From Candidatus Tumulicola sp. (GTDB taxonomy: Bacteria; Vulcanimicrobiota; Vulcanimicrobiia; Eremiobacterales; Eremiobacteraceae), in contig DATNNM010000008.1 in NCBI GenBank assembly GCA_035601835.1, positions 1-64,000 on the forward strand: a stretch of DNA of 64,000 nt, in the 5' to 3' direction. Under the pieces are notes generated by a model, which did not search any database, was not told the origin of the DNA, and saw only the letters and a program-made list of their open reading frames with translations. Of this stretch, positions 1-64,000 are shown in pieces. Numbering within the stretch: the first letter of the stretch is position 1; each line of letters opens with the position of its first letter. A program made the position numbers and the translations under genes.

Positions 1-1
1 C

Positions 2-157
2 CTGCCGACGGGCGTGGAGATGGTGATGCCCGGGGACAACGTGCGCATGAACGTGGAGTTGATCACGCCGATCGCGTGCGAAGAAGGCCTGCGCTTCGCG
101 ATCCGCGAGGGCGGCCGCACGGTGGGCGCCGGCGTCGTCACTAAGGTGACCGAATAG
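2..157 (+). CDS. tuf: Elongation factor Tu, C-terminal fragment (cut by window edge)
   Basis: The last 51 residues of the GTPase that delivers aminoacyl-tRNA to the ribosome. The frame is open from base 2 to the TAG at 155-157. The sequence [19 protein letters not shown] and the ending [15 protein letters not shown] are the hallmark of EF-Tu domain 3. Seven bases separate it from rpmG, the usual order in the tuf-rpmG-trnW-secE-nusG block. The 5' part lies outside the window, so integrity cannot be judged. Confidence 0.95.
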
Positions 158-164
158 TTAGAGC

Positions 165-329
165 ATGGCGAAGAAGGAAAACCGCGTGATCATCACCCTC
201 GCATGCGGCGACTGCAAACGGCGCAACTACACGAGCATGAAGAACCGCCAGAGTACCACCGCTCGGCTGGAGCTGAAGAAGTACTGCCGTTGGTGCAAGT
301 GCCATACGTCCCACAAGGAAACTCGATAG
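165..329 (+). CDS. rpmG: 50S ribosomal protein L33
   Basis: A 54-residue protein of the large ribosomal subunit. It starts at ATG 165, seven bases after tuf. Two CxxC pairs (CGDC near residues 14-17, CRWC near 41-44) mark the zinc-binding (C+) form of L33. The small basic sequence with NYTSMKN and the SHKETR tail fits the family. Its TAG stop (327-329) shares its last two bases with the first two of the following tRNA-Trp gene, so translation termination and tRNA processing use the same bases. Confidence 0.95.
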
Positions 330-403
330 GGCGGTAGCTCAATTGGTAGAGTAGCGGTCTCCAAAACCGTTGGTTGCAGGTTCGAGTCCTGTCCGCCCTG
401 CCA
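328..403 (+). tRNA. trnW: tRNA-Trp (anticodon CCA)
   Basis: A 76-base cloverleaf. The acceptor strand AGGGCGG pairs with CCGCCCT, the anticodon loop is CTCCAAA and the T-loop is TTCGAGT. A 3' CCA is encoded. The position between rpmG and secE is the common bacterial location. The mature 5' end lies inside the rpmG stop codon. Confidence 0.95.
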
Positions 404-425
404 GCACTCATACTTATACAAGGAA

Positions 426-451
426 ATGTAGTGCCGGGGCTTTAGCCCCGG
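426..451 (+). repeat. TGTAG/TTTA-loop hairpin repeat, copy 1
   Basis: First copy of the short dispersed repeat: ATGTAGTGCCGGGGC followed by TTTAGCCCCGG, a 7-8 bp GC stem with a TTTA loop. It fills most of the gap between tRNA-Trp and secE and reaches to about 10 bases before the secE start. Confidence 0.9.
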
Positions 452-460
452 GGATAATAA

Positions 461-751
461 ATGAAGAGAATCACCATGCCCGGCAAAGCCGAAGGCGACA
501 ACGGCAAAGCCGAGGCGAAGCAGAAGGCTGCAGAGCGCTCCCAGGAGGGTCAGCGCCGCTGGCGCTCGCTGCAATCGGGCCTGCGCGCGATCGTCTCGGA
601 GATGAAGCGCGTGACATGGCCCAGCCGAGAGGAGTGGGTGTCGGCCACCGTCGTGACGATCGGTTTGGTCGCGCTCGTCGCGCTTTGGACGGCCGCAGTC
701 AGCCATATCGTCGAATTCTTGCTCGGTCTGCTGAAGGCGCCGGGAGCGTAA
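461..751 (+). CDS. secE: Preprotein translocase subunit SecE
   Basis: The small essential subunit of the SecYEG channel in the inner membrane, up to 96 residues. The conserved amphipathic stretch EMKRVTWPSREEW (about residues 47-59) precedes one transmembrane helix (about 62-90). A charged, Lys-rich N-terminal tail is typical of long SecE forms. Two starts are possible: ATG 461, right after the hairpin repeat, or ATG 476, which has an AGAGA stretch six bases upstream. nusG follows after one base. Confidence 0.93.
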   Translation: MKRITMPGKAEGDNGKAEAKQKAAERSQEGQRRWRSLQSGLRAIVSEMKRVTWPSREEWVSATVVTIGLVALVALWTAAVSHIVEFLLGLLKAPGA

Positions 752-752
752 G

Positions 753-1358
753 GTGGCAGAAGAAGTCCAGGCACAGCAGCCGGACGGCGATCTCGCCTCC
801 GAACTGCTCGCCGAGAGCACCGACCCCGACCGCAAGTGGTACGTCGTGCACACCTATTCCGGCTACGAGAACAAGGTGAAGGCCAACCTCGAGCGGCGCA
901 TCAAGTCCATGAACATGCAGGACTTCGTGTACCGCGTGCTCGTGCCCACGGACAAGGAAGTCGAATTCAAGGACGGCAAGCGCAAGGAAGTCGAGAAGAA
1001 GGTGTACCCGGGCTACGTGCTGGTCGAGATGAAGATGACCGATCAGTCGTGGTACGTGGTGCGCAACACGCAGGGCGTCACCGGTTTCGTCGGCTCGCCC
1101 GGTTCGGGCGAGAAGCCATTGCCGCTGGCCGACAAAGAAGTCAAAACGATCCTCAAGCAGATGGGCATCGAGACCCCGAAGCTCAAGATCGATTTCAAGA
1201 AGGGCGATCGCGTCAAGGTCACCTCCGGCCCATTCTTCGACTTCACGGGTACGGTCGACGAGATCGACGCCCAGAAGGAGCGTCTGCGCGCGCTCATCTC
1301 CATTTTCGGGCGCGAGACGCCGGTCGAGCTCGAGTTCTATCAGGTTGAAAAGGTATAG
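753..1358 (+). CDS. nusG: Transcription termination/antitermination factor NusG
   Basis: A 201-residue NusG that binds RNA polymerase and couples it to Rho or the ribosome. The NGN domain begins at [16 protein letters not shown] (about residue 28). The KOW domain is [20 protein letters not shown] (about 150-170), and the protein ends in FYQVEKV. It starts with GTG at 753, one base after secE, and rplK starts two bases after its stop, so secE-nusG-rplK are probably co-transcribed and translationally coupled. Confidence 0.96.
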
Positions 1359-1360
1359 AC

Positions 1361-1783
1361 GTGGCAAAGAAAGTCATCGCGAGGATCACGCTCCAGGTCC
1401 CGGCAGGCAAGGCCACGCCGGCGCAGCCCGTGGGTCCCGCGCTCGGTCAGCACGGCATCAATATCATGGAGTTCTGCAAGGCGTATAACGAGCGCACCGC
1501 AAGCCAAGCCGGCAACATAATCCCGGCGGTCATCACCGTGTTCGAGGATCGCTCGTTCACGTTCGTGACGAAGACGCCCCCGGCGGCCGATCTGATCAAG
1601 CGCGCGGCGGGCGTCGAAAAAGGCTCGGGCGAGCCCAATCGCAAGAAGGTCGGCAAGATCTCGTGGGACGATTGCCGCAAGATCGGCCAGATGAAGATGG
1701 CGGACCTCAACGCCAACGACGTCGAGGCCGCCGCCAAGATCGTCGCCGGCACCGCCCGCTCGATGGGCATCGATGTAGAATAA
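1361..1783 (+). CDS. rplK: 50S ribosomal protein L11
   Basis: 140 residues, GTG start two bases after nusG. The sequence [20 protein letters not shown] is the invariant N-terminal L11 signature. The C-terminal rRNA-binding domain with [11 protein letters not shown] closes the protein. L11 binds the GTPase-associated centre of 23S rRNA and is part of the rplK-rplA pair. Confidence 0.97.
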
Positions 1784-1833
1784 CTTCAAGTGGGAGGCCC
1801 GCAGGCCGTTCGCACCACGGAGGAAACCATCCA

Positions 1834-2538
1834 ATGACAAAACACGGCAAGAAATATCGCGAGAGCGTGAAGGCTTTCGGCGGCGAGCGGCTTTTCGCCG
1901 CCGACAAGGCGGTCGAGCTGCTCAAGGTGAGCGCAAAGGCGAAGTTCGACGAAACGGTAGAGCTTCATATCCGGCTCGGCATCGACCCGAAGAAATCTGA
2001 TCAGACGGTTCGCGGCACGGTCGTGATGCCGCACGGCACCGGACAGTCGAAGAAGGTCGTAGTCTTCGCCAAGGGCGAGAAAGCCAAAGAAGCGCAGGAA
2101 GCAGGCGCGGACGTGGTGGGTGATCAGGATCTCATCGATCGCATCAAAGGCGGCTGGCTGGAGTTCGACGTCGCCGTCGCGACGCCGGACATGATGGGCG
2201 CCGTCGGCTCGAACCTCGGCAAGATCTTGGCGCAGCGCATGCCCAACCCGAAGGTGGGCACGGTGACGCAGAACATCAAGCAGGCGGTGCAAGAGATCAA
2301 GGCCGGTAAGGTCGAGTACCGCGCGGACAAAGCGTCGATCATCCATTGCATCGTCGGCAAGGCGTCGTTCGGCAAGGAAGCGCTGCTTGAGAATTTCAAC
2401 GCGCTCATGGACGCGATCATCCGCGCGAAACCGGCATCCGCCAAGGGCACGTACCTGCGCAGCGTCACGCTCGCTACGACGATGGGGCCGGGCGTGCGGG
2501 TCGATCCAACGCGCCTGAAATCGGCTGTTGCGGCCTAA
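1834..2538 (+). CDS. rplA: 50S ribosomal protein L1
   Basis: 234 residues from ATG 1834, with GGAGG about ten bases upstream. The open frame extends upstream but has no family similarity there, so the ATG is chosen. It begins [10 protein letters not shown] and carries the L1 motif [10 protein letters not shown] (about residue 135). L1 forms the mobile stalk at the ribosomal E site and in many bacteria represses its own rplKA mRNA. Confidence 0.97.
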
Positions 2539-2556
2539 GCCGGGACATGGTAGAAT
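2528..2556 (+). promoter_or_regulatory. Putative sigma-70 promoter for rplJ-rplL
   Basis: TTGCGG (2528-2533), a 17-base spacer, then TAGAAT (2551-2556). It overlaps the end of rplA and sits where a separate rplJL promoter is expected. The -35 match is partial and the -10 good. Assigned by eye. Confidence 0.45.
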
Positions 2557-2559
2557 AAC

Positions 2560-2650
2560 CGAGTTGTCATTCCGATGACCGCAGGTCGCAGCCCCACGCG
2601 GGCCGCGTAAATCCCACAAGGATCCCTGCCGAGGAAGCTCTTACGCGAAC
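2560..2650 (+). promoter_or_regulatory. Probable L10-type leader RNA of the rplJL operon
   Basis: The gap between rplA and rplJ is 163 bases, long for this operon. It contains CCTGCCGAGGA, resembling the conserved GA-rich bend of bacterial L10 leaders to which the L10-(L12)4 complex binds to repress translation. Location and motif fit; boundaries are approximate. A covariance-model search (Rfam L10_leader) would decide. Confidence 0.45.
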
Positions 2651-2664
2651 ATCATCGATTTCGC

Positions 2665-2695
2665 AAGCGCTTTCTCAACCATAGAGAAGGCGCTT
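2665..2695 (+). promoter_or_regulatory. 12-bp hairpin that pairs up the rplJ ribosome binding site
   Basis: AAGCGCTTTCTC (2665-2676) can pair with GAGAAGGCGCTT (2684-2695) over 12 positions with one G-U pair and a 7-base loop. The only Shine-Dalgarno-like sequence for rplJ (GAGAAGG, 2684-2690, 11 bases before the ATG) is in the 3' arm, so the folded form should hide the ribosome binding site. Confidence 0.6.
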
Positions 2696-2701
2696 ATCAT
2701 T

Positions 2702-3256
2702 ATGCCGACTGAGAAGAAAGAAGCGAGCATCAAGGCGATGCGCGAGAAGCTCGCCGGATCGAAAGACCTGTTCTTCACCGATTTCCGGGGCCTGACGGTC
2801 GGCGAGCTCAAGACGCTTCGCAACGCGCTGCGCAAAGATTCCACGAGTTACTCGGTGATCAAGAACACGCTGTTCGGCATCGCGATCGGCGAGGAGCGGC
2901 GCGCGCAGCTCAAGACCATCCTGGAGGGACCGACCGCCGTCGCCTTCGTCGGTGCCGACCCTGTGGCTGCCGCAAAAGCGCTGGTGAAGTTCGCCGCCGA
3001 CTCAAAGAAACTACAGGTCAAAGCTGCTTTCGTCGACGGGCAGTTTCTCAGCGCTGAGGATGTCCAAGCCCTCTCGAAGATCCGCGGGCGGCATGAGCTG
3101 TTGACGGCGCTCGTCGTCAGCCTGCATTCTCCGCTGCACGGGCTGGTCAACGTGCTGCACGGCAGCCACCGCAAGCTCGTGTACGTGCTCCATGCGATTC
3201 ATCAGAAGAAGTCCGAAGCCGAAACCCCCGCCGCAACCGAAACCCCCGCCGCCTAG
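2702..3256 (+). CDS. rplJ: 50S ribosomal protein L10
   Basis: 184 residues from ATG 2702. The N-terminal part FFTDFRGLTVGELKTLRNAL and YSVIKNTL are typical of L10, which anchors L7/L12 dimers on the ribosome. The helical C-terminus ends in a low-complexity tail, ETPAATETPAA, longer than usual. The start is set by the GAGAAGG site inside the upstream hairpin. rplL follows 24 bases downstream. Confidence 0.95.
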   Translation: MPTEKKEASIKAMREKLAGSKDLFFTDFRGLTVGELKTLRNALRKDSTSYSVIKNTLFGIAIGEERRAQLKTILEGPTAVAFVGADPVAAAKALVKFAADSKKLQVKAAFVDGQFLSAEDVQALSKIRGRHELLTALVVSLHSPLHGLVNVLHGSHRKLVYVLHAIHQKKSEAETPAATETPAA

Positions 3257-3280
3257 GAAAGGAACTTAAGGAAAACCACC

Positions 3281-3661
3281 ATGGCCAACGCAGAGCAAAT
3301 GATCGAAGAGATCGAAAAAATGACCGTGCGCGAGCTTCACGAGCTCGTCAAGGCGCTCGAGGAGAAATTCGGCGTCACCGCCGCCGCTCCGATGGCCGCC
3401 GCCGCGCCGGCCGCCGCGGGCGCAGCTGCGCCGGGAGCCGAAGCGAAGACCGAATTCGACGTCATCCTGACCGCCGCGGGCGACAAGAAGATCAACGTCA
3501 TCAAGGTCGTGCGCGAGGTCGTCCCCGGGCTGGGTCTAAAGGAAGCCAAAGACCTCGTCGAGGGCGCTCCGAAACCGGTCAAGACCGCCATCGCCAAGGA
3601 AGAGGCCGAGTCGATCAAGGCCAAGCTCGAGGAGCAGGGCGCCAAAGTCGAGATCAAATAA
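3281..3661 (+). CDS. rplL: 50S ribosomal protein L7/L12
   Basis: 126 residues. It has an N-terminal dimerisation helix ([20 protein letters not shown]), an Ala-rich hinge (about 40-57), and the C-terminal factor-binding domain with [11 protein letters not shown] and [13 protein letters not shown]. Multiple copies form the stalk that recruits translation GTPases. GGAAAGGAACTTAAGG upstream supplies the ribosome binding site. Confidence 0.97.
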
Positions 3662-3675
3662 GCCGCAAACTGCCG

Positions 3676-3700
3676 ATAATCAATGTAGCACATCGATTAT
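3676..3700. other. AT-rich inverted repeat after rplL
   Basis: ATAATCAATGT, a 3-base loop, and ACATCGATTAT form an 11-bp stem with one mismatch right after rplL. It could act as a transcript end or mRNA-stabilising hairpin, but no U-tract follows (TGGGGG instead), so a classical terminator is not claimed. Confidence 0.4.
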
Positions 3701-3715
3701 TGGGGGTAGACGATC

Positions 3716-4231
3716 TTGTCGGCAGTGCCGGTCGGCAGGCGAATCGCGCTAACGCTGTCTTTGGTCTTGGTCCTGTTCCTGTTCCCGGCGAAGCCGAGCG
3801 CAGCTCCTTCGCCCGCGCCCACGACCACGCCCGCACCGTCTCCCACGCCGGTCGCGGTCACGATCGATAAGAACGGCTTCCATCCGCAAACCGTCCGCAT
3901 ATACTCCGGCCAATACGTTGCCTGGACGAACGGCGACAAGAAGCAGCACACCGCCACGGCGGCGGACGGCTCTTGGGACACCGGTCCGATAGATCCGCAG
4001 CAAACGGTGGTCCGGCAATTCTTCGAGGCAGGCAAATGGGACTACATCTGCGGGTTCGCTCCCGGGTTGCAGGCCACGCTGTTCGTCGCGCCTCCGCTGC
4101 CGCCCGGTGCTGCGCTCCCCACAGCCGCGCCGCCCACCACAGCTCCGACGAATACGCCGCGCATTTCGGCGGTGAACGCATCGGCTACGCCGACGTCGAT
4201 ACCGACGCCCAGCGACGGCACCGGCGGATAA
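3716..4231 (+). CDS. Secreted cupredoxin-fold protein with incomplete copper site
   Basis: 171 residues from TTG 3716, with GGGGGTAG as ribosome binding site. A signal peptide (about 1-29, ending PSAA) is followed by a Pro/Thr-rich spacer (30-46). Next comes a plastocyanin-like domain (about 47-125: VTIDKNGFHPQTVRIYSG, WTNGDKKQHTATA, WDYICGFAPG). A Pro/Ala/Thr-rich tail ends the protein. His78 and Cys112 match two copper ligands. The usual His at +3 and Met at +6 after the Cys are Ala115 and Leu118, so normal type I copper binding is doubtful. Convergent with the M48 gene. Confidence 0.7.
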   Translation: MSAVPVGRRIALTLSLVLVLFLFPAKPSAAPSPAPTTTPAPSPTPVAVTIDKNGFHPQTVRIYSGQYVAWTNGDKKQHTATAADGSWDTGPIDPQQTVVRQFFEAGKWDYICGFAPGLQATLFVAPPLPPGAALPTAAPPTTAPTNTPRISAVNASATPTSIPTPSDGTGG

Positions 4232-4238
4232 AAAGAGC

Positions 4239-5081
4239 TTAGTTCAGGATCAGACGATCGGCGGCGCCGGAGACGCGCAAGCCGTTTGACGCCGTGATCT
4301 GCGGGGACCAACGCGCGTACGCGGTCGGGTTGCTCTTGAAATATCCCTCGATGCGGGCGATGCGGTCCTTCGTCGACGGGTGGTCCTGCACGTACTGCTC
4401 GAAGCCGACGTCGCCGTACAATTTCTGAAGTCTGTTGAAGAACCAGATCATGCCCCACGGGTTGTAGTTCGCCTTTGACGCGAGAATGACGCCCTCGTGG
4501 TCGGCCTGGTACTCTTGCTGGCGGGAGAAGTTCAGAAAAGCGTAATTGCCGGCGAGGTTGAGCACCGTCGCCGTCAGTTGGTTGCGGATGAAGAGCCCGA
4601 GAATGCCGCCGACGATATTGGCGGTCTGCGCTTGGTGGATGCGATTCATCACGTGTCCGAGCACGATGTGGCCGGTCTCATGTCCTACCACGCTCGCCAG
4701 CTCTTCCTCGTTCTCAGCGTTCTTCAACAACGTCTCATTCACGTAGAGCCAGCCGCCGGGTACGGAAAAGGCGTTAGCCTTATCACCCTTGACGATGACG
4801 AAGGTCATGGGCCACCAATGCGGTTGCGCGGCAGTCGAGATGCGCTGCCCTACGGCGCGAAGCACCGGGTAGTAGACCGATTGGTCGATGATCTGATTCT
4901 GTTTGCGCAGGTCGTTGTAGACCTGCAGGCCGATGGCCCGCTCCTGAGCCTGCGTCTCGGCGAGCGCGGGGAGTCGGATCGAGCCCAGCGCCCCGGCTAC
5001 CGCCAAGCTGCCCGCTCCGCAGAGCAGGCAGTAGCGAGAGATGCGAGGGGATGCGGGGTCGAGTTTTGGTGAAGTATCCAT
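4239..5081 (-). CDS. M48-family zinc metalloprotease (BepA-like)
   Basis: 280 residues. The N-terminus has a hydrophobic stretch (about 17-40, with Cys residues) that can act as a signal/anchor. The catalytic site HETGH at 134-138 gives two zinc His and the Glu base, and Glu190 in RQQEYQADHEG is the third ligand. NAFSVPGGWLYVNETLL (103-119) is typical of periplasmic M48 proteases that degrade misfolded outer-membrane proteins. There is no C-terminal TPR domain, unlike BepA, so it is a short form. Stands alone between convergent neighbours. Confidence 0.85.
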   Translation of the reverse strand: MDTSPKLDPASPRISRYCLLCGAGSLAVAGALGSIRLPALAETQAQERAIGLQVYNDLRKQNQIIDQSVYYPVLRAVGQRISTAAQPHWWPMTFVIVKGDKANAFSVPGGWLYVNETLLKNAENEEELASVVGHETGHIVLGHVMNRIHQAQTANIVGGILGLFIRNQLTATVLNLAGNYAFLNFSRQQEYQADHEGVILASKANYNPWGMIWFFNRLQKLYGDVGFEQYVQDHPSTKDRIARIEGYFKSNPTAYARWSPQITASNGLRVSGAADRLILN

Positions 5082-5145
5082 GACTCTTATAACGTACCCA
5101 GCGCCCGCCTTAGTTTCCCAGCGCTTTCCAAGTATTCGCGCGTCT

Positions 5146-7254
5146 CTACTTGAGGAACGGCACCAACAGCAGAGCCACGATGTTGAGCACCTTGATCATC
5201 GGGTTGATGGCGGGACCGGCGGTGTCTTTGTAGGGATCGCCGACCGTGTCGCCGGTGACGGCTGCCTGGTGCGCCGGGCTGCCCTTGCCTCCGTAATGGC
5301 CATCCTCGATGTATTTCTTGGCGTTATCCCACGCGCCGCCGCCCGACGTCATCGAAATCGCCACAAAAATTCCGGTGGTGATGGAGCCGACCAGCACTCC
5401 GCCAAGCATCAGTGCCGCATCCGCTTTCGTCAGCACATGGCCAACGCCAAGCAGAATGACAGCGATCGGGACCAACACCGGTATGAGCGCGGGGACGAGC
5501 ATTTCGCGCAACGCCGACGCGGTTACGATATCGACGCATCGCCCATATTCCGGCTTGCCCGTGCCTTCCATGATGCCTTTGATCTCACGGAATTGGCGCC
5601 GCACCTCTTCGACGACCGCGGCGCCGGCGCGGCCAACCGCTTCCATGCACAGCGCGGCGAACAAATAGGGGAGAGCGCCGCCGATCAGGAGTCCAGCGAG
5701 CACGGACGGATTATCGAGCGTGAACATCAGCTGCGCGGCGCCTTTGGCCGCTTCAGCGAGCTCTTGCTGGAATGAAGCGAACAGCACGATCGCTGCGAGC
5801 GCCGCGGAGCCGATGGCGTAGCCCTTGGTGACCGCCTTGGTCGTGTTGCCGACGGCATCGAGCGGGTCGGTGATGGCGCGGATTTCGGGTCCGAGTTTTG
5901 CCATTTCAGCGATGCCGCCGGCGTTGTCGGTGATCGGTCCGTACGAATCGAGCGCCACGATGATGCCGGCCAGCGAGAGCATCGACATGGCGGCGATGGC
6001 CACGCCGTACAATCCGGAGAGCGAGTACGACGCCAAAATGCCGATCACGATGGTGAGCACCGGCAAGGTGGTGGCTTTCATGGAGACGGCGAGGCCCGTG
6101 ATGATGTTGGTCGCATGGCCAGTCGTCGACGCTTTGGCGATCTCTTGCACCGGTTTGAATTGCGTGCCGGTGTAGTATTCGGTGATGATTACCATCAGCG
6201 CGGTGATCGCCAGGCCGATGAGGCCACAGACCCACAGTTTCCACGTCAGGTACAGATCGAAGCTGCCGGACAAGTCGGCGGCGTGCTTCATGATGTGATC
6301 CGTCGCGAAGTAGAAAGCAGCCGCCGACAGCACCGCGGCGACGCCGAGCCCGGTGTACATCGCGGCCATGATGCTCTTGCCGCGGATGCGCACGAACCAC
6401 GTGCCGACGATCGACGTCAAAATGGATATGCCGCCGATGGCGAGCGGGAACAAAACGGCGGTGAGCGCGAGGTCCGGCCGCGAACCGAACACCAGCGCGC
6501 CGAGCAGCATCGCCGCGATGGTGGTCACGCAATACGTCTCGAACAGGTCGGCCGCCATGCCGGCGCAATCCCCGACGTTGTCGCCGACGTTGTCGGCGAT
6601 GACGGCCGGATTGCGAGGGTCGTCCTCGGGGATGCCCGCTTCCAGCTTGCCGACCAGGTCTGCGCCGACGTCGGCGCCCTTCGTGTAGATGCCGCCGCCA
6701 AGACGCGCGAACACTGAGATCAGCGAGCAGCCGAAGCCAAGGCCGATCATCGCGTTCAACGCGCCGCGCAAGTCGGCGCCATACACCTGATGCATGATCG
6801 CGAAATAGCCGGCGACGGCGATCAGGCCCAAGCCGACGACGAGCAGTCCCGTGATCGCGCCTCCCCGGAAGGCGACCGCGAACGCTGAAGCGAGTCCAGC
6901 CTTGGCCGCCTCGGCGGTGCGCACGTTGGCGCGCACGGCGATCGACATGCCGATGAAGCCGGTCGCGCCCGATAACACCGCGCCGATCAAGAACCCGACG
7001 GCAGGCTGCCACGCATGAAACGCCAGCCAGATGAGAACCGCCAAGACGACCGCCACCACGGCGATCGTGCTGTACTGGCGGCGCATGTACGCTATCGCGC
7101 CTTCCTGAATGGCGGCGGCGATCTCTTTCATGCGGTCGGAGCCCTCGGGTTTGCGCAGCACCCACATGATGAGGACGATGCCGTAGAGGATCGCGATCAC
7201 GCCGCAAACGAGGGCGAAGCCGATCGAGAGGTTATACGCGATGGCCTGTGTCAC
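5146..7254 (-). CDS. hppA: Membrane-bound proton-pumping pyrophosphatase (K+-independent type)
   Basis: 702 residues with about 16 membrane segments. It hydrolyses pyrophosphate to pump H+ across the inner membrane. The catalytic motif [19 protein letters not shown] lies at 211-229, and the second acidic cluster is at DNAGGIAEM (443-451). In [10 protein letters not shown] (469-478), Lys473 occupies the position that is Ala in K+-dependent enzymes, so it should be K+-independent. It ends at VPFLK. Transcribed alone on the minus strand and divergent from the permease gene. Full length for the family. Confidence 0.95.
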
Positions 7255-7293
7255 GAAGCGCGTCTCCTAGATTTTGAAGGCGTACATAGACGT

Positions 7294-7314
7294 CGGTCGA
7301 GTAAGGCTCGACCG
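7294..7314. repeat. Hairpin CGGTCGAG-TAAGG-CTCGACCG
   Basis: A perfect 8-bp inverted repeat in the gap between the divergent hppA and permease genes. It resembles the dispersed GC-stem hairpins of this window in size and position but has a different stem and no TGTAG lead. Possibly a transcription-related hairpin or an unrelated palindrome. Confidence 0.35.
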
Positions 7315-7350
7315 CATCGCACACGCGAAAAAGAGGGTTTGCGATGACCC

Positions 7351-8388
7351 GTGAAAAGGCCTGTTGCCGTGGCCCGATTCATCGCCCAGCGCGCGCTCCG
7401 TTTCGTCGCAGTGCTCGTCACGATCACCGTCGTGTCGTTTGCGTTTTTGCATCTCATCCCGGGCAATCCGATACAGATCCTGCTCGGCGAACACGCGACC
7501 GGCGCTGACATCGCGCGCCTGACCCACGAATTGAAGCTCGACCGGCCATGGTACGAACAGCTCGGCGCGTACCTATGGCAAGTCGCGCACGGCAATCTCG
7601 GCAAGTCGCTTGAGGACAATATCCCGGTCGCGCAAAAATTGGCGCAGTATTTTCCCGCTACGATCGAACTCGGACTCGCCGCCATGCTGGTCGCGGTGTT
7701 TGTGGGCATCCCGGCCGGCATTGTTGCGGCGCTCAACCACCGGAAATTCATCGATACGGCGCTCAACATCTTCGTCTTGCTCGGCGTGTCGGTGCCCGTG
7801 TTCTGGCTCGGCTGGATGATGCTCTACATTTTTGCTTACGAGCCGAGCAAGGCGGGTCTGGACCTGTTGCCGCTCACCGGTCGCCTCTCCATCCGCTACG
7901 CGATTCCGGTGCACACGCACCTGATGACGATTGATGCGCTGCTTGCGGGCAACTGGGGCGCCTTTGCGGACGCGTTGCGCCATCTCGTGCTGCCGGCGCT
8001 CACGCTGGGCACGATACCGCTTGCCATCGTGGCGAAGATGACGCGCGCCGGCATGATCGAGGTGCTGCAGACCGACTACATCCGGACCGCCAGAGCTAAG
8101 GGTCTTGGGACCTTCGCCGTGGTCGTGCACCACGGGCTCCGCAATGCGCTGATCCCGATCGTGACGGTGATCGGCCTGCAAACGGGCCTGCTGCTTGGCG
8201 GCGCGGTCCTGACGGAACACATCTTCGCGTGGCCGGGTGTGGGCAGGCTCGCCTTTGAGGCGATCAGCAACCGCGATAACCCGCTCATCAACGGCTCGAT
8301 CCTTCTCTTCGCCACCACGTTCGTGATCGTTAATCTCATCGTGGACATTCTCTATGCGATTCTTAATCCGCGGATACGATACGCATGA
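7351..8388 (+). CDS. ABC transporter permease, DppB/OppB type (dipeptide/nickel family)
   Basis: 345 residues from GTG 7351 (GTG 7369 also possible). Inner-membrane permease with the N-terminal SFAFLHLIPGNP typical of DppB/GsiB-type subunits. Six membrane segments are predicted. The cytoplasmic EAA loop DYIRTARAKGLG...HGLRNALIPIVTVIG contacts the ATPase. The expected partners (DppC permease, substrate-binding protein, DppD/DppF ATPases) are absent. Only a 27-codon frame overlaps its stop as ATGA, so this is either an orphan or the survivor of a decayed operon. Confidence 0.85.
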   Translation: MKRPVAVARFIAQRALRFVAVLVTITVVSFAFLHLIPGNPIQILLGEHATGADIARLTHELKLDRPWYEQLGAYLWQVAHGNLGKSLEDNIPVAQKLAQYFPATIELGLAAMLVAVFVGIPAGIVAALNHRKFIDTALNIFVLLGVSVPVFWLGWMMLYIFAYEPSKAGLDLLPLTGRLSIRYAIPVHTHLMTIDALLAGNWGAFADALRHLVLPALTLGTIPLAIVAKMTRAGMIEVLQTDYIRTARAKGLGTFAVVVHHGLRNALIPIVTVIGLQTGLLLGGAVLTEHIFAWPGVGRLAFEAISNRDNPLINGSILLFATTFVIVNLIVDILYAILNPRIRYA

Positions 8389-8468
8389 GAAGATCGCTCC
8401 AGAACGAACCGAGCCTTGTGGGGTCGCTGGCGAGTGCCGGGGACGCTTGTGTTGCCAGTCACTCTTAA
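8385..8468 (+). pseudogene. 27-codon remnant, possibly the start of a lost dppC
   Basis: Starts at ATG 8385, overlapping the permease stop as ATGA, the usual dppB-dppC junction. The peptide MRRSLQNEPSLVGSLASAG has the spacing of DppC N-termini (basic start, then an N..aLvG pattern) but stops after 27 codons. Nothing DppC-like follows in any frame before the FHA gene. Evidence is positional plus a short pattern. Confidence 0.3.
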
Positions 8469-8481
8469 GGAATGGCGACCA

Positions 8482-9117
8482 ATGGTACGATACCATATGG
8501 AAGAACCGCAATCTGGGGTTCCGCACGTGAGCAAGAAAGTGAAGACGGAGAGCAAGGCGACCCCGAGGCCCCCAAACGCGGCCCAGCCTCCGGCGGCCGG
8601 ACTTCCGCCTGCCCGCAGCGAGCTGAACGCCCGCCTTTGCGGGCGTTGTTTTGCTCGTAACAGCTCGGGCGAGACCTACTGCAAGGTCTGCGGCGAACCG
8701 CTGCCTGACCAGCCGGCCAACCTCGAGGGTGCGGTCACGCGGCGGTCCGCGTCTCCAACCGTGCGAGCGACGCTCACCATCCACGTCGACTATGGCGATG
8801 GGGCCGAGTACGAGATCCCGCTCGACAAAGATGTGGCGCTCGTCGGCAGAGCCTCCGTGTCGGACAACGTCAGCCCGGACATCGACCTGGCCCCATTCGA
8901 TCTTGGCAATTACGTATCGAGGCGCCACGCCTTCATCGTGCGCCGCCACGGAAGTTTCCTTATCGAAGACTTGGACAGCGCGAACGGCACGGCGCTCAAC
9001 GGCGCTCAACGCCTCGTGCCGCACACCCCGACCGCGCTCAAAAACGGCGACAAGATCACCTTCGGCAACACCAAGGTGGCGTTCACAACGGAGAGTGTCC
9101 CGCCGACCGGGTCGTGA
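8482..9117 (+). CDS. Zinc-ribbon plus FHA-domain protein
   Basis: 211 residues from ATG 8482, with AAGGA ten bases upstream (the frame is open to GTG 8416). It has a Pro-rich N-terminal region, a four-Cys zinc ribbon (CGRC...CKVC, about residues 49-70) and then a forkhead-associated domain (about 100-200). The FHA landmarks are VGRASVSDN, YVSRRHAFI and DLDSANGTALNG. FHA domains bind phosphothreonine peptides, so the protein probably reads Ser/Thr kinase signals. No kinase lies nearby. It precedes the BldC/WhiG regulators on the same strand. Confidence 0.82.
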   Translation: MVRYHMEEPQSGVPHVSKKVKTESKATPRPPNAAQPPAAGLPPARSELNARLCGRCFARNSSGETYCKVCGEPLPDQPANLEGAVTRRSASPTVRATLTIHVDYGDGAEYEIPLDKDVALVGRASVSDNVSPDIDLAPFDLGNYVSRRHAFIVRRHGSFLIEDLDSANGTALNGAQRLVPHTPTALKNGDKITFGNTKVAFTTESVPPTGS

Positions 9118-9210
9118 AAAAGCATAAAATCGGTTAGTTCAAAAAAAGGGATAAAACCGGAAAAAGGGAACAAAGCGTGCCCTCGCTCGTGAGCCGCGAA
9201 TTCGTAGGTA

Positions 9211-9519
9211 ATGCGGCCCGAGTGTGCGTCTGTGTCAACCCCGGATGTATTGCCGGACTTCTCAAAGGCGCGGAGCATGCGTAACGGACAGCGCAGAGCA
9301 GACCGAAGAAAAGACCGGAGCAGCGATTGGATGACCTCCGGTGAAGTTGCGCGTGAGCTGAACATGACCGACGCGGCTATCCGGCGCTGGGCACGCGAAG
9401 GCTTGGTCGACGCCGTCAAGACCCCGGGCGGGCAGTATCGTTTCCGCCGTGAAGCGCTCCACAAAATGCTCGAAAGCACGCGCACTAACGGCGTGCCCAC
9501 CGCGGGTAGACGCTCGTGA
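9211..9519 (+). CDS. BldC-like MerR-type DNA-binding protein
   Basis: Up to 102 residues. The C-terminal 62 form a winged helix-turn-helix: MTSGEVARELNMTDAAIRRW, then GLVDAVKTPGGQYRFRREALHKML. This matches BldC/excisionase-type small MerR proteins that bind DNA cooperatively without an effector domain. The start is uncertain: ATG 9211, ATG 9277 or ATG 9331 are in frame, none with a strong ribosome site. Its TGA overlaps the GTG of the sigma-factor gene, so the two are coupled. Confidence 0.75.
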   Translation: MRPECASVSTPDVLPDFSKARSMRNGQRRADRRKDRSSDWMTSGEVARELNMTDAAIRRWAREGLVDAVKTPGGQYRFRREALHKMLESTRTNGVPTAGRRS

Positions 9520-10358
9520 TCTCAAGGATGCGCTCCCAGGGTCGCTACTCGATCGCCGGTCAGAGCCTCTCGCGCGAAGAGATCATCCACAAATTCCTCC
9601 CGCTCGTGAAGTACGTCGCCGGCAAGATCTCGGTCAGTCTTCCCGCACACGTCGATATCAACGATCTCATCAACGAGGGCATCCTCGGACTCATCGATGC
9701 GATCGGCAAATACGACGACTCGCGCGGCGTCAAGTTCGAGACCTACGCGACGACACGGGTCAGCGGCGCCATCTTAGACGCGCTGCGCGCGATGGACTGG
9801 GTGCCGCGTGCGGTGCGCCAGAAGGCTCGCGAACTCGAACGCGTTTTCACCGACCTCGAACATAAGCTTGGCCACGCCCCGGCGGATCATGAAGTCGCGC
9901 GGGCGATGGGCATCACGCGCGACGAGTACCACGCGCTTTTGATGAAGATCCGCGGCAGCTCGATCCTCTCGCTCGAAGAATTCTTGCCCAACGATAAGGG
10001 TCACGACGTCGCGCTCCTCGATACACTGCGCGACAGCGGCCCGGAGGTGACCTTCAGCGTTGAATCCGCCGAGCTCAAGATGTCGCTGGCGGGCGCCGTC
10101 GAGGCGCTCCCGCCGCAAGAGCGGACGGTCATCTCGCTGTACTATTTCGAAGGCCTGACGCTCAAGGACATCAAGAGCGTCTTGAACGTTTCGGAGTCAC
10201 GCGTCTCGCAGATCCACGCGCAGGCCGTCATCCGGCTGCGCGCCAAGCTGAAAGCCATCCACGTGGACCTCGGCTACCGCGAGGGCGACCCCTCCGTGCG
10301 TCAGAAGTACGTGCGCAAGAAACCGCAAATAGAACCGCAGCAGGCAGCCAACCAATAA
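9516..10358 (+). CDS. whiG: RNA polymerase sigma factor, WhiG/FliA (sigma-28) family
   Basis: 280 residues from GTG 9516 (ATG 9528 is an alternative). Region 2 is HKFLPLVKYVAGKISVSLP...DLINEGILGLIDAI...KFETYATTRVSGAILDALR. Region 3 is DWVPRAVRQKARELERVFTDLE, and region 4 is LPPQERTVISLYYFEGLTLKDI...SESRVSQIHAQAV. WPRAVRQ-like region 3 sequences distinguish the FliA/WhiG group, which directs flagellar genes or Streptomyces sporulation genes. Paired with a BldC-like gene. A Lys/Gln-rich C-terminal tail (about 250-280) is extra. Confidence 0.88.
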   Translation: MISRMRSQGRYSIAGQSLSREEIIHKFLPLVKYVAGKISVSLPAHVDINDLINEGILGLIDAIGKYDDSRGVKFETYATTRVSGAILDALRAMDWVPRAVRQKARELERVFTDLEHKLGHAPADHEVARAMGITRDEYHALLMKIRGSSILSLEEFLPNDKGHDVALLDTLRDSGPEVTFSVESAELKMSLAGAVEALPPQERTVISLYYFEGLTLKDIKSVLNVSESRVSQIHAQAVIRLRAKLKAIHVDLGYREGDPSVRQKYVRKKPQIEPQQAANQ

Positions 10359-10426
10359 GAGAAGCGGCGAGCCTCAGCCGGTTATCCACAAGTAGCGTCC
10401 CTTCGCCCGGTCGAACCACTGTAAGC

Positions 10427-11332
10427 GTGCAGTGGCTTTCTTCGTTTCGCGACGGGCTCGCCAAGACGCGGAACGACCTGGCCGGGCACTGGAACGCGCT
10501 GCTCGGCCGGCAAATGGTCGACGAAGCGTTCTGGGAGGAGTTCGAGGAGACGCTCATCTCCGCCGATTTCGGGGTGGCGACGACCGAAAAGATCGCCCGC
10601 GACCTCAAGGCCGCCGCCGCGCAGCAGAATCTCCAAACGGCCAAGGACGTTATACGGGTGTTCCGGGACGACGTGGCCGTCTACCTTAAGCACCCGGCCC
10701 TAACGCCTGCCGCAATCACAGCGAAGCCGCACGTGGTGCTGGTCGTGGGCGTCAACGGCTCCGGCAAGACGACCACTATCGGCAAGCTGGCAAGCGCGCA
10801 GCGCCACAAGGGCCGCCGCGCGCTGCTGATCTCAGCCGATACCTTCCGCGCCGCCGCCGGGTCCCAGCTCGAGGTCTGGGCCGACCGTGCCGGTGCTGAC
10901 ATCGTGCGCCACAAGGAGGGTGCCGACCCAGCCGCAGTCGTCTTCGATGGCTTGGCGGCAGCCAAAGCGCGCGGCGCTGACGTGGTCTACATCGACACCG
11001 CGGGCAGGCTGCAAACCAAGCACAACCTAATGGAAGAGTTGAAGAAGATCAGGCGCATCGTCGCGCGCGAAGTCGAGGGCGCCCCACACGAGACCCTGCT
11101 GGTGCTGGACGCGACCACAGGACAGAACGCGCTCTCCCAAGCCAAGCTGTTCCACGAGGCGGCGGAAGTGACGGGCATCGTGCTCACGAAACTAGACGGG
11201 ACGGCAAAGGGCGGTATAATCGTAGCGATCATGGACCAAGTCGACCTGCCGGTCCAGTACGTGGGCTTTGGCGAGAAGGTAGACCAGTTGCAGGCATTCG
11301 ACCCCGCCGCATACGTGAACGCGTTATTTTGA
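10427..11332 (+). CDS. ftsY: Signal recognition particle receptor FtsY
   Basis: 301 residues, GTG start. It has the N-domain four-helix bundle (1-90) and G domain with P-loop [10 protein letters not shown] (108-117), [37 protein letters not shown] and the closing [17 protein letters not shown]. It docks SRP-bound ribosomes at the membrane. The acidic A domain is missing, as in many non-enteric FtsY proteins. The recA reading frame is open from within its last codon, suggesting co-transcription. Confidence 0.95.
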
Positions 11333-11346
11333 ATAAGGAGAAACCG

Positions 11347-12384
11347 GTGTCCGAAAAAGACAAAGCCCTGGAAAATGCGCTCGCGCAGATCGAGCGCCAG
11401 TTCGGCAAGGGCTCCATCATGAAACTGGGCGAGGCCGCCGCCAACATGCAGATCGAGGTGCTTTCCACCGGATCGATCGCGTTGGACCTGGCGCTCGGCG
11501 TCGGCGGCTTGCCGCGCGGCCGGGTGGTCGAGATCTACGGGCCCGAATCCTCGGGCAAGACCACGCTGACGCTGCACTGCATCGCGGAGGCGCAAAAGGC
11601 CGGCGGCGTGGCGGCGTTCATCGACGTCGAGCACGCATTGGATCCCGCCTACGCGCGCAACCTCGGCGTCGACCTCGACAACCTGCTCGTGTCGCAGCCG
11701 GACACCGGCGAGCAGGCGCTCGACATCGCGGAGATGTTGGTGCGCTCCAACGCCGTGGACATCGTCGTGGTGGATTCGGTCGCTGCGCTCGTGCCCAAAG
11801 CTGAGATCGAAGGCGACATGGGCGATTCGCACATGGGCCTGCAAGCGCGCCTGATGTCGCAAGCGCTGCGCAAACTCACCGCCGCGATCTCCAAGTCGCG
11901 CACCACGATGGTGTTCATCAACCAGATCCGCGAGAAGATCGGCGTGATGTTCGGCAATCCGGAGACGACCACCGGCGGCCGGGCTTTGAAGTTCTATTCC
12001 TCCGTGCGGCTGGACATCCGCAAGCTGGAGAGCATCAAGATCGGCACGGATGTCGTCGGTTCGCGCACGCGCGTGAAGGTCGTCAAGAACAAAGTCGCGC
12101 CGCCGTTCAAGGTGGCGGAGTTCGACATCACCTACGGCAAGGGGATCAGCCGCACGGGTTCGCTCATCGACGTCGGGCTCGAGCAGAACATCATCGGCAA
12201 GACCGGGTCGTGGTACACGTACGGAGATCAGCGCATCGGCCAAGGCCGCGAGAACGCCAAGGCATACCTCGAAGAGCATCCGGAGACTGCGGCCGAGCTC
12301 GAGGCGAAGATCCGGGCGCTGGTGACCAAGAGCATCGCCCCCGTCGACAACAGCCCCACCCGATTCGCCGCAGTCAACGAATAA
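11347..12384 (+). CDS. recA: Recombinase RecA
   Basis: 345 residues from GTG 11347, chosen because AAGGAGA lies seven bases upstream; the frame is open to TTG 11329. Walker A GPESSGKT is at 65-72. Family motifs include [20 protein letters not shown], the [18 protein letters not shown] region with L1, and loop L2 at [17 protein letters not shown]. RecA polymerises on single-stranded DNA for repair and triggers LexA cleavage, which links it to the LexA-box mutasome operon at 57.6 kb. No clear LexA box precedes it here. Confidence 0.97.
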
Positions 12385-12385
12385 C

Positions 12386-12901
12386 ATGACCAGTGGAGCA
12401 GGCTCTTTAGAGCCTGCTGCTTCCCCCAAGAGCTCAGCGCTTGCCGCGGCGCTGCGCCTCCTGTCGGGTAGGCGCCTTACCAAATCTCAATTGGCGCAGA
12501 AGCTGCGCGATCGCGGGTTTGAGCCTGGCGGCATTCAGAACGCGGTTGACGAGTGCGAGCGGCAGCGCTACCTCGACGACCGCACCTACGCCCAACTCTT
12601 CGTGAAGAGCCTGCTCGACCGCAAAGCGGTCGGCCGCATGCGCCTGCTGCACGACTTGCTGCGCCACGGCATCGACGGCGATCTCGCGCGCGAAGTGCTG
12701 GACGAATTCCCGGACGAGGATGACTCACGCATCGAGCGCGCGTTGGCGAAATTGGAGACGCTGCGGCCCGAAGACGGTTACGAACAGCTTGGGCGCAGGC
12801 TCGAACGCCTCGGATTCACCGCTCCGGAGATCGCCAAAGCGCTGCGCCGAAGGGCGAAGGAGCGCGGCGCATTCCCCGTCCGCTTCGAAGCGCTCGAGTG
12901 A
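12386..12901 (+). CDS. recX: Regulatory protein RecX
   Basis: 171 residues, starting one base after recA. The three-helix tandem RecX repeats are visible: ALRLLSGRRLTKSQLAQKLRDRGF, ERQRYLDDRTYAQLFVKSLLDRK and a third around YEQLGRRLERLGFTAPEIAKALRRR. RecX modulates RecA filament growth. Its stop overlaps the next start as TGATG. Confidence 0.88.
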   Translation: MTSGAGSLEPAASPKSSALAAALRLLSGRRLTKSQLAQKLRDRGFEPGGIQNAVDECERQRYLDDRTYAQLFVKSLLDRKAVGRMRLLHDLLRHGIDGDLAREVLDEFPDEDDSRIERALAKLETLRPEDGYEQLGRRLERLGFTAPEIAKALRRRAKERGAFPVRFEALE

Positions 12902-13668
12902 TGACCCATAGCGACCTCGGCGGCGGGTTCGTGAGCGAGCCGCGCGAAAGCGGCGACACGGTTATCCTGGCGGGCGCGCTCGCCGGCGCGGGTGCGCTGG
13001 GCTTGGCGAGCCCCGTGAGCATTGACGCGCGACTGGACGCAGATGCGCGCGCGTGGCTGGACGAAGTCGGCTTCCGTTCCAAACGGCTGTGTTCGCTTAG
13101 CCAGCAGCACGGCGCGGAGATCGTGTCCGCCTCGTTGCTCGAACGCAAAAGATCTCCGGACGCGGACGGCATCTGGACGGACTCGAGCAGCGATCTGCTC
13201 GCCATCAGAACCGCCGACTGCGCCGCCATGTGGATCGTCGATCCGCGCAATCACCGGCTGTGCATGCTGCACGCAGGCTGGCGCGGCGCCGCTGCCGGCA
13301 TCGTGCCCGCGGGGGTGCGCGAGCTCGCCGGCGCCGGCGGCGACCCACGCGAGTTCATCGCGGCGGTCGGGCCGCATCTGCGCCCGTGCTGCTTCGAAGT
13401 CGGGCCCGAAGTCGCCATCTCGTTTCAGCAAATTGAAGGCGCGATTCTCCCCGCCAAGGAGTTGCTGGCACCGCGCATGCGCTCCGACAGCGTCGCGCTC
13501 GACTTTTCCGCCGTGCTCAACGATGCGTTCGGGCGCTGCGGCGTGCCTGCGGAGTCGGTCCACATCGCAACCGCGTGCACGCGCTGTCACCCGGACCTGT
13601 TCCACTCGTACCGGCGCAACGGCGCGGGCGGACCGTTGATGATCTCCGTAGGGGTGTTGACCTCGTGA
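12901..13668 (+). CDS. pgeF: YfiH/PgeF-type copper oxidoreductase-like protein (peptidoglycan editing factor)
   Basis: 255 residues from ATG 12901 (in-frame GTG 12898 just before). Family signatures: SLSQQHGAEIV, the metal-site motifs RTADCAAMW and LHAGWRGAAAGI, GPHLRPCCFEVG near the centre, and CTRCHPDLFHSYRR at the end. The family acts on mis-incorporated residues in peptidoglycan precursors and was earlier annotated as polyphenol oxidase. It is coupled to recX upstream and to the response regulator downstream (GTGA overlap). Confidence 0.85.
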   Translation: MTHSDLGGGFVSEPRESGDTVILAGALAGAGALGLASPVSIDARLDADARAWLDEVGFRSKRLCSLSQQHGAEIVSASLLERKRSPDADGIWTDSSSDLLAIRTADCAAMWIVDPRNHRLCMLHAGWRGAAAGIVPAGVRELAGAGGDPREFIAAVGPHLRPCCFEVGPEVAISFQQIEGAILPAKELLAPRMRSDSVALDFSAVLNDAFGRCGVPAESVHIATACTRCHPDLFHSYRRNGAGGPLMISVGVLTS

Positions 13669-14381
13669 GGCCGGCCGCCGGCGAGGTCGCAAGCCGCCGT
13701 TGCGCGCTCGTCGTGGACGACGAGCCGAACATCGCCGCGCTGCTGAGGGAAACGCTGGAAGGCGAGGGCTTTGAAGTGATCGTCGCGCCCGACGGCATGG
13801 CGGCGCTGCGCCGCGCTCGGGAGCATACCCCCGACCTTGTGATCCTCGACATCGGATTGCCCGGCCTCGATGGTTTCGAGGTATGCCGCGCGCTGCGGAA
13901 AGAATCGGCGGCCCCGATCCTCGTCGTTTCCGCGCGGGGCTCCGAGGTCGACCGTGTCGTCGGCTTGGAGTTAGGCGCGGATGATTATGTCGTCAAACCG
14001 TTTTCCCCAAGGGAGTTGGCGGCGCGCGTTCGCGCCGTCATGCGGCGCAGCGGTCAGCCGCCGGTCCCGGCCGGCAAGAGACGCATCGTCGGCGATCTTG
14101 CGATCGACGCCGAACGGCGCGAAGTGAACGTGGGCGGGAAGCCGGTTTCGCTCAAGCCGCGCGAATTCGATCTGCTGTGGCTTCTCGCGCGTAACGAAGG
14201 CCGGGTGTTCACGCGCGACCAGTTGATCGAAGCGGTGTGGGGCTTCGATTTCGAAGGCGATCCGCGCACCGTCGACGTTCACGTGCGCCGCCTGCGCCGG
14301 GCGCTCGACGACAACGTGGACGCGCCTCGTTACCTTCACACCGTTCACGGTCTTGGCTATAAGCTCACGACACCGCACTGA
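13665..14381 (+). CDS. Two-component response regulator, OmpR/PhoB family
   Basis: 238 residues from GTG 13665, which overlaps the pgeF TGA; the open frame upstream is not conserved. The receiver domain contains VVDDEPN (acidic pocket), LVILDIGLPGLDG (phospho-acceptor Asp in LDI) and the conserved Lys in DDYVVKPFSPREL. The winged-helix output domain runs from about residue 140 (LKPREFDLLWLLARNEGRVFTRDQL...VDVHVRRLRRAL). It likely pairs with the histidine kinase immediately downstream, whose frame overlaps its 3' end. Confidence 0.93.
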   Translation: MRPAAGEVASRRCALVVDDEPNIAALLRETLEGEGFEVIVAPDGMAALRRAREHTPDLVILDIGLPGLDGFEVCRALRKESAAPILVVSARGSEVDRVVGLELGADDYVVKPFSPRELAARVRAVMRRSGQPPVPAGKRRIVGDLAIDAERREVNVGGKPVSLKPREFDLLWLLARNEGRVFTRDQLIEAVWGFDFEGDPRTVDVHVRRLRRALDDNVDAPRYLHTVHGLGYKLTTPH

Positions 14382-15531
14382 ACGGCGCGCGGAGGGCGCG
14401 CGCATCGCTGAGCTTGGCGCTCTGAGCACGCCGCTCGTCGCGCTCGCAAAGGCGCGTTTAGCGGCGCCGTTGCTCTACTTGGAACTGACCGGGCTCGATA
14501 GCGTGCCTGTGCGGAGCCGGCGCGCGACCCGGGAAGCCTGCCTGCGCGCGGTCGCGTCGGCGTTGCGCTCCGCGGCCGGCAGCGTGTTGCGTAAGAACGA
14601 CGTCGTCGCTGCCGGGCCAGGCGCGCAGTGGTTCGTCGCGCTGCTGGTGGATCGAGCGGTGTCTGCGCCGGCCAAGCGCGAGATCGACGAATCGGAAGTG
14701 GGCGCGATCGCGCAGCGGCTGCGGGTCCTATCCGCCGGCGCTTTGCAAGCGTTGCATCGCTCGGGCGATCTGTCCGCCAAGATCGGCGTTCGATGCGGCT
14801 GGACGGTTCTGGATCCGGTCGACGTGCAAAGGCCGTTGGCAGATCTGCGTCAAGCCGTGCGCGGCGCGAGCGTCGTCGCGCGCCTCGAGGCGCAGCGCGC
14901 TACCGTTCTGGCGGCAGTGACGCACGAGCTGCGCACACCGCTGACGTCGATCGTCGGCTATGTCGAACGGCTTGGTGGCTCGAAGGTGACGGTCGAGCAA
15001 CGCGATCGATTCTGCGCCATCATCGCCTCCGAGGCTCGCAGGCTGCACCGTCTCGTGGACGGGTTGATCGACCTCGGGGCGTGGACCGCCGGTAAGATCT
15101 CGCTGCGCCGCGAGCGGGTCTCGTTGCGCGAACTCGTGGCGGGTGCGTGGGAGGCGGTGGCGCCCATCGCCGCACCCCGGGGCGTGAGCATGACGCTTTC
15201 GGGCGAGGCCGATGCCGAGGCAGACCCCGAGCGGATGCTCCAGGTGCTGATCAACGTTTTGGAAAACGCGGCGCGCCACGCTCCGCCGAGCAGCGTCGTG
15301 ACTGCGCAGGTCAGCGCCCCTGGCGGCCGCCGCGTTGTGATCATCGCCGACAAAGGCGGAGGCTTCGAGCCGCGCGTGCGGCGCACGTTCGGCTTGCCCT
15401 ACGTGCGCGGCACGAACGGCCGCACCGGACTGGGGCTCGCGATCTCGCGCTTGCTGGTGGAGGCGCACGGCGGCAAGATGAAGGTCGGGGGCGGAACGAA
15501 AGGTGGACGCGTGACGATCGAATTACCATGA
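14353..15531 (+). CDS. Cytosolic sensor histidine kinase with degenerate GGDEF-like input domain
   Basis: 392 residues from TTG 14353; the start is uncertain, as few in-frame alternatives exist. No membrane segment is seen. The C-terminal half is a standard kinase: H-box THELRTPLTSIVGY (about 194-207), N-box NVLENAARHAP, and G boxes DKGGGFEP and GRTGLGLAISRLL. The N-terminal half (about 30-165) follows the outline of a diguanylate cyclase, with LRKNDVVAAGPGAQWFVALL where R..D...R.GGDEF.vLL is expected. The catalytic residues are lost. Coupled to the regulator before it and overlapping the next gene as ATGA. Confidence 0.8.
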   Translation: MAISSRHRTERRAEGARIAELGALSTPLVALAKARLAAPLLYLELTGLDSVPVRSRRATREACLRAVASALRSAAGSVLRKNDVVAAGPGAQWFVALLVDRAVSAPAKREIDESEVGAIAQRLRVLSAGALQALHRSGDLSAKIGVRCGWTVLDPVDVQRPLADLRQAVRGASVVARLEAQRATVLAAVTHELRTPLTSIVGYVERLGGSKVTVEQRDRFCAIIASEARRLHRLVDGLIDLGAWTAGKISLRRERVSLRELVAGAWEAVAPIAAPRGVSMTLSGEADAEADPERMLQVLINVLENAARHAPPSSVVTAQVSAPGGRRVVIIADKGGGFEPRVRRTFGLPYVRGTNGRTGLGLAISRLLVEAHGGKMKVGGGTKGGRVTIELP

Positions 15532-16220
15532 GACAGGTCATCGCCATCGGCGGGGGCGGGGTCACGGCAGAACCGTACAACCCGCTGCTCGACCGCTACA
15601 TCATCGAACAGGCCGGCAAGGACCGGCCGAAAGTCTGCTGGCTGCCCACTGCGAGCGGTGACGGCATCGTGGGGATCGCCGCATTCCTCTCGGCATACAC
15701 CGCGCTGCCGTGCCAGCCGTCCGTCCTCTCGTTGTTCCGGCAAACGATTCCAGATGCCGGCGCGCATCTGCTGGCCCAGGACGTCATCTTGGTGGGCGGC
15801 GGCAACACTCGCAACATGCTGACCCTTTGGCGGCTCTGGGGAATCGACACGGTCCTCAAAGAGGGATACGACCGCGGCATCCTGCTGTGCGGGGTGAGCG
15901 CGGGGTCGATCTGCTGGTTTGAGGAGGGCGTCACCGACTCGTGGGCGGGCGAGCTACGGCCGATTGCAGGGTTGGGTTTTCTTAAGGGCAGCAACTGCCC
16001 GCATTACGATGTCGAGCCGGGCCGGCGGCCGACCTATCAACGCCTCGTCGGCAGCGGAAGCATGCGGCCGGGCTATGCCGCGGACGACGGCGTGGCGTTG
16101 CACTATCGCGACGACGTCCTTTACGCGATCGTCAGCGCCAAAGCCGACGCGAAGGCATATCGGCTCGAAACAGGTGACGCCGGTGTTTCTGAGACTGTGA
16201 TGAAACCCACGTATCTTTAG
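15528..16220 (+). CDS. Peptidase E-like (S51) protein
   Basis: 230 residues from ATG 15528, overlapping the kinase stop. It has the S51 (peptidase E/cyanophycinase) layout: an N-terminal IGGGGVTAEPYNPLLDRYI, the central ILVGGGNTRNMLTLWRLWG, and the nucleophile elbow GVSAGSICWFEEG with Ser in GxSAGS. This is followed by KGSNCPHYDVEPGRR, containing the probable catalytic His. These enzymes cleave Asp-X dipeptides or related bonds. The role in the two-component operon is not evident. Confidence 0.8.
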   Translation: MRQVIAIGGGGVTAEPYNPLLDRYIIEQAGKDRPKVCWLPTASGDGIVGIAAFLSAYTALPCQPSVLSLFRQTIPDAGAHLLAQDVILVGGGNTRNMLTLWRLWGIDTVLKEGYDRGILLCGVSAGSICWFEEGVTDSWAGELRPIAGLGFLKGSNCPHYDVEPGRRPTYQRLVGSGSMRPGYAADDGVALHYRDDVLYAIVSAKADAKAYRLETGDAGVSETVMKPTYL

Positions 16221-16226
16221 CGAGCG

Positions 16227-16257
16227 TTGCTCGACGCATGAATATCACGGATATAAT
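16227..16257 (+). promoter_or_regulatory. Putative promoter of the GH125 gene
   Basis: TATAAT at 16252-16257 is a perfect -10 element. TTGCTC at 16227-16232 is a possible -35 at a 19-base spacing, longer than ideal. It lies just after the peptidase E gene, giving a leader of about 45 bases to the GH125 ribosome site. Confidence 0.5.
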
Positions 16258-16309
16258 GAGAGGAGCCGGAAAAAAGTGCCGATAATAGGAGCGAGGGAGG
16301 GCACGAACC

Positions 16310-17623
16310 ATACGATCGGCGCGACTTCGAACTGCTTCGCGGGCCACGGCTGCCGCCGGGCTCATTTTTCTATTTTTGTCGAGTCTCGCTGCGTTCGTAC
16401 CCGCCAGCGCGACCGAGCTTGACGCCATTTCGAAGGCCGCGGCCGAGTTCCACGGCGGTGCGATCGACACCGGGCAGATCTACACGCAGTGCCTGCTGTC
16501 CACGGTGCGCAACGACGTGACGTTTGAACCCGATCAAACCACCTACGTCATCACCGGCGACATCGGCGCCATGTGGCTGCGCGACGCGAGCGCGCAAGTC
16601 CGGCCGTACCTCTATTTCGCCGAGGACGCTGCCGTCAAAAGCATGTTGCGCGGCGTCATCCTGAGAGCGGCGCGAAGCCTTGCGCTCGATCCTTATGCCA
16701 ACGCGTTCAATCGAGACTATAAGGTCGCTGAAGAGAAGTACGAACTCGACTCGCTGCTGTATCCGATCTCGTTCGCGTGGATGTATTGGAAGAAGACGAA
16801 CGATGCGACCATCTTCACGCCCGAGGTGAAAGCCGCGTACGAAAAAGCGATCGCCCTCATGCAGCTGGAGCGCGACCACAGCTTGTCGCGTTATCGCCAC
16901 CGCGAGCTGCCCAACGGCGGGGCCGGCTCGACGACCGGATACACGGGTATGGTGTGGACCGGATTCCGCCCGAGCGACGACGCCGCGCAGTATGGCTACA
17001 ATATTCCGGAGGAGATGTTCGCGGTCGTCGCGCTGGACGAACTGCACGAGATCGAGGACAAGGTCTGGCGCGACCCTGGGGAGAGCATGCAAGTCGCGTC
17101 GCTACGCGCCGGCATCATCGACGGGATCAACAAGTACGGCATCGTCTTCTCGCCGAAATACGGCTATATCTATGCGTACGAGGTCGACGGCCTCGGGCAC
17201 AGCGTGCTCATGGACGACGCCAACGTGCCGAGTCTGCTGTCGATCCCTTATTTAGGCTACACGCCGATCAACGGACCGATCTACACGAACACGCGGCACT
17301 TCGTCTTGTCCGAAGACAACCCGTTCTATTTCTCCGGCAAACTGGCGCGCGGGGTCGGCAGCCCTCACACCCCGAAAGGCTATGTCTGGCCATTGGCTCT
17401 CGTCATGCAAGCGCTCACCTCGAGCGATCCGGCCGAACTCAAGGGCGTGCTCGCCGAACTGCTGGCCTCGGACACGGGCGAGCACCTGCTGCACGAGTCG
17501 TTCGATCCGAACGACCCGTCGAAATACACCCGCTCCAACTTCGGCTGGCCCTGCTCGCTGTTCTCCGAACTTGTCCTCGACCGGGTTATGGGGGAGACTC
17601 CGCTGCCCTCCCCGGCGAACTAA
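16310..17623 (+). CDS. GH125 family exo-alpha-1,6-mannosidase-like secreted enzyme, apparent AUA start
   Basis: About 437 residues. TGDIGAMWLRDASAQVRPYLYFA and IPEEMFAVVALDEL fit family GH125, inverting exo-alpha-1,6-mannosidases; full length for the family. The first ordinary start codon in frame is TTG 16376, but the codons before it encode a textbook signal peptide: Arg-rich n-region, core AAAGLIFLFLSSLAAF, cleavage after PASA. Upstream the frame has no ATG, GTG or TTG before a TAG. An excellent ribosome site GAGGGAGGG (16293-16301) ends eight bases before ATA 16310, so initiation at AUA, or a mutated or misread ATG, is inferred. Confidence 0.75.
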   Translation: MRSARLRTASRATAAAGLIFLFLSSLAAFVPASATELDAISKAAAEFHGGAIDTGQIYTQCLLSTVRNDVTFEPDQTTYVITGDIGAMWLRDASAQVRPYLYFAEDAAVKSMLRGVILRAARSLALDPYANAFNRDYKVAEEKYELDSLLYPISFAWMYWKKTNDATIFTPEVKAAYEKAIALMQLERDHSLSRYRHRELPNGGAGSTTGYTGMVWTGFRPSDDAAQYGYNIPEEMFAVVALDELHEIEDKVWRDPGESMQVASLRAGIIDGINKYGIVFSPKYGYIYAYEVDGLGHSVLMDDANVPSLLSIPYLGYTPINGPIYTNTRHFVLSEDNPFYFSGKLARGVGSPHTPKGYVWPLALVMQALTSSDPAELKGVLAELLASDTGEHLLHESFDPNDPSKYTRSNFGWPCSLFSELVLDRVMGETPLPSPAN

Positions 17624-17660
17624 CACCCGTACTCTACCCCCGAAAATCGTAAAATCGTAA

Positions 17661-17686
17661 ATGTAGTGCCGGGGCTTTAGCCCGGG
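17661..17686 (+). repeat. TGTAG/TTTA-loop hairpin repeat, copy 2
   Basis: First of two copies in tandem before purA. The right arm reads GCCCGGG instead of GCCCCGG (one C fewer), a slight stem change. Lies after the GH125 stop. Confidence 0.88.
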
Positions 17687-17688
17687 TA

Positions 17689-17714
17689 ATGTAGTGCCGG
17701 GGCTTTAGCCCCGG
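17689..17714 (+). repeat. TGTAG/TTTA-loop hairpin repeat, copy 3
   Basis: Consensus copy two bases after copy 2, ending just before the purA ribosome site AAAAGGAG. The pair occupies the whole GH125-purA gap. Confidence 0.9.
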
Positions 17715-17729
17715 AAAAGGAGCATCGCC

Positions 17730-19010
17730 TTGTCCGTAACCCTTGTCATCGGCGTGCAATGGGGTGATGAAGGCAAAGGCCGCATCGTCGATTTCTTGGC
17801 CGCTTCCCGGCCGGAGATCGCGGCGCGCTTCGGGGGCGGCGCTAATGCCGGACACACCGTGAGGGTGGGCGACAAGACGTACAAATTGCGCATCGTGCCG
17901 AGCGGTGTGGTCGCGGGTGCGCGCAATTGCATCATCGGGCCGGGCGCAGCCGTTTCGCCGGCTCAATTCGTCGCTGAGCTGGGCGCGCTAGAAGGAGAGG
18001 GCATCGACACGTCGCGCGTGTGGCTATCCGACCTTGCGCATCTGATCCTGCCCTACCACATCGAACTCGACCGAGCGTTGGAAAAAAGGCGCGGCGACTC
18101 CGCGCTCGGGACGACCGGCAACGGCATCGGTCCGGCGTATGTGGATCGCGTCGCGCGCAAAGGCGTCCGTGCCGGCGATCTGCGCGACCCCAAGGCGCTG
18201 AAGGTACTTATCGAAGCTCGCTGCAGCGACGCCGCCGAGTTGGGCGTCAACGTCGATCCACACAGCGTGTGGGAAGAGGCGATCGCACTTTCGCCGCGCG
18301 TGCTTCCGCACGTGCGCGATACGGTGGCGATGATCGGCGAAGCCTTGCATGCCGGCAAGTCGATCCTGGTCGAGGGCGCGCAAGGCAGCATGCTCGACGT
18401 CAACCTCGGAACCTATCCATATGTGACGTCGTCGGTCACCGTCGCAGGCGGGGCCGGCGCGGGTCTTGGCTTCGGGCCGACGTCCGTCGAAAACGTGATC
18501 GGCGTAGCAAAGGCGTACGCGACGCGCGTCGGCGCCGGCCCGTTCCCGACGGAACTCACGGACGCGGTGGGCGAGCATCTGCGCACCAAAGGCCGGGAGT
18601 TCGGCGTGGTCACAGGCCGCCCGCGCCGTTGCGGCTGGCTCGATCTCGTCGCATTGCGCTACGTCGCTGCCGTCAACGGCCTGACCCACCTCGCGCTCAC
18701 CAAGCTGGACGTGCTCGACGGCATGCCCGAGATCGCGGTGTGCACCGAATATGCGAATGCCTCCGAGGCTTCTCTGCCCTTTGTGATCGCGGCAAAGCCG
18801 CAACCCGTGCTCAAGATGGTGCGAGGCTGGTCCGAGCCGACGACGGCCGCGCGCGCCTGGGACGAACTGCCGTCGCCGGCGCGGGCGTACGTCGAAATGA
18901 TCGAAGAGGCGGTCGGCGTGCCGGTGGCTTACGTGTCGGTCGGACCGGAGCGCTCGCAGATCATCGTCCGAGAGCACGCGCCGCTGCGCGCGGTCGAGCT
19001 AAAGGCGTGA
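17730..19010 (+). CDS. purA: Adenylosuccinate synthetase
   Basis: 426 residues from TTG 17730, with AAGGAG upstream. It catalyses IMP + aspartate + GTP to adenylosuccinate in AMP synthesis. GVQWGDEGKGRIVDFLA (P-loop), GGANAGHTV, GTTGNGIGPAYVDRVARKGVR, QGSMLDVNLGTYPYVTSS and TGRPRRCGWLDLVALR are all intact. First gene of an unusually tight overlapping operon (GTGA, ATGA junctions) running to rlmD. Confidence 0.96.
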   Translation: MSVTLVIGVQWGDEGKGRIVDFLAASRPEIAARFGGGANAGHTVRVGDKTYKLRIVPSGVVAGARNCIIGPGAAVSPAQFVAELGALEGEGIDTSRVWLSDLAHLILPYHIELDRALEKRRGDSALGTTGNGIGPAYVDRVARKGVRAGDLRDPKALKVLIEARCSDAAELGVNVDPHSVWEEAIALSPRVLPHVRDTVAMIGEALHAGKSILVEGAQGSMLDVNLGTYPYVTSSVTVAGGAGAGLGFGPTSVENVIGVAKAYATRVGAGPFPTELTDAVGEHLRTKGREFGVVTGRPRRCGWLDLVALRYVAAVNGLTHLALTKLDVLDGMPEIAVCTEYANASEASLPFVIAAKPQPVLKMVRGWSEPTTAARAWDELPSPARAYVEMIEEAVGVPVAYVSVGPERSQIIVREHAPLRAVELKA

Positions 19011-19381
19011 CCTCACCAAGCGCCGTGACAACGCTTGCTCGACTAGAAGCGCGCTCGCGCGCCCAAGCCCGAGCAGCACTCGGCCAGGCGAGGCTCCACG
19101 CCCGCGCTCGTGAGTTGGAAGTAAAGACGCAGATGAGCAACCGTGAGGACATGGGACGCGAGTCGGTCTGGCGATCTTTTGCATGTGCAGCTCTTGAAGC
19201 TCATCGCGTGGGGAGTGCCGCTCGCTCGAGCGCCATGCACGACACTGAAACCGACGCGCTGGGCGAAGCGGATGTCGCGCGAGGCGTTCAGCGGCATTGG
19301 GCAGCCTTGCGCCGCGGTCTGGAGCGCCGCATCGCGCGCGCGCAGGCGGGCGCAGCGCGCAGGCACCCGTGGCCAAGCTAA
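19007..19381 (+). CDS. Helical protein, possibly FliJ-like
   Basis: 124 residues from GTG 19007, overlapping the purA stop (GTGA). Ala/Arg-rich and almost entirely helical (LARLEARSRAQARAALGQARLHARARELEV; later RGVQRHWAALRRGLERRIARAQA), the build of FliJ/YscO stalk proteins. Similarity is in style only. The argument for FliJ comes mainly from the following FliM-like and FliO-like genes. It could equally be an unrelated coiled coil. Confidence 0.4.
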   Translation: MTSPSAVTTLARLEARSRAQARAALGQARLHARARELEVKTQMSNREDMGRESVWRSFACAALEAHRVGSAARSSAMHDTETDALGEADVARGVQRHWAALRRGLERRIARAQAGAARRHPWPS

Positions 19382-20598
19382 GCGACGCCGACCTCGACCG
19401 CCTGGTCGCGGCGCTTGGGCCGGCAGAGTCTGAAGAGGCGGCAGAATCCGAAGATGCGACAGCATCGAAAGAGCCCGCGCCTCAGGCACTGAACGCCGCC
19501 CTCGCAAGTGCAAACGCGACCGGCCGCCTGGGAGAAGCACTGACGCGCGAGCTGCGCGCGTATTTGAATGCGGATATCACGTGCCGCTCCGCCGGCCAGA
19601 TGCCCGCGCTCGATCACGCCTGGCGCTTTGAGGGGACCAGCGGCAAATCGCTCTGGTGGGTCGAGTTCGACGACGAGCTCGCTCGAGAGCTCGCGCGCAC
19701 GATGATCGGCGCACCCCATGAAGAATCCACCGGAACGCTTCGAGCCAAGCTCGGCAAGTCCAACTCGCGCAGCGGCCACATGCTTGCGCGTCTTGCCGCT
19801 CGCTTTCTCGCCACGCTCGCCGGATGCGTCGAGGCGCCGCCCCCTCGCGTTGAGTATGTCTCGCGCGATGTCGCCGCCGATGACTCCAGCGCATCGGCGG
19901 GCGGCTCGTGCAGCATCGCGGGCAACTCACATGGCTGGCGCGCGGGCGTGGCGACCGAGCGGGGCGCAAGCGCGCGAAGCGATCCGCGGCCAGGCGCTGC
20001 GAATCGCTCGGTAACAACGCGGCCCGGCACTGTCGCGGCCAAGCCGGAACGAGGCGACGCGCGCGGTGAACCCGATAGCGAGTCCTCACGCGAACCCGAA
20101 CTCACGCTTTCGAAGGCGGTGCGCGCAGCCGCATCAGCATTGGCCGAGGCCGCGCGGGTGACGGTGACGGTGTCAGGCATCGAAACGCGCCGCGTCGCTG
20201 CGCCGGTCATGCCAAAGGGCCAGTTGCGCTTGGCGTTCACCACGGGCGGCCAGGGCTCGCTCGTCCTCAGCGCCGACCGGGGCGCGGTGGAAGCGCTCGT
20301 GAGCGCGGCGCTTGATGGGCCGCTGCCCACCGTGCAAGACACGGGGGCAGTCGTCGTCGCGGCGGCTGAAACGCTCATGCGCGCAGCGCTGAGCGGTTTT
20401 GCGCAGCGCTTGACGAGCGTGGCCGGCGAACCGCATCGCGTTCTGCGTCTTGTTGAAGGCGCGCTGCCCGCGCGAAGTCCGCACTACACGATCGCCTCGC
20501 GTCTCTCGCTCGGAGATCGTGTGACCGCGCTGCGCTGGCTCGTGCCCGCCTGGATGGCCGGCGAAGAGCGTACGCCGCCAGAACCGAGTCGTCTGTGA
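19369..20598 (+). CDS. FliM/FliY-like switch-type protein (divergent, duplicated domain)
   Basis: 409 residues from GTG 19369, overlapping the previous gene by 13 bases. The N-terminus MAKLSDADLDRLVAAL resembles the LSQ.EIDALL CheY-binding start of FliM/FliY. Two similar domains follow, about 60-170 and 245-395. Each has a strand-rich stretch leading into a helix (WWVEFDDELARELARTMIG; SLVLSADRGAVEALVSAALDG), then a long helix ending ...LAG/...VAG, the outline of the FliM middle domain. A low-complexity linker (170-245) separates them. No SpoA domain is visible. Function not proven. Confidence 0.45.
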   Translation: MAKLSDADLDRLVAALGPAESEEAAESEDATASKEPAPQALNAALASANATGRLGEALTRELRAYLNADITCRSAGQMPALDHAWRFEGTSGKSLWWVEFDDELARELARTMIGAPHEESTGTLRAKLGKSNSRSGHMLARLAARFLATLAGCVEAPPPRVEYVSRDVAADDSSASAGGSCSIAGNSHGWRAGVATERGASARSDPRPGAANRSVTTRPGTVAAKPERGDARGEPDSESSREPELTLSKAVRAAASALAEAARVTVTVSGIETRRVAAPVMPKGQLRLAFTTGGQGSLVLSADRGAVEALVSAALDGPLPTVQDTGAVVVAAAETLMRAALSGFAQRLTSVAGEPHRVLRLVEGALPARSPHYTIASRLSLGDRVTALRWLVPAWMAGEERTPPEPSRL

Positions 20599-20876
20599 TC
20601 GCGTCGCTGATGAAGAAGATCAAAGCCTGGCTTCGCGCGCGCGTCGCGAGCGCGCCCCTGCGCATCGTTGCCGCAAGACCTCTGCACGGCGGTACGGCGG
20701 TTTACGTCGCCGACATCGATGGCCGGCGTCTGGTGTTCACGGTCGGTGGGAGCGGGATATGCCTGCTGGCGTCTTATCAGACGATGGCCGCGCACGATTC
20801 CGGGCGCGAGGAGGAGGCCGCGCAACGCCGCGCCGAAACGCACTACAAAATGACTAAAGAAATGCTTAGCGCATGA
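20595..20876 (+). CDS. FliO-like small protein
   Basis: 93 residues, GTG 20595 overlapping the previous stop (ATG 20610 also in frame). The core LRIVAARPLHGGTAVYVADIDGRRLVFTVGGSGICLLASY closely follows the FliO cytoplasmic domain pattern (v.lGgr..l.vveV.gr.lllGvt...i.ll). FliO helps assemble the FliPQR export gate. The transmembrane helix normally preceding this domain is missing; the next small gene encodes one. Confidence 0.55.
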   Translation: MIASLMKKIKAWLRARVASAPLRIVAARPLHGGTAVYVADIDGRRLVFTVGGSGICLLASYQTMAAHDSGREEEAAQRRAETHYKMTKEMLSA

Positions 20877-21064
20877 GCGCGCGCTGGTTGTACCCGGTGC
20901 TCTGGGTGGCGGTCTTCGTCGCGTCGGCGGTCGGCACGTATCTGTTCGTGCGTTCCATGATCGCTCCGGAACCACCCAATCCGACCCGAGACCGCATTCA
21001 AGCCCTTATCGACGAAGCCGATCAGCTCCGGCGGACACTCGTTGAAGACCAACGGCGCGGGTGA
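20873..21064 (+). CDS. Small single-pass membrane protein
   Basis: 63 residues from ATG 20873 (ATGA overlap). One transmembrane helix (about 5-28, LYPVLWVAVFVASAVGTYLFV) is followed by a charged helical tail (TRDRIQALIDEADQLRRTLVEDQ). No family recognised. Its position after the FliO-like protein, which lacks its own helix, raises the idea that the two act together. Confidence 0.6.
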   Translation: MSARWLYPVLWVAVFVASAVGTYLFVRSMIAPEPPNPTRDRIQALIDEADQLRRTLVEDQRRG

Positions 21065-22406
21065 GCCGGCGCCGAACGACCTCGTCAGCGAATCAATAAC
21101 CCTCGAAGATCTGCTCGATAACGGTCAAGGCGTCGGCCGCATCAACGGCCTCGTGGCATTTGTGACGGGCGGCCTGCCCGGCGAGCGCGTGCGCATCGCG
21201 ATCGACGCGAAGAAGCGCAGCTACGTTAGCGCTCACGTGGTCGCCATCGAAGCGGAGTCCCCGGATCGCGTCGCGTCGATGTGTCCGGTTTTTCCGCTAT
21301 GCGGCGGCTGCCAGGTGCTGCACCTCCGGTACGAAGCGCAGCTCGCATGGAAGCGGCGCCTCGTCGCGGATGCGCTGACGCGGCTTGGCGGATTTCATGA
21401 CCCCGACGTGGCGCCGACGGTCAGCGCGCTCGCGTCGCACGACCAGGGTTACCGCAACAAGGTCAGTCTCGTGCCGCGCTTCATCAAGGGCGCGATGCGC
21501 CTGGGTTTCTACGAGGCTCGCTCGCACCGGGTGGTTCCCATCGAGCATTGTCCGGTGTTGTTGCCGCGACTTGATGAGGCGGTGCGCTCCCTAGTGGCGT
21601 TCGCAAACGACGCGCCGCAGGCGTTCGAGGGTATCCGCCATGTCGTCGCGCGCGCGAGCGCGACCGGCCCCGAGCTCGTCGTCTCGTTCAACGGCGTGAA
21701 GGCCAATCGCGCGCTTGGCGAACTCGTCGACGAACTGCGCAAGCGCATGCCGCACGTGACGGGCTTGGTCAGCAACTGGGAACCGGTGAGCGACAACGTG
21801 CTTTTCGGCGAGCGCTCGGCCACGCTGTGGGGCACGCCTTCATTGCAAGAACGCATCGCCGGCGCAACGCTGCGCTTCGGGGTCGCGTCGTTCTTCCAAG
21901 TGCACAGCGCCGTGCTCGAGCTGATAGCGCAGCACGTGTTGACCGCGCTGAGCGGCGCGCAGCGCGTCGTCGATCTGTATTGCGGAGTCGGCACCTTCGG
22001 CGTCATCCTCGGCAAACGCGGTATCGCCAGCACGGGAGTCGAATGGTTCAAACCGGCGGTTGACGAAGCGGTCGCAAACGCCGCCGCCAACGCCGTGGTG
22101 AATGCCGCTTTCGAGACGGCCGGTGCAAGCGTTGCAGTAGCCGGCGAGCGCGGACGCAGCCTGTTTGAAGGCGCAAGCGCAGTCATCGTCGATCCTCCGC
22201 GCAAGGGCTGCGAAGCCGGAGTGCTTGCGGTCATCGCGCAGTGGCGCGTCCCAAAGGTGCTCTACGTGTCGTGCAATCCAGCCACGCTGGCCCGCGATGC
22301 ACGTCTGCTGTGTGAAGGCGGGTATCGCATGCTGCGGGCGACGCCGTACGACATGTTCCCGCACACCGGCCACGTGGAAGCGGTCGCCGAATTCGATCTA
22401 ATGTAG
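21042..22406 (+). CDS. rlmD: 23S rRNA (uracil-C5)-methyltransferase, RlmD/TrmA family
   Basis: 454 residues from TTG 21042, overlapping the preceding gene by 23 bases. It has an N-terminal TRAM domain (TLEDLLDNGQGVGRINGLVAFV) and an iron-sulphur cluster motif CPVFPLCGGC (about 84-93) with a likely fourth Cys at EHCPV. The SAM-binding VVDLYCGVGTFG is followed by DPPRKGC and the catalytic Cys in YVSCNPATLARD. Family members methylate U1939/U747 of 23S rRNA or U54 of tRNA; which target applies here cannot be told. Its TAG stop lies inside a hairpin repeat. Confidence 0.88.
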   Translation: MKTNGAGEPAPNDLVSESITLEDLLDNGQGVGRINGLVAFVTGGLPGERVRIAIDAKKRSYVSAHVVAIEAESPDRVASMCPVFPLCGGCQVLHLRYEAQLAWKRRLVADALTRLGGFHDPDVAPTVSALASHDQGYRNKVSLVPRFIKGAMRLGFYEARSHRVVPIEHCPVLLPRLDEAVRSLVAFANDAPQAFEGIRHVVARASATGPELVVSFNGVKANRALGELVDELRKRMPHVTGLVSNWEPVSDNVLFGERSATLWGTPSLQERIAGATLRFGVASFFQVHSAVLELIAQHVLTALSGAQRVVDLYCGVGTFGVILGKRGIASTGVEWFKPAVDEAVANAAANAVVNAAFETAGASVAVAGERGRSLFEGASAVIVDPPRKGCEAGVLAVIAQWRVPKVLYVSCNPATLARDARLLCEGGYRMLRATPYDMFPHTGHVEAVAEFDLM

Positions 22407-22426
22407 TGCTGGGGCTTTAGCCTCGG
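22401..22426 (+). repeat. TGTAG/TTTA-loop hairpin repeat, copy 4 (supplies rlmD stop)
   Basis: ATGTAGTGCTGGGGC then TTTAGCCTCGG. Two stem positions differ from the consensus, yet both still pair as G-U wobbles, so the hairpin is kept. TAG at 22404-22406 ends rlmD. Confidence 0.88.
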
Positions 22427-22445
22427 TTTAAGGAAAAAACTAACG

Positions 22446-22733
22446 ATGCCTGAAGTTCCCATCGACATCGCCCATGTGTCCAAGCTCGCGCGCTTGGCTC
22501 TCACCAAAGCGGAAGCACAGACGTTTTCGGCGCAATTCGGGCGGCTTTTCGATTTCATCCGCGAGTTGCAGGCGCTCGACGTCGAACACGTGCCGGCGAC
22601 CGCCCAAGTGATACCATTGCACAACGTGCTGCGCGACGACGTGGTCACGCCGTGCTTGGACCATGAGGCAGCGCTGCAAAACGCGCCGGAAACGGAAGGA
22701 CCTTATTTCAAGGTCCCGCGGATCTTGGAGTGA
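22446..22733 (+). CDS. gatC: Asp-tRNA(Asn)/Glu-tRNA(Gln) amidotransferase subunit C
   Basis: 95 residues. DIAHVSKLARLALTKAE at the N-terminus and the C-terminal LRDDVVTPCLDHEAALQNAPETEGPYFKVPRIL are diagnostic. GatC holds the GatA-GatB complex together. First gene of gatCAB; gatA begins five bases downstream. Confidence 0.95.
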   Translation: MPEVPIDIAHVSKLARLALTKAEAQTFSAQFGRLFDFIRELQALDVEHVPATAQVIPLHNVLRDDVVTPCLDHEAALQNAPETEGPYFKVPRILE

Positions 22734-22737
22734 CGGG

Positions 22738-24213
22738 ATGAGAACCGGTCACGAGATCCGCGACGCGATCCTCAAGCGCGAGTCGAGCGCCGTTGAAGCC
22801 GCCGAAGCGGCGCTTCGCGCGATCGAGCTGCTCGAACCGACGCTCAAAGCGTACATCACGCTCACGCCGGAGCGCGCGCTCGCAGCCGCGCGAGCGATCG
22901 ACGCGCGCATCGCCAAAGGCGAGAACCCCGGCTTACTTGCGGGCGTGCCGGTGGCGGTCAAAGATCTTTTCTGCACCAAGGACGTGCGCACCACGAGCGG
23001 CTCCAAGATCCTCGAGAACTTCATTCCGCCGTACTCGGCGACCGTGGTCGAGCGGCTCGAAGCCGCCGGCGCGGTCATCGTCGGCAAGACGAACATGGAT
23101 GAGTTCGCCATGGGCTCGTCCTGCGAGAACTCAGCGTTCTTTCCGACACGCAACCCGTGGGATCCCGAAGGCGTGCCCGGCGGGTCGTCCGGGGGCAGCG
23201 CGAGCACGGTGGGATCGCGCGCGGTCCCGATCGCGCTTGGCACCGATACCGGCGGCTCCATCCGCGAGCCGGCGTCGTTCTGCAACGTGGTCGGCGTGAA
23301 ACCGACCTATGGCCGCGTGTCGCGATACGGCATCATCGCGTTTGCGTCATCGCTCGATCAGGCGGGCCCCTTGACCCTCGACGTGCGCGACAGCGCCGAT
23401 ACGCTCGAGGTCATCGCCGGCCACGATCCGATGGACTCGACCAGCGTGGACGTTCCGGTGCCGCACTACGCCGGCATGCTGCGCCAGGATCTGCGCGGCG
23501 TCCGCGTCGGCATCGTCGACGAATTCGAGGAGAGCATGCAGTCCGACAAGGCGATGTCCGCGCTCTTCGCCGCTGCGTACGAAGATCTCAAGAAACTGGG
23601 CGCCGAGCTCGTCCACGTGAAGCTGCCGCACGCCAAATATGGGCTTGCGACGTACTATCTCATCGCGCCGGCTGAGTGCTCGTCCAACCTGGCGCGCTAC
23701 GACGGCGTGCGCTACGGACTGCGCACGGAGGGCGACGCGGACGTCTTCACGATGTTCGAGCGGACCCGCGCCGCGGGGTTCGGCCAGGAGGTGAAGCGGC
23801 GCATCGTGCTCGGCACGTACGCGTTGAGCTCCGGTTACTACGACGCCTATTACGTGCGGGCGCAGAAGGTCCGCACGCTGATGAAACAAGATTTCGACGA
23901 AGCTTTTGCGCGCTGCGACGTGATCGCATGCCCGGCCGCTTCATGCCCTGCTTTCGAGCTGGGCGCCAAGTCCCAAGACCCGGTCGCGATGTACCTGATG
24001 GATTATTTCACCATCCCGATGAGTCTTGCCGGCGTGCCGGCGCTGTCGGTGCCCGCCGGTTACGTCGACGACTTGCCCGTCGGATTGCAACTCGTGGCGC
24101 CGGCGTTCGAAGAAGGCCGCATGCTCGGCGTGGCCCACGCGTACGAGCAGGCGACACGGCACGCGAGCGTGCGCGACCCGGTGCTGCACGCCGCCGCGGG
24201 TGGCGCGCGATGA
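22738..24213 (+). CDS. gatA: Asp-tRNA(Asn)/Glu-tRNA(Gln) amidotransferase subunit A
   Basis: 491 residues from ATG 22738; the longer open frame upstream overlaps gatC. This is the amidase that releases ammonia from glutamine for transamidation of mischarged tRNA. The Ser-cisSer-Lys triad is Lys75 (VAVKD), Ser150 (GGSSGGS) and Ser174 (GTDTGGSIREP). Full length. Implies the organism makes Gln-tRNA and/or Asn-tRNA indirectly. Overlaps gatB as ATGA. Confidence 0.96.
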   Translation: MRTGHEIRDAILKRESSAVEAAEAALRAIELLEPTLKAYITLTPERALAAARAIDARIAKGENPGLLAGVPVAVKDLFCTKDVRTTSGSKILENFIPPYSATVVERLEAAGAVIVGKTNMDEFAMGSSCENSAFFPTRNPWDPEGVPGGSSGGSASTVGSRAVPIALGTDTGGSIREPASFCNVVGVKPTYGRVSRYGIIAFASSLDQAGPLTLDVRDSADTLEVIAGHDPMDSTSVDVPVPHYAGMLRQDLRGVRVGIVDEFEESMQSDKAMSALFAAAYEDLKKLGAELVHVKLPHAKYGLATYYLIAPAECSSNLARYDGVRYGLRTEGDADVFTMFERTRAAGFGQEVKRRIVLGTYALSSGYYDAYYVRAQKVRTLMKQDFDEAFARCDVIACPAASCPAFELGAKSQDPVAMYLMDYFTIPMSLAGVPALSVPAGYVDDLPVGLQLVAPAFEEGRMLGVAHAYEQATRHASVRDPVLHAAAGGAR

Positions 24214-25640
24214 CGTTGGAAGCGGTGATCGGGCTCGAAGTGCACGTGGAGCTGGCGACCGAGAGCAAGATGTTTTGCGGCTGCCGCAACGAGTTCGGCG
24301 CGCCGCCGAACAGCAACGTGTGCCCGGTGTGTCTGGGCATGCCCGGTTCGCTGCCGGTCATCAACCGGCGCGCGGTCGAGTTCCTGTGCAAGACCGGTCT
24401 CGCGCTCGAGTGCGCGGTGGCGCCGCATTCGAAGTTCGATCGCAAGAACTATTTCTATCCGGATATGCCTAAGAACTATCAGATATCCCAATACGACATG
24501 CCGCTGACCACCGGCGGCGCGGTGCGGCTTCCTTCCGGCAAACGCGTCCGGCTCAACCGCATCCATCTCGAGGAAGACACGGGCAAGAACACGCACGCCG
24601 GCGGAAACATCGCGCGCTCGGCGTATACGCTCGTGGATTTCAACCGTGCCGGCGTGCCGCTGATGGAGATCGTCACGGAACCTGACATCGATTCGCCGGA
24701 AGAGGCGCAAGCATACCTCGCTGAGCTCAAGGCGGTGCTGTCGTACATCGGCGTTTCGGACGTGAAGATGCATGAGGGCTCGCTGCGCTGCGACGCCAAC
24801 GTCTCGGTGCGCGAGGCGGGCACGACCGAGCTCGGCACCAAGACCGAGATCAAGAACCTCAACTCGTTCAAGATGGTGGGGCAAGCGCTCGCCTACGAGA
24901 TCGAACGCATGCAGAAGTGCCTTGGCGCGGGCGAACGCATCGTTCAGGAAACGCGGGGCTGGGACGAAGCCAGCGGCGCGACGCACTCGATGCGTTCCAA
25001 AGAGTACGCGCACGATTATCGCTATTTCCCCGACCCCGATCTCGTGCCGTTGACGATCGAGGCCGCGGCCATCGAACGCTGGCGCGGCGACCTTCCGGAG
25101 CTGCCCGCTGCCAAACGCGAGCGTTACGTTCGCGCCTTCGGCCTGACGCCGTATGACGCCGGCGTGCTGACCGAGGACCGCTTCACGGCTGGATTTTTCG
25201 AAGCGGTGGCCGCCGCGAGCGGCGACCCGAAGCAGGCCGCCAACTGGATGATGGGTGATGTGCGCCGCTGCTTGCAAAAGCACGACCTCACGCTGGAACG
25301 GACGCCGATGAAGCCCGAGCAGCTAGCCAGCCTGATCGGCATGCTGAAGAGCGGCGCGATCTCCGGCAAAGCGGCCAAAGAAGTATGCGACGTCATGGTC
25401 GCGGACGGGCGCGCTCCCGAAGACGTGGTCAAAGAGCGCGGCCTCGCGCAGACGTCCGACTCATCGGCCATCGCGGGCTTTGTGGATGCGGCGATCGCCG
25501 CGAACGCCGACTCGGTGGCGTCCTACAAAGCCGGCAAGGAGAAGGCTTTCGAGTTTCTCGTCGGCCAGGTGATGAAGCAAAGCCGCGGCAAGGCCAACGT
25601 GGACATGGTGCGCTCGCTGCTCAAGCAACGGCTCGGCTAG
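24210..25640 (+). CDS. gatB: Asp-tRNA(Asn)/Glu-tRNA(Gln) amidotransferase subunit B
   Basis: 476 residues from ATG 24210. GLEVHVELATESKMFCGC and SNVCPVCLGMPGSLPVIN give the zinc Cys residues. IHLEEDTGKNTH and DFNRAGVPLMEIVTEPD follow, and the helical YqeY-like tail at the C-terminus (about 330-476) binds tRNA. GatB activates the misacylated tRNA with ATP. mutS2 begins two bases after its stop. Confidence 0.96.
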   Translation: MTLEAVIGLEVHVELATESKMFCGCRNEFGAPPNSNVCPVCLGMPGSLPVINRRAVEFLCKTGLALECAVAPHSKFDRKNYFYPDMPKNYQISQYDMPLTTGGAVRLPSGKRVRLNRIHLEEDTGKNTHAGGNIARSAYTLVDFNRAGVPLMEIVTEPDIDSPEEAQAYLAELKAVLSYIGVSDVKMHEGSLRCDANVSVREAGTTELGTKTEIKNLNSFKMVGQALAYEIERMQKCLGAGERIVQETRGWDEASGATHSMRSKEYAHDYRYFPDPDLVPLTIEAAAIERWRGDLPELPAAKRERYVRAFGLTPYDAGVLTEDRFTAGFFEAVAAASGDPKQAANWMMGDVRRCLQKHDLTLERTPMKPEQLASLIGMLKSGAISGKAAKEVCDVMVADGRAPEDVVKERGLAQTSDSSAIAGFVDAAIAANADSVASYKAGKEKAFEFLVGQVMKQSRGKANVDMVRSLLKQRLG

Positions 25641-25642
25641 AC

Positions 25643-27994
25643 ATGTCGTCGGCGCTGTCGCCGGAAACTCTGGCGGCGCTCGAATTTCCGGAGGTCATCG
25701 ACCAAATCGCCGGCCAGGCGACCTGTGCTCCCGGGGAAGCGGCCGTGCGCGACCTGAGTCCGCTGCCGGACATCGCAAACGCCCAGACCGAACAGCTCCT
25801 TGTCGAAGATGCGGCGGCCTTCGTTCAGGCCGGCGGCAGCATCGCTTTCGGCGGCAGCGTTGACGTCGTGCCCATGCTCGAACGCGCCGCGCTCGGTGCT
25901 TCGTTGTCGGGCACCGATCTGCGAAGCATCGCGGATGCTGAACGCGCGCTCGCCGCGTGCGGACGCGCCAAAACGCACTCCGTGCTGCGCCCGAGCGGGC
26001 GCTTCAAGGAGCTGCTCGGCCGGCGCCTGGACACGTTCGCGCTCGTGGCTCGCATCGATCGAGCCGTGGAACCGGACGGGCGGATCGCGGATGGTGCATC
26101 CTCTGAGCTGAGCAAGATCCGTCGCCAGCAGCGCGCGCTGCAAGAAGAGGTTCGCGAACGCTGCCAAGCGCTGGTGCGCAAGCCCAGCGTCGCCAAACTG
26201 CTGTCGGAGGCGGTCGTTACCGTGCGCGAGGGCCGTTACGTGCTGCCGGTGCGCCGCGAGTACGTCGCCCAGTTCGAGGGCGTCGTGCATGACGAGTCGG
26301 CGTCCGGCGCCACCGCCTACATCGAGCCGATGGCGTGCGTCGACGCCAATAACCGGCTGCGCTCGCTCGAGTCCGCGGAGGAGCGCGAAATCGCGCGCAT
26401 CCTAGCGGAGCTCAGCGCCGCCGTGGGCGATGACTCGGACGCATTGCGCGCCAACGCCGCGCTGCTGGCACGCGTCGACTGCGTCGGGGCCCGCGCCCGC
26501 TGGGGGCTGGCGCGCGCGGCGAACCGGCCGGATCTCGGAGAGGATCGCGCGCTGCGCATCGTGGCCGGCCGCCACCCGCTGCTGCGCCGCGAAGTCCAGC
26601 CGCTCGACGTCGATCTCGGGGAACGTTTCGACGCGCTCATCATCTCCGGTCCGAACATGGGCGGCAAGAGCGTCGCGCTCAAGACCATCGGCTTGTTCTG
26701 CGTCTTGGCATATGCCGGAATTCCGCTGCCCGCTGCTCCCGGAACGCGCTTCGGCAGATTCGAGCACGTCGCGTGCGTATTGGGTGACGAGCAATCGATC
26801 GCCGATGATCTTTCGTCGTTTTCGGCGCATCTGCAAGCGCTGCGAGGAGCGCTCGCCGTTGCCGGGCCGCGTTCGCTCGTGCTGGTCGATGAGATCGGCT
26901 CCGGCACCGAGCCGTCAGCCGGCGCCGCGCTGGCGCAGGCCTTTGTCGAGGCGCTGCTCGCGCGCGGAGCGCGCGCGGTCGTCACGACGCATTTCACGCA
27001 ACTCAAGGTGTTCGCGGCGGCGGCCGAGCGGGTGACCAACGCCTCGATGCTCTTCGATCCGGAGACGAACGCGCCGACCTACGTGTTGGCCGTCGGCGTT
27101 CCTGGCCAGTCGCTGGCGTTTCCGCTTGCAAAGGCGCTGAAACTTGACCCGGCGCTTATCGCCCGCGCTGAAGAATTGTTGGGCGTCGAAGCGCGCGGCC
27201 TGGAACGGGCGTTTGAGGAGCTCGCCGCCGAACGCGATGCGATGCGCCGCAAGCAGACGGAACTCGAAGCGGAGCGCGGCCGCAGTCAGGAGCTCGAAGC
27301 GGAACTCGCGCGGCAGGTCGAAGCGGCTGCGAAGGAACGAAAGCAGTTCGAACTGCGTGCCGCCGGCGTGCTTCACGACGCCGTGCGTCAAGTGCGCGCC
27401 GAGCTGGTCGAAAGCGCGCTTCGCAGCGCCGAGGTGACGCGGCGGGAAAAAGCGCCGAGCGAAGCCGGTGCCGGCAAGGCGCTCGAGAAGACCTTGGAAG
27501 GCATGCGAAAGTCGCTCGGGCTCGAGCCCTCAGCGCCCGGAGAGAGCGGCGGCCCAGATTTCAAAGCGGGCGATACCGTCTTCGTGCGCAGCTTCGACGC
27601 ATCCGGGGTGATACGGGAGCTCTACGAGCGCGATGCCCTCGTCGCGATGGGCGGAGTGAAGGTCGTCGTCTCACGTTCGGAGTTGAGCGCGCAAGCCGGC
27701 AAGCCGGTGACGCCGGCTCGCCATGCGACGATGGAGCCTGTCTTAACGGATGCGCCGAGCAGTATCGACGTCCGGGGCATGCGTGTCGACGAGGCCATGC
27801 CGCTGGTGGACAAAGCGCTTGACAGCGCGAGCCTCGCCGGGGCGGCGGAACTTCGCATCATCCACGGCAAGGGAACGGGTCAGTTAGGGCGCGGCATCCG
27901 TGAATTCTTGCGCGACCATCCGCAAGTGGCGACGACCGTGCAGGCCGGGGACCGCGAGGGCGGCTCCGGCGTCACGATCGTCTCACTTAAATGA
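25643..27994 (+). CDS. mutS2: Endonuclease MutS2
   Basis: 783 residues from ATG 25643. It has the MutS core and ATPase with Walker A GPNMGGKS (336-343) and Walker B VLVDEIGSGTEP, plus a coiled-coil region (about 520-610). The C-terminal Smr endonuclease domain (SSIDVRGMRVDEAMPLVDKAL, IIHGKGTGQLGRGI) spans about 705-783. MutS2 acts on recombination intermediates or collided ribosomes, not mismatches. The MutS mismatch-recognition domain is absent, as expected. Confidence 0.94.
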   Translation: MSSALSPETLAALEFPEVIDQIAGQATCAPGEAAVRDLSPLPDIANAQTEQLLVEDAAAFVQAGGSIAFGGSVDVVPMLERAALGASLSGTDLRSIADAERALAACGRAKTHSVLRPSGRFKELLGRRLDTFALVARIDRAVEPDGRIADGASSELSKIRRQQRALQEEVRERCQALVRKPSVAKLLSEAVVTVREGRYVLPVRREYVAQFEGVVHDESASGATAYIEPMACVDANNRLRSLESAEEREIARILAELSAAVGDDSDALRANAALLARVDCVGARARWGLARAANRPDLGEDRALRIVAGRHPLLRREVQPLDVDLGERFDALIISGPNMGGKSVALKTIGLFCVLAYAGIPLPAAPGTRFGRFEHVACVLGDEQSIADDLSSFSAHLQALRGALAVAGPRSLVLVDEIGSGTEPSAGAALAQAFVEALLARGARAVVTTHFTQLKVFAAAAERVTNASMLFDPETNAPTYVLAVGVPGQSLAFPLAKALKLDPALIARAEELLGVEARGLERAFEELAAERDAMRRKQTELEAERGRSQELEAELARQVEAAAKERKQFELRAAGVLHDAVRQVRAELVESALRSAEVTRREKAPSEAGAGKALEKTLEGMRKSLGLEPSAPGESGGPDFKAGDTVFVRSFDASGVIRELYERDALVAMGGVKVVVSRSELSAQAGKPVTPARHATMEPVLTDAPSSIDVRGMRVDEAMPLVDKALDSASLAGAAELRIIHGKGTGQLGRGIREFLRDHPQVATTVQAGDREGGSGVTIVSLK

Positions 27995-28000
27995 TCCGAA

Positions 28001-28026
28001 ATGTAGTGCCGGGGCTCTAGCCCCGG
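28001..28026 (+). repeat. TGTAG hairpin repeat, copy 5 (TCTA loop)
   Basis: Consensus stem with loop TCTA instead of TTTA. Located in the convergent gap between mutS2 and the small membrane-protein gene on the minus strand. Confidence 0.9.
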
Positions 28027-28033
28027 AATGGAC

Positions 28034-28237
28034 CTACGTGTATTTCGGCGCCGGCGTGGCTTGAGCCGGCTGCGGCTGCGTGATGGTGTTCGTCGTGTTG
28101 GTGGTGTTGTTTGGCGGGGTCTGGGTCGCCCACGGTTTCCATACGAAGAGCACTACGAGCGCCGCGACGACGATCACCGCGACGATGCCGAAAATCGCAA
28201 CCGAATTGCTGCCGCTTTCTCTGACGGGTTGTTGCAT
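28034..28237 (-). CDS. Small single-pass membrane protein with Asn/Thr/Pro-rich tail
   Basis: 67 residues. The ribosome site AGGAGGAG lies seven bases before the ATG, which supports a real gene. One transmembrane helix (about 13-33, VAIFGIVAVIVVAALVVLFVW) is followed by a low-complexity tail of TPPNNTTNTTNT type that probably projects outside the membrane. No family recognised. Divergent from tyrS. Confidence 0.65.
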   Translation of the reverse strand: MQQPVRESGSNSVAIFGIVAVIVVAALVVLFVWKPWATQTPPNNTTNTTNTITQPQPAQATPAPKYT

Positions 28238-28331
28238 AGTTGTCTCCTCCTGTGAAAGTGATACCCACGCCCGCTCGTGCTCTAAACGCAGTCGCCAAGG
28301 GGAACGGGTCAGGGGACCTTAACAACGGCTC

Positions 28332-29522
28332 ATGACCGAACAGGCGCTCACCCGCACCGTGGACGCGCTATGCGCCCGCACGGTTGACGTCGTTTCACGC
28401 GAGGAACTTGCACGGCGCTTGCGCTTGGGCCGGCCGTTGCGCGTCAAGTTCGGCATCGATCCATCCGGCCCGCAGCTTCATCTCGGTCACGCAGTGGCGC
28501 TGCGCAAGTTGCGAGAGTTTCAGGACTTCGGGCATCAGGCGGTGCTGCTGGTCGGTGACTTCACTGCGCAGATCGGCGATCCGACGGGCCGTGTCGACGG
28601 GCGCAAGCCGCGCAGCGCCGCCGAGATCAAGCGCGATATGGAGACTTATGTCGACCAGGCGGCGTTGATCCTCGACATCGACAAAGCCGAAATCGTGTAC
28701 AACAGCACCTGGTTGTCGAAGTTGACCTTTGCCGACGTCGTCGGACTTGCCGGCAAGACCACGGTTGCGCGCATGCTCGAGCGCGACGATTTCACCAAGC
28801 GCTACGAATCAGGCGACGCGATCGGTCTGCACGAGTTTCTGTATCCGTTGGGCGTGGCGTACGATTCGGTCGCGACGCGCGCCGATGTGGAACTGGGCGG
28901 CAGCGAGCAGTTGTTCAACCTGCTCATGGGCCGCAAACTGCAAGAAGATGCCGGCCAGGCGCCGCAGATCTGCATGACGTTGCCCATCATCGAGGGCACC
29001 GACGGCGTGGTCCGCATGGGCAAGAGCTTGAACAATTTCATCGCCTTGCGCGAGGCGCCCGGGCAGATGTTCGGGCAAGTGATGTCCATTCCCGACGCGT
29101 TGCTGCTGCGCTACTGGCAACTGGCGGCGTATGCGAGCGATGACGAGATCGCGCGCCAAATGGCGTTACCGCCCCGGGAATCGAAGATGAACCTCGCCGA
29201 AGCCATCGTTGAGCTCTATCACGGCGCCAAAATGTCCGGCGCCGCACGCGAGCATTTCGAGCGCACCGTCGTGCGAAAAGAGATTCCCGAGGATGTTCCG
29301 GAGTACGAACTTGCTTCGAGTTCCGGCAAAGCCTCGCTTGCGAAGCTGCTCGTGCTGACGGGACTCGCTGGGTCAAGTCGGGACGCGCAGCGCCTGATCG
29401 AGCAAGGCGCGATCAAGATCGACAGCGAGCGCGCGACCGACACGCGGCACACCGAAAAGTCATGGGACGGAAAAGTGCTGCAGCGCGGCAACCACCAGTT
29501 CATCCGCATAAAGCTTTTGTAG
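28332..29522 (+). CDS. tyrS: Tyrosyl-tRNA synthetase
   Basis: 396 residues. Class I synthetase with HLGH (50-53) as HIGH motif and RMGKS (228-232) as KMSKS motif. KFGIDPSGPQLHLGH and GDFTAQIGDPTGR are typical of the longer (TyrZ-like) clade. A C-terminal S4 RNA-binding domain spans about 335-396 (LVLTGLAGSSRDAQRLIEQGAIKI). The upstream gap (94 bases) is too short for a T-box. Its TAG stop is inside the next hairpin repeat. Confidence 0.96.
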   Translation: MTEQALTRTVDALCARTVDVVSREELARRLRLGRPLRVKFGIDPSGPQLHLGHAVALRKLREFQDFGHQAVLLVGDFTAQIGDPTGRVDGRKPRSAAEIKRDMETYVDQAALILDIDKAEIVYNSTWLSKLTFADVVGLAGKTTVARMLERDDFTKRYESGDAIGLHEFLYPLGVAYDSVATRADVELGGSEQLFNLLMGRKLQEDAGQAPQICMTLPIIEGTDGVVRMGKSLNNFIALREAPGQMFGQVMSIPDALLLRYWQLAAYASDDEIARQMALPPRESKMNLAEAIVELYHGAKMSGAAREHFERTVVRKEIPEDVPEYELASSSGKASLAKLLVLTGLAGSSRDAQRLIEQGAIKIDSERATDTRHTEKSWDGKVLQRGNHQFIRIKLL

Positions 29523-29543
29523 TGCCGGGGCTTTAGCCCCGGA
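29517..29543 (+). repeat. TGTAG/TTTA-loop hairpin repeat, copy 6 (supplies tyrS stop)
   Basis: Consensus copy beginning TTGTAG. TAG 29520-29522 is the tyrS stop codon. Lies between convergent tyrS and hslO. Confidence 0.9.
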
Positions 29544-29553
29544 AAACTCGGGG

Positions 29554-30441
29554 CTACATCGCCTCATCCCCCGCCGACTCCAAGATCTCTTGGATATCCT
29601 CCGGGGAGAAGCAGTAGTGCTGCCCACAGAAATCGCAGCGCACGTCGGTGTCTTCGCGCGCCCGCGCCATGGCCGAGAGTTCGGCGCGCCCGAGTCCGAC
29701 GACGACCTTCGCGACGCGCTCGCGGCTGCATCGGCACGCGAATTCGAGCGGCTGGAGGTGCGTGACTCGCGGGTTCAAGGCGCCCGCGAGCTCGTTCACG
29801 AGTTGTTCGGGCGTGAGTCCGCGGCGCACCAAGCCGCTCACATGCGGCAAGCTCCTTGCTGCCTTCTCCAACGCCCCGGTGACGTCGAGATCGGCGCCGG
29901 GCAAAAGCTGGGCCAAGATGCCGCCGGCGGCGAGCACGCCCTGGGGGTTTGCAAGTACGCCCACCGCGACGACGCTCGGGATCTGCTCTGAATGGGCGAA
30001 AAAGTACGCGAGATCGTCTCCGATCTCGCCGGTCTGCAACGGCACTGAGCTCGTATACGGTTGGCCGGTCTCGTAGATTCTGGTCACGTTGAGAAAACCG
30101 CGACCGACGACGGCGCCGACGTCGAATTTGCCGGCGGCGCTCAACGGCACGTCGGCGCCGGGTCTGCCGGGATAACCGCGCACGCGGCCGCCGGGTCGCA
30201 CTTCCGCGACCAGACCGCGGACGGGGCCGTCCGCAACGACTTGCAGCGTGATGCGCTCGTGACCGCTCGACGACGAGCCGATGAGCGCGGCGCCGGTCAG
30301 CAGTCTGCCGAGCGCAGCGGTGACGGTCGGCGAGCAGCCGTGGCGCGCCTGCGCTTCGCTGACGAGCGCTGTGGTCCGCGCCGCGACCACGCGCACGGTG
30401 TCGCCTGCCGCGAGCGCTGAAGCCGCATAATCGGAATTCAT
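29554..30441 (-). CDS. hslO: Redox-regulated chaperone Hsp33
   Basis: 295 residues from ATG 30441 (17 additional in-frame codons upstream are not conserved). N-terminal domain: ALGRLLTGAALIG and ITLQVVADGPVRGLVAEV. The C-terminal redox switch has CRCS and CDFCGQHYCF, i.e. the CxC and CxxC zinc Cys that form disulphides on oxidation. A cytosolic holdase active under oxidative stress. Monocistronic, divergent from aroQ. Confidence 0.94.
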   Translation of the reverse strand: MNSDYAASALAAGDTVRVVAARTTALVSEAQARHGCSPTVTAALGRLLTGAALIGSSSSGHERITLQVVADGPVRGLVAEVRPGGRVRGYPGRPGADVPLSAAGKFDVGAVVGRGFLNVTRIYETGQPYTSSVPLQTGEIGDDLAYFFAHSEQIPSVVAVGVLANPQGVLAAGGILAQLLPGADLDVTGALEKAARSLPHVSGLVRRGLTPEQLVNELAGALNPRVTHLQPLEFACRCSRERVAKVVVGLGRAELSAMARAREDTDVRCDFCGQHYCFSPEDIQEILESAGDEAM

Positions 30442-30517
30442 CACTCGTGCTTCACAGTGCGGGTCGCGCCGCTCCTGCATCGAGGGATGCACCGGCGCAC
30501 GGCAGAACCACGCGCGG

Positions 30518-30979
30518 ATGAAAAAACGCGCTGTGCGGTCTGCCGTGGTGCTTCACGGTCCCAATCTCAATGCGTTGGGAAAGCGCGAGCCTGACGTGTA
30601 CGGCTCGATGACGCTGCGCCAGGTGGACGATGCGATCCGCGCGCTTGCCAAGCAGCTCAAGATCAGCGTGAGCATCGCGCAGCATTCTGGCGAAGGCGCT
30701 CTCATCGACGCCATTCACGCGGCGGGCGCGCGGGGAAGCGCGATCGTGATCAATCCCGGTGCGTTCGCGCACTACTCGTACGCATTGCGAGACGCGCTGG
30801 CGTCCGTCGACGTTCCCAAGGTCGAAGTGCACCTCTCGAATGTTCACGCGCGCGAGCCGTTTCGCCGTCGTTCGGTCATCGCACCGGTGGTGAATGGCAC
30901 CGTCGGCGGTTTCGGCGTGGATTCCTACCTCTTGGCATTGCGAGGAGTAGCCGCAATGCTTGATGACACAAGGGCTTGA
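30518..30979 (+). CDS. aroQ: 3-dehydroquinate dehydratase, type II
   Basis: 153 residues. Third step of the shikimate pathway. Signatures: LHGPNLNALGKREPDVYG (with the catalytic Tyr), QHSGEGALIDAIHAA, INPGAFAHYSYALRDAL (catalytic His) and EVHLSNVHAREPFRRRSV. Standard length. Stands apart from other aro genes; hup follows 127 bases downstream. Confidence 0.95.
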   Translation: MKKRAVRSAVVLHGPNLNALGKREPDVYGSMTLRQVDDAIRALAKQLKISVSIAQHSGEGALIDAIHAAGARGSAIVINPGAFAHYSYALRDALASVDVPKVEVHLSNVHAREPFRRRSVIAPVVNGTVGGFGVDSYLLALRGVAAMLDDTRA

Positions 30980-31106
30980 CGCGCTTTCGGGCAGGAATCA
31001 CCCGCCAGCGAGGGAAGAGGCCTGCTTCGAGCACGACGTCGACGCGAGCGCCAAAGCATGCTTCGCGTGGCACGAATTTGTTCGTCCGCCGAATTGGAGG
31101 TTCCCG

Positions 31107-31394
31107 ATGACCAAAGCCGAGCTGATCGAGGAAGTTGCAGCCGAGACCAAACTCACCAAACGCGATGTGACCATGGTCGTAGATACGTTGTTGGAAAGCA
31201 TCAAATCGGCTCTTCAGAAGGGCGATAAGGTCCAGCTCATTCCTTTCGGCAGTTTCGAGACGCGCAAGCGCAAAGCGCGCGAGGGCCGCAACCCGAAAAC
31301 GGGCGAGAAGCTGACCATCTCGGCGCGCACCGTGCCGGCATTCCATCCGGGTAAGGACCTGCGCGAGAGCGTCAACAAGGGCAAGAAGAAGTAG
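31107..31394 (+). CDS. hup: DNA-binding protein HU
   Basis: 95 residues from ATG 31107, with GGAGG six bases upstream. MTKAELIEEVAAETKLTKRD and the arm GREGRNPKTGEKL-type sequence (REGRNPKTGEKLTISARTVPAFHPGK) identify HU, a nucleoid protein that bends DNA non-specifically. The Lys-rich tail NKGKKK is slightly longer than in E. coli HU. Confidence 0.95.
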   Translation: MTKAELIEEVAAETKLTKRDVTMVVDTLLESIKSALQKGDKVQLIPFGSFETRKRKAREGRNPKTGEKLTISARTVPAFHPGKDLRESVNKGKKK

Positions 31395-31489
31395 TTCAAC
31401 CACCCCTTCGCTTATTTAGGGCGTAAGGATTCGGGCAAGCGGCGCAGAAGTAGATAAGAGCACACGTAGGGGTTTGGAGTTCATGCAAC

Positions 31490-32182
31490 TTGGCCGCAAG
31501 GCAATCTCGAAGCGACGCGATCGCGCGTTGCCCGATCTTCTCCGGTCTCGGTAAGCGCCTACTCTCACATATCGCAGCTGCCGCGACTGAGCGTTACCTT
31601 GCGCCAAATCAGCAGCTCAGCGCGCAGGGCGAGCCATTCGCATACCTCGGCGTCGTCGCGCGGGGATCCGTGCTCGGGATCGTTTCGTCCAAAGACGGCC
31701 GCGACCAGATACTGTATGAGGCCGGGTTTGGCGAATCGTTTGGCGAGACGCTCGTGTTCGGAGGCGAAGCAAGCCTAGGACGCTCCGCCGCCGGCGCGCG
31801 TGGTGCGGTTGTGGTGCTGATCGCAAACGCGACCCTCGAGAAAGCCTGTGGAGCAAACCCCGTGCTCGGACTTCAGTTGGCTCGCGCAATCGCGCAACGC
31901 GCGCAGATCGTCGCAAACGGTTTAGCGAGTCTCGCATTCACATCGACCAAGGAGCGCGTCGCGCGCGCTATCCTAGCGCTGGTGCGAAGCGTGGAAGATG
32001 ACTGGATGGACGCCCCCGCCGAGCTGCGTGAACTCTCGCAGACTCAACTGGCCGAGCGGTCCGGAACCGTGCGCGTCGTGGTGGCGCGCGCCTTGCGCTC
32101 GTTGGAAGAGGCCAACGCGATCGAGCTCGAACGCGGGCGTATCAAGCGGCTCAACGCAGCCGCTCTGGCACGCCGGGTGTGA
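31490..32182 (+). CDS. Crp/Fnr-family transcriptional regulator (paralogue 1)
   Basis: 230 residues from TTG 31490 (the ATG at 31483 is out of frame). It has an N-terminal cyclic-nucleotide-binding-type beta barrel (SAQGEPFAYLGVVARGSVLGIV) with no clear cAMP phosphate-binding arginine motif. The C-terminal winged helix contains LSQTQLAERSGTVRVVVARALRSLEEANAI. It shares the opening SDAIARCPIFSGLGKRLL with the gene at 35102, so the two are paralogues. Ligand unknown. Confidence 0.85.
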   Translation: MAARQSRSDAIARCPIFSGLGKRLLSHIAAAATERYLAPNQQLSAQGEPFAYLGVVARGSVLGIVSSKDGRDQILYEAGFGESFGETLVFGGEASLGRSAAGARGAVVVLIANATLEKACGANPVLGLQLARAIAQRAQIVANGLASLAFTSTKERVARAILALVRSVEDDWMDAPAELRELSQTQLAERSGTVRVVVARALRSLEEANAIELERGRIKRLNAAALARRV

Positions 32183-32270
32183 CCAAAGTATCAGGTTAAG
32201 CCCTTCCTACGGTGCTACTATAGAGGCACCAAGCGGGGCCTTGCTGGGCTCCCAGGGTTCAGGCAGGCGT

Positions 32271-32298
32271 TTGGCGACCCCATAGACGTGGGTAGAAT
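32271..32298 (+). promoter_or_regulatory. Putative promoter of the barrel-protein gene
   Basis: TTGGCG (32271-32276), a 16-base spacer and TAGAAT (32293-32298), placed about 38 bases before the GTG start at 32336. Assigned by eye. Confidence 0.4.
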
Positions 32299-32335
32299 TC
32301 CTTCATACATTGGCGTCCGATCGAATTTGTGAACG

Positions 32336-33631
32336 GTGGCAATTGTGACTAGACTTGCGGGCCAACGGCCCAACACCCCCAGCGCGGCAACCGCGCCGCG
32401 CTTGGCAGCGGCCTCGGTTCTCGTTCTGCTTCTGTGCGGCTTCGCGTCCGTCGCGAATGCGGCTGCCGCCGACTTCGGTGCGCCGCCCTCCGGCGAGATA
32501 CCGATCCTCTATAACGACCACCACGTCTACGCCAAGCCCGACGAACTCAAGCAGAATCGCGTTCTCGCCGCTTTCGTGAAGAACGGCGTGATCATGGTTC
32601 CGCTGCGCAGCATGTTCGAGCAGATGGGCGCGACGGTTTCGTGGAACGCCGCGAGCAAGACCGCCACGGCGCAAAAACCGGGCGCGTCGGTGCAGGTCAC
32701 GGTCGGCAAGAACGAAGCCGTGATCAATGGAGAGACGCGACCGCTTGACGTTCCGCCTGAGATCTATCAGGGCGTGGTCGTCGTGCCGATACGCGTGATG
32801 TCTGAGTCCCTCGGCGCGTACGTGCAATGGATTCCCGGCCGGCGCATCGCCATCGTGCGGTACATCCCGCCGACTCCGATCCCGCTGCCTCCGCCGACGA
32901 TAGCGCCGACCCCGCCGCCGACCCCGACACCGACGCCGACCCCGACGCCGGCACCGCAGGGCTATACCGTCTTCGTCCAAGGCGCGTACGCTTGGTCCAA
33001 GGTTTACAACGAGTTCGCGGACCGCCAGTGCTGCCGATCGTGGGTGGGGAGCGCAGCGCTTGCGCCAGAAAACTCAGTATGGGCCCTTAAAGTCGACTAT
33101 CGCCAAGACACGTACGTCACGAGCGATAACATCGTCAACCCGCTCGGCAACCACTATACGAGTTTCTTCACCATCGACGGCGGCACCGCGGTCACGCCCG
33201 TTTTTCAGGCGCGCCAGAGCAACTGGGATGGGCGCTTGGAGTTCAAGGTAGCGTCGCCGCGGGTCTACATCGGAGCTGGTTACATCCAGAACTCCAACAA
33301 CTTCGGATATCCGCATTGGAGCGGCATCGGCGGCGGACTCGAGAAGCTGCCCGACCTAAAGTCGGGGATCGGTTGGTTCGGCTCCGCGTTCTACTATCCG
33401 AGCGCGAGCGGCAACTATACGGTCAACGACCCAGCCAGTTCGAATTTCGGCAAGACCTATCGAGAACAGTACCAGATCGTGAAGTACGATATCGGCCTCG
33501 ACCTCTCTTCGGCTCGTTTCCCATTGTATCTCTACGGTGGTTTCAGTGGCGATCGGTTTGTCGCGAAGCAGAACGCACCAATCGCCCAGACGCATAGCGG
33601 CCCTTACCTCGGCCTCGGCGTGAAGTTCTAG
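32336..33631 (+). CDS. Copper-amine-oxidase-N domain fused to outer-membrane-barrel-like domain
   Basis: 431 residues, GTG start. A signal peptide (about 1-43, ending SVANA) leads into a copper amine oxidase N-terminal-like domain (about 50-175; VMVPLRSMFEQMGATVSWN, VVVPIRVMSESLGAYVQW). This fold is often a cell-surface anchor. A Pro/Thr linker (176-208) and a beta-rich domain (about 210-431) with alternating strands follow. The protein ends YLGLGVKF, a C-terminal Phe typical of outer-membrane barrels. The chain suggests a diderm surface protein tied to the cell wall. Export and barrel are inferred. Confidence 0.72.
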   Translation: MAIVTRLAGQRPNTPSAATAPRLAAASVLVLLLCGFASVANAAAADFGAPPSGEIPILYNDHHVYAKPDELKQNRVLAAFVKNGVIMVPLRSMFEQMGATVSWNAASKTATAQKPGASVQVTVGKNEAVINGETRPLDVPPEIYQGVVVVPIRVMSESLGAYVQWIPGRRIAIVRYIPPTPIPLPPPTIAPTPPPTPTPTPTPTPAPQGYTVFVQGAYAWSKVYNEFADRQCCRSWVGSAALAPENSVWALKVDYRQDTYVTSDNIVNPLGNHYTSFFTIDGGTAVTPVFQARQSNWDGRLEFKVASPRVYIGAGYIQNSNNFGYPHWSGIGGGLEKLPDLKSGIGWFGSAFYYPSASGNYTVNDPASSNFGKTYREQYQIVKYDIGLDLSSARFPLYLYGGFSGDRFVAKQNAPIAQTHSGPYLGLGVKF

Positions 33632-33652
33632 GCGGTCGGGAGGACCGTGAAT

Positions 33653-34420
33653 ATGCTCAAGACAACGCGCTTCTTCCACGCTCGGCTGATCGCCGTGCTA
33701 GTGGCCATAGCGTACCTGACCGGGTGCGGCACTAATTGCGCCGTTCCAGCCTTTAATTCCGCGCTGCCGTCCGGCACGGCATCGTGCACGACAAACGGAC
33801 AAACGGGAGTGCCCCTTGGAACGGCCGCCAACTTCGCGGTGCTGGGCGGCTCCACGGTCACGAACACCGGCACTCCGACCATCGTGAGCGGCGAACTCGG
33901 GGTGTGGGCGGGCTCGGCGGTCACCGGATTCCCGCCGGGGCTGGTGGTCAACGGTTCGATACACCGCGCTGATCCTACCGCGATGACGGCTCAAGGCGAT
34001 TTGACCACCGCGTACGTCAACGCGATGAACCGCGTGGTTCCGGCCCCGACCATCGTGAGCGGGGATATCGGCGGTTCGACCCTCACGCCCGGCATCTACA
34101 AGTCGACGTCGAGTCTGGGGCTCACAGGGACCGTCACGTTGGACGGGCAGAACCTGGTCAACCCCGTCTTTATCTTCCAGATCGGGTCCACCCTGACTAC
34201 GGCGACCGATAGCATCGTCAGGCTGATCAACGGCGCCAACGCGTGCAACGTCACCTGGCAGCTCGGCAGCGCCGGAATCTTTGGAACGCGCACGGCTTTC
34301 TTTGGAAATGTTCTGGCGCAATCATCGATCACATTCAACACCGGCGCGACGATCACAGGCAGAGCACTGGCACGTGACGGTGCGGTGACGTTAGACGATA
34401 ATCTTGTCACTAGGCCGTAG
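33653..34420 (+). CDS. Lipoprotein with ice-binding-protein-like (DUF3494) domain
   Basis: 255 residues from ATG 33653 (in-frame GTG 33647 just upstream). A lipoprotein signal ends at the lipobox LTGC. The rest resembles DUF3494 beta-helix proteins: LGTAANFAVLGGSTVTNTGTPTIVSGELGV, DLTTAYVNAM, GTVTLDGQNLVNPVFIFQIGSTL, FFGNVLAQSSITFNTGATITGRALA. In this family some members bind ice and others are adhesins. It follows the barrel gene by 21 bases and is probably co-transcribed. Confidence 0.8.
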   Translation: MLKTTRFFHARLIAVLVAIAYLTGCGTNCAVPAFNSALPSGTASCTTNGQTGVPLGTAANFAVLGGSTVTNTGTPTIVSGELGVWAGSAVTGFPPGLVVNGSIHRADPTAMTAQGDLTTAYVNAMNRVVPAPTIVSGDIGGSTLTPGIYKSTSSLGLTGTVTLDGQNLVNPVFIFQIGSTLTTATDSIVRLINGANACNVTWQLGSAGIFGTRTAFFGNVLAQSSITFNTGATITGRALARDGAVTLDDNLVTRP

Positions 34421-34448
34421 GAACTGACGACCAACAACCCGGGATAAA

Positions 34449-35018
34449 CTAGGTCTTGGAAAGCAGGCGTGCCGCTGAGCGGCGCGCCTGTTTCGCATAC
34501 GCCGCCGAACCCTCGATGTTGCACATGACCTCAGCCCCGGCCGTCAGGATCATGAGGGAGCGAGCTAGATCGGCTCGATTCGGCACGCCGGCATCCGTAG
34601 CCAGTTCGGTGAAGTAAGCGTGAAGCTGTCGCTTATTCTCGCTGACCTCATTGTGTATCGGGTGCTTTTGGTCGGGATACTCGGCCGCCGCTCGGTGAAA
34701 GGGGCATCCCCGATAGTCTTCTGACTCGAACCATTCGGCCAGCACGTCGAACACGGCCAGCAAACGCTGCTTCGGCGTGCGCCCGAGCTGCTTCACGCGT
34801 TCCTTGAGCCAAGCCATCCATCGTTTGCTGCGCTCGCGGACATAGGCGGCGCTCAGGTGCTCTTTCGTCGGAAAGTGCTTGTAGAAGGTCATCTTGGCGA
34901 CGCCCGCACGCTCGATGATCGTCTCAGCGCTCACCCCACGAATGCCGTCGAAGTTGAAGCTTTCGAGCGCAGCGTCCATGATTCGCCGCTGGGCGGCAGA
35001 GGGTTCTTCTCGTCCCAT
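34449..35018 (-). CDS. TetR-family transcriptional repressor
   Basis: 189 residues. The N-terminal helix-turn-helix (IMDAALESFNFDGIRGVSAETIIERAGVAKMTFYKHFPTKEHL) is classical TetR. The C-terminal ligand domain includes GCPFHRAAAEYPDQKHPIH. It is divergent from the Crp-type gene at 35102; the 83-base gap holds three palindromes suited as operators. No ribosome site fits in front of its ATG, which lies at the predicted transcription start, so a leaderless mRNA is likely. Confidence 0.88.
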   Translation of the reverse strand: MGREEPSAAQRRIMDAALESFNFDGIRGVSAETIIERAGVAKMTFYKHFPTKEHLSAAYVRERSKRWMAWLKERVKQLGRTPKQRLLAVFDVLAEWFESEDYRGCPFHRAAAEYPDQKHPIHNEVSENKRQLHAYFTELATDAGVPNRADLARSLMILTAGAEVMCNIEGSAAYAKQARRSAARLLSKT

Positions 35019-35025
35019 GTTGCTG

Positions 35026-35089
35026 AGCGTACCAGTACGTCTATTGTCATGTCAAGGCCTTGACAACAAGACGGACTAGTCCGTATACT
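35026..35089. promoter_or_regulatory. Symmetric divergent promoter with nested palindromes
   Basis: Centre: TGTCAAGGCCTTGACA (35050-35065), a perfect 16-bp palindrome whose two halves are back-to-back TTGACA -35 elements. Rightward: TTGACA (35060-35065), 18 bases, TATACT (35084-35089), with the perfect 14-bp palindrome ACGGACTAGTCCGT (35071-35084) in the spacer. Leftward: TTGACA, 18 bases, weak TACGCT (35031-35026), with inverted repeat CGTAC-CA-GTACG (35028-35039) in the spacer. Spacer palindromes are good operator candidates for the TetR protein. Confidence 0.7.
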
Positions 35090-35101
35090 TACGGGCATTA
35101 C

Positions 35102-35800
35102 ATGGTTCGTGACGCGGAACAGCGACGGGCGGACGCCATCGCGCGCTGCCCCTTGTTTGCCGGGATCGGCAAACGGCTGCTTGCTCGCCTCGCCGGCGCG
35201 GCGATCGAGAGCCGCGTTGGCCCGAACGAGACGTTCGCCCCGCAGGGCCAGCCGTTCCCGTTTCTAGGCGTCGTTGCGGAAGGCGCGGTGGTCGCGATCA
35301 TCTCGTCGCGAGATGGGCGCGAACAGATGCTGTACCAATCTGTGCCCGACGAGACATTCGCGGAGGTTCCCTCCCTTGACGGCAGGGTGACCTTATATCG
35401 CTTTGCGGCCGGCGCGCGCGGGGCATTGAGTCTTCTGATTCCGAGACTTGCGCTCGAGGAGGCATGCGAAGCGAGCGCGGAGCTCGGGCTTCGGTTGGGG
35501 CGAGTGGTGAGCGAGCGCGCGCGGATCCTAGCGGATTGTCTCACACACCTCGCGTTCGAGACGACCTTGGAGCGGATCACGCGCGCGATCCGCTCGTACA
35601 TCCCGCGCGAGGCCGCCGGTTGGGTGGACGCTTCCCCCGAGCTGAAGGGCCTCTCACAAAATCAACTGGCCGAGCTGAGCGGCACCGTCCGCATCGTGGT
35701 CGCACGCGCGCTGCGCTCGCTGGCCGCGGCTAACGTGATCGAGCTCGACGGCGGTCGCATCAAGCGCGTCAACGCGGACACCCTCGCACACCAATCTTGA
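35102..35800 (+). CDS. Crp/Fnr-family transcriptional regulator (paralogue 2)
   Basis: 232 residues from ATG 35102, about five bases after the predicted transcription start and with no ribosome site, so probably leaderless. The sensor barrel (FAPQGQPFPFLGVVAEGAVVAII) and HTH (LSQNQLAELSGTVRIVVARALRSLAAANVIEL) align along their whole length with the regulator at 31490. It has extra acidic changes in the sensor domain. Shares its promoter region with the TetR gene, which may repress both. Confidence 0.87.
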   Translation: MVRDAEQRRADAIARCPLFAGIGKRLLARLAGAAIESRVGPNETFAPQGQPFPFLGVVAEGAVVAIISSRDGREQMLYQSVPDETFAEVPSLDGRVTLYRFAAGARGALSLLIPRLALEEACEASAELGLRLGRVVSERARILADCLTHLAFETTLERITRAIRSYIPREAAGWVDASPELKGLSQNQLAELSGTVRIVVARALRSLAAANVIELDGGRIKRVNADTLAHQS

Positions 35801-35852
35801 CTTCTTAGGCGGCCAGGTGCCCCCTCGCGCGCCGCCCAATCCACGGCAGCAT

Positions 35853-36332
35853 ATGCGCAAGGTCAACACCAAGGACATCACTGAGGATACCTGGACATCC
35901 CCAAAGGGAAAATTCAGCGGCGCCGGCATTGGGGTCTCTGAGGCCCTGGGGCGTAAGCCGAAGTCCACGGACCTCATGGAGCGTCATCCGTTTGACGTCG
36001 AGATCCTCCGCGTCGCTCCGGGGAAAACACCCTACCCCTATCACTCGCATAGCGCTCAGTGGGAGTTCTACCACGTGATTTCGGGCAAGGGCACTGCCCG
36101 GCACGAGGGCGGTACGACCCCGATCGAGGCCGGCGACGCATTCATCTTCGAGCCCGGCCAAGCGCATCAGTTCAAAAATGACGGTTCTGAAGACTTGGTG
36201 ATCTACGTCGTGGCGGACAATCCGATCGGCGAATCGGTGTATTATCCCGACAGCAAGAAGTGGGGCGTGCGTTCACCCGAGCGCAGGCTGATCCGCTCCG
36301 ATGCGCTTGATTACTTCGATGGCGAAGAGTAA
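35853..36332 (+). CDS. Cupin-domain protein
   Basis: 159 residues from ATG 35853 (GTG 35817 is an in-frame alternative). A single cupin: motif 1 PYPYHSHSAQWEFYHVISGKG gives two His and a Glu as metal ligands. Motif 2 PIEAGDAFIFEPGQAHQFKND supplies the last His. Substrate unknown; similar small cupins are sugar- or metabolite-binding sensors or isomerases. It follows the Crp-type gene by 52 bases. Confidence 0.8.
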   Translation: MRKVNTKDITEDTWTSPKGKFSGAGIGVSEALGRKPKSTDLMERHPFDVEILRVAPGKTPYPYHSHSAQWEFYHVISGKGTARHEGGTTPIEAGDAFIFEPGQAHQFKNDGSEDLVIYVVADNPIGESVYYPDSKKWGVRSPERRLIRSDALDYFDGEE

Positions 36333-36351
36333 ATCATATAGCCACGTGATC

Positions 36352-36378
36352 GTAGCCACGGACCTTTAGGTCCGTGCC
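36352..36378 (+). repeat. Stem-variant hairpin repeat (TAG-CCACGGACC-TTTA-GGTCCGTG)
   Basis: GTAGCCACGGACC, loop TTTA, GGTCCGTGCC: same layout as the TGTAG repeat (GTAG lead, 8-bp stem, TTTA loop) but a different, fully compensated stem. Lies between the cupin gene and tRNA-Pro. Confidence 0.7.
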
Positions 36379-36425
36379 TCAAAGGTGAGCGTCCGAAAGC
36401 GCAGGAACCCCAAGTGCCAGAAGAT

Positions 36426-36500
36426 CGGGCCGTAGCGTAGCTTGGTTATCGCGCCTGACTGGGGGTCAGGAGATCGCTGGTTCGAATCCAGTCGGCCCGA
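36426..36500 (+). tRNA. trnP: tRNA-Pro (anticodon GGG)
   Basis: A 75-base cloverleaf. CGGGCCG pairs with CGGCCCG, the anticodon stem CCTGA/TCAGG holds the loop CTGGGGG (anticodon GGG), and the T-loop is TTCGAAT. The 3' CCA is not encoded. Its 3' 45 bases from 36459 recur exactly at 37102-37146, the mark of integration into the tRNA 3' end. Confidence 0.94.
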
Positions 36501-36564
36501 AAGCAACGCTCCAACCCCAACCCCGACTCCAACGCCTCACGGTCACCACTAAGAGACTATTGTC

Positions 36565-37078
36565 ATGCGAATTCTAGGTCGCCTCGCCATTGCGGCAATT
36601 AGTCTTTTGGCATGCGGTTGCAGTCAACAATCACGCAGCGTCGCGTCAACAACGCCAAGTGCAGCGCCCAAACTCGCGGTTAGTGCATTACCCGCAGATC
36701 TCGGACTTTGGTATTCCACTCCCCGCGGGATTGATTACCGACAGTCGAATTGATTCTCACATTCCAGCCGGCGTGCCGCCGATTGACCGCCTTGTAATTC
36801 GAAAGGCGATGGCCATCTTGCCCGCCGACAAGCGCCAGAACATCGTATGGTTTCGCGTGCCCCCGGGGCGCCCCGGTTATGAGGAGCTTCCCAATCACGG
36901 GCTTGTGGTGGAGTACAACGCCGATATGGCGGTCGATCTGAAGCGGAACCTTTCCTTGCCCTTCGATGGCTACTACGTCTTGTATTACGATGGCCGTGTT
37001 CAACCTGACTCAAGTCTGATTTTTTCTCGCTATTTGAACAGATATTTGACCGTGGCTTCCAGCAGTAGAGGGCACTAG
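36565..37078 (+). pseudogene. Frameshifted lipoprotein gene inside the islet
   Basis: The frame from ATG 36565 encodes a lipoprotein signal (MRILGRLAIAAISLLACGCS, lipobox LLAC) but stops at 36753. The +1-shifted frame continues without stop to 37078 with well-ordered sequence (DFGIPLPAGLITDSRIDSH, RQNIVWFRVPPGRPGYEELP, DGYYVLYYDGRV). The two look like one protein of about 170 residues split by an indel between about 36690 and 36750. No family recognised. Alternatively, two overlapping genes or a sequencing error. Confidence 0.5.
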
Positions 37079-37101
37079 CTGACAGACATGGCAAAATCGT
37101 C

Positions 37102-37146
37102 CTGGGGGTCAGGAGATCGCTGGTTCGAATCCAGTCGGCCCGAAAG
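37102..37146 (+). repeat. Duplicated 3' end of tRNA-Pro (att-like direct repeat)
   Basis: Exact 45-base copy of 36459-36503, including the anticodon loop, T-arm and acceptor 3' strand. The bases preceding it (AAAATCGTC) do not continue the tRNA, so it is only a 3' half and not a functional tRNA. Confidence 0.93.
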
Positions 37147-37151
37147 AAAAG

Positions 37152-37182
37152 ACCCGCATTCCAAGAGGCATGCGGGTTTGTC
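37152..37182 (+). terminator. Rho-independent terminator
   Basis: ACCCGCAT, a 10-base loop, ATGCGGGT, then TTGT. It directly follows the duplicated tRNA 3' half, so it is likely the original tRNA-Pro terminator separated from the tRNA by the islet. Confidence 0.7.
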
Positions 37183-37272
37183 GTTAGCGATGATTCGCAA
37201 ATGAGAACTCCGCTGGGGGACCGAACCCGCTCTTGAAATGGGAGCGTCGGTTCATTCGGCGGGTATTGGACA

Positions 37273-37845
37273 TTGAGCCTAGAGGTTTGGAGCACGGTGG
37301 CGGCCGTCGGCACGTTCCTCGTCATCGCCGTAACGGCGATCGCGGCGCTGGCGCAGTTGCGGCACATGGGGTCGCGCAACCAGCTCGAAGCGGTGCTGTC
37401 GCTCAACCAAGAGTTTCGCAGCCAGGAGCTTCAGGACGCGTTGCGTTTCATTCAAAAGGACCTGCCGTCAAAGATGGAAGACCCGGCGTTCCGCGCGGAA
37501 CTGGGGTCGCGGGGTTTCATCGATGCGTCGGTTCATCAGGAGATGAGCGCCTGTAACTGGTTCAACGAAATGGGCACGCTGGTCAAACACGGACTGGTCG
37601 ACGAGCGGACCTTCTTGGATCTTTACGGCCGGCTGGCAGCTCAATATTGGGATCTCCTTAGCCCCGCGATAGCCATCTTGCGGCGAAACCGCGGGTCCGG
37701 CCAATATCAGAATTTCGAATACCTGGCGATTCGATCGCGTGATTGGCTTGCGCGATATCCGGATGGGCATTTCCCCGGCGCAATCTCTAGACTTCGCACT
37801 GACGACGTCTGGTTGGTTCACGATGGACAACGCCCGCCGAAGTAA
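37273..37845 (+). CDS. Single-pass membrane protein (DUF4760-like)
   Basis: 190 residues from TTG 37273. One N-terminal transmembrane helix (about 5-27, VWSTVAAVGTFLVIAVTAIAALAQL) precedes a helical cytoplasmic domain (HMGSRNQLEAVLSLNQEFRSQEL, CNWFNEMGTLVKHGLVDERTFLDLYG, WDLLSPAIAILRR). The pattern resembles DUF4760-type proteins of unknown function. It overlaps the start of the cyclase/ATPase gene by 23 bases, suggesting coupling. Confidence 0.6.
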   Translation: MSLEVWSTVAAVGTFLVIAVTAIAALAQLRHMGSRNQLEAVLSLNQEFRSQELQDALRFIQKDLPSKMEDPAFRAELGSRGFIDASVHQEMSACNWFNEMGTLVKHGLVDERTFLDLYGRLAAQYWDLLSPAIAILRRNRGSGQYQNFEYLAIRSRDWLARYPDGHFPGAISRLRTDDVWLVHDGQRPPK

Positions 37846-39817
37846 ACCTAAGGCTCGAGTAGCTGCCACGCTGAAGTCGCTGCCTACCGGCACGGTCACC
37901 TTCCTGTTCACCGACATCGAGGGCAGCACGGAGCGCTGGGAGCGCGATTCCAAGGCGATGAGCGCCGCGGTGGCGCGCCACGACGCGCTGTTGCGAGCGG
38001 CCATCGAGTCGCATGGCGGCTACGTGTTCAAGACCGTGGGCGATGCTTTTTGTTCGGTCTTTCAAGACGCGCGCGAGGCGCTGACGTCGGCGCTCGACGG
38101 CCAGCGCGCGCTCGCGGAGACCGACTTTGCGGCCGTGGGTGGGCTCAAGGTGCGCATGGCGCTGCATACCGGGTTTGCGGACGAGCGCGACGGCGACTAC
38201 TTCGGCTCGACGGTCAACCGCACGGCGCGGCTGCTGGACATAGGTCATGGCGGTCAAGTATTGGTTTCGGACGTGACAGCGGATCTAGTGCGCGATGCGC
38301 TGCCAAAAACGGCAGCGCTGCACGAGCTGGGCGCCCACCGCCTCAAGGACCTGACCGCACCCGAACACGTGCATCAGCTCGTCGCGTCGGGGCTGACCGC
38401 GAAATTCCCGCTGCTGCGCTCGCTGGACACCCTGCGAAACAATCTGCCGCAGCAGCTCACGTCCCTCATCGGCCGAGATCAAGAAGTTGCCCAAATCGCG
38501 GAGCTGCTGGACGAGCACCGGTCCATCACGCTGACCGGCGTCGGCGGCGTGGGCAAGACTCGGCTTGCCTTGCAAGCCGGCGCGGAGCTCGCCGATCGGT
38601 TTGAGGACGGAGTGTGGTTCATCGACCTTGCTTTGCTGGCCGATTCCGATCTCATAGCCGGCGCGATCGCGGCTCTGTTCGGCGTGCGCGAGTCTCCCGG
38701 CCAGTCGTCGCTCGAAGCGATCGGACATGCGCTCAAGCCCAAACGCATGCTGCTGATCTTGGATGACTGCGAGCATGTCATCGCGGTCGCCGCCAAAGTC
38801 GCCGAGGCGCTGTTACGCACGTGTCCGCAGGTCCGGATTCTGGCGACGAGTCGCGAGCCGCTGCATATCCAAGGCGAGCGCATCGTGCCCGTGTCGACCT
38901 TGTCGACTCCCGAGAGCACGGAAGGCTTGACCGTGGCTCGCGCGCTAGAGCATGCGGCTGTCGCGCTGTTCGTCCAGCGCGCCGCCGCCTCCGACAGCCG
39001 CTTTAGCCTGACCGACGCCAACGTAGCCGGCGTCGGCGAGATCAGCCGCCGGTTGGACGGCATCCCACTGGCGCTCGAGTTGGCGGCTGCGCGGGTGCGG
39101 GCGCTTGGCGTCAGCCATCTATCGGAACACTTGGCTCAACGCTTTCGGCTCTTGACCGGCGGCGGACGCACCGCGCCGGCTCGCCACCAAACGCTTCGAG
39201 CCGCTATCGACTGGAGTTATAATCTTTTGTCGGATGCCGAAAGATTGCTGTTTTGCCGTCTGGGGATATTTGCAGGCGGGTTCGATCTGGAAGCTGCGAC
39301 TGCGGTGTGCGCCGCAAAGCCGATCGAAGAGTTCGAGGTCGTCGATCTGCTGTCGTCGCTGGTCGATAAATCGTTGGTGATGCCCGACTTCGGCCATGAG
39401 ATGAGATACCGGTTGCTGGAGTCGACGCGCGCCTATGCCCTGGAACGGATGGACGAGGAGGGGGTGCGCGAAAGCACATGCGAGCGACATTGTCGCTATT
39501 TTGCCGAAATCGCCAAGAAACTGTGCGATGCGCTCCCGACGACGAATCTCAATCCCTGGCTTGCGCGGATCCGCGCCAATCTGGAGAACTATCGCGCGGC
39601 GCTGGAGTGGGCACTCGGCCGAGGCCGCGACTCAGCCCTCGGCGCCGAACTCGCCTGCGGGTTGGAGACGTTCTGGTGGCATGGCGGCAGCGAAGCAGAG
39701 GGGCGGCGCTGGATCAAGGCGGCGCTCGATCACGTCGATGAAGGCGCTTACCCTGAGGTAACCGTTCGGCTCCGGCGGGTCCTCGCGCGCCTCACCGCAC
39801 GAGTCCTTTACTCATGA
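37823..39817 (+). CDS. Class III adenylate cyclase-like domain fused to NB-ARC ATPase, C-terminally truncated
   Basis: 664 residues from ATG 37823. The cyclase homology domain (about 22-190) has VTFLFTDIEGSTERWE, TVGDAFCSVF and GSTVNRTARLLDIGHGGQVLVS. The NB-ARC/AAA module has the P-loop GVGGVGKT (239-246), LLILDDCEH, ATSREPL and RLDGIPLALELAAAR, then a winged helix. Relatives usually continue with several hundred residues of TPR repeats. Here the protein stops after one or two (ending VLARLTARVLYS), so the 3' part seems lost. Probably a signal-dependent regulator; ligand unknown. Confidence 0.8.
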   Translation: MDNARRSKPKARVAATLKSLPTGTVTFLFTDIEGSTERWERDSKAMSAAVARHDALLRAAIESHGGYVFKTVGDAFCSVFQDAREALTSALDGQRALAETDFAAVGGLKVRMALHTGFADERDGDYFGSTVNRTARLLDIGHGGQVLVSDVTADLVRDALPKTAALHELGAHRLKDLTAPEHVHQLVASGLTAKFPLLRSLDTLRNNLPQQLTSLIGRDQEVAQIAELLDEHRSITLTGVGGVGKTRLALQAGAELADRFEDGVWFIDLALLADSDLIAGAIAALFGVRESPGQSSLEAIGHALKPKRMLLILDDCEHVIAVAAKVAEALLRTCPQVRILATSREPLHIQGERIVPVSTLSTPESTEGLTVARALEHAAVALFVQRAAASDSRFSLTDANVAGVGEISRRLDGIPLALELAAARVRALGVSHLSEHLAQRFRLLTGGGRTAPARHQTLRAAIDWSYNLLSDAERLLFCRLGIFAGGFDLEAATAVCAAKPIEEFEVVDLLSSLVDKSLVMPDFGHEMRYRLLESTRAYALERMDEEGVRESTCERHCRYFAEIAKKLCDALPTTNLNPWLARIRANLENYRAALEWALGRGRDSALGAELACGLETFWWHGGSEAEGRRWIKAALDHVDEGAYPEVTVRLRRVLARLTARVLYS

Positions 39818-39877
39818 CGAGAAGGTAACGGCACATGCTTTGCGTACCTATCGGTCAAGAATCCCGGAGGAACTCAC

Positions 39878-40150
39878 ATGCCGCGATATATGATCGAACG
39901 AATCTTTAAAGACGGCCTGGCGATTCCGACCAACGACAGCGGATCCGAAGCATGTAAGGCCGTCGTCGGCAAGAATGAAACCGTCGGCGTGACCTGGGTG
40001 CATTCGTACGTCTCGAACGACCACAAGAAGACGTACTGCGTGTACGACGGACCGAACGAAGAGGCCATCCGCCAGGCCGCCGAACGCAACGGCCTACCAT
40101 GCGACAAGATCACGGAGGTCAGCGTTCTCGACCCGTATTTCTATCACTGA
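39878..40150 (+). CDS. DUF4242-family small protein
   Basis: 90 residues from ATG 39878, with GGAGG upstream. MPRYMIERIFKDGL, GVTWVHSYVSNDHKKTYCVYDGPNEEAIRQAAERNGLP and DPYFYH match the DUF4242 family (ferredoxin-like fold; one Streptomyces member binds nickel). Intact and full length. Cargo of the stretch between the duplicated tRNA 3' end and the remnant at 40156. Confidence 0.85.
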   Translation: MPRYMIERIFKDGLAIPTNDSGSEACKAVVGKNETVGVTWVHSYVSNDHKKTYCVYDGPNEEAIRQAAERNGLPCDKITEVSVLDPYFYH

Positions 40151-40155
40151 CCCGC

Positions 40156-40166
40156 TCGGCCCGAAA
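40156..40166 (+). repeat. 11-bp remnant matching the tRNA-Pro 3' end
   Basis: TCGGCCCGAAA equals the acceptor end of tRNA-Pro plus the next bases (as at 36492-36502 and 37135-37145). Like the copy at 37102-37146, it is directly followed by a GCCCGCAT-type terminator hairpin. Short enough to be chance, but the shared context makes a third att remnant plausible. Confidence 0.4.
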
Positions 40167-40169
40167 CCC

Positions 40170-40205
40170 AAAAGCCCGCATCCAGTCCGAGTGCGGGCTT
40201 TTTGT
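40170..40205 (+). terminator. Rho-independent terminator
   Basis: AAAAGCCCGCA, an 11-base loop, TGCGGGCTTTTT: an 11-bp stem with a good U-tract, downstream of the DUF4242 gene. Strongest terminator in the window. Confidence 0.88.
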
Positions 40206-40228
40206 TTCTTAAAGCAGAAGCACGGCGC

Positions 40229-40987
40229 GTGCAATTCTGGACGGCCGCGCTGCCCGCGTTCTTGGCTTCCTCCGTCGAGTGCGTCGAGGCGCTGACGGTG
40301 GTGCTCGCGGTCGGCATCACGCGAGGCTGGCGCTCGGCGATCATCGGTTCCATCGCGGCGATCGCGTTGCTCGGGCTGCTCGTGTTGCTTTTCGGGCCGC
40401 TGCTGGACCGGTTCCCGATCGCGTGGCTGCAGATCGCCGTCGGTTGGCTGTTGATCCTCTTCGGGATGCGCTGGCTGCGCAAAGCCATACTGCGCGCCGG
40501 CGGCTTCATCAGCATGCACGACGAGTCGGACGCGTTCGAACAGCAGAAGCGAGGGTTGGGGGCCTCGAACGCACGGGGTCGGGGAGCCTTGGATCCCGTC
40601 GGTTTCCTTGCATCGTTCAAAGCCGTGACGCTCGAGGGCTTAGAAGTCGTGTTCATCGTGATCGCCATCGGCGCCACGGCGCACGCGCTCCTTCCGGCAA
40701 GCGCAGGCGCCGCGGCGGCCGGCGTGCTGGTCGTCGCTGCCGGGGTCATATTGCGCCGCCCGCTCGAGCGCGTGCCGGAGAACAGCCTCAAGTTCGCGGT
40801 GGGCGTCTTGCTCTCGGCTTTCGGCACGTTCTGGTTCGGCGAAGGTCTCGGCATGACGTGGATCGGTCAGGATCTTGCCATTCTCGGGCTCGTCATCGGC
40901 TATGCCTTCATATCGTTCGTCGCCGTTGCGCTGTGCCGGCGCGTGCATGCTCGGCCCGCGAGCGCAACGAGGGTGCCGCAGATATGA
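40229..40987 (+). CDS. Polytopic membrane protein with two ExxE motifs
   Basis: 252 residues from GTG 40229; an earlier in-frame TTG lies in the terminator. About seven membrane segments. Two equivalent helices carry acidic pairs: SSVECVEALTVVLAVG (near residue 10) and VTLEGLEVVFIVIAIG (near 142). The arrangement recalls internally duplicated transporters with REGLE-type motifs such as FTR1 iron permeases; direct homology is not shown. Overlaps a small membrane-protein gene as ATGA. Confidence 0.65.
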   Translation: MQFWTAALPAFLASSVECVEALTVVLAVGITRGWRSAIIGSIAAIALLGLLVLLFGPLLDRFPIAWLQIAVGWLLILFGMRWLRKAILRAGGFISMHDESDAFEQQKRGLGASNARGRGALDPVGFLASFKAVTLEGLEVVFIVIAIGATAHALLPASAGAAAAGVLVVAAGVILRRPLERVPENSLKFAVGVLLSAFGTFWFGEGLGMTWIGQDLAILGLVIGYAFISFVAVALCRRVHARPASATRVPQI

Positions 40988-41208
40988 CCTGGCTGGCGAG
41001 CGGTCTCAAGCAGGTCTATGGGCTGTTCGTCGACGACGGCTGGTTGTCGCTTGCGGTCTGTATCTGGTTGTTGATCGCATGGTTCGTCCTGCCGCACTTC
41101 GTCACCAGCGCGAGCACGCGCCCGATCGTCCTCTTCGTCGGCCTGGCGCTGCTCCTCGCTGACAGCGTGCGTCGGGGCGTGCTGCCTCACGGGCATGACG
41201 CCAAATGA
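40984..41208 (+). CDS. Small two-helix membrane protein
   Basis: 74 residues from ATG 40984, overlapping genes on both sides as ATGA. Two hydrophobic helices (about 18-38, WLSLAVCIWLLIAWFVLPHFV; about 46-62, RPIVLFVGLALLLADSV). It sits between two membrane-protein genes, suggesting a shared complex. No family recognised. Confidence 0.65.
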   Translation: MTWLASGLKQVYGLFVDDGWLSLAVCIWLLIAWFVLPHFVTSASTRPIVLFVGLALLLADSVRRGVLPHGHDAK

Positions 41209-41738
41209 ACGCGCTCAGCAGCGGTCTTTCCTCGATGCTCCCATCGCTCTCGGTGGTCACCGGCATGATCACCCCGGCGATCCTCATCCTGGCCGCCGGC
41301 TCGCTCGTCTCGAGCACGCTCGTGCGCATCGGCCGCATCGTCGATCAGACGCGCGGGCTCATCGCACGCGGCGAGGAGCTGCGCCGCATCGGCAAACGTG
41401 CCGCGCTGCCGCTCATCGACGAGCAGCTCACGATTCTGCTGCGCCGCGCCGACCTTGCTCGCAGCGCGCTCACGGGATTCTACCTCGCGATCGCGCTCTT
41501 CTTGCTCTCGAGTCTGGCGATCGCGCTGACACTGCTGTTACACAGCCCACTCACGTGGCTTGGGCCTGCGTTTGTCATCCTCGGCGGCGTCTGCCTGTTC
41601 GCGGCTGCGGCTGTGCTGCTGTTCGAGGTGAATCTATCGGGCGGTTCCACGCGCCGCGAAGTGGATTGGTACCGCACCGGCGCCTTCGACGAGAATACCA
41701 CTACGACAGGATCTTCACCACCGGCGTCATCACGTTGA
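41205..41738 (+). CDS. DUF2721-family membrane protein
   Basis: 177 residues from ATG 41205. Begins LSVVTGMITPAILILAAGSLVSSTLVRIGRIVDQTR, the DUF2721 signature. It is followed by an amphipathic loop rich in Arg and Glu, and two more membrane helices (about 88-110, 117-140). Function unknown. Its 3' end overlaps the convergent secreted-protein gene by 38 bases, so a downstream shared terminator is absent. Confidence 0.8.
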   Translation: MNALSSGLSSMLPSLSVVTGMITPAILILAAGSLVSSTLVRIGRIVDQTRGLIARGEELRRIGKRAALPLIDEQLTILLRRADLARSALTGFYLAIALFLLSSLAIALTLLLHSPLTWLGPAFVILGGVCLFAAAAVLLFEVNLSGGSTRREVDWYRTGAFDENTTTTGSSPPASSR

Positions 41739-42141
41739 CGGCGTGCACCGATAGCGCGCGTTGACTCGCGCTAAGGTACTTCGATTTTTGGAGCGGGCGC
41801 AAAGCGTCGAGGCCGGCGCTCCAAAGCTCTTTCACCTTGACGTTATGATGTAACTTCGCTTCGGCTTCGCCGGCGACGTACAGCGACTCGCCGTAGAAAT
41901 ACGAGTAACTCGCCTGCTTTGCAGGAGCGCCGGCCGCCTTGGCGTGTTGGGCGCAGGCGTAATAGCTGGTGGCGGCTTCCTGCATGTCAGCAGACGTGTA
42001 GATGTACCTGCCGGCCTGGTAATCGGTGGAGGCCTTCGCGAAAAGCGAATCGGCGTGTGCGCCGCACCCGGTAGCGGCCGCGCTCGGAGTAGACGGGAGC
42101 AGGCTAACAAGCACCATCGCCAGCAACAGCAATCGTTTCAT
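41701..42141 (-). CDS. Secreted protein of unknown function
   Basis: 146 residues from ATG 42141; a longer in-frame extension upstream lacks sense. A clear signal peptide (about 1-22, KRLLLLAMVLVSLLPSTPSAAA) leads into a helical region of TPR-like character (SLFAKASTDYQAGRYIYTSADMQEAATSYYACAQHAKAAG). Two Cys could form a disulphide. No family recognised. Confidence 0.65.
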   Translation of the reverse strand: MKRLLLLAMVLVSLLPSTPSAAATGCGAHADSLFAKASTDYQAGRYIYTSADMQEAATSYYACAQHAKAAGAPAKQASYSYFYGESLYVAGEAEAKLHHNVKVKELWSAGLDALRPLQKSKYLSASQRALSVHAVNVMTPVVKILS

Positions 42142-42229
42142 GTCGCAAGAATAACATGCTTGGCCGCGAGACCACAAGTGACGGGCGACGACCAAAGGAT
42201 AGGCGACCCGAACTTCCGGCTGGAACAAG

Positions 42230-45200
42230 GTGGCGCTCGCTGACTCGGAACGGAGCCGTCTCATAGACTACAGCATCGCGCCCGATCTTTGGACCACGCT
42301 CGGCGGCGTTTTCGCGCTGAAGGGGCAGGCTTTTGCCCACAGCGTCGTGCTGAAGCACGCGCCGGTGATCGCCCTCGCCATCATCTTGGCTGCGGGATTG
42401 TCGTCTGCGGTCGGCCAGAGCATCGTACTTTTCGCCAATCGGGTCAAGCTTGGCCGTTTCGTTTTCTGCCTGCTGATCAATGCTTTGCTCTTCGCATTCG
42501 GCTATGCGTTCCTGACCCTGTCAACATGGGTGATCACATGGCTGCGCGGCACGCATCTCTCGCTCGCCACGCTTTGGATCGTGTTGGCGCTCAGCTACGC
42601 ACCGCTGCTGTTCTCGTTCCTGGAAGCGATGCCATATGCGGGCATCGTCATCACGTGGGCGCTGCGCGTATGGTCGTTGCTTGCTGCGATCGTCGGCCTC
42701 TCTGCAGTAGGACATATGCCGGTAGCGGAGGCGTTCTTACTCGTCGGGCTTGGTTGGCTGGGGCTTGGCATCGCGCAGCAGACGGTCGGCAAGCCGATCG
42801 CCGCGCTTGGCGCGCGACTGTTGGACATCGTGGCGGGCGCGCCGGTGGACACGGACGAGCAAGAGGCTATAGACCGCGTGCAAGCCCCCGCGATCGCCGC
42901 CGCGGGCTCCATCACGCCACCTGCGGTCTCCGACGCGCCAATCGTGGTGGAACCGCATCACGGGGTGCTCGCGCCGGGCGCCGGTTTAAGCGCGATCGTC
43001 GGCGTGGTCGTCGCGCTCGTCGTCGCCGTGCTCTTGGTGCTCGCGATAGCGCCGGCGCAAAGAGCGCTCTTCGCCTGGCATGACAGCGTTTCGGCGTGGG
43101 CGCGCTGGCCGATCGACCTCGTGTGGATCGCCATGTTCGCCATCATCATCGCGGCCATGCTCGCGCCTCTGGAGACGCTCGGCTGGTGGGCGGGATGGTA
43201 CGGCGACGAGATAAAGCCCACGCCTGAAGCGCAAAAAAGCGGCAAAGCCGACGATCAAAAAGTATCGCGTTACATCGTCTACATGGACGGCATCGGACAG
43301 TCAAGCGGAAAATACACTCCCGACGTTGAGACGTTCCTGGACGCGCTCGCGCCGACGCTGCCCAAGCGCACGCGACTCATCCGAGGGCTGATGGCGTACT
43401 CGGTGCTCAACCGGCCGCTCGACGATGATCCTGTGCTGGCCTGGTTCTGGAAGATCGTCGACGCGGTGCGGTTCAAGAGGCCCTCGAGCATCCTCGGCAT
43501 GATCGTCAACATCCGCAACGTCATGATCGTCGCGGTGTCGGCCGATTCACGCTACGGACCGATCTACAACTACGGCATCGCCAAGGTGCTCTACGACGGC
43601 CTCATCGCCAACGGCTACCGGCTGCGCAGCGGCGTGCCCGTCACGCTGATCGGCTATAGCGGCGGCGGACAGATGTCGGCCGCCTCCGCGGGATTCCTGA
43701 AGCGCGCGCTACAGGCGCCGATCGACGTCATTTCGCTCGGCGGCGTCATCAGCGGAAGCAGCCGCGTGCTGGACCTCGAGCATCTCTACCATCTGGTCGG
43801 CGACAAAGACGGCGTCGAGAAGCTCGGGCCCATCCTGTTCTGGTCGCGCTGGAAGATCTTTTGGCGGACGTACTGGAACCGCGCGAGACGGCTTGGACGC
43901 CTCACACGCACTTCGCTTGGACCGGTAGGCCATCAAGTGCCGGGCGGCATGTTCGATCCCAACGCTCGGCTGCCCGGCGGGCAGACCAATCTTCAGAACA
44001 CCGTCGCCGACATACAAAAGATCCTGCGCGGGCGCTTGGAGTCGAGCGGGCCGCGCGAGCCGCTGCGCCCGAGCAACTACGGATTGTATGTCAAGGCGGC
44101 GTGGAACCGGCCCGACTATTACCCGATCAGTGCCGGCGTTGATCCCGCGCGCTACCTGCCGCTCGCGGAATGGATGGGCAGACTCATCCTCCCGAAGCCC
44201 GACGAGCGCAGCGACGTGCAGGGGGCTTGGTTCGAAGTGCACCACGCGGATCAAGCGCACGCGCAACTGGTCGGCAAGACCGTCAAGCTGCGCTGGTCGG
44301 CCGATCCGCTCGTGCAACGCCGCGTGCGCGCGGTGACGCGCGACGTGTTCTTCAGCGCAGACGCCGATTATTCGCTGCGCCACAGCGGCTGGATCGAGCC
44401 CGTCCGCCTTGATCACCGTCAACTGGTCGATCCGCTCGAATCGCTCGCGGGCTCGCGGCCCAACGACGACGTCGTCGTGATGCTGATGGGGCCGGTCGAA
44501 GTGGCCGAAGAGGACGGCAGCACCGTCCTGCGCATCACCCGCGAGCCGGCGCAGATCGGCGGCCGCTATTACGGTTTGGTCCGTTTCGTCGAATCGGTCG
44601 GCGCGGACCGCTACCGCGTGGTTCATTTCAATCGCGCCACGCGCGCTTTTGACGGCCCCGATGAGATCGTCAGCGCGCCTCCCGCGGTGGCCGACACCGA
44701 CCGGCGGCCGCCGTCTTCGATGCAAGCGATTGAAAAGTCGCCGCTCAACGCGGACGGCTGGTACGTCTACGGCTCACCGGACGCGCAGGGCGTGTTCGTC
44801 GTGCAAGCGCTTGGGCCGCGGGCGCTGTTGCGCGCGCAGCCCGGGGGAACCGTTGCGGGTCGCGACGCGGCATGGCGCTTCGTGCGCAAGGAGGCATGGG
44901 GCGATATCGCGGCGCGAAAAGGGACGGCGAGTTCGACCTTCCTCAGCGGGGATGGCGGCGATGCCGCGAGCGCGGTGTGGAAGGAGGGCGATGCGGCGCT
45001 CCTGATCCACACCTATGGCGGCATCGGAGGCCGGTTGGGCGAGAAGGCCGCGTCAGGCCCTGTGTACTTCGGGCACTTCGCGTACGGCGAAGCTCGCATC
45101 GTGCACGATCCGCTCGCGGACGAGCCGCGCTTCGAAATCGTCTACTATCAGGTCTACTCGCACAACACCGACGGGCTCGTGGCGGGCACGCTGCACTGGT

Positions 45201-45826
45201 CGCGCTTCTTGGGCGATCGCCAGTTCGGCTGGGCTGGTGTGCGTCCGACCTGCGACATCCTGTTGCGTCACGACGCGTTCACCAGCGACTTCCAGCTCGA
45301 TCCTACGTGGAGCGCGTCAGTCCTGGGCATGCTCGGTTTGCAGCTTGAGGCGATGACCGCGCGCTATCGGATCGGCGACGGAACCGGTTGCACGTACGTC
45401 GGGCCCGCGAACAACTGCGCGCAGGACTCGAATCAGGCGCTCTTCGCGACGCTGCGCATGGTCAACCGGTTCGTCGAGGAGAATCCCGCTCAGGTGGCGT
45501 GGGCGACGCAGCATCCGGAGCAAGCGCAGCGTTACGAGCGGCTCAAGCTGCTGGAGAAGGATCTCGGCCGGCGCTTGAATCCGTTCGGTTCGCCGCGGCG
45601 CGACTGGAGCGCGAACGAATTCAATCTGGGCACGACCCTCGAGGACGCCCCGCTGCAGCAGCTGTGCCTGGGGCTGTCCAGTTGGCGCATGCTCTTGCCG
45701 CGCTACGCGAGCGACACGATCGTGGGCGCCTTCCTCGATCACGGCGCATCCGCGTGGGTGCTCAGCGCAGACGTGATCGGCGGCGAGCGGCCGGAGATCG
45801 AGCCCATAGCGCCGATGACGCTCTAG
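42230..45826 (+). CDS. Giant membrane protein with alpha/beta-hydrolase-type nucleophile motif
   Basis: 1198 residues, GTG start. The N-terminal block (about 45-200) has five or so membrane helices in a Yip1-like pattern, with two more helices at about 252-275 and 293-320. A soluble domain (about 345-520) follows, with RYIVYMDGIGQSSGKY and the nucleophile elbow LIGYSGGGQMSAAS (Ser477). A large C-terminal region (about 640-1198) includes GYIEPVRLDHR-like sheets and NNCAQDSNQALFATL. Cyanobacterial relatives are sometimes called Abi/CAAX-type proteases; I cannot confirm that. Monocistronic; function unknown, probably a membrane-tethered hydrolase. Confidence 0.6.
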   Translation: MALADSERSRLIDYSIAPDLWTTLGGVFALKGQAFAHSVVLKHAPVIALAIILAAGLSSAVGQSIVLFANRVKLGRFVFCLLINALLFAFGYAFLTLSTWVITWLRGTHLSLATLWIVLALSYAPLLFSFLEAMPYAGIVITWALRVWSLLAAIVGLSAVGHMPVAEAFLLVGLGWLGLGIAQQTVGKPIAALGARLLDIVAGAPVDTDEQEAIDRVQAPAIAAAGSITPPAVSDAPIVVEPHHGVLAPGAGLSAIVGVVVALVVAVLLVLAIAPAQRALFAWHDSVSAWARWPIDLVWIAMFAIIIAAMLAPLETLGWWAGWYGDEIKPTPEAQKSGKADDQKVSRYIVYMDGIGQSSGKYTPDVETFLDALAPTLPKRTRLIRGLMAYSVLNRPLDDDPVLAWFWKIVDAVRFKRPSSILGMIVNIRNVMIVAVSADSRYGPIYNYGIAKVLYDGLIANGYRLRSGVPVTLIGYSGGGQMSAASAGFLKRALQAPIDVISLGGVISGSSRVLDLEHLYHLVGDKDGVEKLGPILFWSRWKIFWRTYWNRARRLGRLTRTSLGPVGHQVPGGMFDPNARLPGGQTNLQNTVADIQKILRGRLESSGPREPLRPSNYGLYVKAAWNRPDYYPISAGVDPARYLPLAEWMGRLILPKPDERSDVQGAWFEVHHADQAHAQLVGKTVKLRWSADPLVQRRVRAVTRDVFFSADADYSLRHSGWIEPVRLDHRQLVDPLESLAGSRPNDDVVVMLMGPVEVAEEDGSTVLRITREPAQIGGRYYGLVRFVESVGADRYRVVHFNRATRAFDGPDEIVSAPPAVADTDRRPPSSMQAIEKSPLNADGWYVYGSPDAQGVFVVQALGPRALLRAQPGGTVAGRDAAWRFVRKEAWGDIAARKGTASSTFLSGDGGDAASAVWKEGDAALLIHTYGGIGGRLGEKAASGPVYFGHFAYGEARIVHDPLADEPRFEIVYYQVYSHNTDGLVAGTLHWSRFLGDRQFGWAGVRPTCDILLRHDAFTSDFQLDPTWSASVLGMLGLQLEAMTARYRIGDGTGCTYVGPANNCAQDSNQALFATLRMVNRFVEENPAQVAWATQHPEQAQRYERLKLLEKDLGRRLNPFGSPRRDWSANEFNLGTTLEDAPLQQLCLGLSSWRMLLPRYASDTIVGAFLDHGASAWVLSADVIGGERPEIEPIAPMTL

Positions 45827-45978
45827 CGTTCGAGCGCTCGAGAAAGCCGGAAGATTAAAAGTTGCAGCCGCCCTCGTGACCGGAGGCGGCCGCTTGGCGG
45901 CCCTGGAATTTTGCCGGCCGGGGACCACGTTTTCGGACTAAGGTGCCCCGCCCTCGCCATACATAGGGAGGTTATCGC

Positions 45979-47346
45979 ATGTATAGGGCGCTCTTATTGC
46001 TCGCGTGTTTTGTCGCGTTTAGTTTAGCGTTCTCGATGGGAGTTCCGTCGGCGGGCACCCCAACGCCGGTGGTAAAGCCGTGTGACGGTCCGTGTCACGG
46101 CGGACATCATCCGTTCCCGTCGAAGAAAATTCAGCACGTCATCATCATCTTCCAGGAGAACCGGACGCCGGACAACCTCTTCCAAGGTCTGCCCGGTGCC
46201 GACATCGCCAGCAGCGGGACCAATTCAAAGGGGGTAGTCATCAAATTGATGCCTCGGCCCCTGGCCAACCGGTTCGACCTCGACCACAGCCATCTGGCCT
46301 TTACGACCGAATACGACGGCGGCAAGATGGACGGCTGGGACAACGTGAAGATCCGCTGCCGCAAACCCTGTCGCCCGACCGCGTTCGGCTACACACCCAA
46401 AGCACAGATAATGCCGTACTGGCAGATGGCAACGACCTACACGTTCGGCGACCGCACCTTCCAAGACAACCAAGGCCCCAGTTTTCCCGCCCACCAGTTC
46501 CTCATCGCCGGGACTTCCACCGACTCGGTCGGCAGCAAATTGCTAGCCGCGGAAAATCCGCGCTACCCCGGGATGTCAGGTTGGGTCAGTAACGGGAAGA
46601 ACTGCGACGGGTCGCCCAAAGCGCAAGTCACCATGATCGATGCCCTTGGCAACGAGACCGTCGTGATGCGGCCATGCTTCGAGCACCCGACCATCATGGA
46701 TCTGCTTGACGCCAAAGGTGTTTCGTGGCGCTACTACGATGCCAACAACAATGGCTATTGGTCGGCCCCGGATGCCATCAAACATCTGCGCTACGGCTCG
46801 GATTGGACGAACGTCATCACCCCCGAGACGACCGTTCTCACGGACATCGCCGGCGGCAGCTTGCGACAGGTATCGTGGGTCAACCCCACGTGCGCGGAGT
46901 CCGATCATGCGAGTTGCAATACGGGCACCGGCCCGGCTTGGGTCGCGTCCATCGTCAACGCCGTGGGCGGCAGCAAGTACTGGAAGGACACGGCCATCTT
47001 CGTGACGTGGGACGATTGGGGCGGTTGGTTCGACCACGTGAAGCCGCCTGTTCGCAGCTCGTACGAACTCGGTTTCCGCGTTCCGCTCATCGTCATCTCG
47101 CCGTACGCGAAGCCGGCCCACATCTCGCACGTGCAGCACGAACAATCCAGCATCTTGAAGTTCGTCGAGACGAACTTCGGACTGGGATCGTTGGGTTATG
47201 CAGATGCGTTGTCGGACGACCTGTCGGACTGCTTCAACTACGGCCAGAAACCCCTCAAGTTCGCGATCATCCCGACCGGCTGGCGCACGGCAGACCTCAT
47301 GAGGTCCATACAAAAGTCGAGCGGGCCGGCGGACGACGACTTCTAG
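45979..47346 (+). CDS. Secreted phosphoesterase (phospholipase C / acid phosphatase family)
   Basis: 455 residues with a signal peptide (about 1-25). [22 protein letters not shown] is the phosphoesterase-family (PF04185-type) opening, where Glu-Asn and the nearby Thr take part in metal binding and catalysis. [21 protein letters not shown] and [17 protein letters not shown] supply further ligands. Cleaves phosphate esters or phospholipids outside the cytoplasm. Well-placed ribosome site GGGAGG. A terminator follows, so it is a single-gene unit. Confidence 0.88.
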
Positions 47347-47372
47347 ACAAACCCGATTAACTGGACGAAGAG

Positions 47373-47405
47373 ACCCGCGCGCCGCAAGGAGCGCGGGTTT
47401 CTTCC
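47373..47405 (+). terminator. Rho-independent terminator
   Basis: ACCCGCGC, a 10-base loop, GCGCGGGT, then TTCTTCC. Follows the phosphoesterase stop by about 25 bases. Confidence 0.75.
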
Positions 47406-47427
47406 ATTCCTGTTAGAACACGCGATA

Positions 47428-47910
47428 ATGGCTACCAAAACCGCGAACACGAGCTTCTTGCTCCAGGTCATACAGCCCGGATTGGCCGGCCTCATGGACG
47501 GCTCGGTGTCCACCCTGGCGCCGATCTTTGCCACTGCGTTTGCCACGCACGTGCCCCATACTGCGTTCCTGATCGGAGCGGCGGCAGCGGTCGGCGCCGG
47601 CATCTCGATGGCGTTTTCGGAGGGCCTCTCCGACGACGGCACGTTGACCGGTCGCGGCAACCCCTTCGTGCGCGGCGCTATCGTCGGGTTCATGACGTTC
47701 ATCGGCGGCATTCTGCACTCGCTGCCGTTCTTGATCCCGAACCTTCCGACCGCGTTGACGCTCGCCTATGTCGTGGTAGGCTTCGAACTGATCACCATAG
47801 CGTACGTGCGCTATCGGTTCTTCGCCAGTTCGTTCCTCGTGTCGGCCGTCGAAGTGATCGTGGGCGGCGCGCTCGTCTTCACCGCCGGCGTGCTCATCGG
47901 GAGTTCCTGA
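47428..47910 (+). CDS. VIT1/CCC1-family membrane protein
   Basis: 160 residues with about five membrane helices. QPGLAGLMDGSVSTLAPIFATAFA and GAAAAVGAGISMAFSEGLSDDG are the conserved acidic and Met-containing helices of the VIT1/CCC1 iron/manganese transporter family. This is a short member without a ferritin-like domain. Likely exports or sequesters divalent metal at the inner membrane. A VOC protein gene follows two bases later. Confidence 0.8.
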   Translation: MATKTANTSFLLQVIQPGLAGLMDGSVSTLAPIFATAFATHVPHTAFLIGAAAAVGAGISMAFSEGLSDDGTLTGRGNPFVRGAIVGFMTFIGGILHSLPFLIPNLPTALTLAYVVVGFELITIAYVRYRFFASSFLVSAVEVIVGGALVFTAGVLIGSS

Positions 47911-47912
47911 AC

Positions 47913-48305
47913 ATGGCCATCAAGATCGGCGTCGTCGGGCATTTCGGCTTGGCGGTGAAGAGTCCGAAGAAGAGCGCGCGCTGGTGGTGCCGGACGCTCA
48001 ACCTGCGCAAAGAGTTCGACTTCGGCAGCGGCGTGGCGGTCGGCAATGACGCCGTCACGATCGCGCTCTTTCGGGGAAAGCCGCGGCCCGAGGCGCTCGA
48101 CCACATGTCGTTTCACCTTCGCAGCATGCGCGAACTTCGGGCCGCGCTTGCCGAGCTCAAGCGGAAGAAGGTCGAGCTAGAGGATCCCGGCGATGAGATC
48201 GGTCCCGAAGCGCCCGGGTCGCGCCACATGGCATTGTGGTTTCACGACCCGGACGGCTATCGCTGGGAGCTTTCCGTGCAGAACGCGGTCAGGTCGCCGG
48301 GCTGA
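47913..48305 (+). CDS. VOC-superfamily (glyoxalase/dioxygenase fold) protein
   Basis: 130 residues. VGHFGLAVKSPKKSARWWCRTLNLRKEFDF and DHMSFHLRSMRELRAALAELKRKKVELEDPGDE follow the VOC beta-alpha-beta-beta-beta layout. HDPDGYRWELS closes the metal site with a Glu. Probable metal ligands are the His in VGHFG, the His in LDHMSFH and the Glu in YRWEL. Substrate unknown. Coupled to the VIT1-like gene. Confidence 0.78.
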   Translation: MAIKIGVVGHFGLAVKSPKKSARWWCRTLNLRKEFDFGSGVAVGNDAVTIALFRGKPRPEALDHMSFHLRSMRELRAALAELKRKKVELEDPGDEIGPEAPGSRHMALWFHDPDGYRWELSVQNAVRSPG

Positions 48306-48467
48306 AGGCTGGCATACCACCGACCGCACGTTCCATGGGCTGAAAATTCTATAAGATTTTCCTCGTCTGTCCTGAAACCCAAGGCAAGGTCGAGCGGTAA
48401 CCAAGTTGAAGGGACTTGCCCGGCAAGACCTTTTGCTTGATGGCACGGCGTTAAGCATTGTTCACCT

Positions 48468-48486
48468 GCGGGGCCGCTAGCCCCGT
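48468..48486. repeat. Possible degenerate GC hairpin
   Basis: GCGGGGC, loop CGCTA, GCCCCGT, in the 207-base gap before the metalloprotease gene. Stem core equals that of the dispersed repeat but lead and loop differ. The remainder of this gap shows nothing recognisable. Confidence 0.3.
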
Positions 48487-48512
48487 CACTATGAAGTGGG
48501 GTTTCTCAACCG

Positions 48513-51104
48513 ATGGGTGCTTTCAATACACGTGGTGCAGCCACGCTGTTTTTCGCCATGCTGTCGCTGCTGTGCGCGACGGCGGCCCGCGCCGACGACG
48601 CCCCCGTGAGCTACGCAAAACTCACCGAGGGCCTGACGCCGCAACACGGGCTTTTCACCGTTTGGCGAAAGGACGGGAAGGTCATGCTGGAGCTGTCGCC
48701 CAGCCAGCTCAACCATGACTTCATCCTCAGCGTCGTGCCAGGCAACGGACTGGGCGGCTATTTCATGCTGGCAGGAGCCGGCGACTACTACAGTCCGCGC
48801 ATCGTCCGCTTCGTCAAGCAAGACGACAAGGTCTCGATCCTTTATCCCAACACCAACTTCGTTGCGCCGGCGGGCTCGCCCGACGCCAACGCGGTTGAAG
48901 ATCAGACGGCCAAATCCGTCGTCGGAGTCAGCAAGGTGCTCGCGACCGACGACAAGAGCGGCGACGTGGTCATCGAAGCGACGCCGCTGTTGAGCGACGT
49001 CATGGATCTCGGCGACGCGCTCAAGGCTGCGCTGGGCAACCCGGAGCCCGGCAAGCTGTATCACCTCGACTCCGACCGCAGTTATTTCGGTCCGACCAAG
49101 TCATTTCCGGACAACACGCTCGTCGACGTGCGACAGACCTGGACGTCCGACGACGCCTCTATCGTGGATAACGTGATCGACCCGCGCGCGATCGAGTTCC
49201 GGATCGACTACAACTTCATCGAACCGCCAAACGACAAGGACTATATGCCGCGCCTTGCGGACGACCGCGTCGGTTATTTCTCGACCGCGCAGCTCGACTT
49301 CGGCACCGATAAGTACACCAGCCGGCAAAGGCGCTACATCTTGCGCTGGAACATGCAGAAGACCGATCCAAATGCCGCCATGTCGCCGGCGAAGCATCCG
49401 ATGGTGTTCTACATGAGCAACACGATTCCGTATCGCTATCGCGACGCGATCCGGCGCGCGTGCTTGGAATGGAACAAGGCGTTTCTGCCGCTTGGCATCA
49501 GCGACGCCGTCCAGGTGAAGGATCAGCCGAACGACCCGAACTGGGATGCCGATGACGTCCGCTACAGCGTCCTTCGCTGGCTCACCGAATCGAACTCGGG
49601 CGGCTTCCTCGAGGCGCAATTCTTCTGGGATCCGCGAACCGGCCAGCAGTTCCGCACGGGCGTCGTGTTCGATGCCGACTACGTGGCGTTCGGCTACTTC
49701 GAAAAGCCGTACTACGTCGATCCTACGACCGCGAAGTCGTTCTCGGCACGCGAGCGCATGGCCGAGATCGATAAACACAATCAAGCCGCCTTCGCCGCGA
49801 TCGCCTTACAAGTGCTGGGCGACTGGCCGGGCGGCGACGTGCCGCAGAGCTACATCAACGATTTCCTCATGGACGGCACATTGCACGAAGTCGGCCACGA
49901 CATGGGCTTCCAGCACAACTATATCGCCATGCAGGCCTACACACCGGCGCAGCTTCGTGACCGCGCCTTCACGTCCAAGAACGGCGTCGCGACCACCGTC
50001 ATGGCCTACAACCCGGTCAACCTCTGGCCCCGTGGGCAGTCGAACGGCACGCTGTTCATGGACACCATCGGCCCGTACGACTACTGGCTCATCCATTGGG
50101 GTTACGCGCCGATCCGCGGCGCGCGCACGCCGGAGGATGAGCTGCCGACGCTGCGCGGCTGGGCGTCGCAAACCTCGAATCCGCTGTATCGGTTCGCGTC
50201 CGACGAGGACGTGTCGTGGGGCAACGCGCACGCCATCGATCCGCGCGTCAATCAGTTCAGCCTGAGCAACGACATGCTCGGCTGGGCCAAGATGCAGATG
50301 AACATCGCGCGCACCGTCATGAGCAAGCTCGACAGCCGGTTCCCGAGCGCAGGCCACCCGTTCGAAGACGAACGTGGAGCGTTCCAGTTCGCGTTTGGTC
50401 AGTACCGGCGCTTCGCGTTCATGACCGAGCACTTCATCGGCGGTGAGTATCTGTCGCGCGCGCACGCCGGCGATCCCGGCGCTCCAAAGCCGCTGGCGCC
50501 GGTCTCGCGCAACGACGAGGTCGCTGCTTGGAAGACGCTCGACCAGTACCTGTTCTCCGACAGCGCGTTCCGGCTCTCGCCGGCGACGCTCAACCGCTTG
50601 ACATATCAGGAGTTCTCGCCGCTCAACGGCGGCCCGTGGGCCTACGATCCGCCGGATCGGCACGACGAGCCGGTGGTGGATGCGATCGGCGCTCTGCAAG
50701 GCCGCGTGTTGGGAACGCTGTTCCAACCGCTGCGTCTGCAACGCATCGACGACCTCGCCGTCCGGTCGACGCCGGGCAGCACGATGTCGATCAGCGATCT
50801 GTTCAACTGGGCGCAGGACAGCGTGTACGGCGACCTGCGAGGGCGCAATCTGTCGAACGTGCCATTGCTCAGGCGCAACCTGCAGGCGCGCTACACGCGT
50901 CTGCTGATCACGCTTGCGCTCACACCGCCGAAGGGCACTCCGTCGGACGGGCAAGCGCTCGCGCGAGCCAAGCTCGTGAGTCTGTCAGGCACGCTCAGAG
51001 GAGCGCTGGATTCCAACGCGCTCGACGACATCTCGCGGGCGCACCTCGCCCTGCTGCAAAGCCAGGTGAGTTTAGCGCTTGCGGGCCGCAAACCCGGGAT
51101 GTAA
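48513..51104 (+). CDS. Large secreted zinc metalloprotease (metzincin-type, DUF5117/DUF4953-like)
   Basis: 863 residues. A signal peptide (about 1-27) is followed by a beta-rich N-terminal region (YFMLAGAGDYYSPRIVRFVKQDDKVSILYPNTNF; KSFPDNTLVDVRQTW). The catalytic domain has HEVGHDMGFQH: His458, Glu459, His462 and His468, i.e. HExxHxxGxxH. A Met-turn candidate VMAYNP follows about 40 residues later. A long helical C-terminal region (about 600-863) completes it. Matches the family of zinc-dependent metalloproteases with DUF5117/DUF4953 regions common in diderm bacteria. Monocistronic; substrate unknown. Confidence 0.86.
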   Translation: MGAFNTRGAATLFFAMLSLLCATAARADDAPVSYAKLTEGLTPQHGLFTVWRKDGKVMLELSPSQLNHDFILSVVPGNGLGGYFMLAGAGDYYSPRIVRFVKQDDKVSILYPNTNFVAPAGSPDANAVEDQTAKSVVGVSKVLATDDKSGDVVIEATPLLSDVMDLGDALKAALGNPEPGKLYHLDSDRSYFGPTKSFPDNTLVDVRQTWTSDDASIVDNVIDPRAIEFRIDYNFIEPPNDKDYMPRLADDRVGYFSTAQLDFGTDKYTSRQRRYILRWNMQKTDPNAAMSPAKHPMVFYMSNTIPYRYRDAIRRACLEWNKAFLPLGISDAVQVKDQPNDPNWDADDVRYSVLRWLTESNSGGFLEAQFFWDPRTGQQFRTGVVFDADYVAFGYFEKPYYVDPTTAKSFSARERMAEIDKHNQAAFAAIALQVLGDWPGGDVPQSYINDFLMDGTLHEVGHDMGFQHNYIAMQAYTPAQLRDRAFTSKNGVATTVMAYNPVNLWPRGQSNGTLFMDTIGPYDYWLIHWGYAPIRGARTPEDELPTLRGWASQTSNPLYRFASDEDVSWGNAHAIDPRVNQFSLSNDMLGWAKMQMNIARTVMSKLDSRFPSAGHPFEDERGAFQFAFGQYRRFAFMTEHFIGGEYLSRAHAGDPGAPKPLAPVSRNDEVAAWKTLDQYLFSDSAFRLSPATLNRLTYQEFSPLNGGPWAYDPPDRHDEPVVDAIGALQGRVLGTLFQPLRLQRIDDLAVRSTPGSTMSISDLFNWAQDSVYGDLRGRNLSNVPLLRRNLQARYTRLLITLALTPPKGTPSDGQALARAKLVSLSGTLRGALDSNALDDISRAHLALLQSQVSLALAGRKPGM

Positions 51105-51113
51105 CTCGCGGCA

Positions 51114-51140
51114 ATGTAGTGCCGGGGCTTTAGCCCCGGC
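51114..51140 (+). repeat. TGTAG/TTTA-loop hairpin repeat, copy 7
   Basis: Consensus copy; stem extends to GCCGGGGC/GCCCCGGC. Lies directly after the metalloprotease stop and next to a stem variant. Confidence 0.9.
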
Positions 51141-51143
51141 ATT

Positions 51144-51174
51144 ATTGTAGCGTTCCGAGCGCTAGCTCGGAGGC
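51144..51174 (+). repeat. Stem-variant hairpin repeat (TTGTAGCG-TT-CCGAGC-GCTA-GCTCGG)
   Basis: Same TGTAG lead four bases after copy 7, but stem CCGAGC/GCTCGG with loop GCTA. Fully paired. Suggests a family in which the lead is constant and stems vary together. Confidence 0.65.
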
Positions 51175-51512
51175 TTAGACGGCAGCGTAACGCTGCCCGC
51201 CGGCGCGATCGGCGGCAGCGGCGGGTAAGCAGCCCGATAGCGCTTGAGTTCCGCTTCGATGGGCCACTCGGAGAAGACCCAGATCAGCAAGATGACGATG
51301 TTCACGAGCGGGACCAGCGTGAGAAGGCTGTAGGCGCCCTCGTAACCGCTCTTCACCGCGACGCGCCAGTAGCAATAGATCTGGAACGCCAACGCGGCCA
51401 ATATGAAGATGCCCAACACCACGAACATGCCGACGGCGACGCCGGCCGCGGCTGCCGTGTTCTGTTCGTCGCTGGTCGCGGCAAACAGCAATGCACCGAA
51501 AAGCAAAAACAT
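51162..51512 (-). CDS. Small membrane protein (paralogue A)
   Basis: 116 residues; ribosome site GGGAGG ahead of the ATG. Hydrophobic helices at about 22-46 and 62-82. Contains LLTLVPLVNIVILLIWVFSEWPIEAEL, the same core as the neighbour at 51624 (LLIIPLVNIIMIIWFAFAEWP), so the two arose by duplication. Pro-rich C-terminal tail. Resembles short DUF805/signal-peptidase-associated membrane proteins only loosely; function unknown. Confidence 0.65.
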   Translation of the reverse strand: MFLLFGALLFAATSDEQNTAAAAGVAVGMFVVLGIFILAALAFQIYCYWRVAVKSGYEGAYSLLTLVPLVNIVILLIWVFSEWPIEAELKRYRAAYPPLPPIAPAGSVTLPSKPPS

Positions 51513-51623
51513 GAGAATGCGAACCTCCCATCAAGCAAAAACCGCCGGGCTGAGATAGACCAGCGGCTTGCTTCGAGGAGGCGGCTGGCGGCCCCTTATG
51601 TGACCGCAGCGGGAGGGTTCGAC

Positions 51624-51899
51624 TTAGACTCTGGCCCCTCGTGAAACAGGCCATTCGGCGAAGGCAAACCAGATGATCATGATGATGTTGACGAGCGGGA
51701 TGATCAACAACAGGCAAAGCCACGGGCTGAAGCCTGCCTTCGAGAATATCCTTGACCACAGATAAAGGACGAAGATGCCGACGGCCAGACCGATGATAAT
51801 CGAAACGATCGATGCGCCCGCCATCGCAGCCATCGCGCTGTTGGCGGCTGCCGTGCTATCGTCCGCCAAAAATCCTAATACCAAAGGCAAGAGTTGCAT
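51624..51899 (-). CDS. Small membrane protein (paralogue B)
   Basis: 91 residues; ribosome site AAGGAGGG eight bases before ATG 51899. Helices at about 28-50 and 58-80, with SKAGFSPWLCLLLIIPLVNIIMIIWFAFAEWP matching paralogue A. Its ribosome site lies in the 3' arm of a perfect hairpin, suggesting translational control. It precedes paralogue A on the same strand. Confidence 0.68.
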   Translation of the reverse strand: MQLLPLVLGFLADDSTAAANSAMAAMAGASIVSIIIGLAVGIFVLYLWSRIFSKAGFSPWLCLLLIIPLVNIIMIIWFAFAEWPVSRGARV

Positions 51900-51905
51900 A
51901 GTGAG

Positions 51906-51929
51906 AACCCTCCTTGTGAGCGGAGGGTT
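51906..51929 (-). promoter_or_regulatory. Perfect hairpin covering the ribosome site of paralogue B
   Basis: In mRNA sense: AACCCTCC, loop GCTCACAA, GGAGGGTT, an 8-bp perfect stem. The GGAGGG arm is the Shine-Dalgarno, eight bases before the ATG. The opposing CCCTCC is a perfect anti-Shine-Dalgarno. Confidence 0.55.
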
Positions 51930-51956
51930 TCCCCGCCTGCGTCGGCCTCCCTGCCG

Positions 51957-52475
51957 TTAATGGTATGGCGTCGGGCCTGCGGCAGGCCCGCCGGTATCCA
52001 CAGGCGCAGGAACGCGCGAATGCTGCGCGCCTTGGAACGGCGTGTCGACTCCGTTCAGGGTGATGATGCCGAACATATCGGCGATGCCGTCGAGTGTCGC
52101 ATCGATCTTCCCGACGACGCTGCTGTCAGGTTTGTCCCCGGCTCGAAGGTCGAGCTTGAGATGCGATCCGTCGCGAGTGCCGGTCACGAAAAAGCTGCTC
52201 TTTTTGTCGAGGTCCCACGTGCCGCTGATATTCGTTCCAGCGGCCTTCAACTTCATCGTCGAGTACGAGATGTCGCGCGCCTGCATGATGACCATCCAGG
52301 TTCCGTTCGGGATCAGGTCAAGCGCCATGAAGGGCGTGGGAACGGCTGTGGGCGAGGGCGACGGCGAAGCCTTCGAGGCGGCGGCCGAAGCCGTGGGTCG
52401 CGTTACGCCGGCGGCGACGACGAGCAACGCGGCGGCAAAGGCCAGGAGCCCAAGCGGGCGCCAAGGGGTGCTCAT
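51957..52475 (-). CDS. Secreted protein of unknown function
   Basis: 172 residues from ATG 52475, chosen for the GAGGAG site ten bases upstream and the signal peptide that follows (about 5-32, PLGLLAFAAALLVVAAGVTRPTASAAA). A Ser/Pro linker precedes a beta-rich domain (about 48-150): LIPNGTWMVIMQARDISYSTMKLKAAGTNISGTWDL, TGTRDGSHLKLDLRAG. The shape recalls small lipocalin-like or beta-sandwich secreted domains. No named family. Confidence 0.65.
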   Translation of the reverse strand: MSTPWRPLGLLAFAAALLVVAAGVTRPTASAAASKASPSPSPTAVPTPFMALDLIPNGTWMVIMQARDISYSTMKLKAAGTNISGTWDLDKKSSFFVTGTRDGSHLKLDLRAGDKPDSSVVGKIDATLDGIADMFGIITLNGVDTPFQGAQHSRVPAPVDTGGPAAGPTPYH

Positions 52476-52613
52476 GAAGGGGAAACTCCTCTGGGCTGGG
52501 GGCGGGCGCACTCCGTCTGAAGGTACGACCAATCGCGCATCCCGACCTGGCGGGCAAGCGCGCAGCCGACTATAGAGAGGTCCTGCACCGCGAGCGAGGT
52601 ACTGTGGTAAGCC

Positions 52614-53060
52614 ATGCGCGGTTCAAAATCGCCGGGACATTCCGGGCACTGCGTGATCTACAGCGACGGGGGCTCCAGGGGCAACCCTGGGCCCGCTGCG
52701 GCGGGTGGAGTCGTGCAGCGCGACGACGGCAGCGTCGTCGCCAAAGTGCGCGAATATCTCGGCGTCACGACCAACAACGTCGCGGAATACCGCGCCCTGC
52801 TCTTGCTCCTGCAGCGCGCCCTCGACGAGGGTTTCCAGCAGGTCGACGTCTTCACGGATAGCGAGCTGGTCGAGCGACAGATCAACGGGCCCTACCGCGT
52901 GAAGGACGAGAAGCTGATCCCGCTTCACGCGGCGGCGCGCCGCACCCTCGCGAAATTCGGCGAGTGGCACGTCGTCCATATTCCTCGCGAGAAAAACAAG
53001 GTCGCCGACAAACTCGTGAACGCGGTGCTCGACGAGCATGCGGCGAGGTCGGCCCAGTGA
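52614..53060 (+). CDS. rnhA: Ribonuclease H (RNase HI family)
   Basis: 148 residues. Catalytic acids: Asp in IYSDGGSRGNPGPAAAGGVV, Glu in NNVAEYRALL, Asp in VFTDSELVERQI, and the last Asp in KNKVADKLVN. The QINGPYRVKDEKL stretch matches the prokaryotic RNase HI subgroup that lacks the basic handle. Degrades RNA in RNA-DNA hybrids. Overlaps the D-aminopeptidase gene as GTGA. Confidence 0.93.
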   Translation: MRGSKSPGHSGHCVIYSDGGSRGNPGPAAAGGVVQRDDGSVVAKVREYLGVTTNNVAEYRALLLLLQRALDEGFQQVDVFTDSELVERQINGPYRVKDEKLIPLHAAARRTLAKFGEWHVVHIPREKNKVADKLVNAVLDEHAARSAQ

Positions 53061-53893
53061 CGGGTCCTTCCGTCTACGTGTCGGTAGACATGGAGGGCTG
53101 CGCGGATCTCGTCCACTGGGATGAAGTGCGCCCTGGAGCAAGCGCCGAGTACGAACGAGCGCGCCGCATCATGACGCATGAGGTCAACGCGGTGGTCGTT
53201 GGCGCGTTCGAAGGCGGAGCGGCTCGAGTCGTCGTCAACGACTCGCATTCGACGATGCGCAATCTGATCGCCGGCGAGTTGGATCCGCGTGCCGTCGTCG
53301 TCAGCGGCAGACTCAAACCGCAGTTCATGCTCGAAGGCATCGGCGGGGGCTTCGAGCTCGCCTTTTTTGTCGGTTACCACGGGGCTATCGGCGACGGCAA
53401 CGCGGTCATGGGTCACACGTACAGTCCGCGCATCATCTATGAATGTCGCCTGCATGGCCGGGCGGTCGGCGAGATCACCATCAACGCCGCGCTTGCCGGA
53501 CATTACGGCGTGCCGGTCGCGCTGGTTTCGGGTGATGCGACGACGCTCGAAGAAGCGAAGCAAGCCGCGCCGCGCGCGCTGGGCGTCGAGACGAAACGAA
53601 GCATCAGTTATTATGCCGCCGACAGCCTGTCGCCGGCTTTGGTGCGCGAGGATTTGCGCAGCGCCGCAACTCGTGCGGTGCGCGACGCGGGAGCGTTTCA
53701 GCCGCTGCTTCTCGAAACACCCATAGTGATGGAGTTCGACACGCTCACGACGGCGCATGCGGATGTGCTGAGTTGGATCCCCAGCGCGCAACGCGCAAGC
53801 GCGCGGACGATTCGATTTCAGCTCCCCGACGCCGCGGAGATGTACCGGGCACTGATGGCGGTCATCTACCTCGGCGCGACCGCATCCCGATGA
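53057..53893 (+). CDS. M55 family D-aminopeptidase (DppA-like)
   Basis: 278 residues from GTG 53057; the open frame upstream overlaps rnhA. VYVSVDMEGCADLVHWDEV gives the Asp-x-Glu zinc ligands (about 11 and 13). VVNDSHSTMRNL and FVGYHGAIGDGNAVMGHTY supply His ligands, and ALVSGDATTLEEA follows. M55 enzymes cut D-amino-acid dipeptides from peptidoglycan turnover, fitting a neighbouring polysaccharide deacetylase. No dpp transporter genes adjoin; one orphan DppB-type permease lies at 7.4 kb. Confidence 0.88.
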   Translation: MTGPSVYVSVDMEGCADLVHWDEVRPGASAEYERARRIMTHEVNAVVVGAFEGGAARVVVNDSHSTMRNLIAGELDPRAVVVSGRLKPQFMLEGIGGGFELAFFVGYHGAIGDGNAVMGHTYSPRIIYECRLHGRAVGEITINAALAGHYGVPVALVSGDATTLEEAKQAAPRALGVETKRSISYYAADSLSPALVREDLRSAATRAVRDAGAFQPLLLETPIVMEFDTLTTAHADVLSWIPSAQRASARTIRFQLPDAAEMYRALMAVIYLGATASR

Positions 53894-54573
53894 ACGAGCG
53901 CACGCGCAGCATTATGGTCGTCGCGATCTGCATCGCGGCCGTAGTCCTCGGCTACAAATTCTTTCTGCAGCCGTACTTCGCGCAGGAGCGTGCGGTGATC
54001 AAGGTGTTGTCCGAACGCAGCACCTGGAACGTCACGCTCCAGGAGTACGTCATCAACGGAGCGATCTCTGCGCAGACCTTTCGCGTCGCCAACGATGACG
54101 GCAAGGTCAAGATGTTCTACTCGGCGACGAGCCGGAGCGGTTTGATCACCAAGCAGTTCGACGTGCAGCTGTTCGGGCCCAACGCGACGTTCCTCTACGA
54201 AGAGCTGCGCGCCGACGGCATCTGGGAACTCGAGGACAAGCCGCTGCTGCCCCACCCGCGCGACGAGTATATCGCATTCGTCTCGCAGACGCTTGGCAAT
54301 GAGGGCGGCAGCCGCGCTTTCGGATTTTCCGATCCGCAATACTGGGCGGCGACCAATGCGCGCGAGTTCAGTCTGCATCCGCAGGCGACGGGCTCTGGCC
54401 CGCAACTGACGTCGGTCAGCGGGCGCTCGCTGCGCGAACCTCGCTATCTCAAAATCGTGCGATTGATCAAGGACTTCGGACCGGCCAGCGTTCAGCAGGC
54501 GGAGGCGAAGATCCGCGCCGAGCTGATCGAAGCCGACAGCGGTTTGCGGCCTCCCAAGGCGAGCGCTCCGTGA
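53890..54573 (+). CDS. Membrane-anchored protein of unknown function
   Basis: 227 residues from ATG 53890 (ATGA overlap). One N-terminal anchor (about 8-27, IMVVAICIAAVVLGYKFFLQPYF) precedes an exported mixed alpha/beta domain with SGLITKQFDVQLFGPNATFLYEELRADGIWELEDK and a FSDPQYWAATNAREFSLHP stretch. No family recognised. The position between D-aminopeptidase and deacetylase suggests an envelope role. Confidence 0.65.
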   Translation: MNERTRSIMVVAICIAAVVLGYKFFLQPYFAQERAVIKVLSERSTWNVTLQEYVINGAISAQTFRVANDDGKVKMFYSATSRSGLITKQFDVQLFGPNATFLYEELRADGIWELEDKPLLPHPRDEYIAFVSQTLGNEGGSRAFGFSDPQYWAATNAREFSLHPQATGSGPQLTSVSGRSLREPRYLKIVRLIKDFGPASVQQAEAKIRAELIEADSGLRPPKASAP

Positions 54574-55352
54574 AAGCGGCCGCCTTCGTTCTCCGCCGCC
54601 ATTGGCGCTTGTTCGCCGCTGCGGCCGCGATAGGCGTCTTGCTCGCGGGCCTGACGTGGTTCGTCATGGAGAATCCTTACAACCAGACGTTCGGCTACAC
54701 GATCACGAGAGTCCCCAACACGGAAAAGCTCGTCGCGCTGACGTTCGACGACGGACCGAATCCGCCGTACACGGATCAAATCGTAGAGTATTTGCATCAG
54801 CAGCACGTTCCGGCGACGTTCTTCGTGGTCGGGCGCGCGGTTGAGCGATATCCGGACGTCGTCCGGCGTGAGGCCGAATACGGAAACGCGCTCGGCAACC
54901 ACTCCTGGGATCACGCGCACCTCGTGCTCGAGACGCGGCGCCACATCCGCAGCGAACTCGAGCAGACCGATGCGGCGATCGTGAAAGCCTCAGGCGTGCA
55001 CACGAACTTGTTCCGCCCGCCCTTCGGCGCCCGCGATTACGCCGTCATCGGGGTGGCGCACGACCTGGGGTACCAAGTCATCATGTGGTCGGCGCCGCTG
55101 CCGCGCGATTGGGAACGCCCGCCGCCGGACGTCATCGCCGCTAGAGTCCTCAAGTACGTGAGCAGCGGCAGCATCATCGTGCTCCACGACGGCAACAAAG
55201 GCCGCGGCGGCGATCGGTCCAACACGGTGGAAGCGACCAAGCTGATCGTGTCGGCACTACGCCAACAGGGTTATCGATTCGTCACCGTGCCCGAACTCAT
55301 GCGCTTAGGGCTCGCGCCTAGCACGCCGGCGGTAGGGGCGGCCGAACCGTAA
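54570..55352 (+). CDS. Polysaccharide deacetylase (CE4)
   Basis: 260 residues, GTG start overlapping the previous stop. N-terminal membrane anchor (about 12-33). NodB homology domain: motif 1 LTFDDGPNPPYT (Asp60-Asp61), motif 2 GNHSWDHAHL (metal His), motif 3 LFRPPFGARDY, motif 5 SIIVLHDGNKG. Removes acetyl groups from peptidoglycan or chitin-like glycans at the envelope. Last gene of the rnhA operon; converges on the nuclease gene. Confidence 0.9.
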   Translation: MKAAAFVLRRHWRLFAAAAAIGVLLAGLTWFVMENPYNQTFGYTITRVPNTEKLVALTFDDGPNPPYTDQIVEYLHQQHVPATFFVVGRAVERYPDVVRREAEYGNALGNHSWDHAHLVLETRRHIRSELEQTDAAIVKASGVHTNLFRPPFGARDYAVIGVAHDLGYQVIMWSAPLPRDWERPPPDVIAARVLKYVSSGSIIVLHDGNKGRGGDRSNTVEATKLIVSALRQQGYRFVTVPELMRLGLAPSTPAVGAAEP

Positions 55353-55364
55353 CCTAGGGTAACA

Positions 55365-56297
55365 CTAGCGGCCGCACAGTTCGCGGAAGTTGCAGCTGCG
55401 GCACGACGCGAGATTGGTGGTCATCGGGAACTGCGACATGTCGCCCGCCTCGTTGCGCTCGACGTCGGTGAGCCGGCTGCGCACGTCGGTGACGTAGGTC
55501 TGGATGTTGCGCCGCGCTTCTTCGACGCCGTCGCTTAGACGATCGAACGTTTCGGAGCCGCCGGCGCGCACGTAGACCAGATGCGCCGTGATGCGCTCGA
55601 TCGGCGTGCCGAACTGCTCGGCGACGAATAAGCCATAAACCGCCAATTGCGCCATGTTGGCCTTGTTGCGGCGTTTGCCGGTTTTCCAATCGACGATGTG
55701 CAGATCGGCGTCGCTGTCGGCGACGATCAGATCCGGTGCGGCGAAGACCAACAGGCCGTCGACGGTGACTCGTTTGCGCCCGAACTCCCGCGGATCGATG
55801 AATTTCAAACGCTTTGGGTCCGTATTGAAGATGCGCCTGCCGAACGGGCTCGCCGCGAGGCCTTCGGCGCACGCGCGCACGTCATCGAGCGCGGTCTCGC
55901 GCATCTCCGTCGTCACGCCGCCGCCGTAGTAGTCTTCGAAAAGGATGGCGTAATCTTTTGGGTTGCTGAAACGTTCCCAGTCGCGATCGTGCGACTCGCG
56001 CATGCGCCGCAACAGACGGCGTTCCATGTCCTGGCGCAACTGGGCGGCAGGTACGGGTCCTGGAGCGGCCGGTCTGCGCCGTAAGATCTCGCTCAACTCT
56101 TCATGGAAAGTGTCCCCGACAAGCATCGCGATCGTTTGGATCCGCTTGAGCCGGTACGCGAGCGCGCTTTCCCGCGCGGCGTCCGAGCGCCAGCCGCCCC
56201 ATGAGCCGTATTGCTGCCAATACAGCTTGCGCGGGCATTCATAAAAGGTCTGATGCCGCGACCACGACCAGGCGAATTCGTTTTGGATATCAGGCAC
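55365..56297 (-). CDS. PD-(D/E)XK nuclease with probable iron-sulphur Cys cluster (RecB/Cas4-like)
   Basis: 310 residues from GTG 56297, overlapping the upstream stop as TAGTG. Begins WSWSRHQTFYECPRKLYWQQYG, the typical entry of RecB/AddB/Cas4 nucleases. The core has DGLLVFAAPDLIVADSDADLHIVDWKTGKR with the D...DxK metal site and a following helix Q..VYGLF. C-terminal CRSCNFRELC plus the early Cys give four Cys, as in 4Fe-4S Cas4 and AddB. No CRISPR or helicase gene lies nearby, so a stand-alone repair nuclease is inferred. Confidence 0.82.
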   Translation of the reverse strand: MPDIQNEFAWSWSRHQTFYECPRKLYWQQYGSWGGWRSDAARESALAYRLKRIQTIAMLVGDTFHEELSEILRRRPAAPGPVPAAQLRQDMERRLLRRMRESHDRDWERFSNPKDYAILFEDYYGGGVTTEMRETALDDVRACAEGLAASPFGRRIFNTDPKRLKFIDPREFGRKRVTVDGLLVFAAPDLIVADSDADLHIVDWKTGKRRNKANMAQLAVYGLFVAEQFGTPIERITAHLVYVRAGGSETFDRLSDGVEEARRNIQTYVTDVRSRLTDVERNEAGDMSQFPMTTNLASCRSCNFRELCGR

Positions 56298-56584
56298 TAT
56301 GAATCGTCTTCCACCAGGCCGGAATCGAACTCGAGGATATCGAGCGCTTCGTCTGCTTGCGCCGACGGCACGCACACGAGCGACTCGCCGCCGAATAGGG
56401 AACTGCCTCCGAGCATGCCGCCAAAGCCCTCGAACGCAAGGTCGCCCATGAGGGGAAAAGGCTTCGCGTCAAGGCCGTGTTCACGCAGCAACGTGAAAGC
56501 CAACTCGTCGGCGATCGTCGTCTGCGCGAACACCGCGACGAAGTCTCCTTCGATGGGCTTGGGTGGATCGATGAGGTAGCCCAC
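56297..56584 (-). CDS. DUF2007-like small protein
   Basis: 95 residues from GTG 56584. FVAVFAQTTIADELAFTLLREHGLDAKPFP and SLVCVPSAQADEALDILEF follow the DUF2007 (putative signal-transducing, GlnB-like fold) pattern. A Gly/Met-rich loop is inserted in the middle (FGGMLGGSSLFGG). Four bases separate it from the NUDIX stop, and its own stop overlaps the nuclease start. Confidence 0.65.
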   Translation of the reverse strand: MGYLIDPPKPIEGDFVAVFAQTTIADELAFTLLREHGLDAKPFPLMGDLAFEGFGGMLGGSSLFGGESLVCVPSAQADEALDILEFDSGLVEDDS

Positions 56585-56588
56585 GCAC

Positions 56589-57080
56589 CTAGCCTGCGTA
56601 CGGGCGCGGGGCGCCGCGGAAAAAGGGCTCGACGACATCCTCAGCGCGGAAGGAGAAGTAGCGCCGCTCCAGATCTCCGGAGAGCGCCGCAGCCACCGGA
56701 ATCCGCAAGACGTCGGCGCGCAGCAGCGCGGGCGCCTCCGCGACGGGCACAAAGCGTGCCGTCACCACGCGCGAATCACGCGGCCTCGGCTGGACGCCCG
56801 CCTCAAGCTCTTCGACCGCAAAGGTGCAGTTCATGACGTGCAAGTCGCGCGCCGCATCGATCGACTCACTCACGTAGACAAGCGGCCCGATGCGGACGGG
56901 CAGCGATGCTTCCTCGAAGAACTCGCGCACGACGGTTTCGGCTTTCGTTTCGCCGGATTCTTGGCGACCGCCGGGCAGCGTCCACAAAGGCTCAGGCTCG
57001 CCCTCATAGGTGCATCGCGTCAGCAGCACGCTGTCACCGCGTCGCAGTATGCCGCTGCACAGCTGCACGATGGCGGGCAC
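56589..57080 (-). CDS. NUDIX hydrolase
   Basis: 163 residues from GTG 57080, overlapping the stop of the DUF2269 gene as TAGTG. The Nudix box GGRQESGETKAETVVREFFEEASL (about 45-68) is complete with REFFEEAS as RExxEE. It is preceded by GDSVLLTRCTYEGEPEPLWTLPGG. Hydrolyses nucleoside diphosphate-X compounds; substrate unknown. Could clean damaged nucleotides, in keeping with the neighbouring repair genes. Confidence 0.85.
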   Translation of the reverse strand: MPAIVQLCSGILRRGDSVLLTRCTYEGEPEPLWTLPGGRQESGETKAETVVREFFEEASLPVRIGPLVYVSESIDAARDLHVMNCTFAVEELEAGVQPRPRDSRVVTARFVPVAEAPALLRADVLRIPVAAALSGDLERRYFSFRAEDVVEPFFRGAPRPYAG

Positions 57081-57568
57081 TACAGATGAAAGGCGGGCAA
57101 CATCGGCTTGGCGATCATGATCACAAGCGCGATGAGCGGAGCCACGAGCGCGATCATGCCCCACACGTTCCAACTCGCCGAACCCTGTTTGTATGCGTTC
57201 CAATCGACCGTGCCGGCGCCGGCGCCCGACTGCGCGATGGCGAGAAGCCGGCGTTGGAGTCTGCTGATGGGCCCGAAGGCGATGCCCGCGATGATGAACA
57301 GCACGATCGGCCATAAGACCCAACCCGTGCTCAAGAACGGTATGTGGCCTATCAAGGCGGTCCCGATCCCAGCCGCGACGATCAAGACGGCTCCGGGGAT
57401 GGTGAAGACGCGATCCGCGAGGATGATGCCGCGCAGCGTGTGCGCGATGATCTTGGCGTCCTGCGTTTGATCGGCGATCGCTTTCCACAAGATCCCGACC
57501 GTGATGTTGCCCAAGAACATGACGACGGCGGCGACGTGGACCACCTTCAAAACGACATACAGATTCAA
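57080..57568 (-). CDS. DUF2269-family membrane protein
   Basis: 162 residues, four or five membrane helices. Begins LYVVLKVVHVAAVVMFLGNITVGILWK with conserved His10-type residue typical of DUF2269. AGIAFGPISRLQRRL and a closing helix MIALVAPLIALVIMIAKP follow. First gene of the minus-strand operon, divergent from imuA across the LexA-box promoter. Confidence 0.78.
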   Translation of the reverse strand: MNLYVVLKVVHVAAVVMFLGNITVGILWKAIADQTQDAKIIAHTLRGIILADRVFTIPGAVLIVAAGIGTALIGHIPFLSTGWVLWPIVLFIIAGIAFGPISRLQRRLLAIAQSGAGAGTVDWNAYKQGSASWNVWGMIALVAPLIALVIMIAKPMLPAFHL

Positions 57569-57627
57569 GACAGCCTCCCGAGATTTTGCGACTTGGCAGG
57601 CTAAGAGTATAGCATCAGCTTTCAGGC

Positions 57628-57656
57628 TTGCTATCGAACATATGTTCGATTATACT
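57628..57656 (+). promoter_or_regulatory. SOS promoter with LexA box in the spacer
   Basis: TTGCTA (57628-57633), 17 bases, TATACT (57651-57656). The spacer contains CGAACATATGTTCG (57635-57648), a perfect 14-bp palindrome matching the Gram-positive-type LexA consensus CGAACRNRYGTTCG. Bound LexA would block RNA polymerase. The imuA ATG lies only nine bases past the -10 element. The box could also affect the divergent DUF2269 operon. Confidence 0.85.
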
Positions 57657-57664
57657 ATACCCCC

Positions 57665-58405
57665 ATGCCTTCTTCCGTTGCTGAACTCCGCGCGCTCGTG
57701 GAGCGCCGCTGGCATGGCGCTATCGCTCATGCCGGGGCTGCCGTGCAAAGAGGCAGCCCGACGGGTATGCCTGCGCTTGACGCCCTGCTCGGCCCCCGCG
57801 GTGTGCCCAAAGGGCAGCTGACCGAGATCTTCGGGTCGTCCTCCTCCGGGAAGACCACCCTTGCGCTGGCGCTGCTGGCGGCGTGCACGCGCGAAGGCGG
57901 GATCGGGGCGTATATCGATCCTGCGCTCAGCTTGTTCGCGCCGGTCGCGGCGGGCGCAGGCATCGATCTGCGGCGGATCATCGTGGTGCGCCCGCGCGAC
58001 GAGGCGGCGGCGCGGCGCGCCGTGGATGCGCTGGTGCGCGGCGGCGCATGCGGCGTGGTCGCGCTTGATTGCGGTGACTGGCCGCATGTCCTCCAGACGC
58101 ATCATTGCGCGCGCCTCGTGGCACAAGCGGAGAAGACCGGCACGGTGCTGCTGGTGATCTCCGGCGGCAGCAACGCGGCGCTGGCATCGTTCGCATCGCT
58201 GCGCTTGCGCGCACACGGCCTTGCGCCGCTTTGGCAGGACGGCAGTGACGGCGGCCGCAGACTCCAGGGTTGCGTCGCGACGATCGACGTTGCGAAAGCG
58301 CGCTCGACGTCACCGGGACGCAGCGTGTCGTTCGAAGCCGCGATCCCCGACGTCGCCGGCACCTACGTAACATCCGAGCTAGCGCTCGGAACGCTACATT
58401 TATGA
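57665..58405 (+). CDS. imuA: ImuA, RecA-like mutasome accessory protein
   Basis: 246 residues from ATG 57665, so close to the -10 element that the mRNA should be leaderless. RecA/SulA-like core: ALLGPRGVPKGQLTEIFGSSSSGKTTLA with Walker A GSSSSGKT (about 57-64), GGIGAYIDPALSLFAPVAAGAGIDL, and a hydrophobic Walker B region (GACGVVALDCGDW). In other bacteria ImuA, ImuB and DnaE2 cooperate in damage-induced mutagenesis. Overlaps imuB as ATGA. Confidence 0.85.
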   Translation: MPSSVAELRALVERRWHGAIAHAGAAVQRGSPTGMPALDALLGPRGVPKGQLTEIFGSSSSGKTTLALALLAACTREGGIGAYIDPALSLFAPVAAGAGIDLRRIIVVRPRDEAAARRAVDALVRGGACGVVALDCGDWPHVLQTHHCARLVAQAEKTGTVLLVISGGSNAALASFASLRLRAHGLAPLWQDGSDGGRRLQGCVATIDVAKARSTSPGRSVSFEAAIPDVAGTYVTSELALGTLHL

Positions 58406-59844
58406 AACCCCGTCGCATCGCGTGCCTGGTCATACTGCGCTTTTCCGTGGAGGTGTGCTTGCGCGCGCGCCCGGCGCTGGCCGGTAGACCGCTGGCGATC
58501 GCGCAAGGCGATTTGCGCCGCGAGATCGTCGGGACCAGCCGCGATGCCGCCGGCGTGAACATAGGCATGACGCCCAAACAAGCGCGTGCGGCATGCCTCG
58601 GTCTCGTGGTATTGGCGCGCGACTGCGCGGCGGAGCTGGGCGCGATGCGCGAGGTGCTGGATGCATTGGAGACATGTGGTCCCGACGTCGAGGGCGCAGC
58701 GCCGGGAATGTGCTATTTCGACGCGACGCAACTGCCCGCCGGCGAGACGCAGGCGCTGGGCAGGGCGCTTGCGCTTGTCGCGGCGCTGGGGTTCACATGT
58801 GCGGCGGCGATCGCCGACGACAAATTCACGGCGAAGTGCGCGGCGCTCGTGGCGGGCGGCGGGGTCAGCATCGTACCGGCGGGCGGCAGTGCCGCGTTTT
58901 TGGCGCCGCTGCCTGTGGGGCTCTTGCCGCTGGCGCCGGGCGATGGCGATCGATTCGATCTGCTCGGACTGCGCACGCTCGGGCAGATCGCGGCGCTGCC
59001 GACCGGCCCGCTGTCGCTGCGTTTCGGCGAGCGCGCGCGTGGTTATGCGAAGCTAGCGCGTGGGGGCGATGACGAACCATTACAGCCTCGCCATGAGACG
59101 GTGGTGCATGAAGATCGCTTTGCGTTCGATGAGGCGGTGGACAACGTAGAGCCGGTCCTGTTCGCGCTGCGCGGCTGCATAGCAAACGTCGCCGCGCGGC
59201 TCGCAGGCCGAGCGCAGACCTGCGATCGCGTCGAGATCGTGCTCAATGCTGATACCCTCATCCCTGTGATCTTGGCCGAACCGACGTCGTCGGCGGAGAA
59301 CATCTTCCATCTAGCCCGCATCGCGCTGGAGTCGCGCGAGATGCTGGAGTCGATCGCGGTGATAACGGTCCGCGCTGCGCCTTGCGGTCAAGCGCCGCCG
59401 CAGCTCTCGCTCTTCGACGGCTCTGCGTCATCGCGCCGCGCCGCGTTGGCAGCCACGCTGGCGCGTTTACGCGCCGCGCTGGATCCGCAAGACATCGTGA
59501 TGTTGACGCCGACGCCGGCGCGTTCGCGCTTGCCCGAGCGCATGCAGCAAGCGACGCCGATCGCCTCGCCACAGGATTTAACTCAACTGAAATGTAGTGC
59601 CGGGGCTTTAGCCCCGGAAAACAAGCCGTGGGCGCCGGCGCTGCGGCTCGTCGATCCTCCCAAGCCCATGACTGCGCCGGAGCAACAGGCGTGGTGCGCG
59701 GGTCCTTTCCGCTTGAGCGAAAGCTGGTGGGAACGGCCGATCGAGCGCGATTACTATCAGATGACCGACCCCGCCGGCGCGCTGCTGCTCGTCTTTCAAG
59801 ACGCGCGCGACGGCAACTGGTATCTGCAAGGCGTTTTTGATTGA
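58402..59844 (+). CDS. imuB: ImuB, inactive Y-family polymerase-like clamp adaptor
   Basis: 480 residues from ATG 58402. Y-family polymerase fold, but motif I reads CLVILRFSVEV without the catalytic Asp, and the second motif CYFDATQL lacks the Glu, as in known ImuB proteins. The beta-clamp binding motif QLSLFD is at 334-339. A copy of the dispersed hairpin repeat is read in frame at about residues 397-406 (KCSAGALAPEN), before the conserved C-terminal tail (AGPFRLSESWWERPIERDYYQ). Expected to bring DnaE2 to the clamp. Confidence 0.88.
   Translation: MKPRRIACLVILRFSVEVCLRARPALAGRPLAIAQGDLRREIVGTSRDAAGVNIGMTPKQARAACLGLVVLARDCAAELGAMREVLDALETCGPDVEGAAPGMCYFDATQLPAGETQALGRALALVAALGFTCAAAIADDKFTAKCAALVAGGGVSIVPAGGSAAFLAPLPVGLLPLAPGDGDRFDLLGLRTLGQIAALPTGPLSLRFGERARGYAKLARGGDDEPLQPRHETVVHEDRFAFDEAVDNVEPVLFALRGCIANVAARLAGRAQTCDRVEIVLNADTLIPVILAEPTSSAENIFHLARIALESREMLESIAVITVRAAPCGQAPPQLSLFDGSASSRRAALAATLARLRAALDPQDIVMLTPTPARSRLPERMQQATPIASPQDLTQLKCSAGALAPENKPWAPALRLVDPPKPMTAPEQQAWCAGPFRLSESWWERPIERDYYQMTDPAGALLLVFQDARDGNWYLQGVFD
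59592..59617 (+). repeat. TGTAG/TTTA-loop hairpin repeat, copy 8 (inside imuB)
   Basis: Consensus copy within the imuB reading frame. Read in this phase, TGTAG does not give a stop (A-TGT-AGT), so translation passes through as CSAGALAP. Located in the linker between clamp motif and C-terminal tail. Confidence 0.92.
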
Positions 59845-59848
59845 CTGT

Positions 59849-62800
59849 ATGCAAGAATACGCTGAGCTCCATTGCCATTCCAACTTCTCGCTGCTGGACG
59901 GCGGTTCGCATCCGGAAGAGCTGATCGAACGCGCCAAGGCTTTGGGGCTGCGCGGCATCGCCATCACCGATCGCGACGGGCTCTATGGCGCGGTGCGTTT
60001 CGCGCAGACGGCACGCGACAGCGGCGTTGCCGCCATCATCGGGACCGAGCTCACGCTGGAAGATGAAAGCCACCTCATCCTGCTCGCCGAGAACAAACAG
60101 GGCTACGCCAATCTCTCGCGCCTGATCAGCCGTGCTCATCTGGATCACGAGCGCGGCAAACCGCATACCGCATACGAGACGCTGGCCCATACGTCGAAGG
60201 GGCTCATCGCGCTTTCGGGCTGTGAGAAGGGAGCGATACCCCAAGCCCTCGCGCGCGGCGACTTCCGCGACGCCTGCGAACGCGCGTCGCGCATGCGCGA
60301 CATCTTCGGCTGGGGGAATTTCTGGATCGAATTGCAGCGCCACTTGCTGCCCGAGGACGGTCCGCGCATCCGCGCGCTGGCTGAAGTCGCACGCACCTTG
60401 GATTGCGGGCTCGTCGCCACCGGGGGCGTGCATTACGCGCTGCCCGAGCATCGCGAACTCGCCGACGTGCTGACCTGCGTGCGTTTGAAGACCACGCTCG
60501 ACGATGCCGGCACGCGCCTGCGCCCCAACGGCGAGTACTTCTTGCGCTCGCCGGCGGAGATGCACAGGCTTTTTCGCGAGCATCCACGCGCCGTGACCGG
60601 CAGCGTCGCCATCGCCGAGCGCTGCGCGTTCCGCCTCGAACGGCTGCGCAACGAGTTTCCCGACTTCCAACTGCCTCCCGGCGAGACGCCGTTCTCCTAT
60701 CTCTACGCGCTGGTGCAAGAAGGCGTGCGCCGCCGCTACCGGCCGGTGACGCCCGAGGTCAGCAAGCAGATCGCGCACGAGCTGGCGGTGATCGAAAAAC
60801 TGGATCTGGCGGGCTACTTCCTCATCGTTTGGGACATCGTGCGCTTTGCGATGGAGCGCAAGATCCTCGTGCAGGGGCGCGGCTCGGCGGCCAACTCCGC
60901 GGTGTGCTACGCGCTCAACATCACGAGCGTGGATCCGGTCGGCTTGAAACTGCTCTTCGAACGCTTTTTGTCCGAGGAGCGCGAGGAGCTGCCCGACATC
61001 GATTTGGACTGCCCATCCGGCGATCAGCGCGAGTCCATCATCCAGTACATCTACCAGCGCTACGGGCGCGAGCACGCCGCCATGGTGGCGGAGGTCATAT
61101 GCTATCGCGCGCGCTCGGCCGTGCGCGACGTGGGCAAAGCGATCGGCTTGTCGCTCGATCAGGTGGACGCGCTTGCTAAGGCCCTGGATTCGCACTCGGC
61201 GACGCGGGTGGAAGCAGAAGCCGCCGAGGTAGCGCAGGCGCAAGGCGTGCCGCGCGACGTCGCCATGCGCGTCTCCGCGCATGGCGAACCAACACCGCTT
61301 TCTGCCGCTGAGGTCGCAGAGGCGTTTGAGGTGCTGCCGCAAGCGCTCAAAGTCGATCTCACGAGCAACGCCGCGCGCCGCCTCTACGAGCTGTGCCGGC
61401 GCATCGACGATTTCCCGCGCCATTTGAGCCAGCACGTCGGCGGCATGGTCATCACGCGTTCGCCGCTCATCGAAGTGGCGCCGCTCGAGCAGGCCGCCAT
61501 GCCGGATCGCACGATCTTGTGTTGGGACAAAGACGACAGCGCCACGCTCGGGCTCATCAAGATCGACATCTTAGGCCTAGGCATGCTCGACGCCATCGAG
61601 CTGTGCATCAAGGAGATCGAGCGCGTGCGCGGCGTGAAGGTGGATCTGACCGATCTGCGCGCCTGCGACGATCCCAAAGTGTACGACATGCTGTGCGAGG
61701 CCGACACGGTGGGCCTATTCCAAGTGGAGTCGCGCGCGCAGATGGCGACCTTGCCGCGCCTGAGGCCGCGCAACTTCTACGACATCGCGATCGAGGTGGC
61801 GATCATCCGGCCGGGGCCGATCCAGGGCGACATGGTCCATCCGTATCTGCGCCGGCGCAAGGGGCTCGAACCGGTGACCTATCCGCATCCGTCGCTCAAG
61901 CCGGTGCTCGAGCGGACGCTGGGCGTGCCGCTGTTCCAAGAACAAGGCATGCGCATGGCGGTCGAGGCAGCCGGATTCACGCCGGGGCAGGCGGATGAAC
62001 TGCGCCGCGCCATGGGTCACAAGCGCTCGCACGAGAAAATGGCGCGCTTGCACGCGGCGCTGGTCGAGGGGCTGAAGAAAAACGGTATCGACGAAGCGAC
62101 CGGCGAGCGCTTGTTCCAGATGCTCAACGCGTTCGCCGACTTCGGGTTCCCCGAGTCGCACGCCGCCTCGTTCGCGCTCATCGTGTACGTCTCGGGCTAT
62201 CTGCGGGCGTACTACGCGCCGGAGTTCTGCGCCTCGCTGCTCAACGCGCAGCCGATGGGGTTCTATTCGCCTTCGACGCTGGTCGCGGACGCGCGCCGCC
62301 ACGACGTGATGGTGTTGCCGCCCGACGTCAACCGCTCGCACTACGCGTGCACGACGGAGCATATCGAGGGCGGTCAGCATGCCACCGCGCTGCGCATCGG
62401 TCTCTCCCAGGTGCGCGGCATCGGCGCGAAGCACAAAGAGCTGCTGGAAACGCAACGCGTGCAAGCGCCATACGCCGATCTGCGCGACTTCATCGTGCGC
62501 ACGCAGTTGCCGAAAGACATCCTGGAATCGCTGGCGGCCGTGGACGCCTTCGCGTGCTTCGGGCTCACGCGCCGCGCGTCGCTGTGGGAAGTGCAGCGCA
62601 TGGCGGAGCTTCCGCGCATCGGTGCGCTCGAGCGCGACATGCCGATAGACGAGCCCAAGGTCAGATTGCCGCGGATGATGCCGATCGAAGAAGCGAGCGC
62701 TGATTTTTGGGGCTTAGGTCTATCGGCGCGCTATCAGGTCATACAGTTTTTCCGCAAGGAGCTCGACAAACAGCGCATCCGCAGGGCGATCGACCTGCCC

Positions 62801-63097
62801 GCATTGCCGAATCGGCTGATCCTCAAAGTGGCAGGCGTGGTGACCACCCGGCAGCGACCCGGCACCGCCAAAGGTTTCGTCTTCACCACCATGGAGGACG
62901 AGACCGGGCTGATCAACGTCATCATCCGGCCTGACGTCTACCAGCGTTACCGTCCAGTCGCGCGCGACGAACCGGCGGTGATCGTGGAAGGCGCGCTGCA
63001 AAAGGAGAACGGCGTCGTCAACGTCTTGGCGCGCCGCTTCTGGAAACTGGACCTCGACAGCCTCGCCGACGGCCTCTCCTCGCGCGACTTCCACTAA
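59849..63097 (+). CDS. dnaE2: Error-prone DNA polymerase III alpha subunit DnaE2 (ImuC)
   Basis: 1082 residues from ATG 59849 (TTG 59837 in frame, overlapping imuB). The N-terminal PHP domain starts EYAELHCHSNFSLLDGGSHPEEL. The catalytic core has VQGRGSAANSAVCYALNIT and the acid triad in PDIDLDCPSGD (Asp383, Asp385 with Asp387 adjacent). The helix-hairpin-helix region and OB fold (KVAGVVTTRQRPGTAKGFVFTTMEDETG) lie near 995-1020. Shorter than replicative DnaE, as is usual for DnaE2. Performs translesion synthesis with ImuA/ImuB under SOS control. Confidence 0.93.
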   Translation: MQEYAELHCHSNFSLLDGGSHPEELIERAKALGLRGIAITDRDGLYGAVRFAQTARDSGVAAIIGTELTLEDESHLILLAENKQGYANLSRLISRAHLDHERGKPHTAYETLAHTSKGLIALSGCEKGAIPQALARGDFRDACERASRMRDIFGWGNFWIELQRHLLPEDGPRIRALAEVARTLDCGLVATGGVHYALPEHRELADVLTCVRLKTTLDDAGTRLRPNGEYFLRSPAEMHRLFREHPRAVTGSVAIAERCAFRLERLRNEFPDFQLPPGETPFSYLYALVQEGVRRRYRPVTPEVSKQIAHELAVIEKLDLAGYFLIVWDIVRFAMERKILVQGRGSAANSAVCYALNITSVDPVGLKLLFERFLSEEREELPDIDLDCPSGDQRESIIQYIYQRYGREHAAMVAEVICYRARSAVRDVGKAIGLSLDQVDALAKALDSHSATRVEAEAAEVAQAQGVPRDVAMRVSAHGEPTPLSAAEVAEAFEVLPQALKVDLTSNAARRLYELCRRIDDFPRHLSQHVGGMVITRSPLIEVAPLEQAAMPDRTILCWDKDDSATLGLIKIDILGLGMLDAIELCIKEIERVRGVKVDLTDLRACDDPKVYDMLCEADTVGLFQVESRAQMATLPRLRPRNFYDIAIEVAIIRPGPIQGDMVHPYLRRRKGLEPVTYPHPSLKPVLERTLGVPLFQEQGMRMAVEAAGFTPGQADELRRAMGHKRSHEKMARLHAALVEGLKKNGIDEATGERLFQMLNAFADFGFPESHAASFALIVYVSGYLRAYYAPEFCASLLNAQPMGFYSPSTLVADARRHDVMVLPPDVNRSHYACTTEHIEGGQHATALRIGLSQVRGIGAKHKELLETQRVQAPYADLRDFIVRTQLPKDILESLAAVDAFACFGLTRRASLWEVQRMAELPRIGALERDMPIDEPKVRLPRMMPIEEASADFWGLGLSARYQVIQFFRKELDKQRIRRAIDLPALPNRLILKVAGVVTTRQRPGTAKGFVFTTMEDETGLINVIIRPDVYQRYRPVARDEPAVIVEGALQKENGVVNVLARRFWKLDLDSLADGLSSRDFH

Positions 63098-63109
63098 AAC
63101 GGGATTCCT

Positions 63110-63135
63110 ATGTAGTGCCGGGGCTTTAGCCCCGG
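63110..63135 (+). repeat. TGTAG/TTTA-loop hairpin repeat, copy 9
   Basis: Consensus copy 13 bases after the dnaE2 stop; first of three hairpins in a row in the convergent gap before the pseudopilin gene. Confidence 0.9.
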
Positions 63136-63145
63136 AATCTCTTGG

Positions 63146-63170
63146 ATGTAGCGACCCGAGCGAGGCTCGG
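63146..63170 (+). repeat. Stem-variant hairpin repeat (ATGTAGCGA-CCCGAGC-GA-GGCTCGG)
   Basis: Same ATGTAG lead, but the stem is CCGAGC/GCTCGG, as in the variant at 51144. Directly abuts the next consensus copy. Confidence 0.65.
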
Positions 63171-63195
63171 TGTAGTGCCGGGGCTTTAGCCCCGG
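63171..63195 (+). repeat. TGTAG/TTTA-loop hairpin repeat, copy 10
   Basis: Consensus copy fused head-to-tail to the variant before it. Last element before the minus-strand pseudopilin gene. Confidence 0.9.
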
Positions 63196-63216
63196 ATTCA
63201 CTTTTCACGCTGCCGC

Positions 63217-63732
63217 TTAAGGCTGAGCAATCGCCCCGGTGAAGAGGTTCACGTCCACTCGCGCAGCGCGCGATGAGTCGCCCGAAGCCACGAGTGTCAG
63301 CTCGATCGTCTGGTGCTGGTCGGACCACTCCCCGGCTTGGACGAATTGCGCGCTGCCGTTGCTTGCGAACAGCAGCGGCGTGGTGGAGGAGATCACGCCC
63401 TGGGCCAGCGCCACGTGGTCGAAAGAACGCCGCACGATCAAGTCGCCAAGCATCGAATTAGGATCGATCTCGTTGGGCCGGCCGTAGCGGCATTCGTAGA
63501 CCAGCGGGTCCGCGGAGATGATCTCCAGCGTGCCGCCGACGTTGGGCCCGGCATTCTGCGCGGCGCGCTCGATCAGGGAAAGATCTTGCGCTAAGGTCGT
63601 CGCAGCGTCGGATGCGGCGCGGGCCCGGGAGTAATCGAGATACGCGGGCACGACGGCAAGCGACGCAGCGAGTCCGATGATCGCGGCGACGACCAGCACC
63701 TCCAAAAGCGTGAGGGCGCGTCGCGTGATCAT
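63217..63732 (-). CDS. Type IV pseudopilin (GspH/FimT-like)
   Basis: 171 residues from ATG 63732. N-terminal prepilin signal MITRRALTLLEVLVVAAIIGL: short basic leader, cleavage before Leu with Glu at +5, then the hydrophobic assembly helix. The globular domain (about 45-171) is beta-rich with two Cys-poor sheets. The residue before the cleavage point is Ala, whereas Gly is usual. It overlaps the preceding pseudopilin-like gene as ATGA. Confidence 0.82.
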   Translation of the reverse strand: MITRRALTLLEVLVVAAIIGLAASLAVVPAYLDYSRARAASDAATTLAQDLSLIERAAQNAGPNVGGTLEIISADPLVYECRYGRPNEIDPNSMLGDLIVRRSFDHVALAQGVISSTTPLLFASNGSAQFVQAGEWSDQHQTIELTLVASGDSSRAARVDVNLFTGAIAQP

Positions 63733-64000
63733 GGCAGCGGGCCCGGATGGACGGAATTGCCGTCCGACCACGTCTGATCGTTGAAGACGTCGTCCGGCAC
63801 GGGCGTGTCGCTGCCGAGTTGTTTGAATGCGTGGATGCGCAGGTCGGTGGCGAGGGTGCCGCCTGCCTGTCCGGCCGGATCGCCCGGGCTATCGATGCCC
63901 ACGGGGCCGGCGTTGTCGATCGCGCCCACGACCTCCGAGTAGGGCGCGGCCTGCTCAAACACGCGGATGAGCGCCGTCGTGCTGCGCGCGGCGACTGCGG
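63729..64000 (-). CDS. C-terminal part of a probable pseudopilin (cut by window edge)
   Basis: The frame is open from the right edge (64000) through AVAARSTTALIRVFEQAAPYSEVVGAIDNAGPV to the stop at 63729, at least 90 codons. The helix ARSTTALIRVFEQ and the beta-rich tail with TWSDGNSVHPGPLP fit a pseudopilin of the same operon. The diagnostic N-terminus lies outside the window. Confidence 0.5.
   Translation of the reverse strand, partial: AVAARSTTALIRVFEQAAPYSEVVGAIDNAGPVGIDSPGDPAGQAGGTLATDLRIHAFKQLGSDTPVPDDVFNDQTWSDGNSVHPGPLP

Follow-up and report, generated by a model that had tools for sequence, protein, structure and literature searches.

A 643-bp islet between two copies of a tRNA-Pro 3' end in Candidatus Tumulicola: a probable CIME-like remnant of an integrated element

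Cis-mobilizable elements (CIMEs) have lost the genes for integration and transfer and keep attL and attR (PMC5704250). Similarly, 15 islands located at ssrA in Dehalococcoides are without integration modules (PMC3146451). The published sizes of Islander-type islands in tRNA and tmRNA genes peak near 13.6 and 39.9 kbp, and a crossover subsite in the anticodon loop (A) has been described for tRNA islands (PMC4383910). In Pyrococcus yayanosii, integration of the element PYG1 leaves a tRNA fragment, with 44-bp repeats lying about 21 kb apart (PMC9897764). The locus described here lies in a window of 64,000 nucleotides, the whole stretch of DNA that was analysed, and comprises the following features:

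30493..51893, no strand: variable zone around tRNA-Pro between family-conserved blocks (tblastn synteny)
36425..36501, forward strand: complete tRNA-Pro(GGG) (ARAGORN; Rfam tRNA match of 62 bits)
36459..36503, forward strand: attL-like copy, from the anticodon loop to just past the acceptor end (identical to 37102-37146)
36504..37101, no strand: islet interior, 598 bp, 54.7% G+C, without integrase (composition and integrase searches)
36565..37078, forward strand: frameshifted lipoprotein gene (one piece at 36565-36753, the other at about 36689-37078 in a different frame; alignment A1)
37088..37098, forward strand: ATGGCAAAATC, inner flank of the right tRNA-Pro copy (the G095 element has the same bases, in register, at its right end)
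37102..37146, forward strand: attR-like copy, the presumed displaced original tRNA-Pro 3' part (identity; degenerate-pattern match)
37150..37179, forward strand: hairpin terminator, displaced from tRNA-Pro (RNA fold -18.9 kcal/mol, z -4.4)

A preliminary description of this DNA had reported a 45-base repeat of the tRNA-Pro end (36459-36503 and 37102-37146) around less GC-rich DNA with one broken lipoprotein gene and no integrase, and a terminator displaced to 37152. Our analysis agrees on every one of these points. The two copies are identical at 45/45 positions with a spacing of 643 (47/48 if the repeat is extended). ARAGORN makes a single tRNA-Pro(ggg) call, at 36425-36501. A degenerate pattern of the 3' end matches exactly twice in the 64 kb, where no match is expected, and revealed no further decayed tRNA-Pro ends in the window; a search for this edge in the whole 2.57-Mb genome likewise found only the copies at 36459 and 37102. 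An ordinary array with a second tRNA pseudogene, which had been named as an alternative, does not fit the 598 bp of low-G+C, gene-containing DNA that separates the two copies. The locus thus has an intact tRNA and a cognate 3' fragment in the same orientation, as Islander islands do, and shares with them the regenerated tRNA, the displacement of the fragment and a crossover subsite in the anticodon loop (A) (PMC4383910). Unlike those islands, it has no integrase gene inside the interval and is tiny compared with the published size peaks. As with PYG1, a tRNA part of 44-45 bp persists at the far end in the form of a partial gene; here, however, the repeats are 643 bp apart rather than about 21 kb.

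The interior has a G+C content of 54.7% vs 63.9% for the window, which places it among the lowest 0.16% of equal-sized stretches. Its sole gene encodes a lipoprotein with the lipobox ...LLACGC and is split by a frameshift. Tyrosine-integrase matches are absent from the entire contig carrying the islet, and the search for integrase similarity within the islet gave nothing convincing (best E 0.014). The hairpin at 37150-37179 lies beyond the second copy, and RNA folding found no comparable hairpin on the islet side of tRNA-Pro; in many relatives one sits directly after the tRNA. To the right of the islet, window positions 37273-37845 encode a DUF4760 protein, a domain present in 6-11 copies per genome in six clade genomes and in 0/14 control genomes. 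We considered this gene as element cargo and rejected it on account of those 6-11 family copies per genome.

We searched 117 genomes of the class with tRNA-Pro. Copies consisting of the 3' part only occur in ten of them (the source genome, G004, G005, G006, G026, G032, G058, G077, G095 and G105). They start at tRNA positions 31-35, and the nine other genomes with a duplicated end share the junction of the source genome, CTGGGGG. Tyrosine integrases adjoin tRNA-Pro in seven genomes (G005, G006, G009, G032, G034, G077 and G095). The G006 interval, of 5.7 kb, contains cellular-type genes; that of G032 is 16.5 kb long, holds a terminase small subunit and is phage-like. In G095 the interval measures 12.4 kb. 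The tRNA-Pro site is an insertion hotspot in this class. Duplication of the tRNA-Pro 3' part by ordinary illegitimate recombination, with no integrase involved, would account for an islet without integrase, and the cargo gene does have chromosomal paralogues away from tRNAs. However, this process would hardly produce an identical cut point in ten genomes that span several genera and differ in their contents, with integrases at the site, nor does it fit the low-G+C interior and the displaced terminator; we regard it as very improbable.

Two further arrangements were seen at this site. In G005 (L038, contig C11, about 36102-49215), the complete tRNA is preceded, at a distance of 11.8 kb, by a 5' half of tRNA-Pro; one integrase ends 18 bp before tRNA-Pro and another is located downstream, so that this tRNA is apparently used from both sides. 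In G095, an element whose integrase is intact has, just past its attR, a broken integrase remnant (L170, C4:31291-31452), an older decayed neighbour.

The intact G095 element, which carries a 410-aa integrase beside tRNA-Pro, has the 11-nt ATGGCAAAATC at its right end in the same register as the islet. Only these 2 of the 117 genomes have it so placed. A run of this kind shared with any of the nine other ends arose in 12 of 200,000 shuffles, a figure for a match that was noticed after the fact. G077 does not have it although its integrase is 64% identical to that of G095, and we found no internal homology between the islet and the G095 element. The match hints at a common origin but does not prove it.

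Family-conserved blocks flank the locus, the left one ending at about 30492 and the right one starting at about 51894 (tblastn), and the zone between them varies in length on both sides of tRNA-Pro. This conserved gene order shows the locus to be orthologous within the family. There, G003 (both flanks conserved) and G011 (right flank) have a single tRNA-Pro copy, and the end is duplicated in G004 and G005 (right flank) and in G006 (left flank). Presence thus varies within a single locus, which is what insertion would lead one to expect. The preliminary description had suggested looking for an empty site and would have given up the insertion if all relatives were arranged alike; G003 and G011, family-level relatives and none of the same genus, have the single copy. 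A same-genus empty site was sought through the neighbouring cupin gene, and tRNA-Pro adjoined 0 of 80 such loci. An artefact or chimera in the assembly of this probably metagenome-derived genome deserves hardly any credence. The genome is in 18 contigs and misjoins can happen at repeats; however, 45 bp is short for such a misjoin, the same structure recurs in independent assemblies, and the regions to the left and right are both syntenic with the same locus in relatives. The proposed insertion into the tRNA 3' end is supported by the shared cut in ten genomes, the integrases beside it in seven, the single-copy relatives and the displaced terminator.

The islet is probably what remains, in CIME-like form, of an element that had integrated into the tRNA and then lost its integrase. 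A tyrosine-integrase element would have entered tRNA-Pro(GGG) by recombination at the anticodon loop and brought a replacement 3' part that kept the tRNA intact, so that the 3' part of the present gene would be element-derived. The original 3' part and the terminator would have been pushed to the far end of the element. A deletion beginning just past the regenerated tRNA-Pro may then have removed the integrase and most of the remainder, leaving one cargo lipoprotein gene, frameshifted later, between two intact attachment-site halves that might still be usable. We can only infer the former integrase, because no remnant of one is left in the islet.

Other tRNAs of the source genome bear on this loss. 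When 44 tRNAs of this genome were scanned, region by region, for near-complete duplicated 3' parts outside other tRNAs, three had one: tRNA-Pro, tRNA-Gly(ccc) and tRNA-Val(gac). The Gly islet (G000:C18:154400-156933, L187) measures 2414 bp and contains a 61-aa integrase C-terminus facing the tRNA. Two similar units, 5588 bp and 4206 bp long, stand in tandem at tRNA-Val (G000:C18:188825-198700, L063); the integrases in this tandem are truncated, and it also has long repeat-type ORFs. The genome itself thus shows a decay series, from the truncated integrases at Val through the 61-aa stump at Gly to the tRNA-Pro islet with none. An intact integrase was also seen adjoining a low-scoring tRNA-SeC call (G000:C11:184542-185876, L060).

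The preliminary description had left open whether the element was decayed or mobilised in trans. Its origin as an element stands, and decay is favoured over mobilisation in trans because of the island series, in which integrase loss is caught part-way. It is possible, though unlikely, that the islet never encoded an integrase and consists of att halves around one cargo gene, moved by the integrase of another element. The lipoprotein gene does fill almost the whole 643-bp unit (about 60 bp before it, 24 bp after), and in two relatives tRNA-Glu ends bound the stretches that contain homologous genes. The genome also has an intact integrase (C11:281222-282352) that is 41% identical to the G005 tRNA-Pro enzyme; this relationship, however, is only distant. 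Moreover, no second copy of the 643-bp unit turned up in the genome, a check that had been proposed at the outset, and the islet ends were not found in viral contigs. Among plasmids, only three records matched, over about 60 bp at the tRNA end. Some points count against decay: the 45/45 identity of the right copy despite the absence of an integrase suggests a young insertion, so that decay would have had to be quick unless a single deletion brought it about, and the comparison, made with family-level relatives, lacks a clean same-genus pair from before and after insertion.

Strong matches to the lipoprotein are restricted to this taxonomic family, namely the source genome (three loci, one paralogue being intact), G012, G007 and G010; this count of six loci leaves out four further weak matches in the class. 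The paralogue comparison gave a dN/dS of 0.33, so the family has been under constraint over most of its divergence. Homologues in viral contigs, phages, PDB, Pfam, NCBIfam and PHROGs were absent or only weak and below the cut-off, and the predicted fold (mean pLDDT 61) has no PDB match at E<=0.001. The G012 gene is located downstream of tRNA-Glu(ctc), and a second copy of the 3' end of this tRNA, 90% identical, occurs 1790 bp further along. A sister genome of G012 (L156) has different DNA at that tRNA: homology between L156:3286-5480 and L068:3166-6165 breaks at the end of tRNA-Glu(ctc) and resumes before a cupin gene. In G007, about 440 bp separate the gene from tRNA-Glu(ttc), and an 82% copy of the tRNA end follows 5742 bp on. 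Three of the six loci are thus less than 900 bp downstream of a tRNA with a duplicated 3' part, more than chance would give (binomial P about 4e-5, a post hoc value from few loci and with a distance chosen afterwards). The recurrence of this orphan lipoprotein beside duplicated tRNA ends suggests a preferred cargo. It would be a bolder, and improbable, reading that this clade-restricted gene is a minimal cargo travelling between tRNA genes, a tRNA-based analogue of single-gene cassettes: each unit would have nothing but tRNA 3' halves as its ends and would depend for its movement on the integrases of resident elements.

Taken as a decayed element, the islet resembles CIMEs and the ssrA islands of Dehalococcoides in keeping attL and attR, in having no integration or transfer genes (only the broken lipoprotein gene) and in lying at a site where related elements occur in complete form. 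Possible descent from such an element has in its favour that relatives carry elements with integrases at this tRNA and that the 11-nt flank is shared with G095, and against it the missing internal homology with the G095 element. CIMEs are usually far larger than 643 bp. Unlike them, the islet has one broken gene in its 643 bp, and no accretion with a functional element was seen. Judged by its sequence, it fits the structural part of the CIME description, with att function and cis-mobilisation both putative. The phenomenon is familiar, and the islet is a very small example of it, extreme in size. Island finders that require an integrase would miss stumps of this kind. The tRNA-Pro locus allows states of a mobile element that range from complete to almost lost to be compared within one bacterial class.
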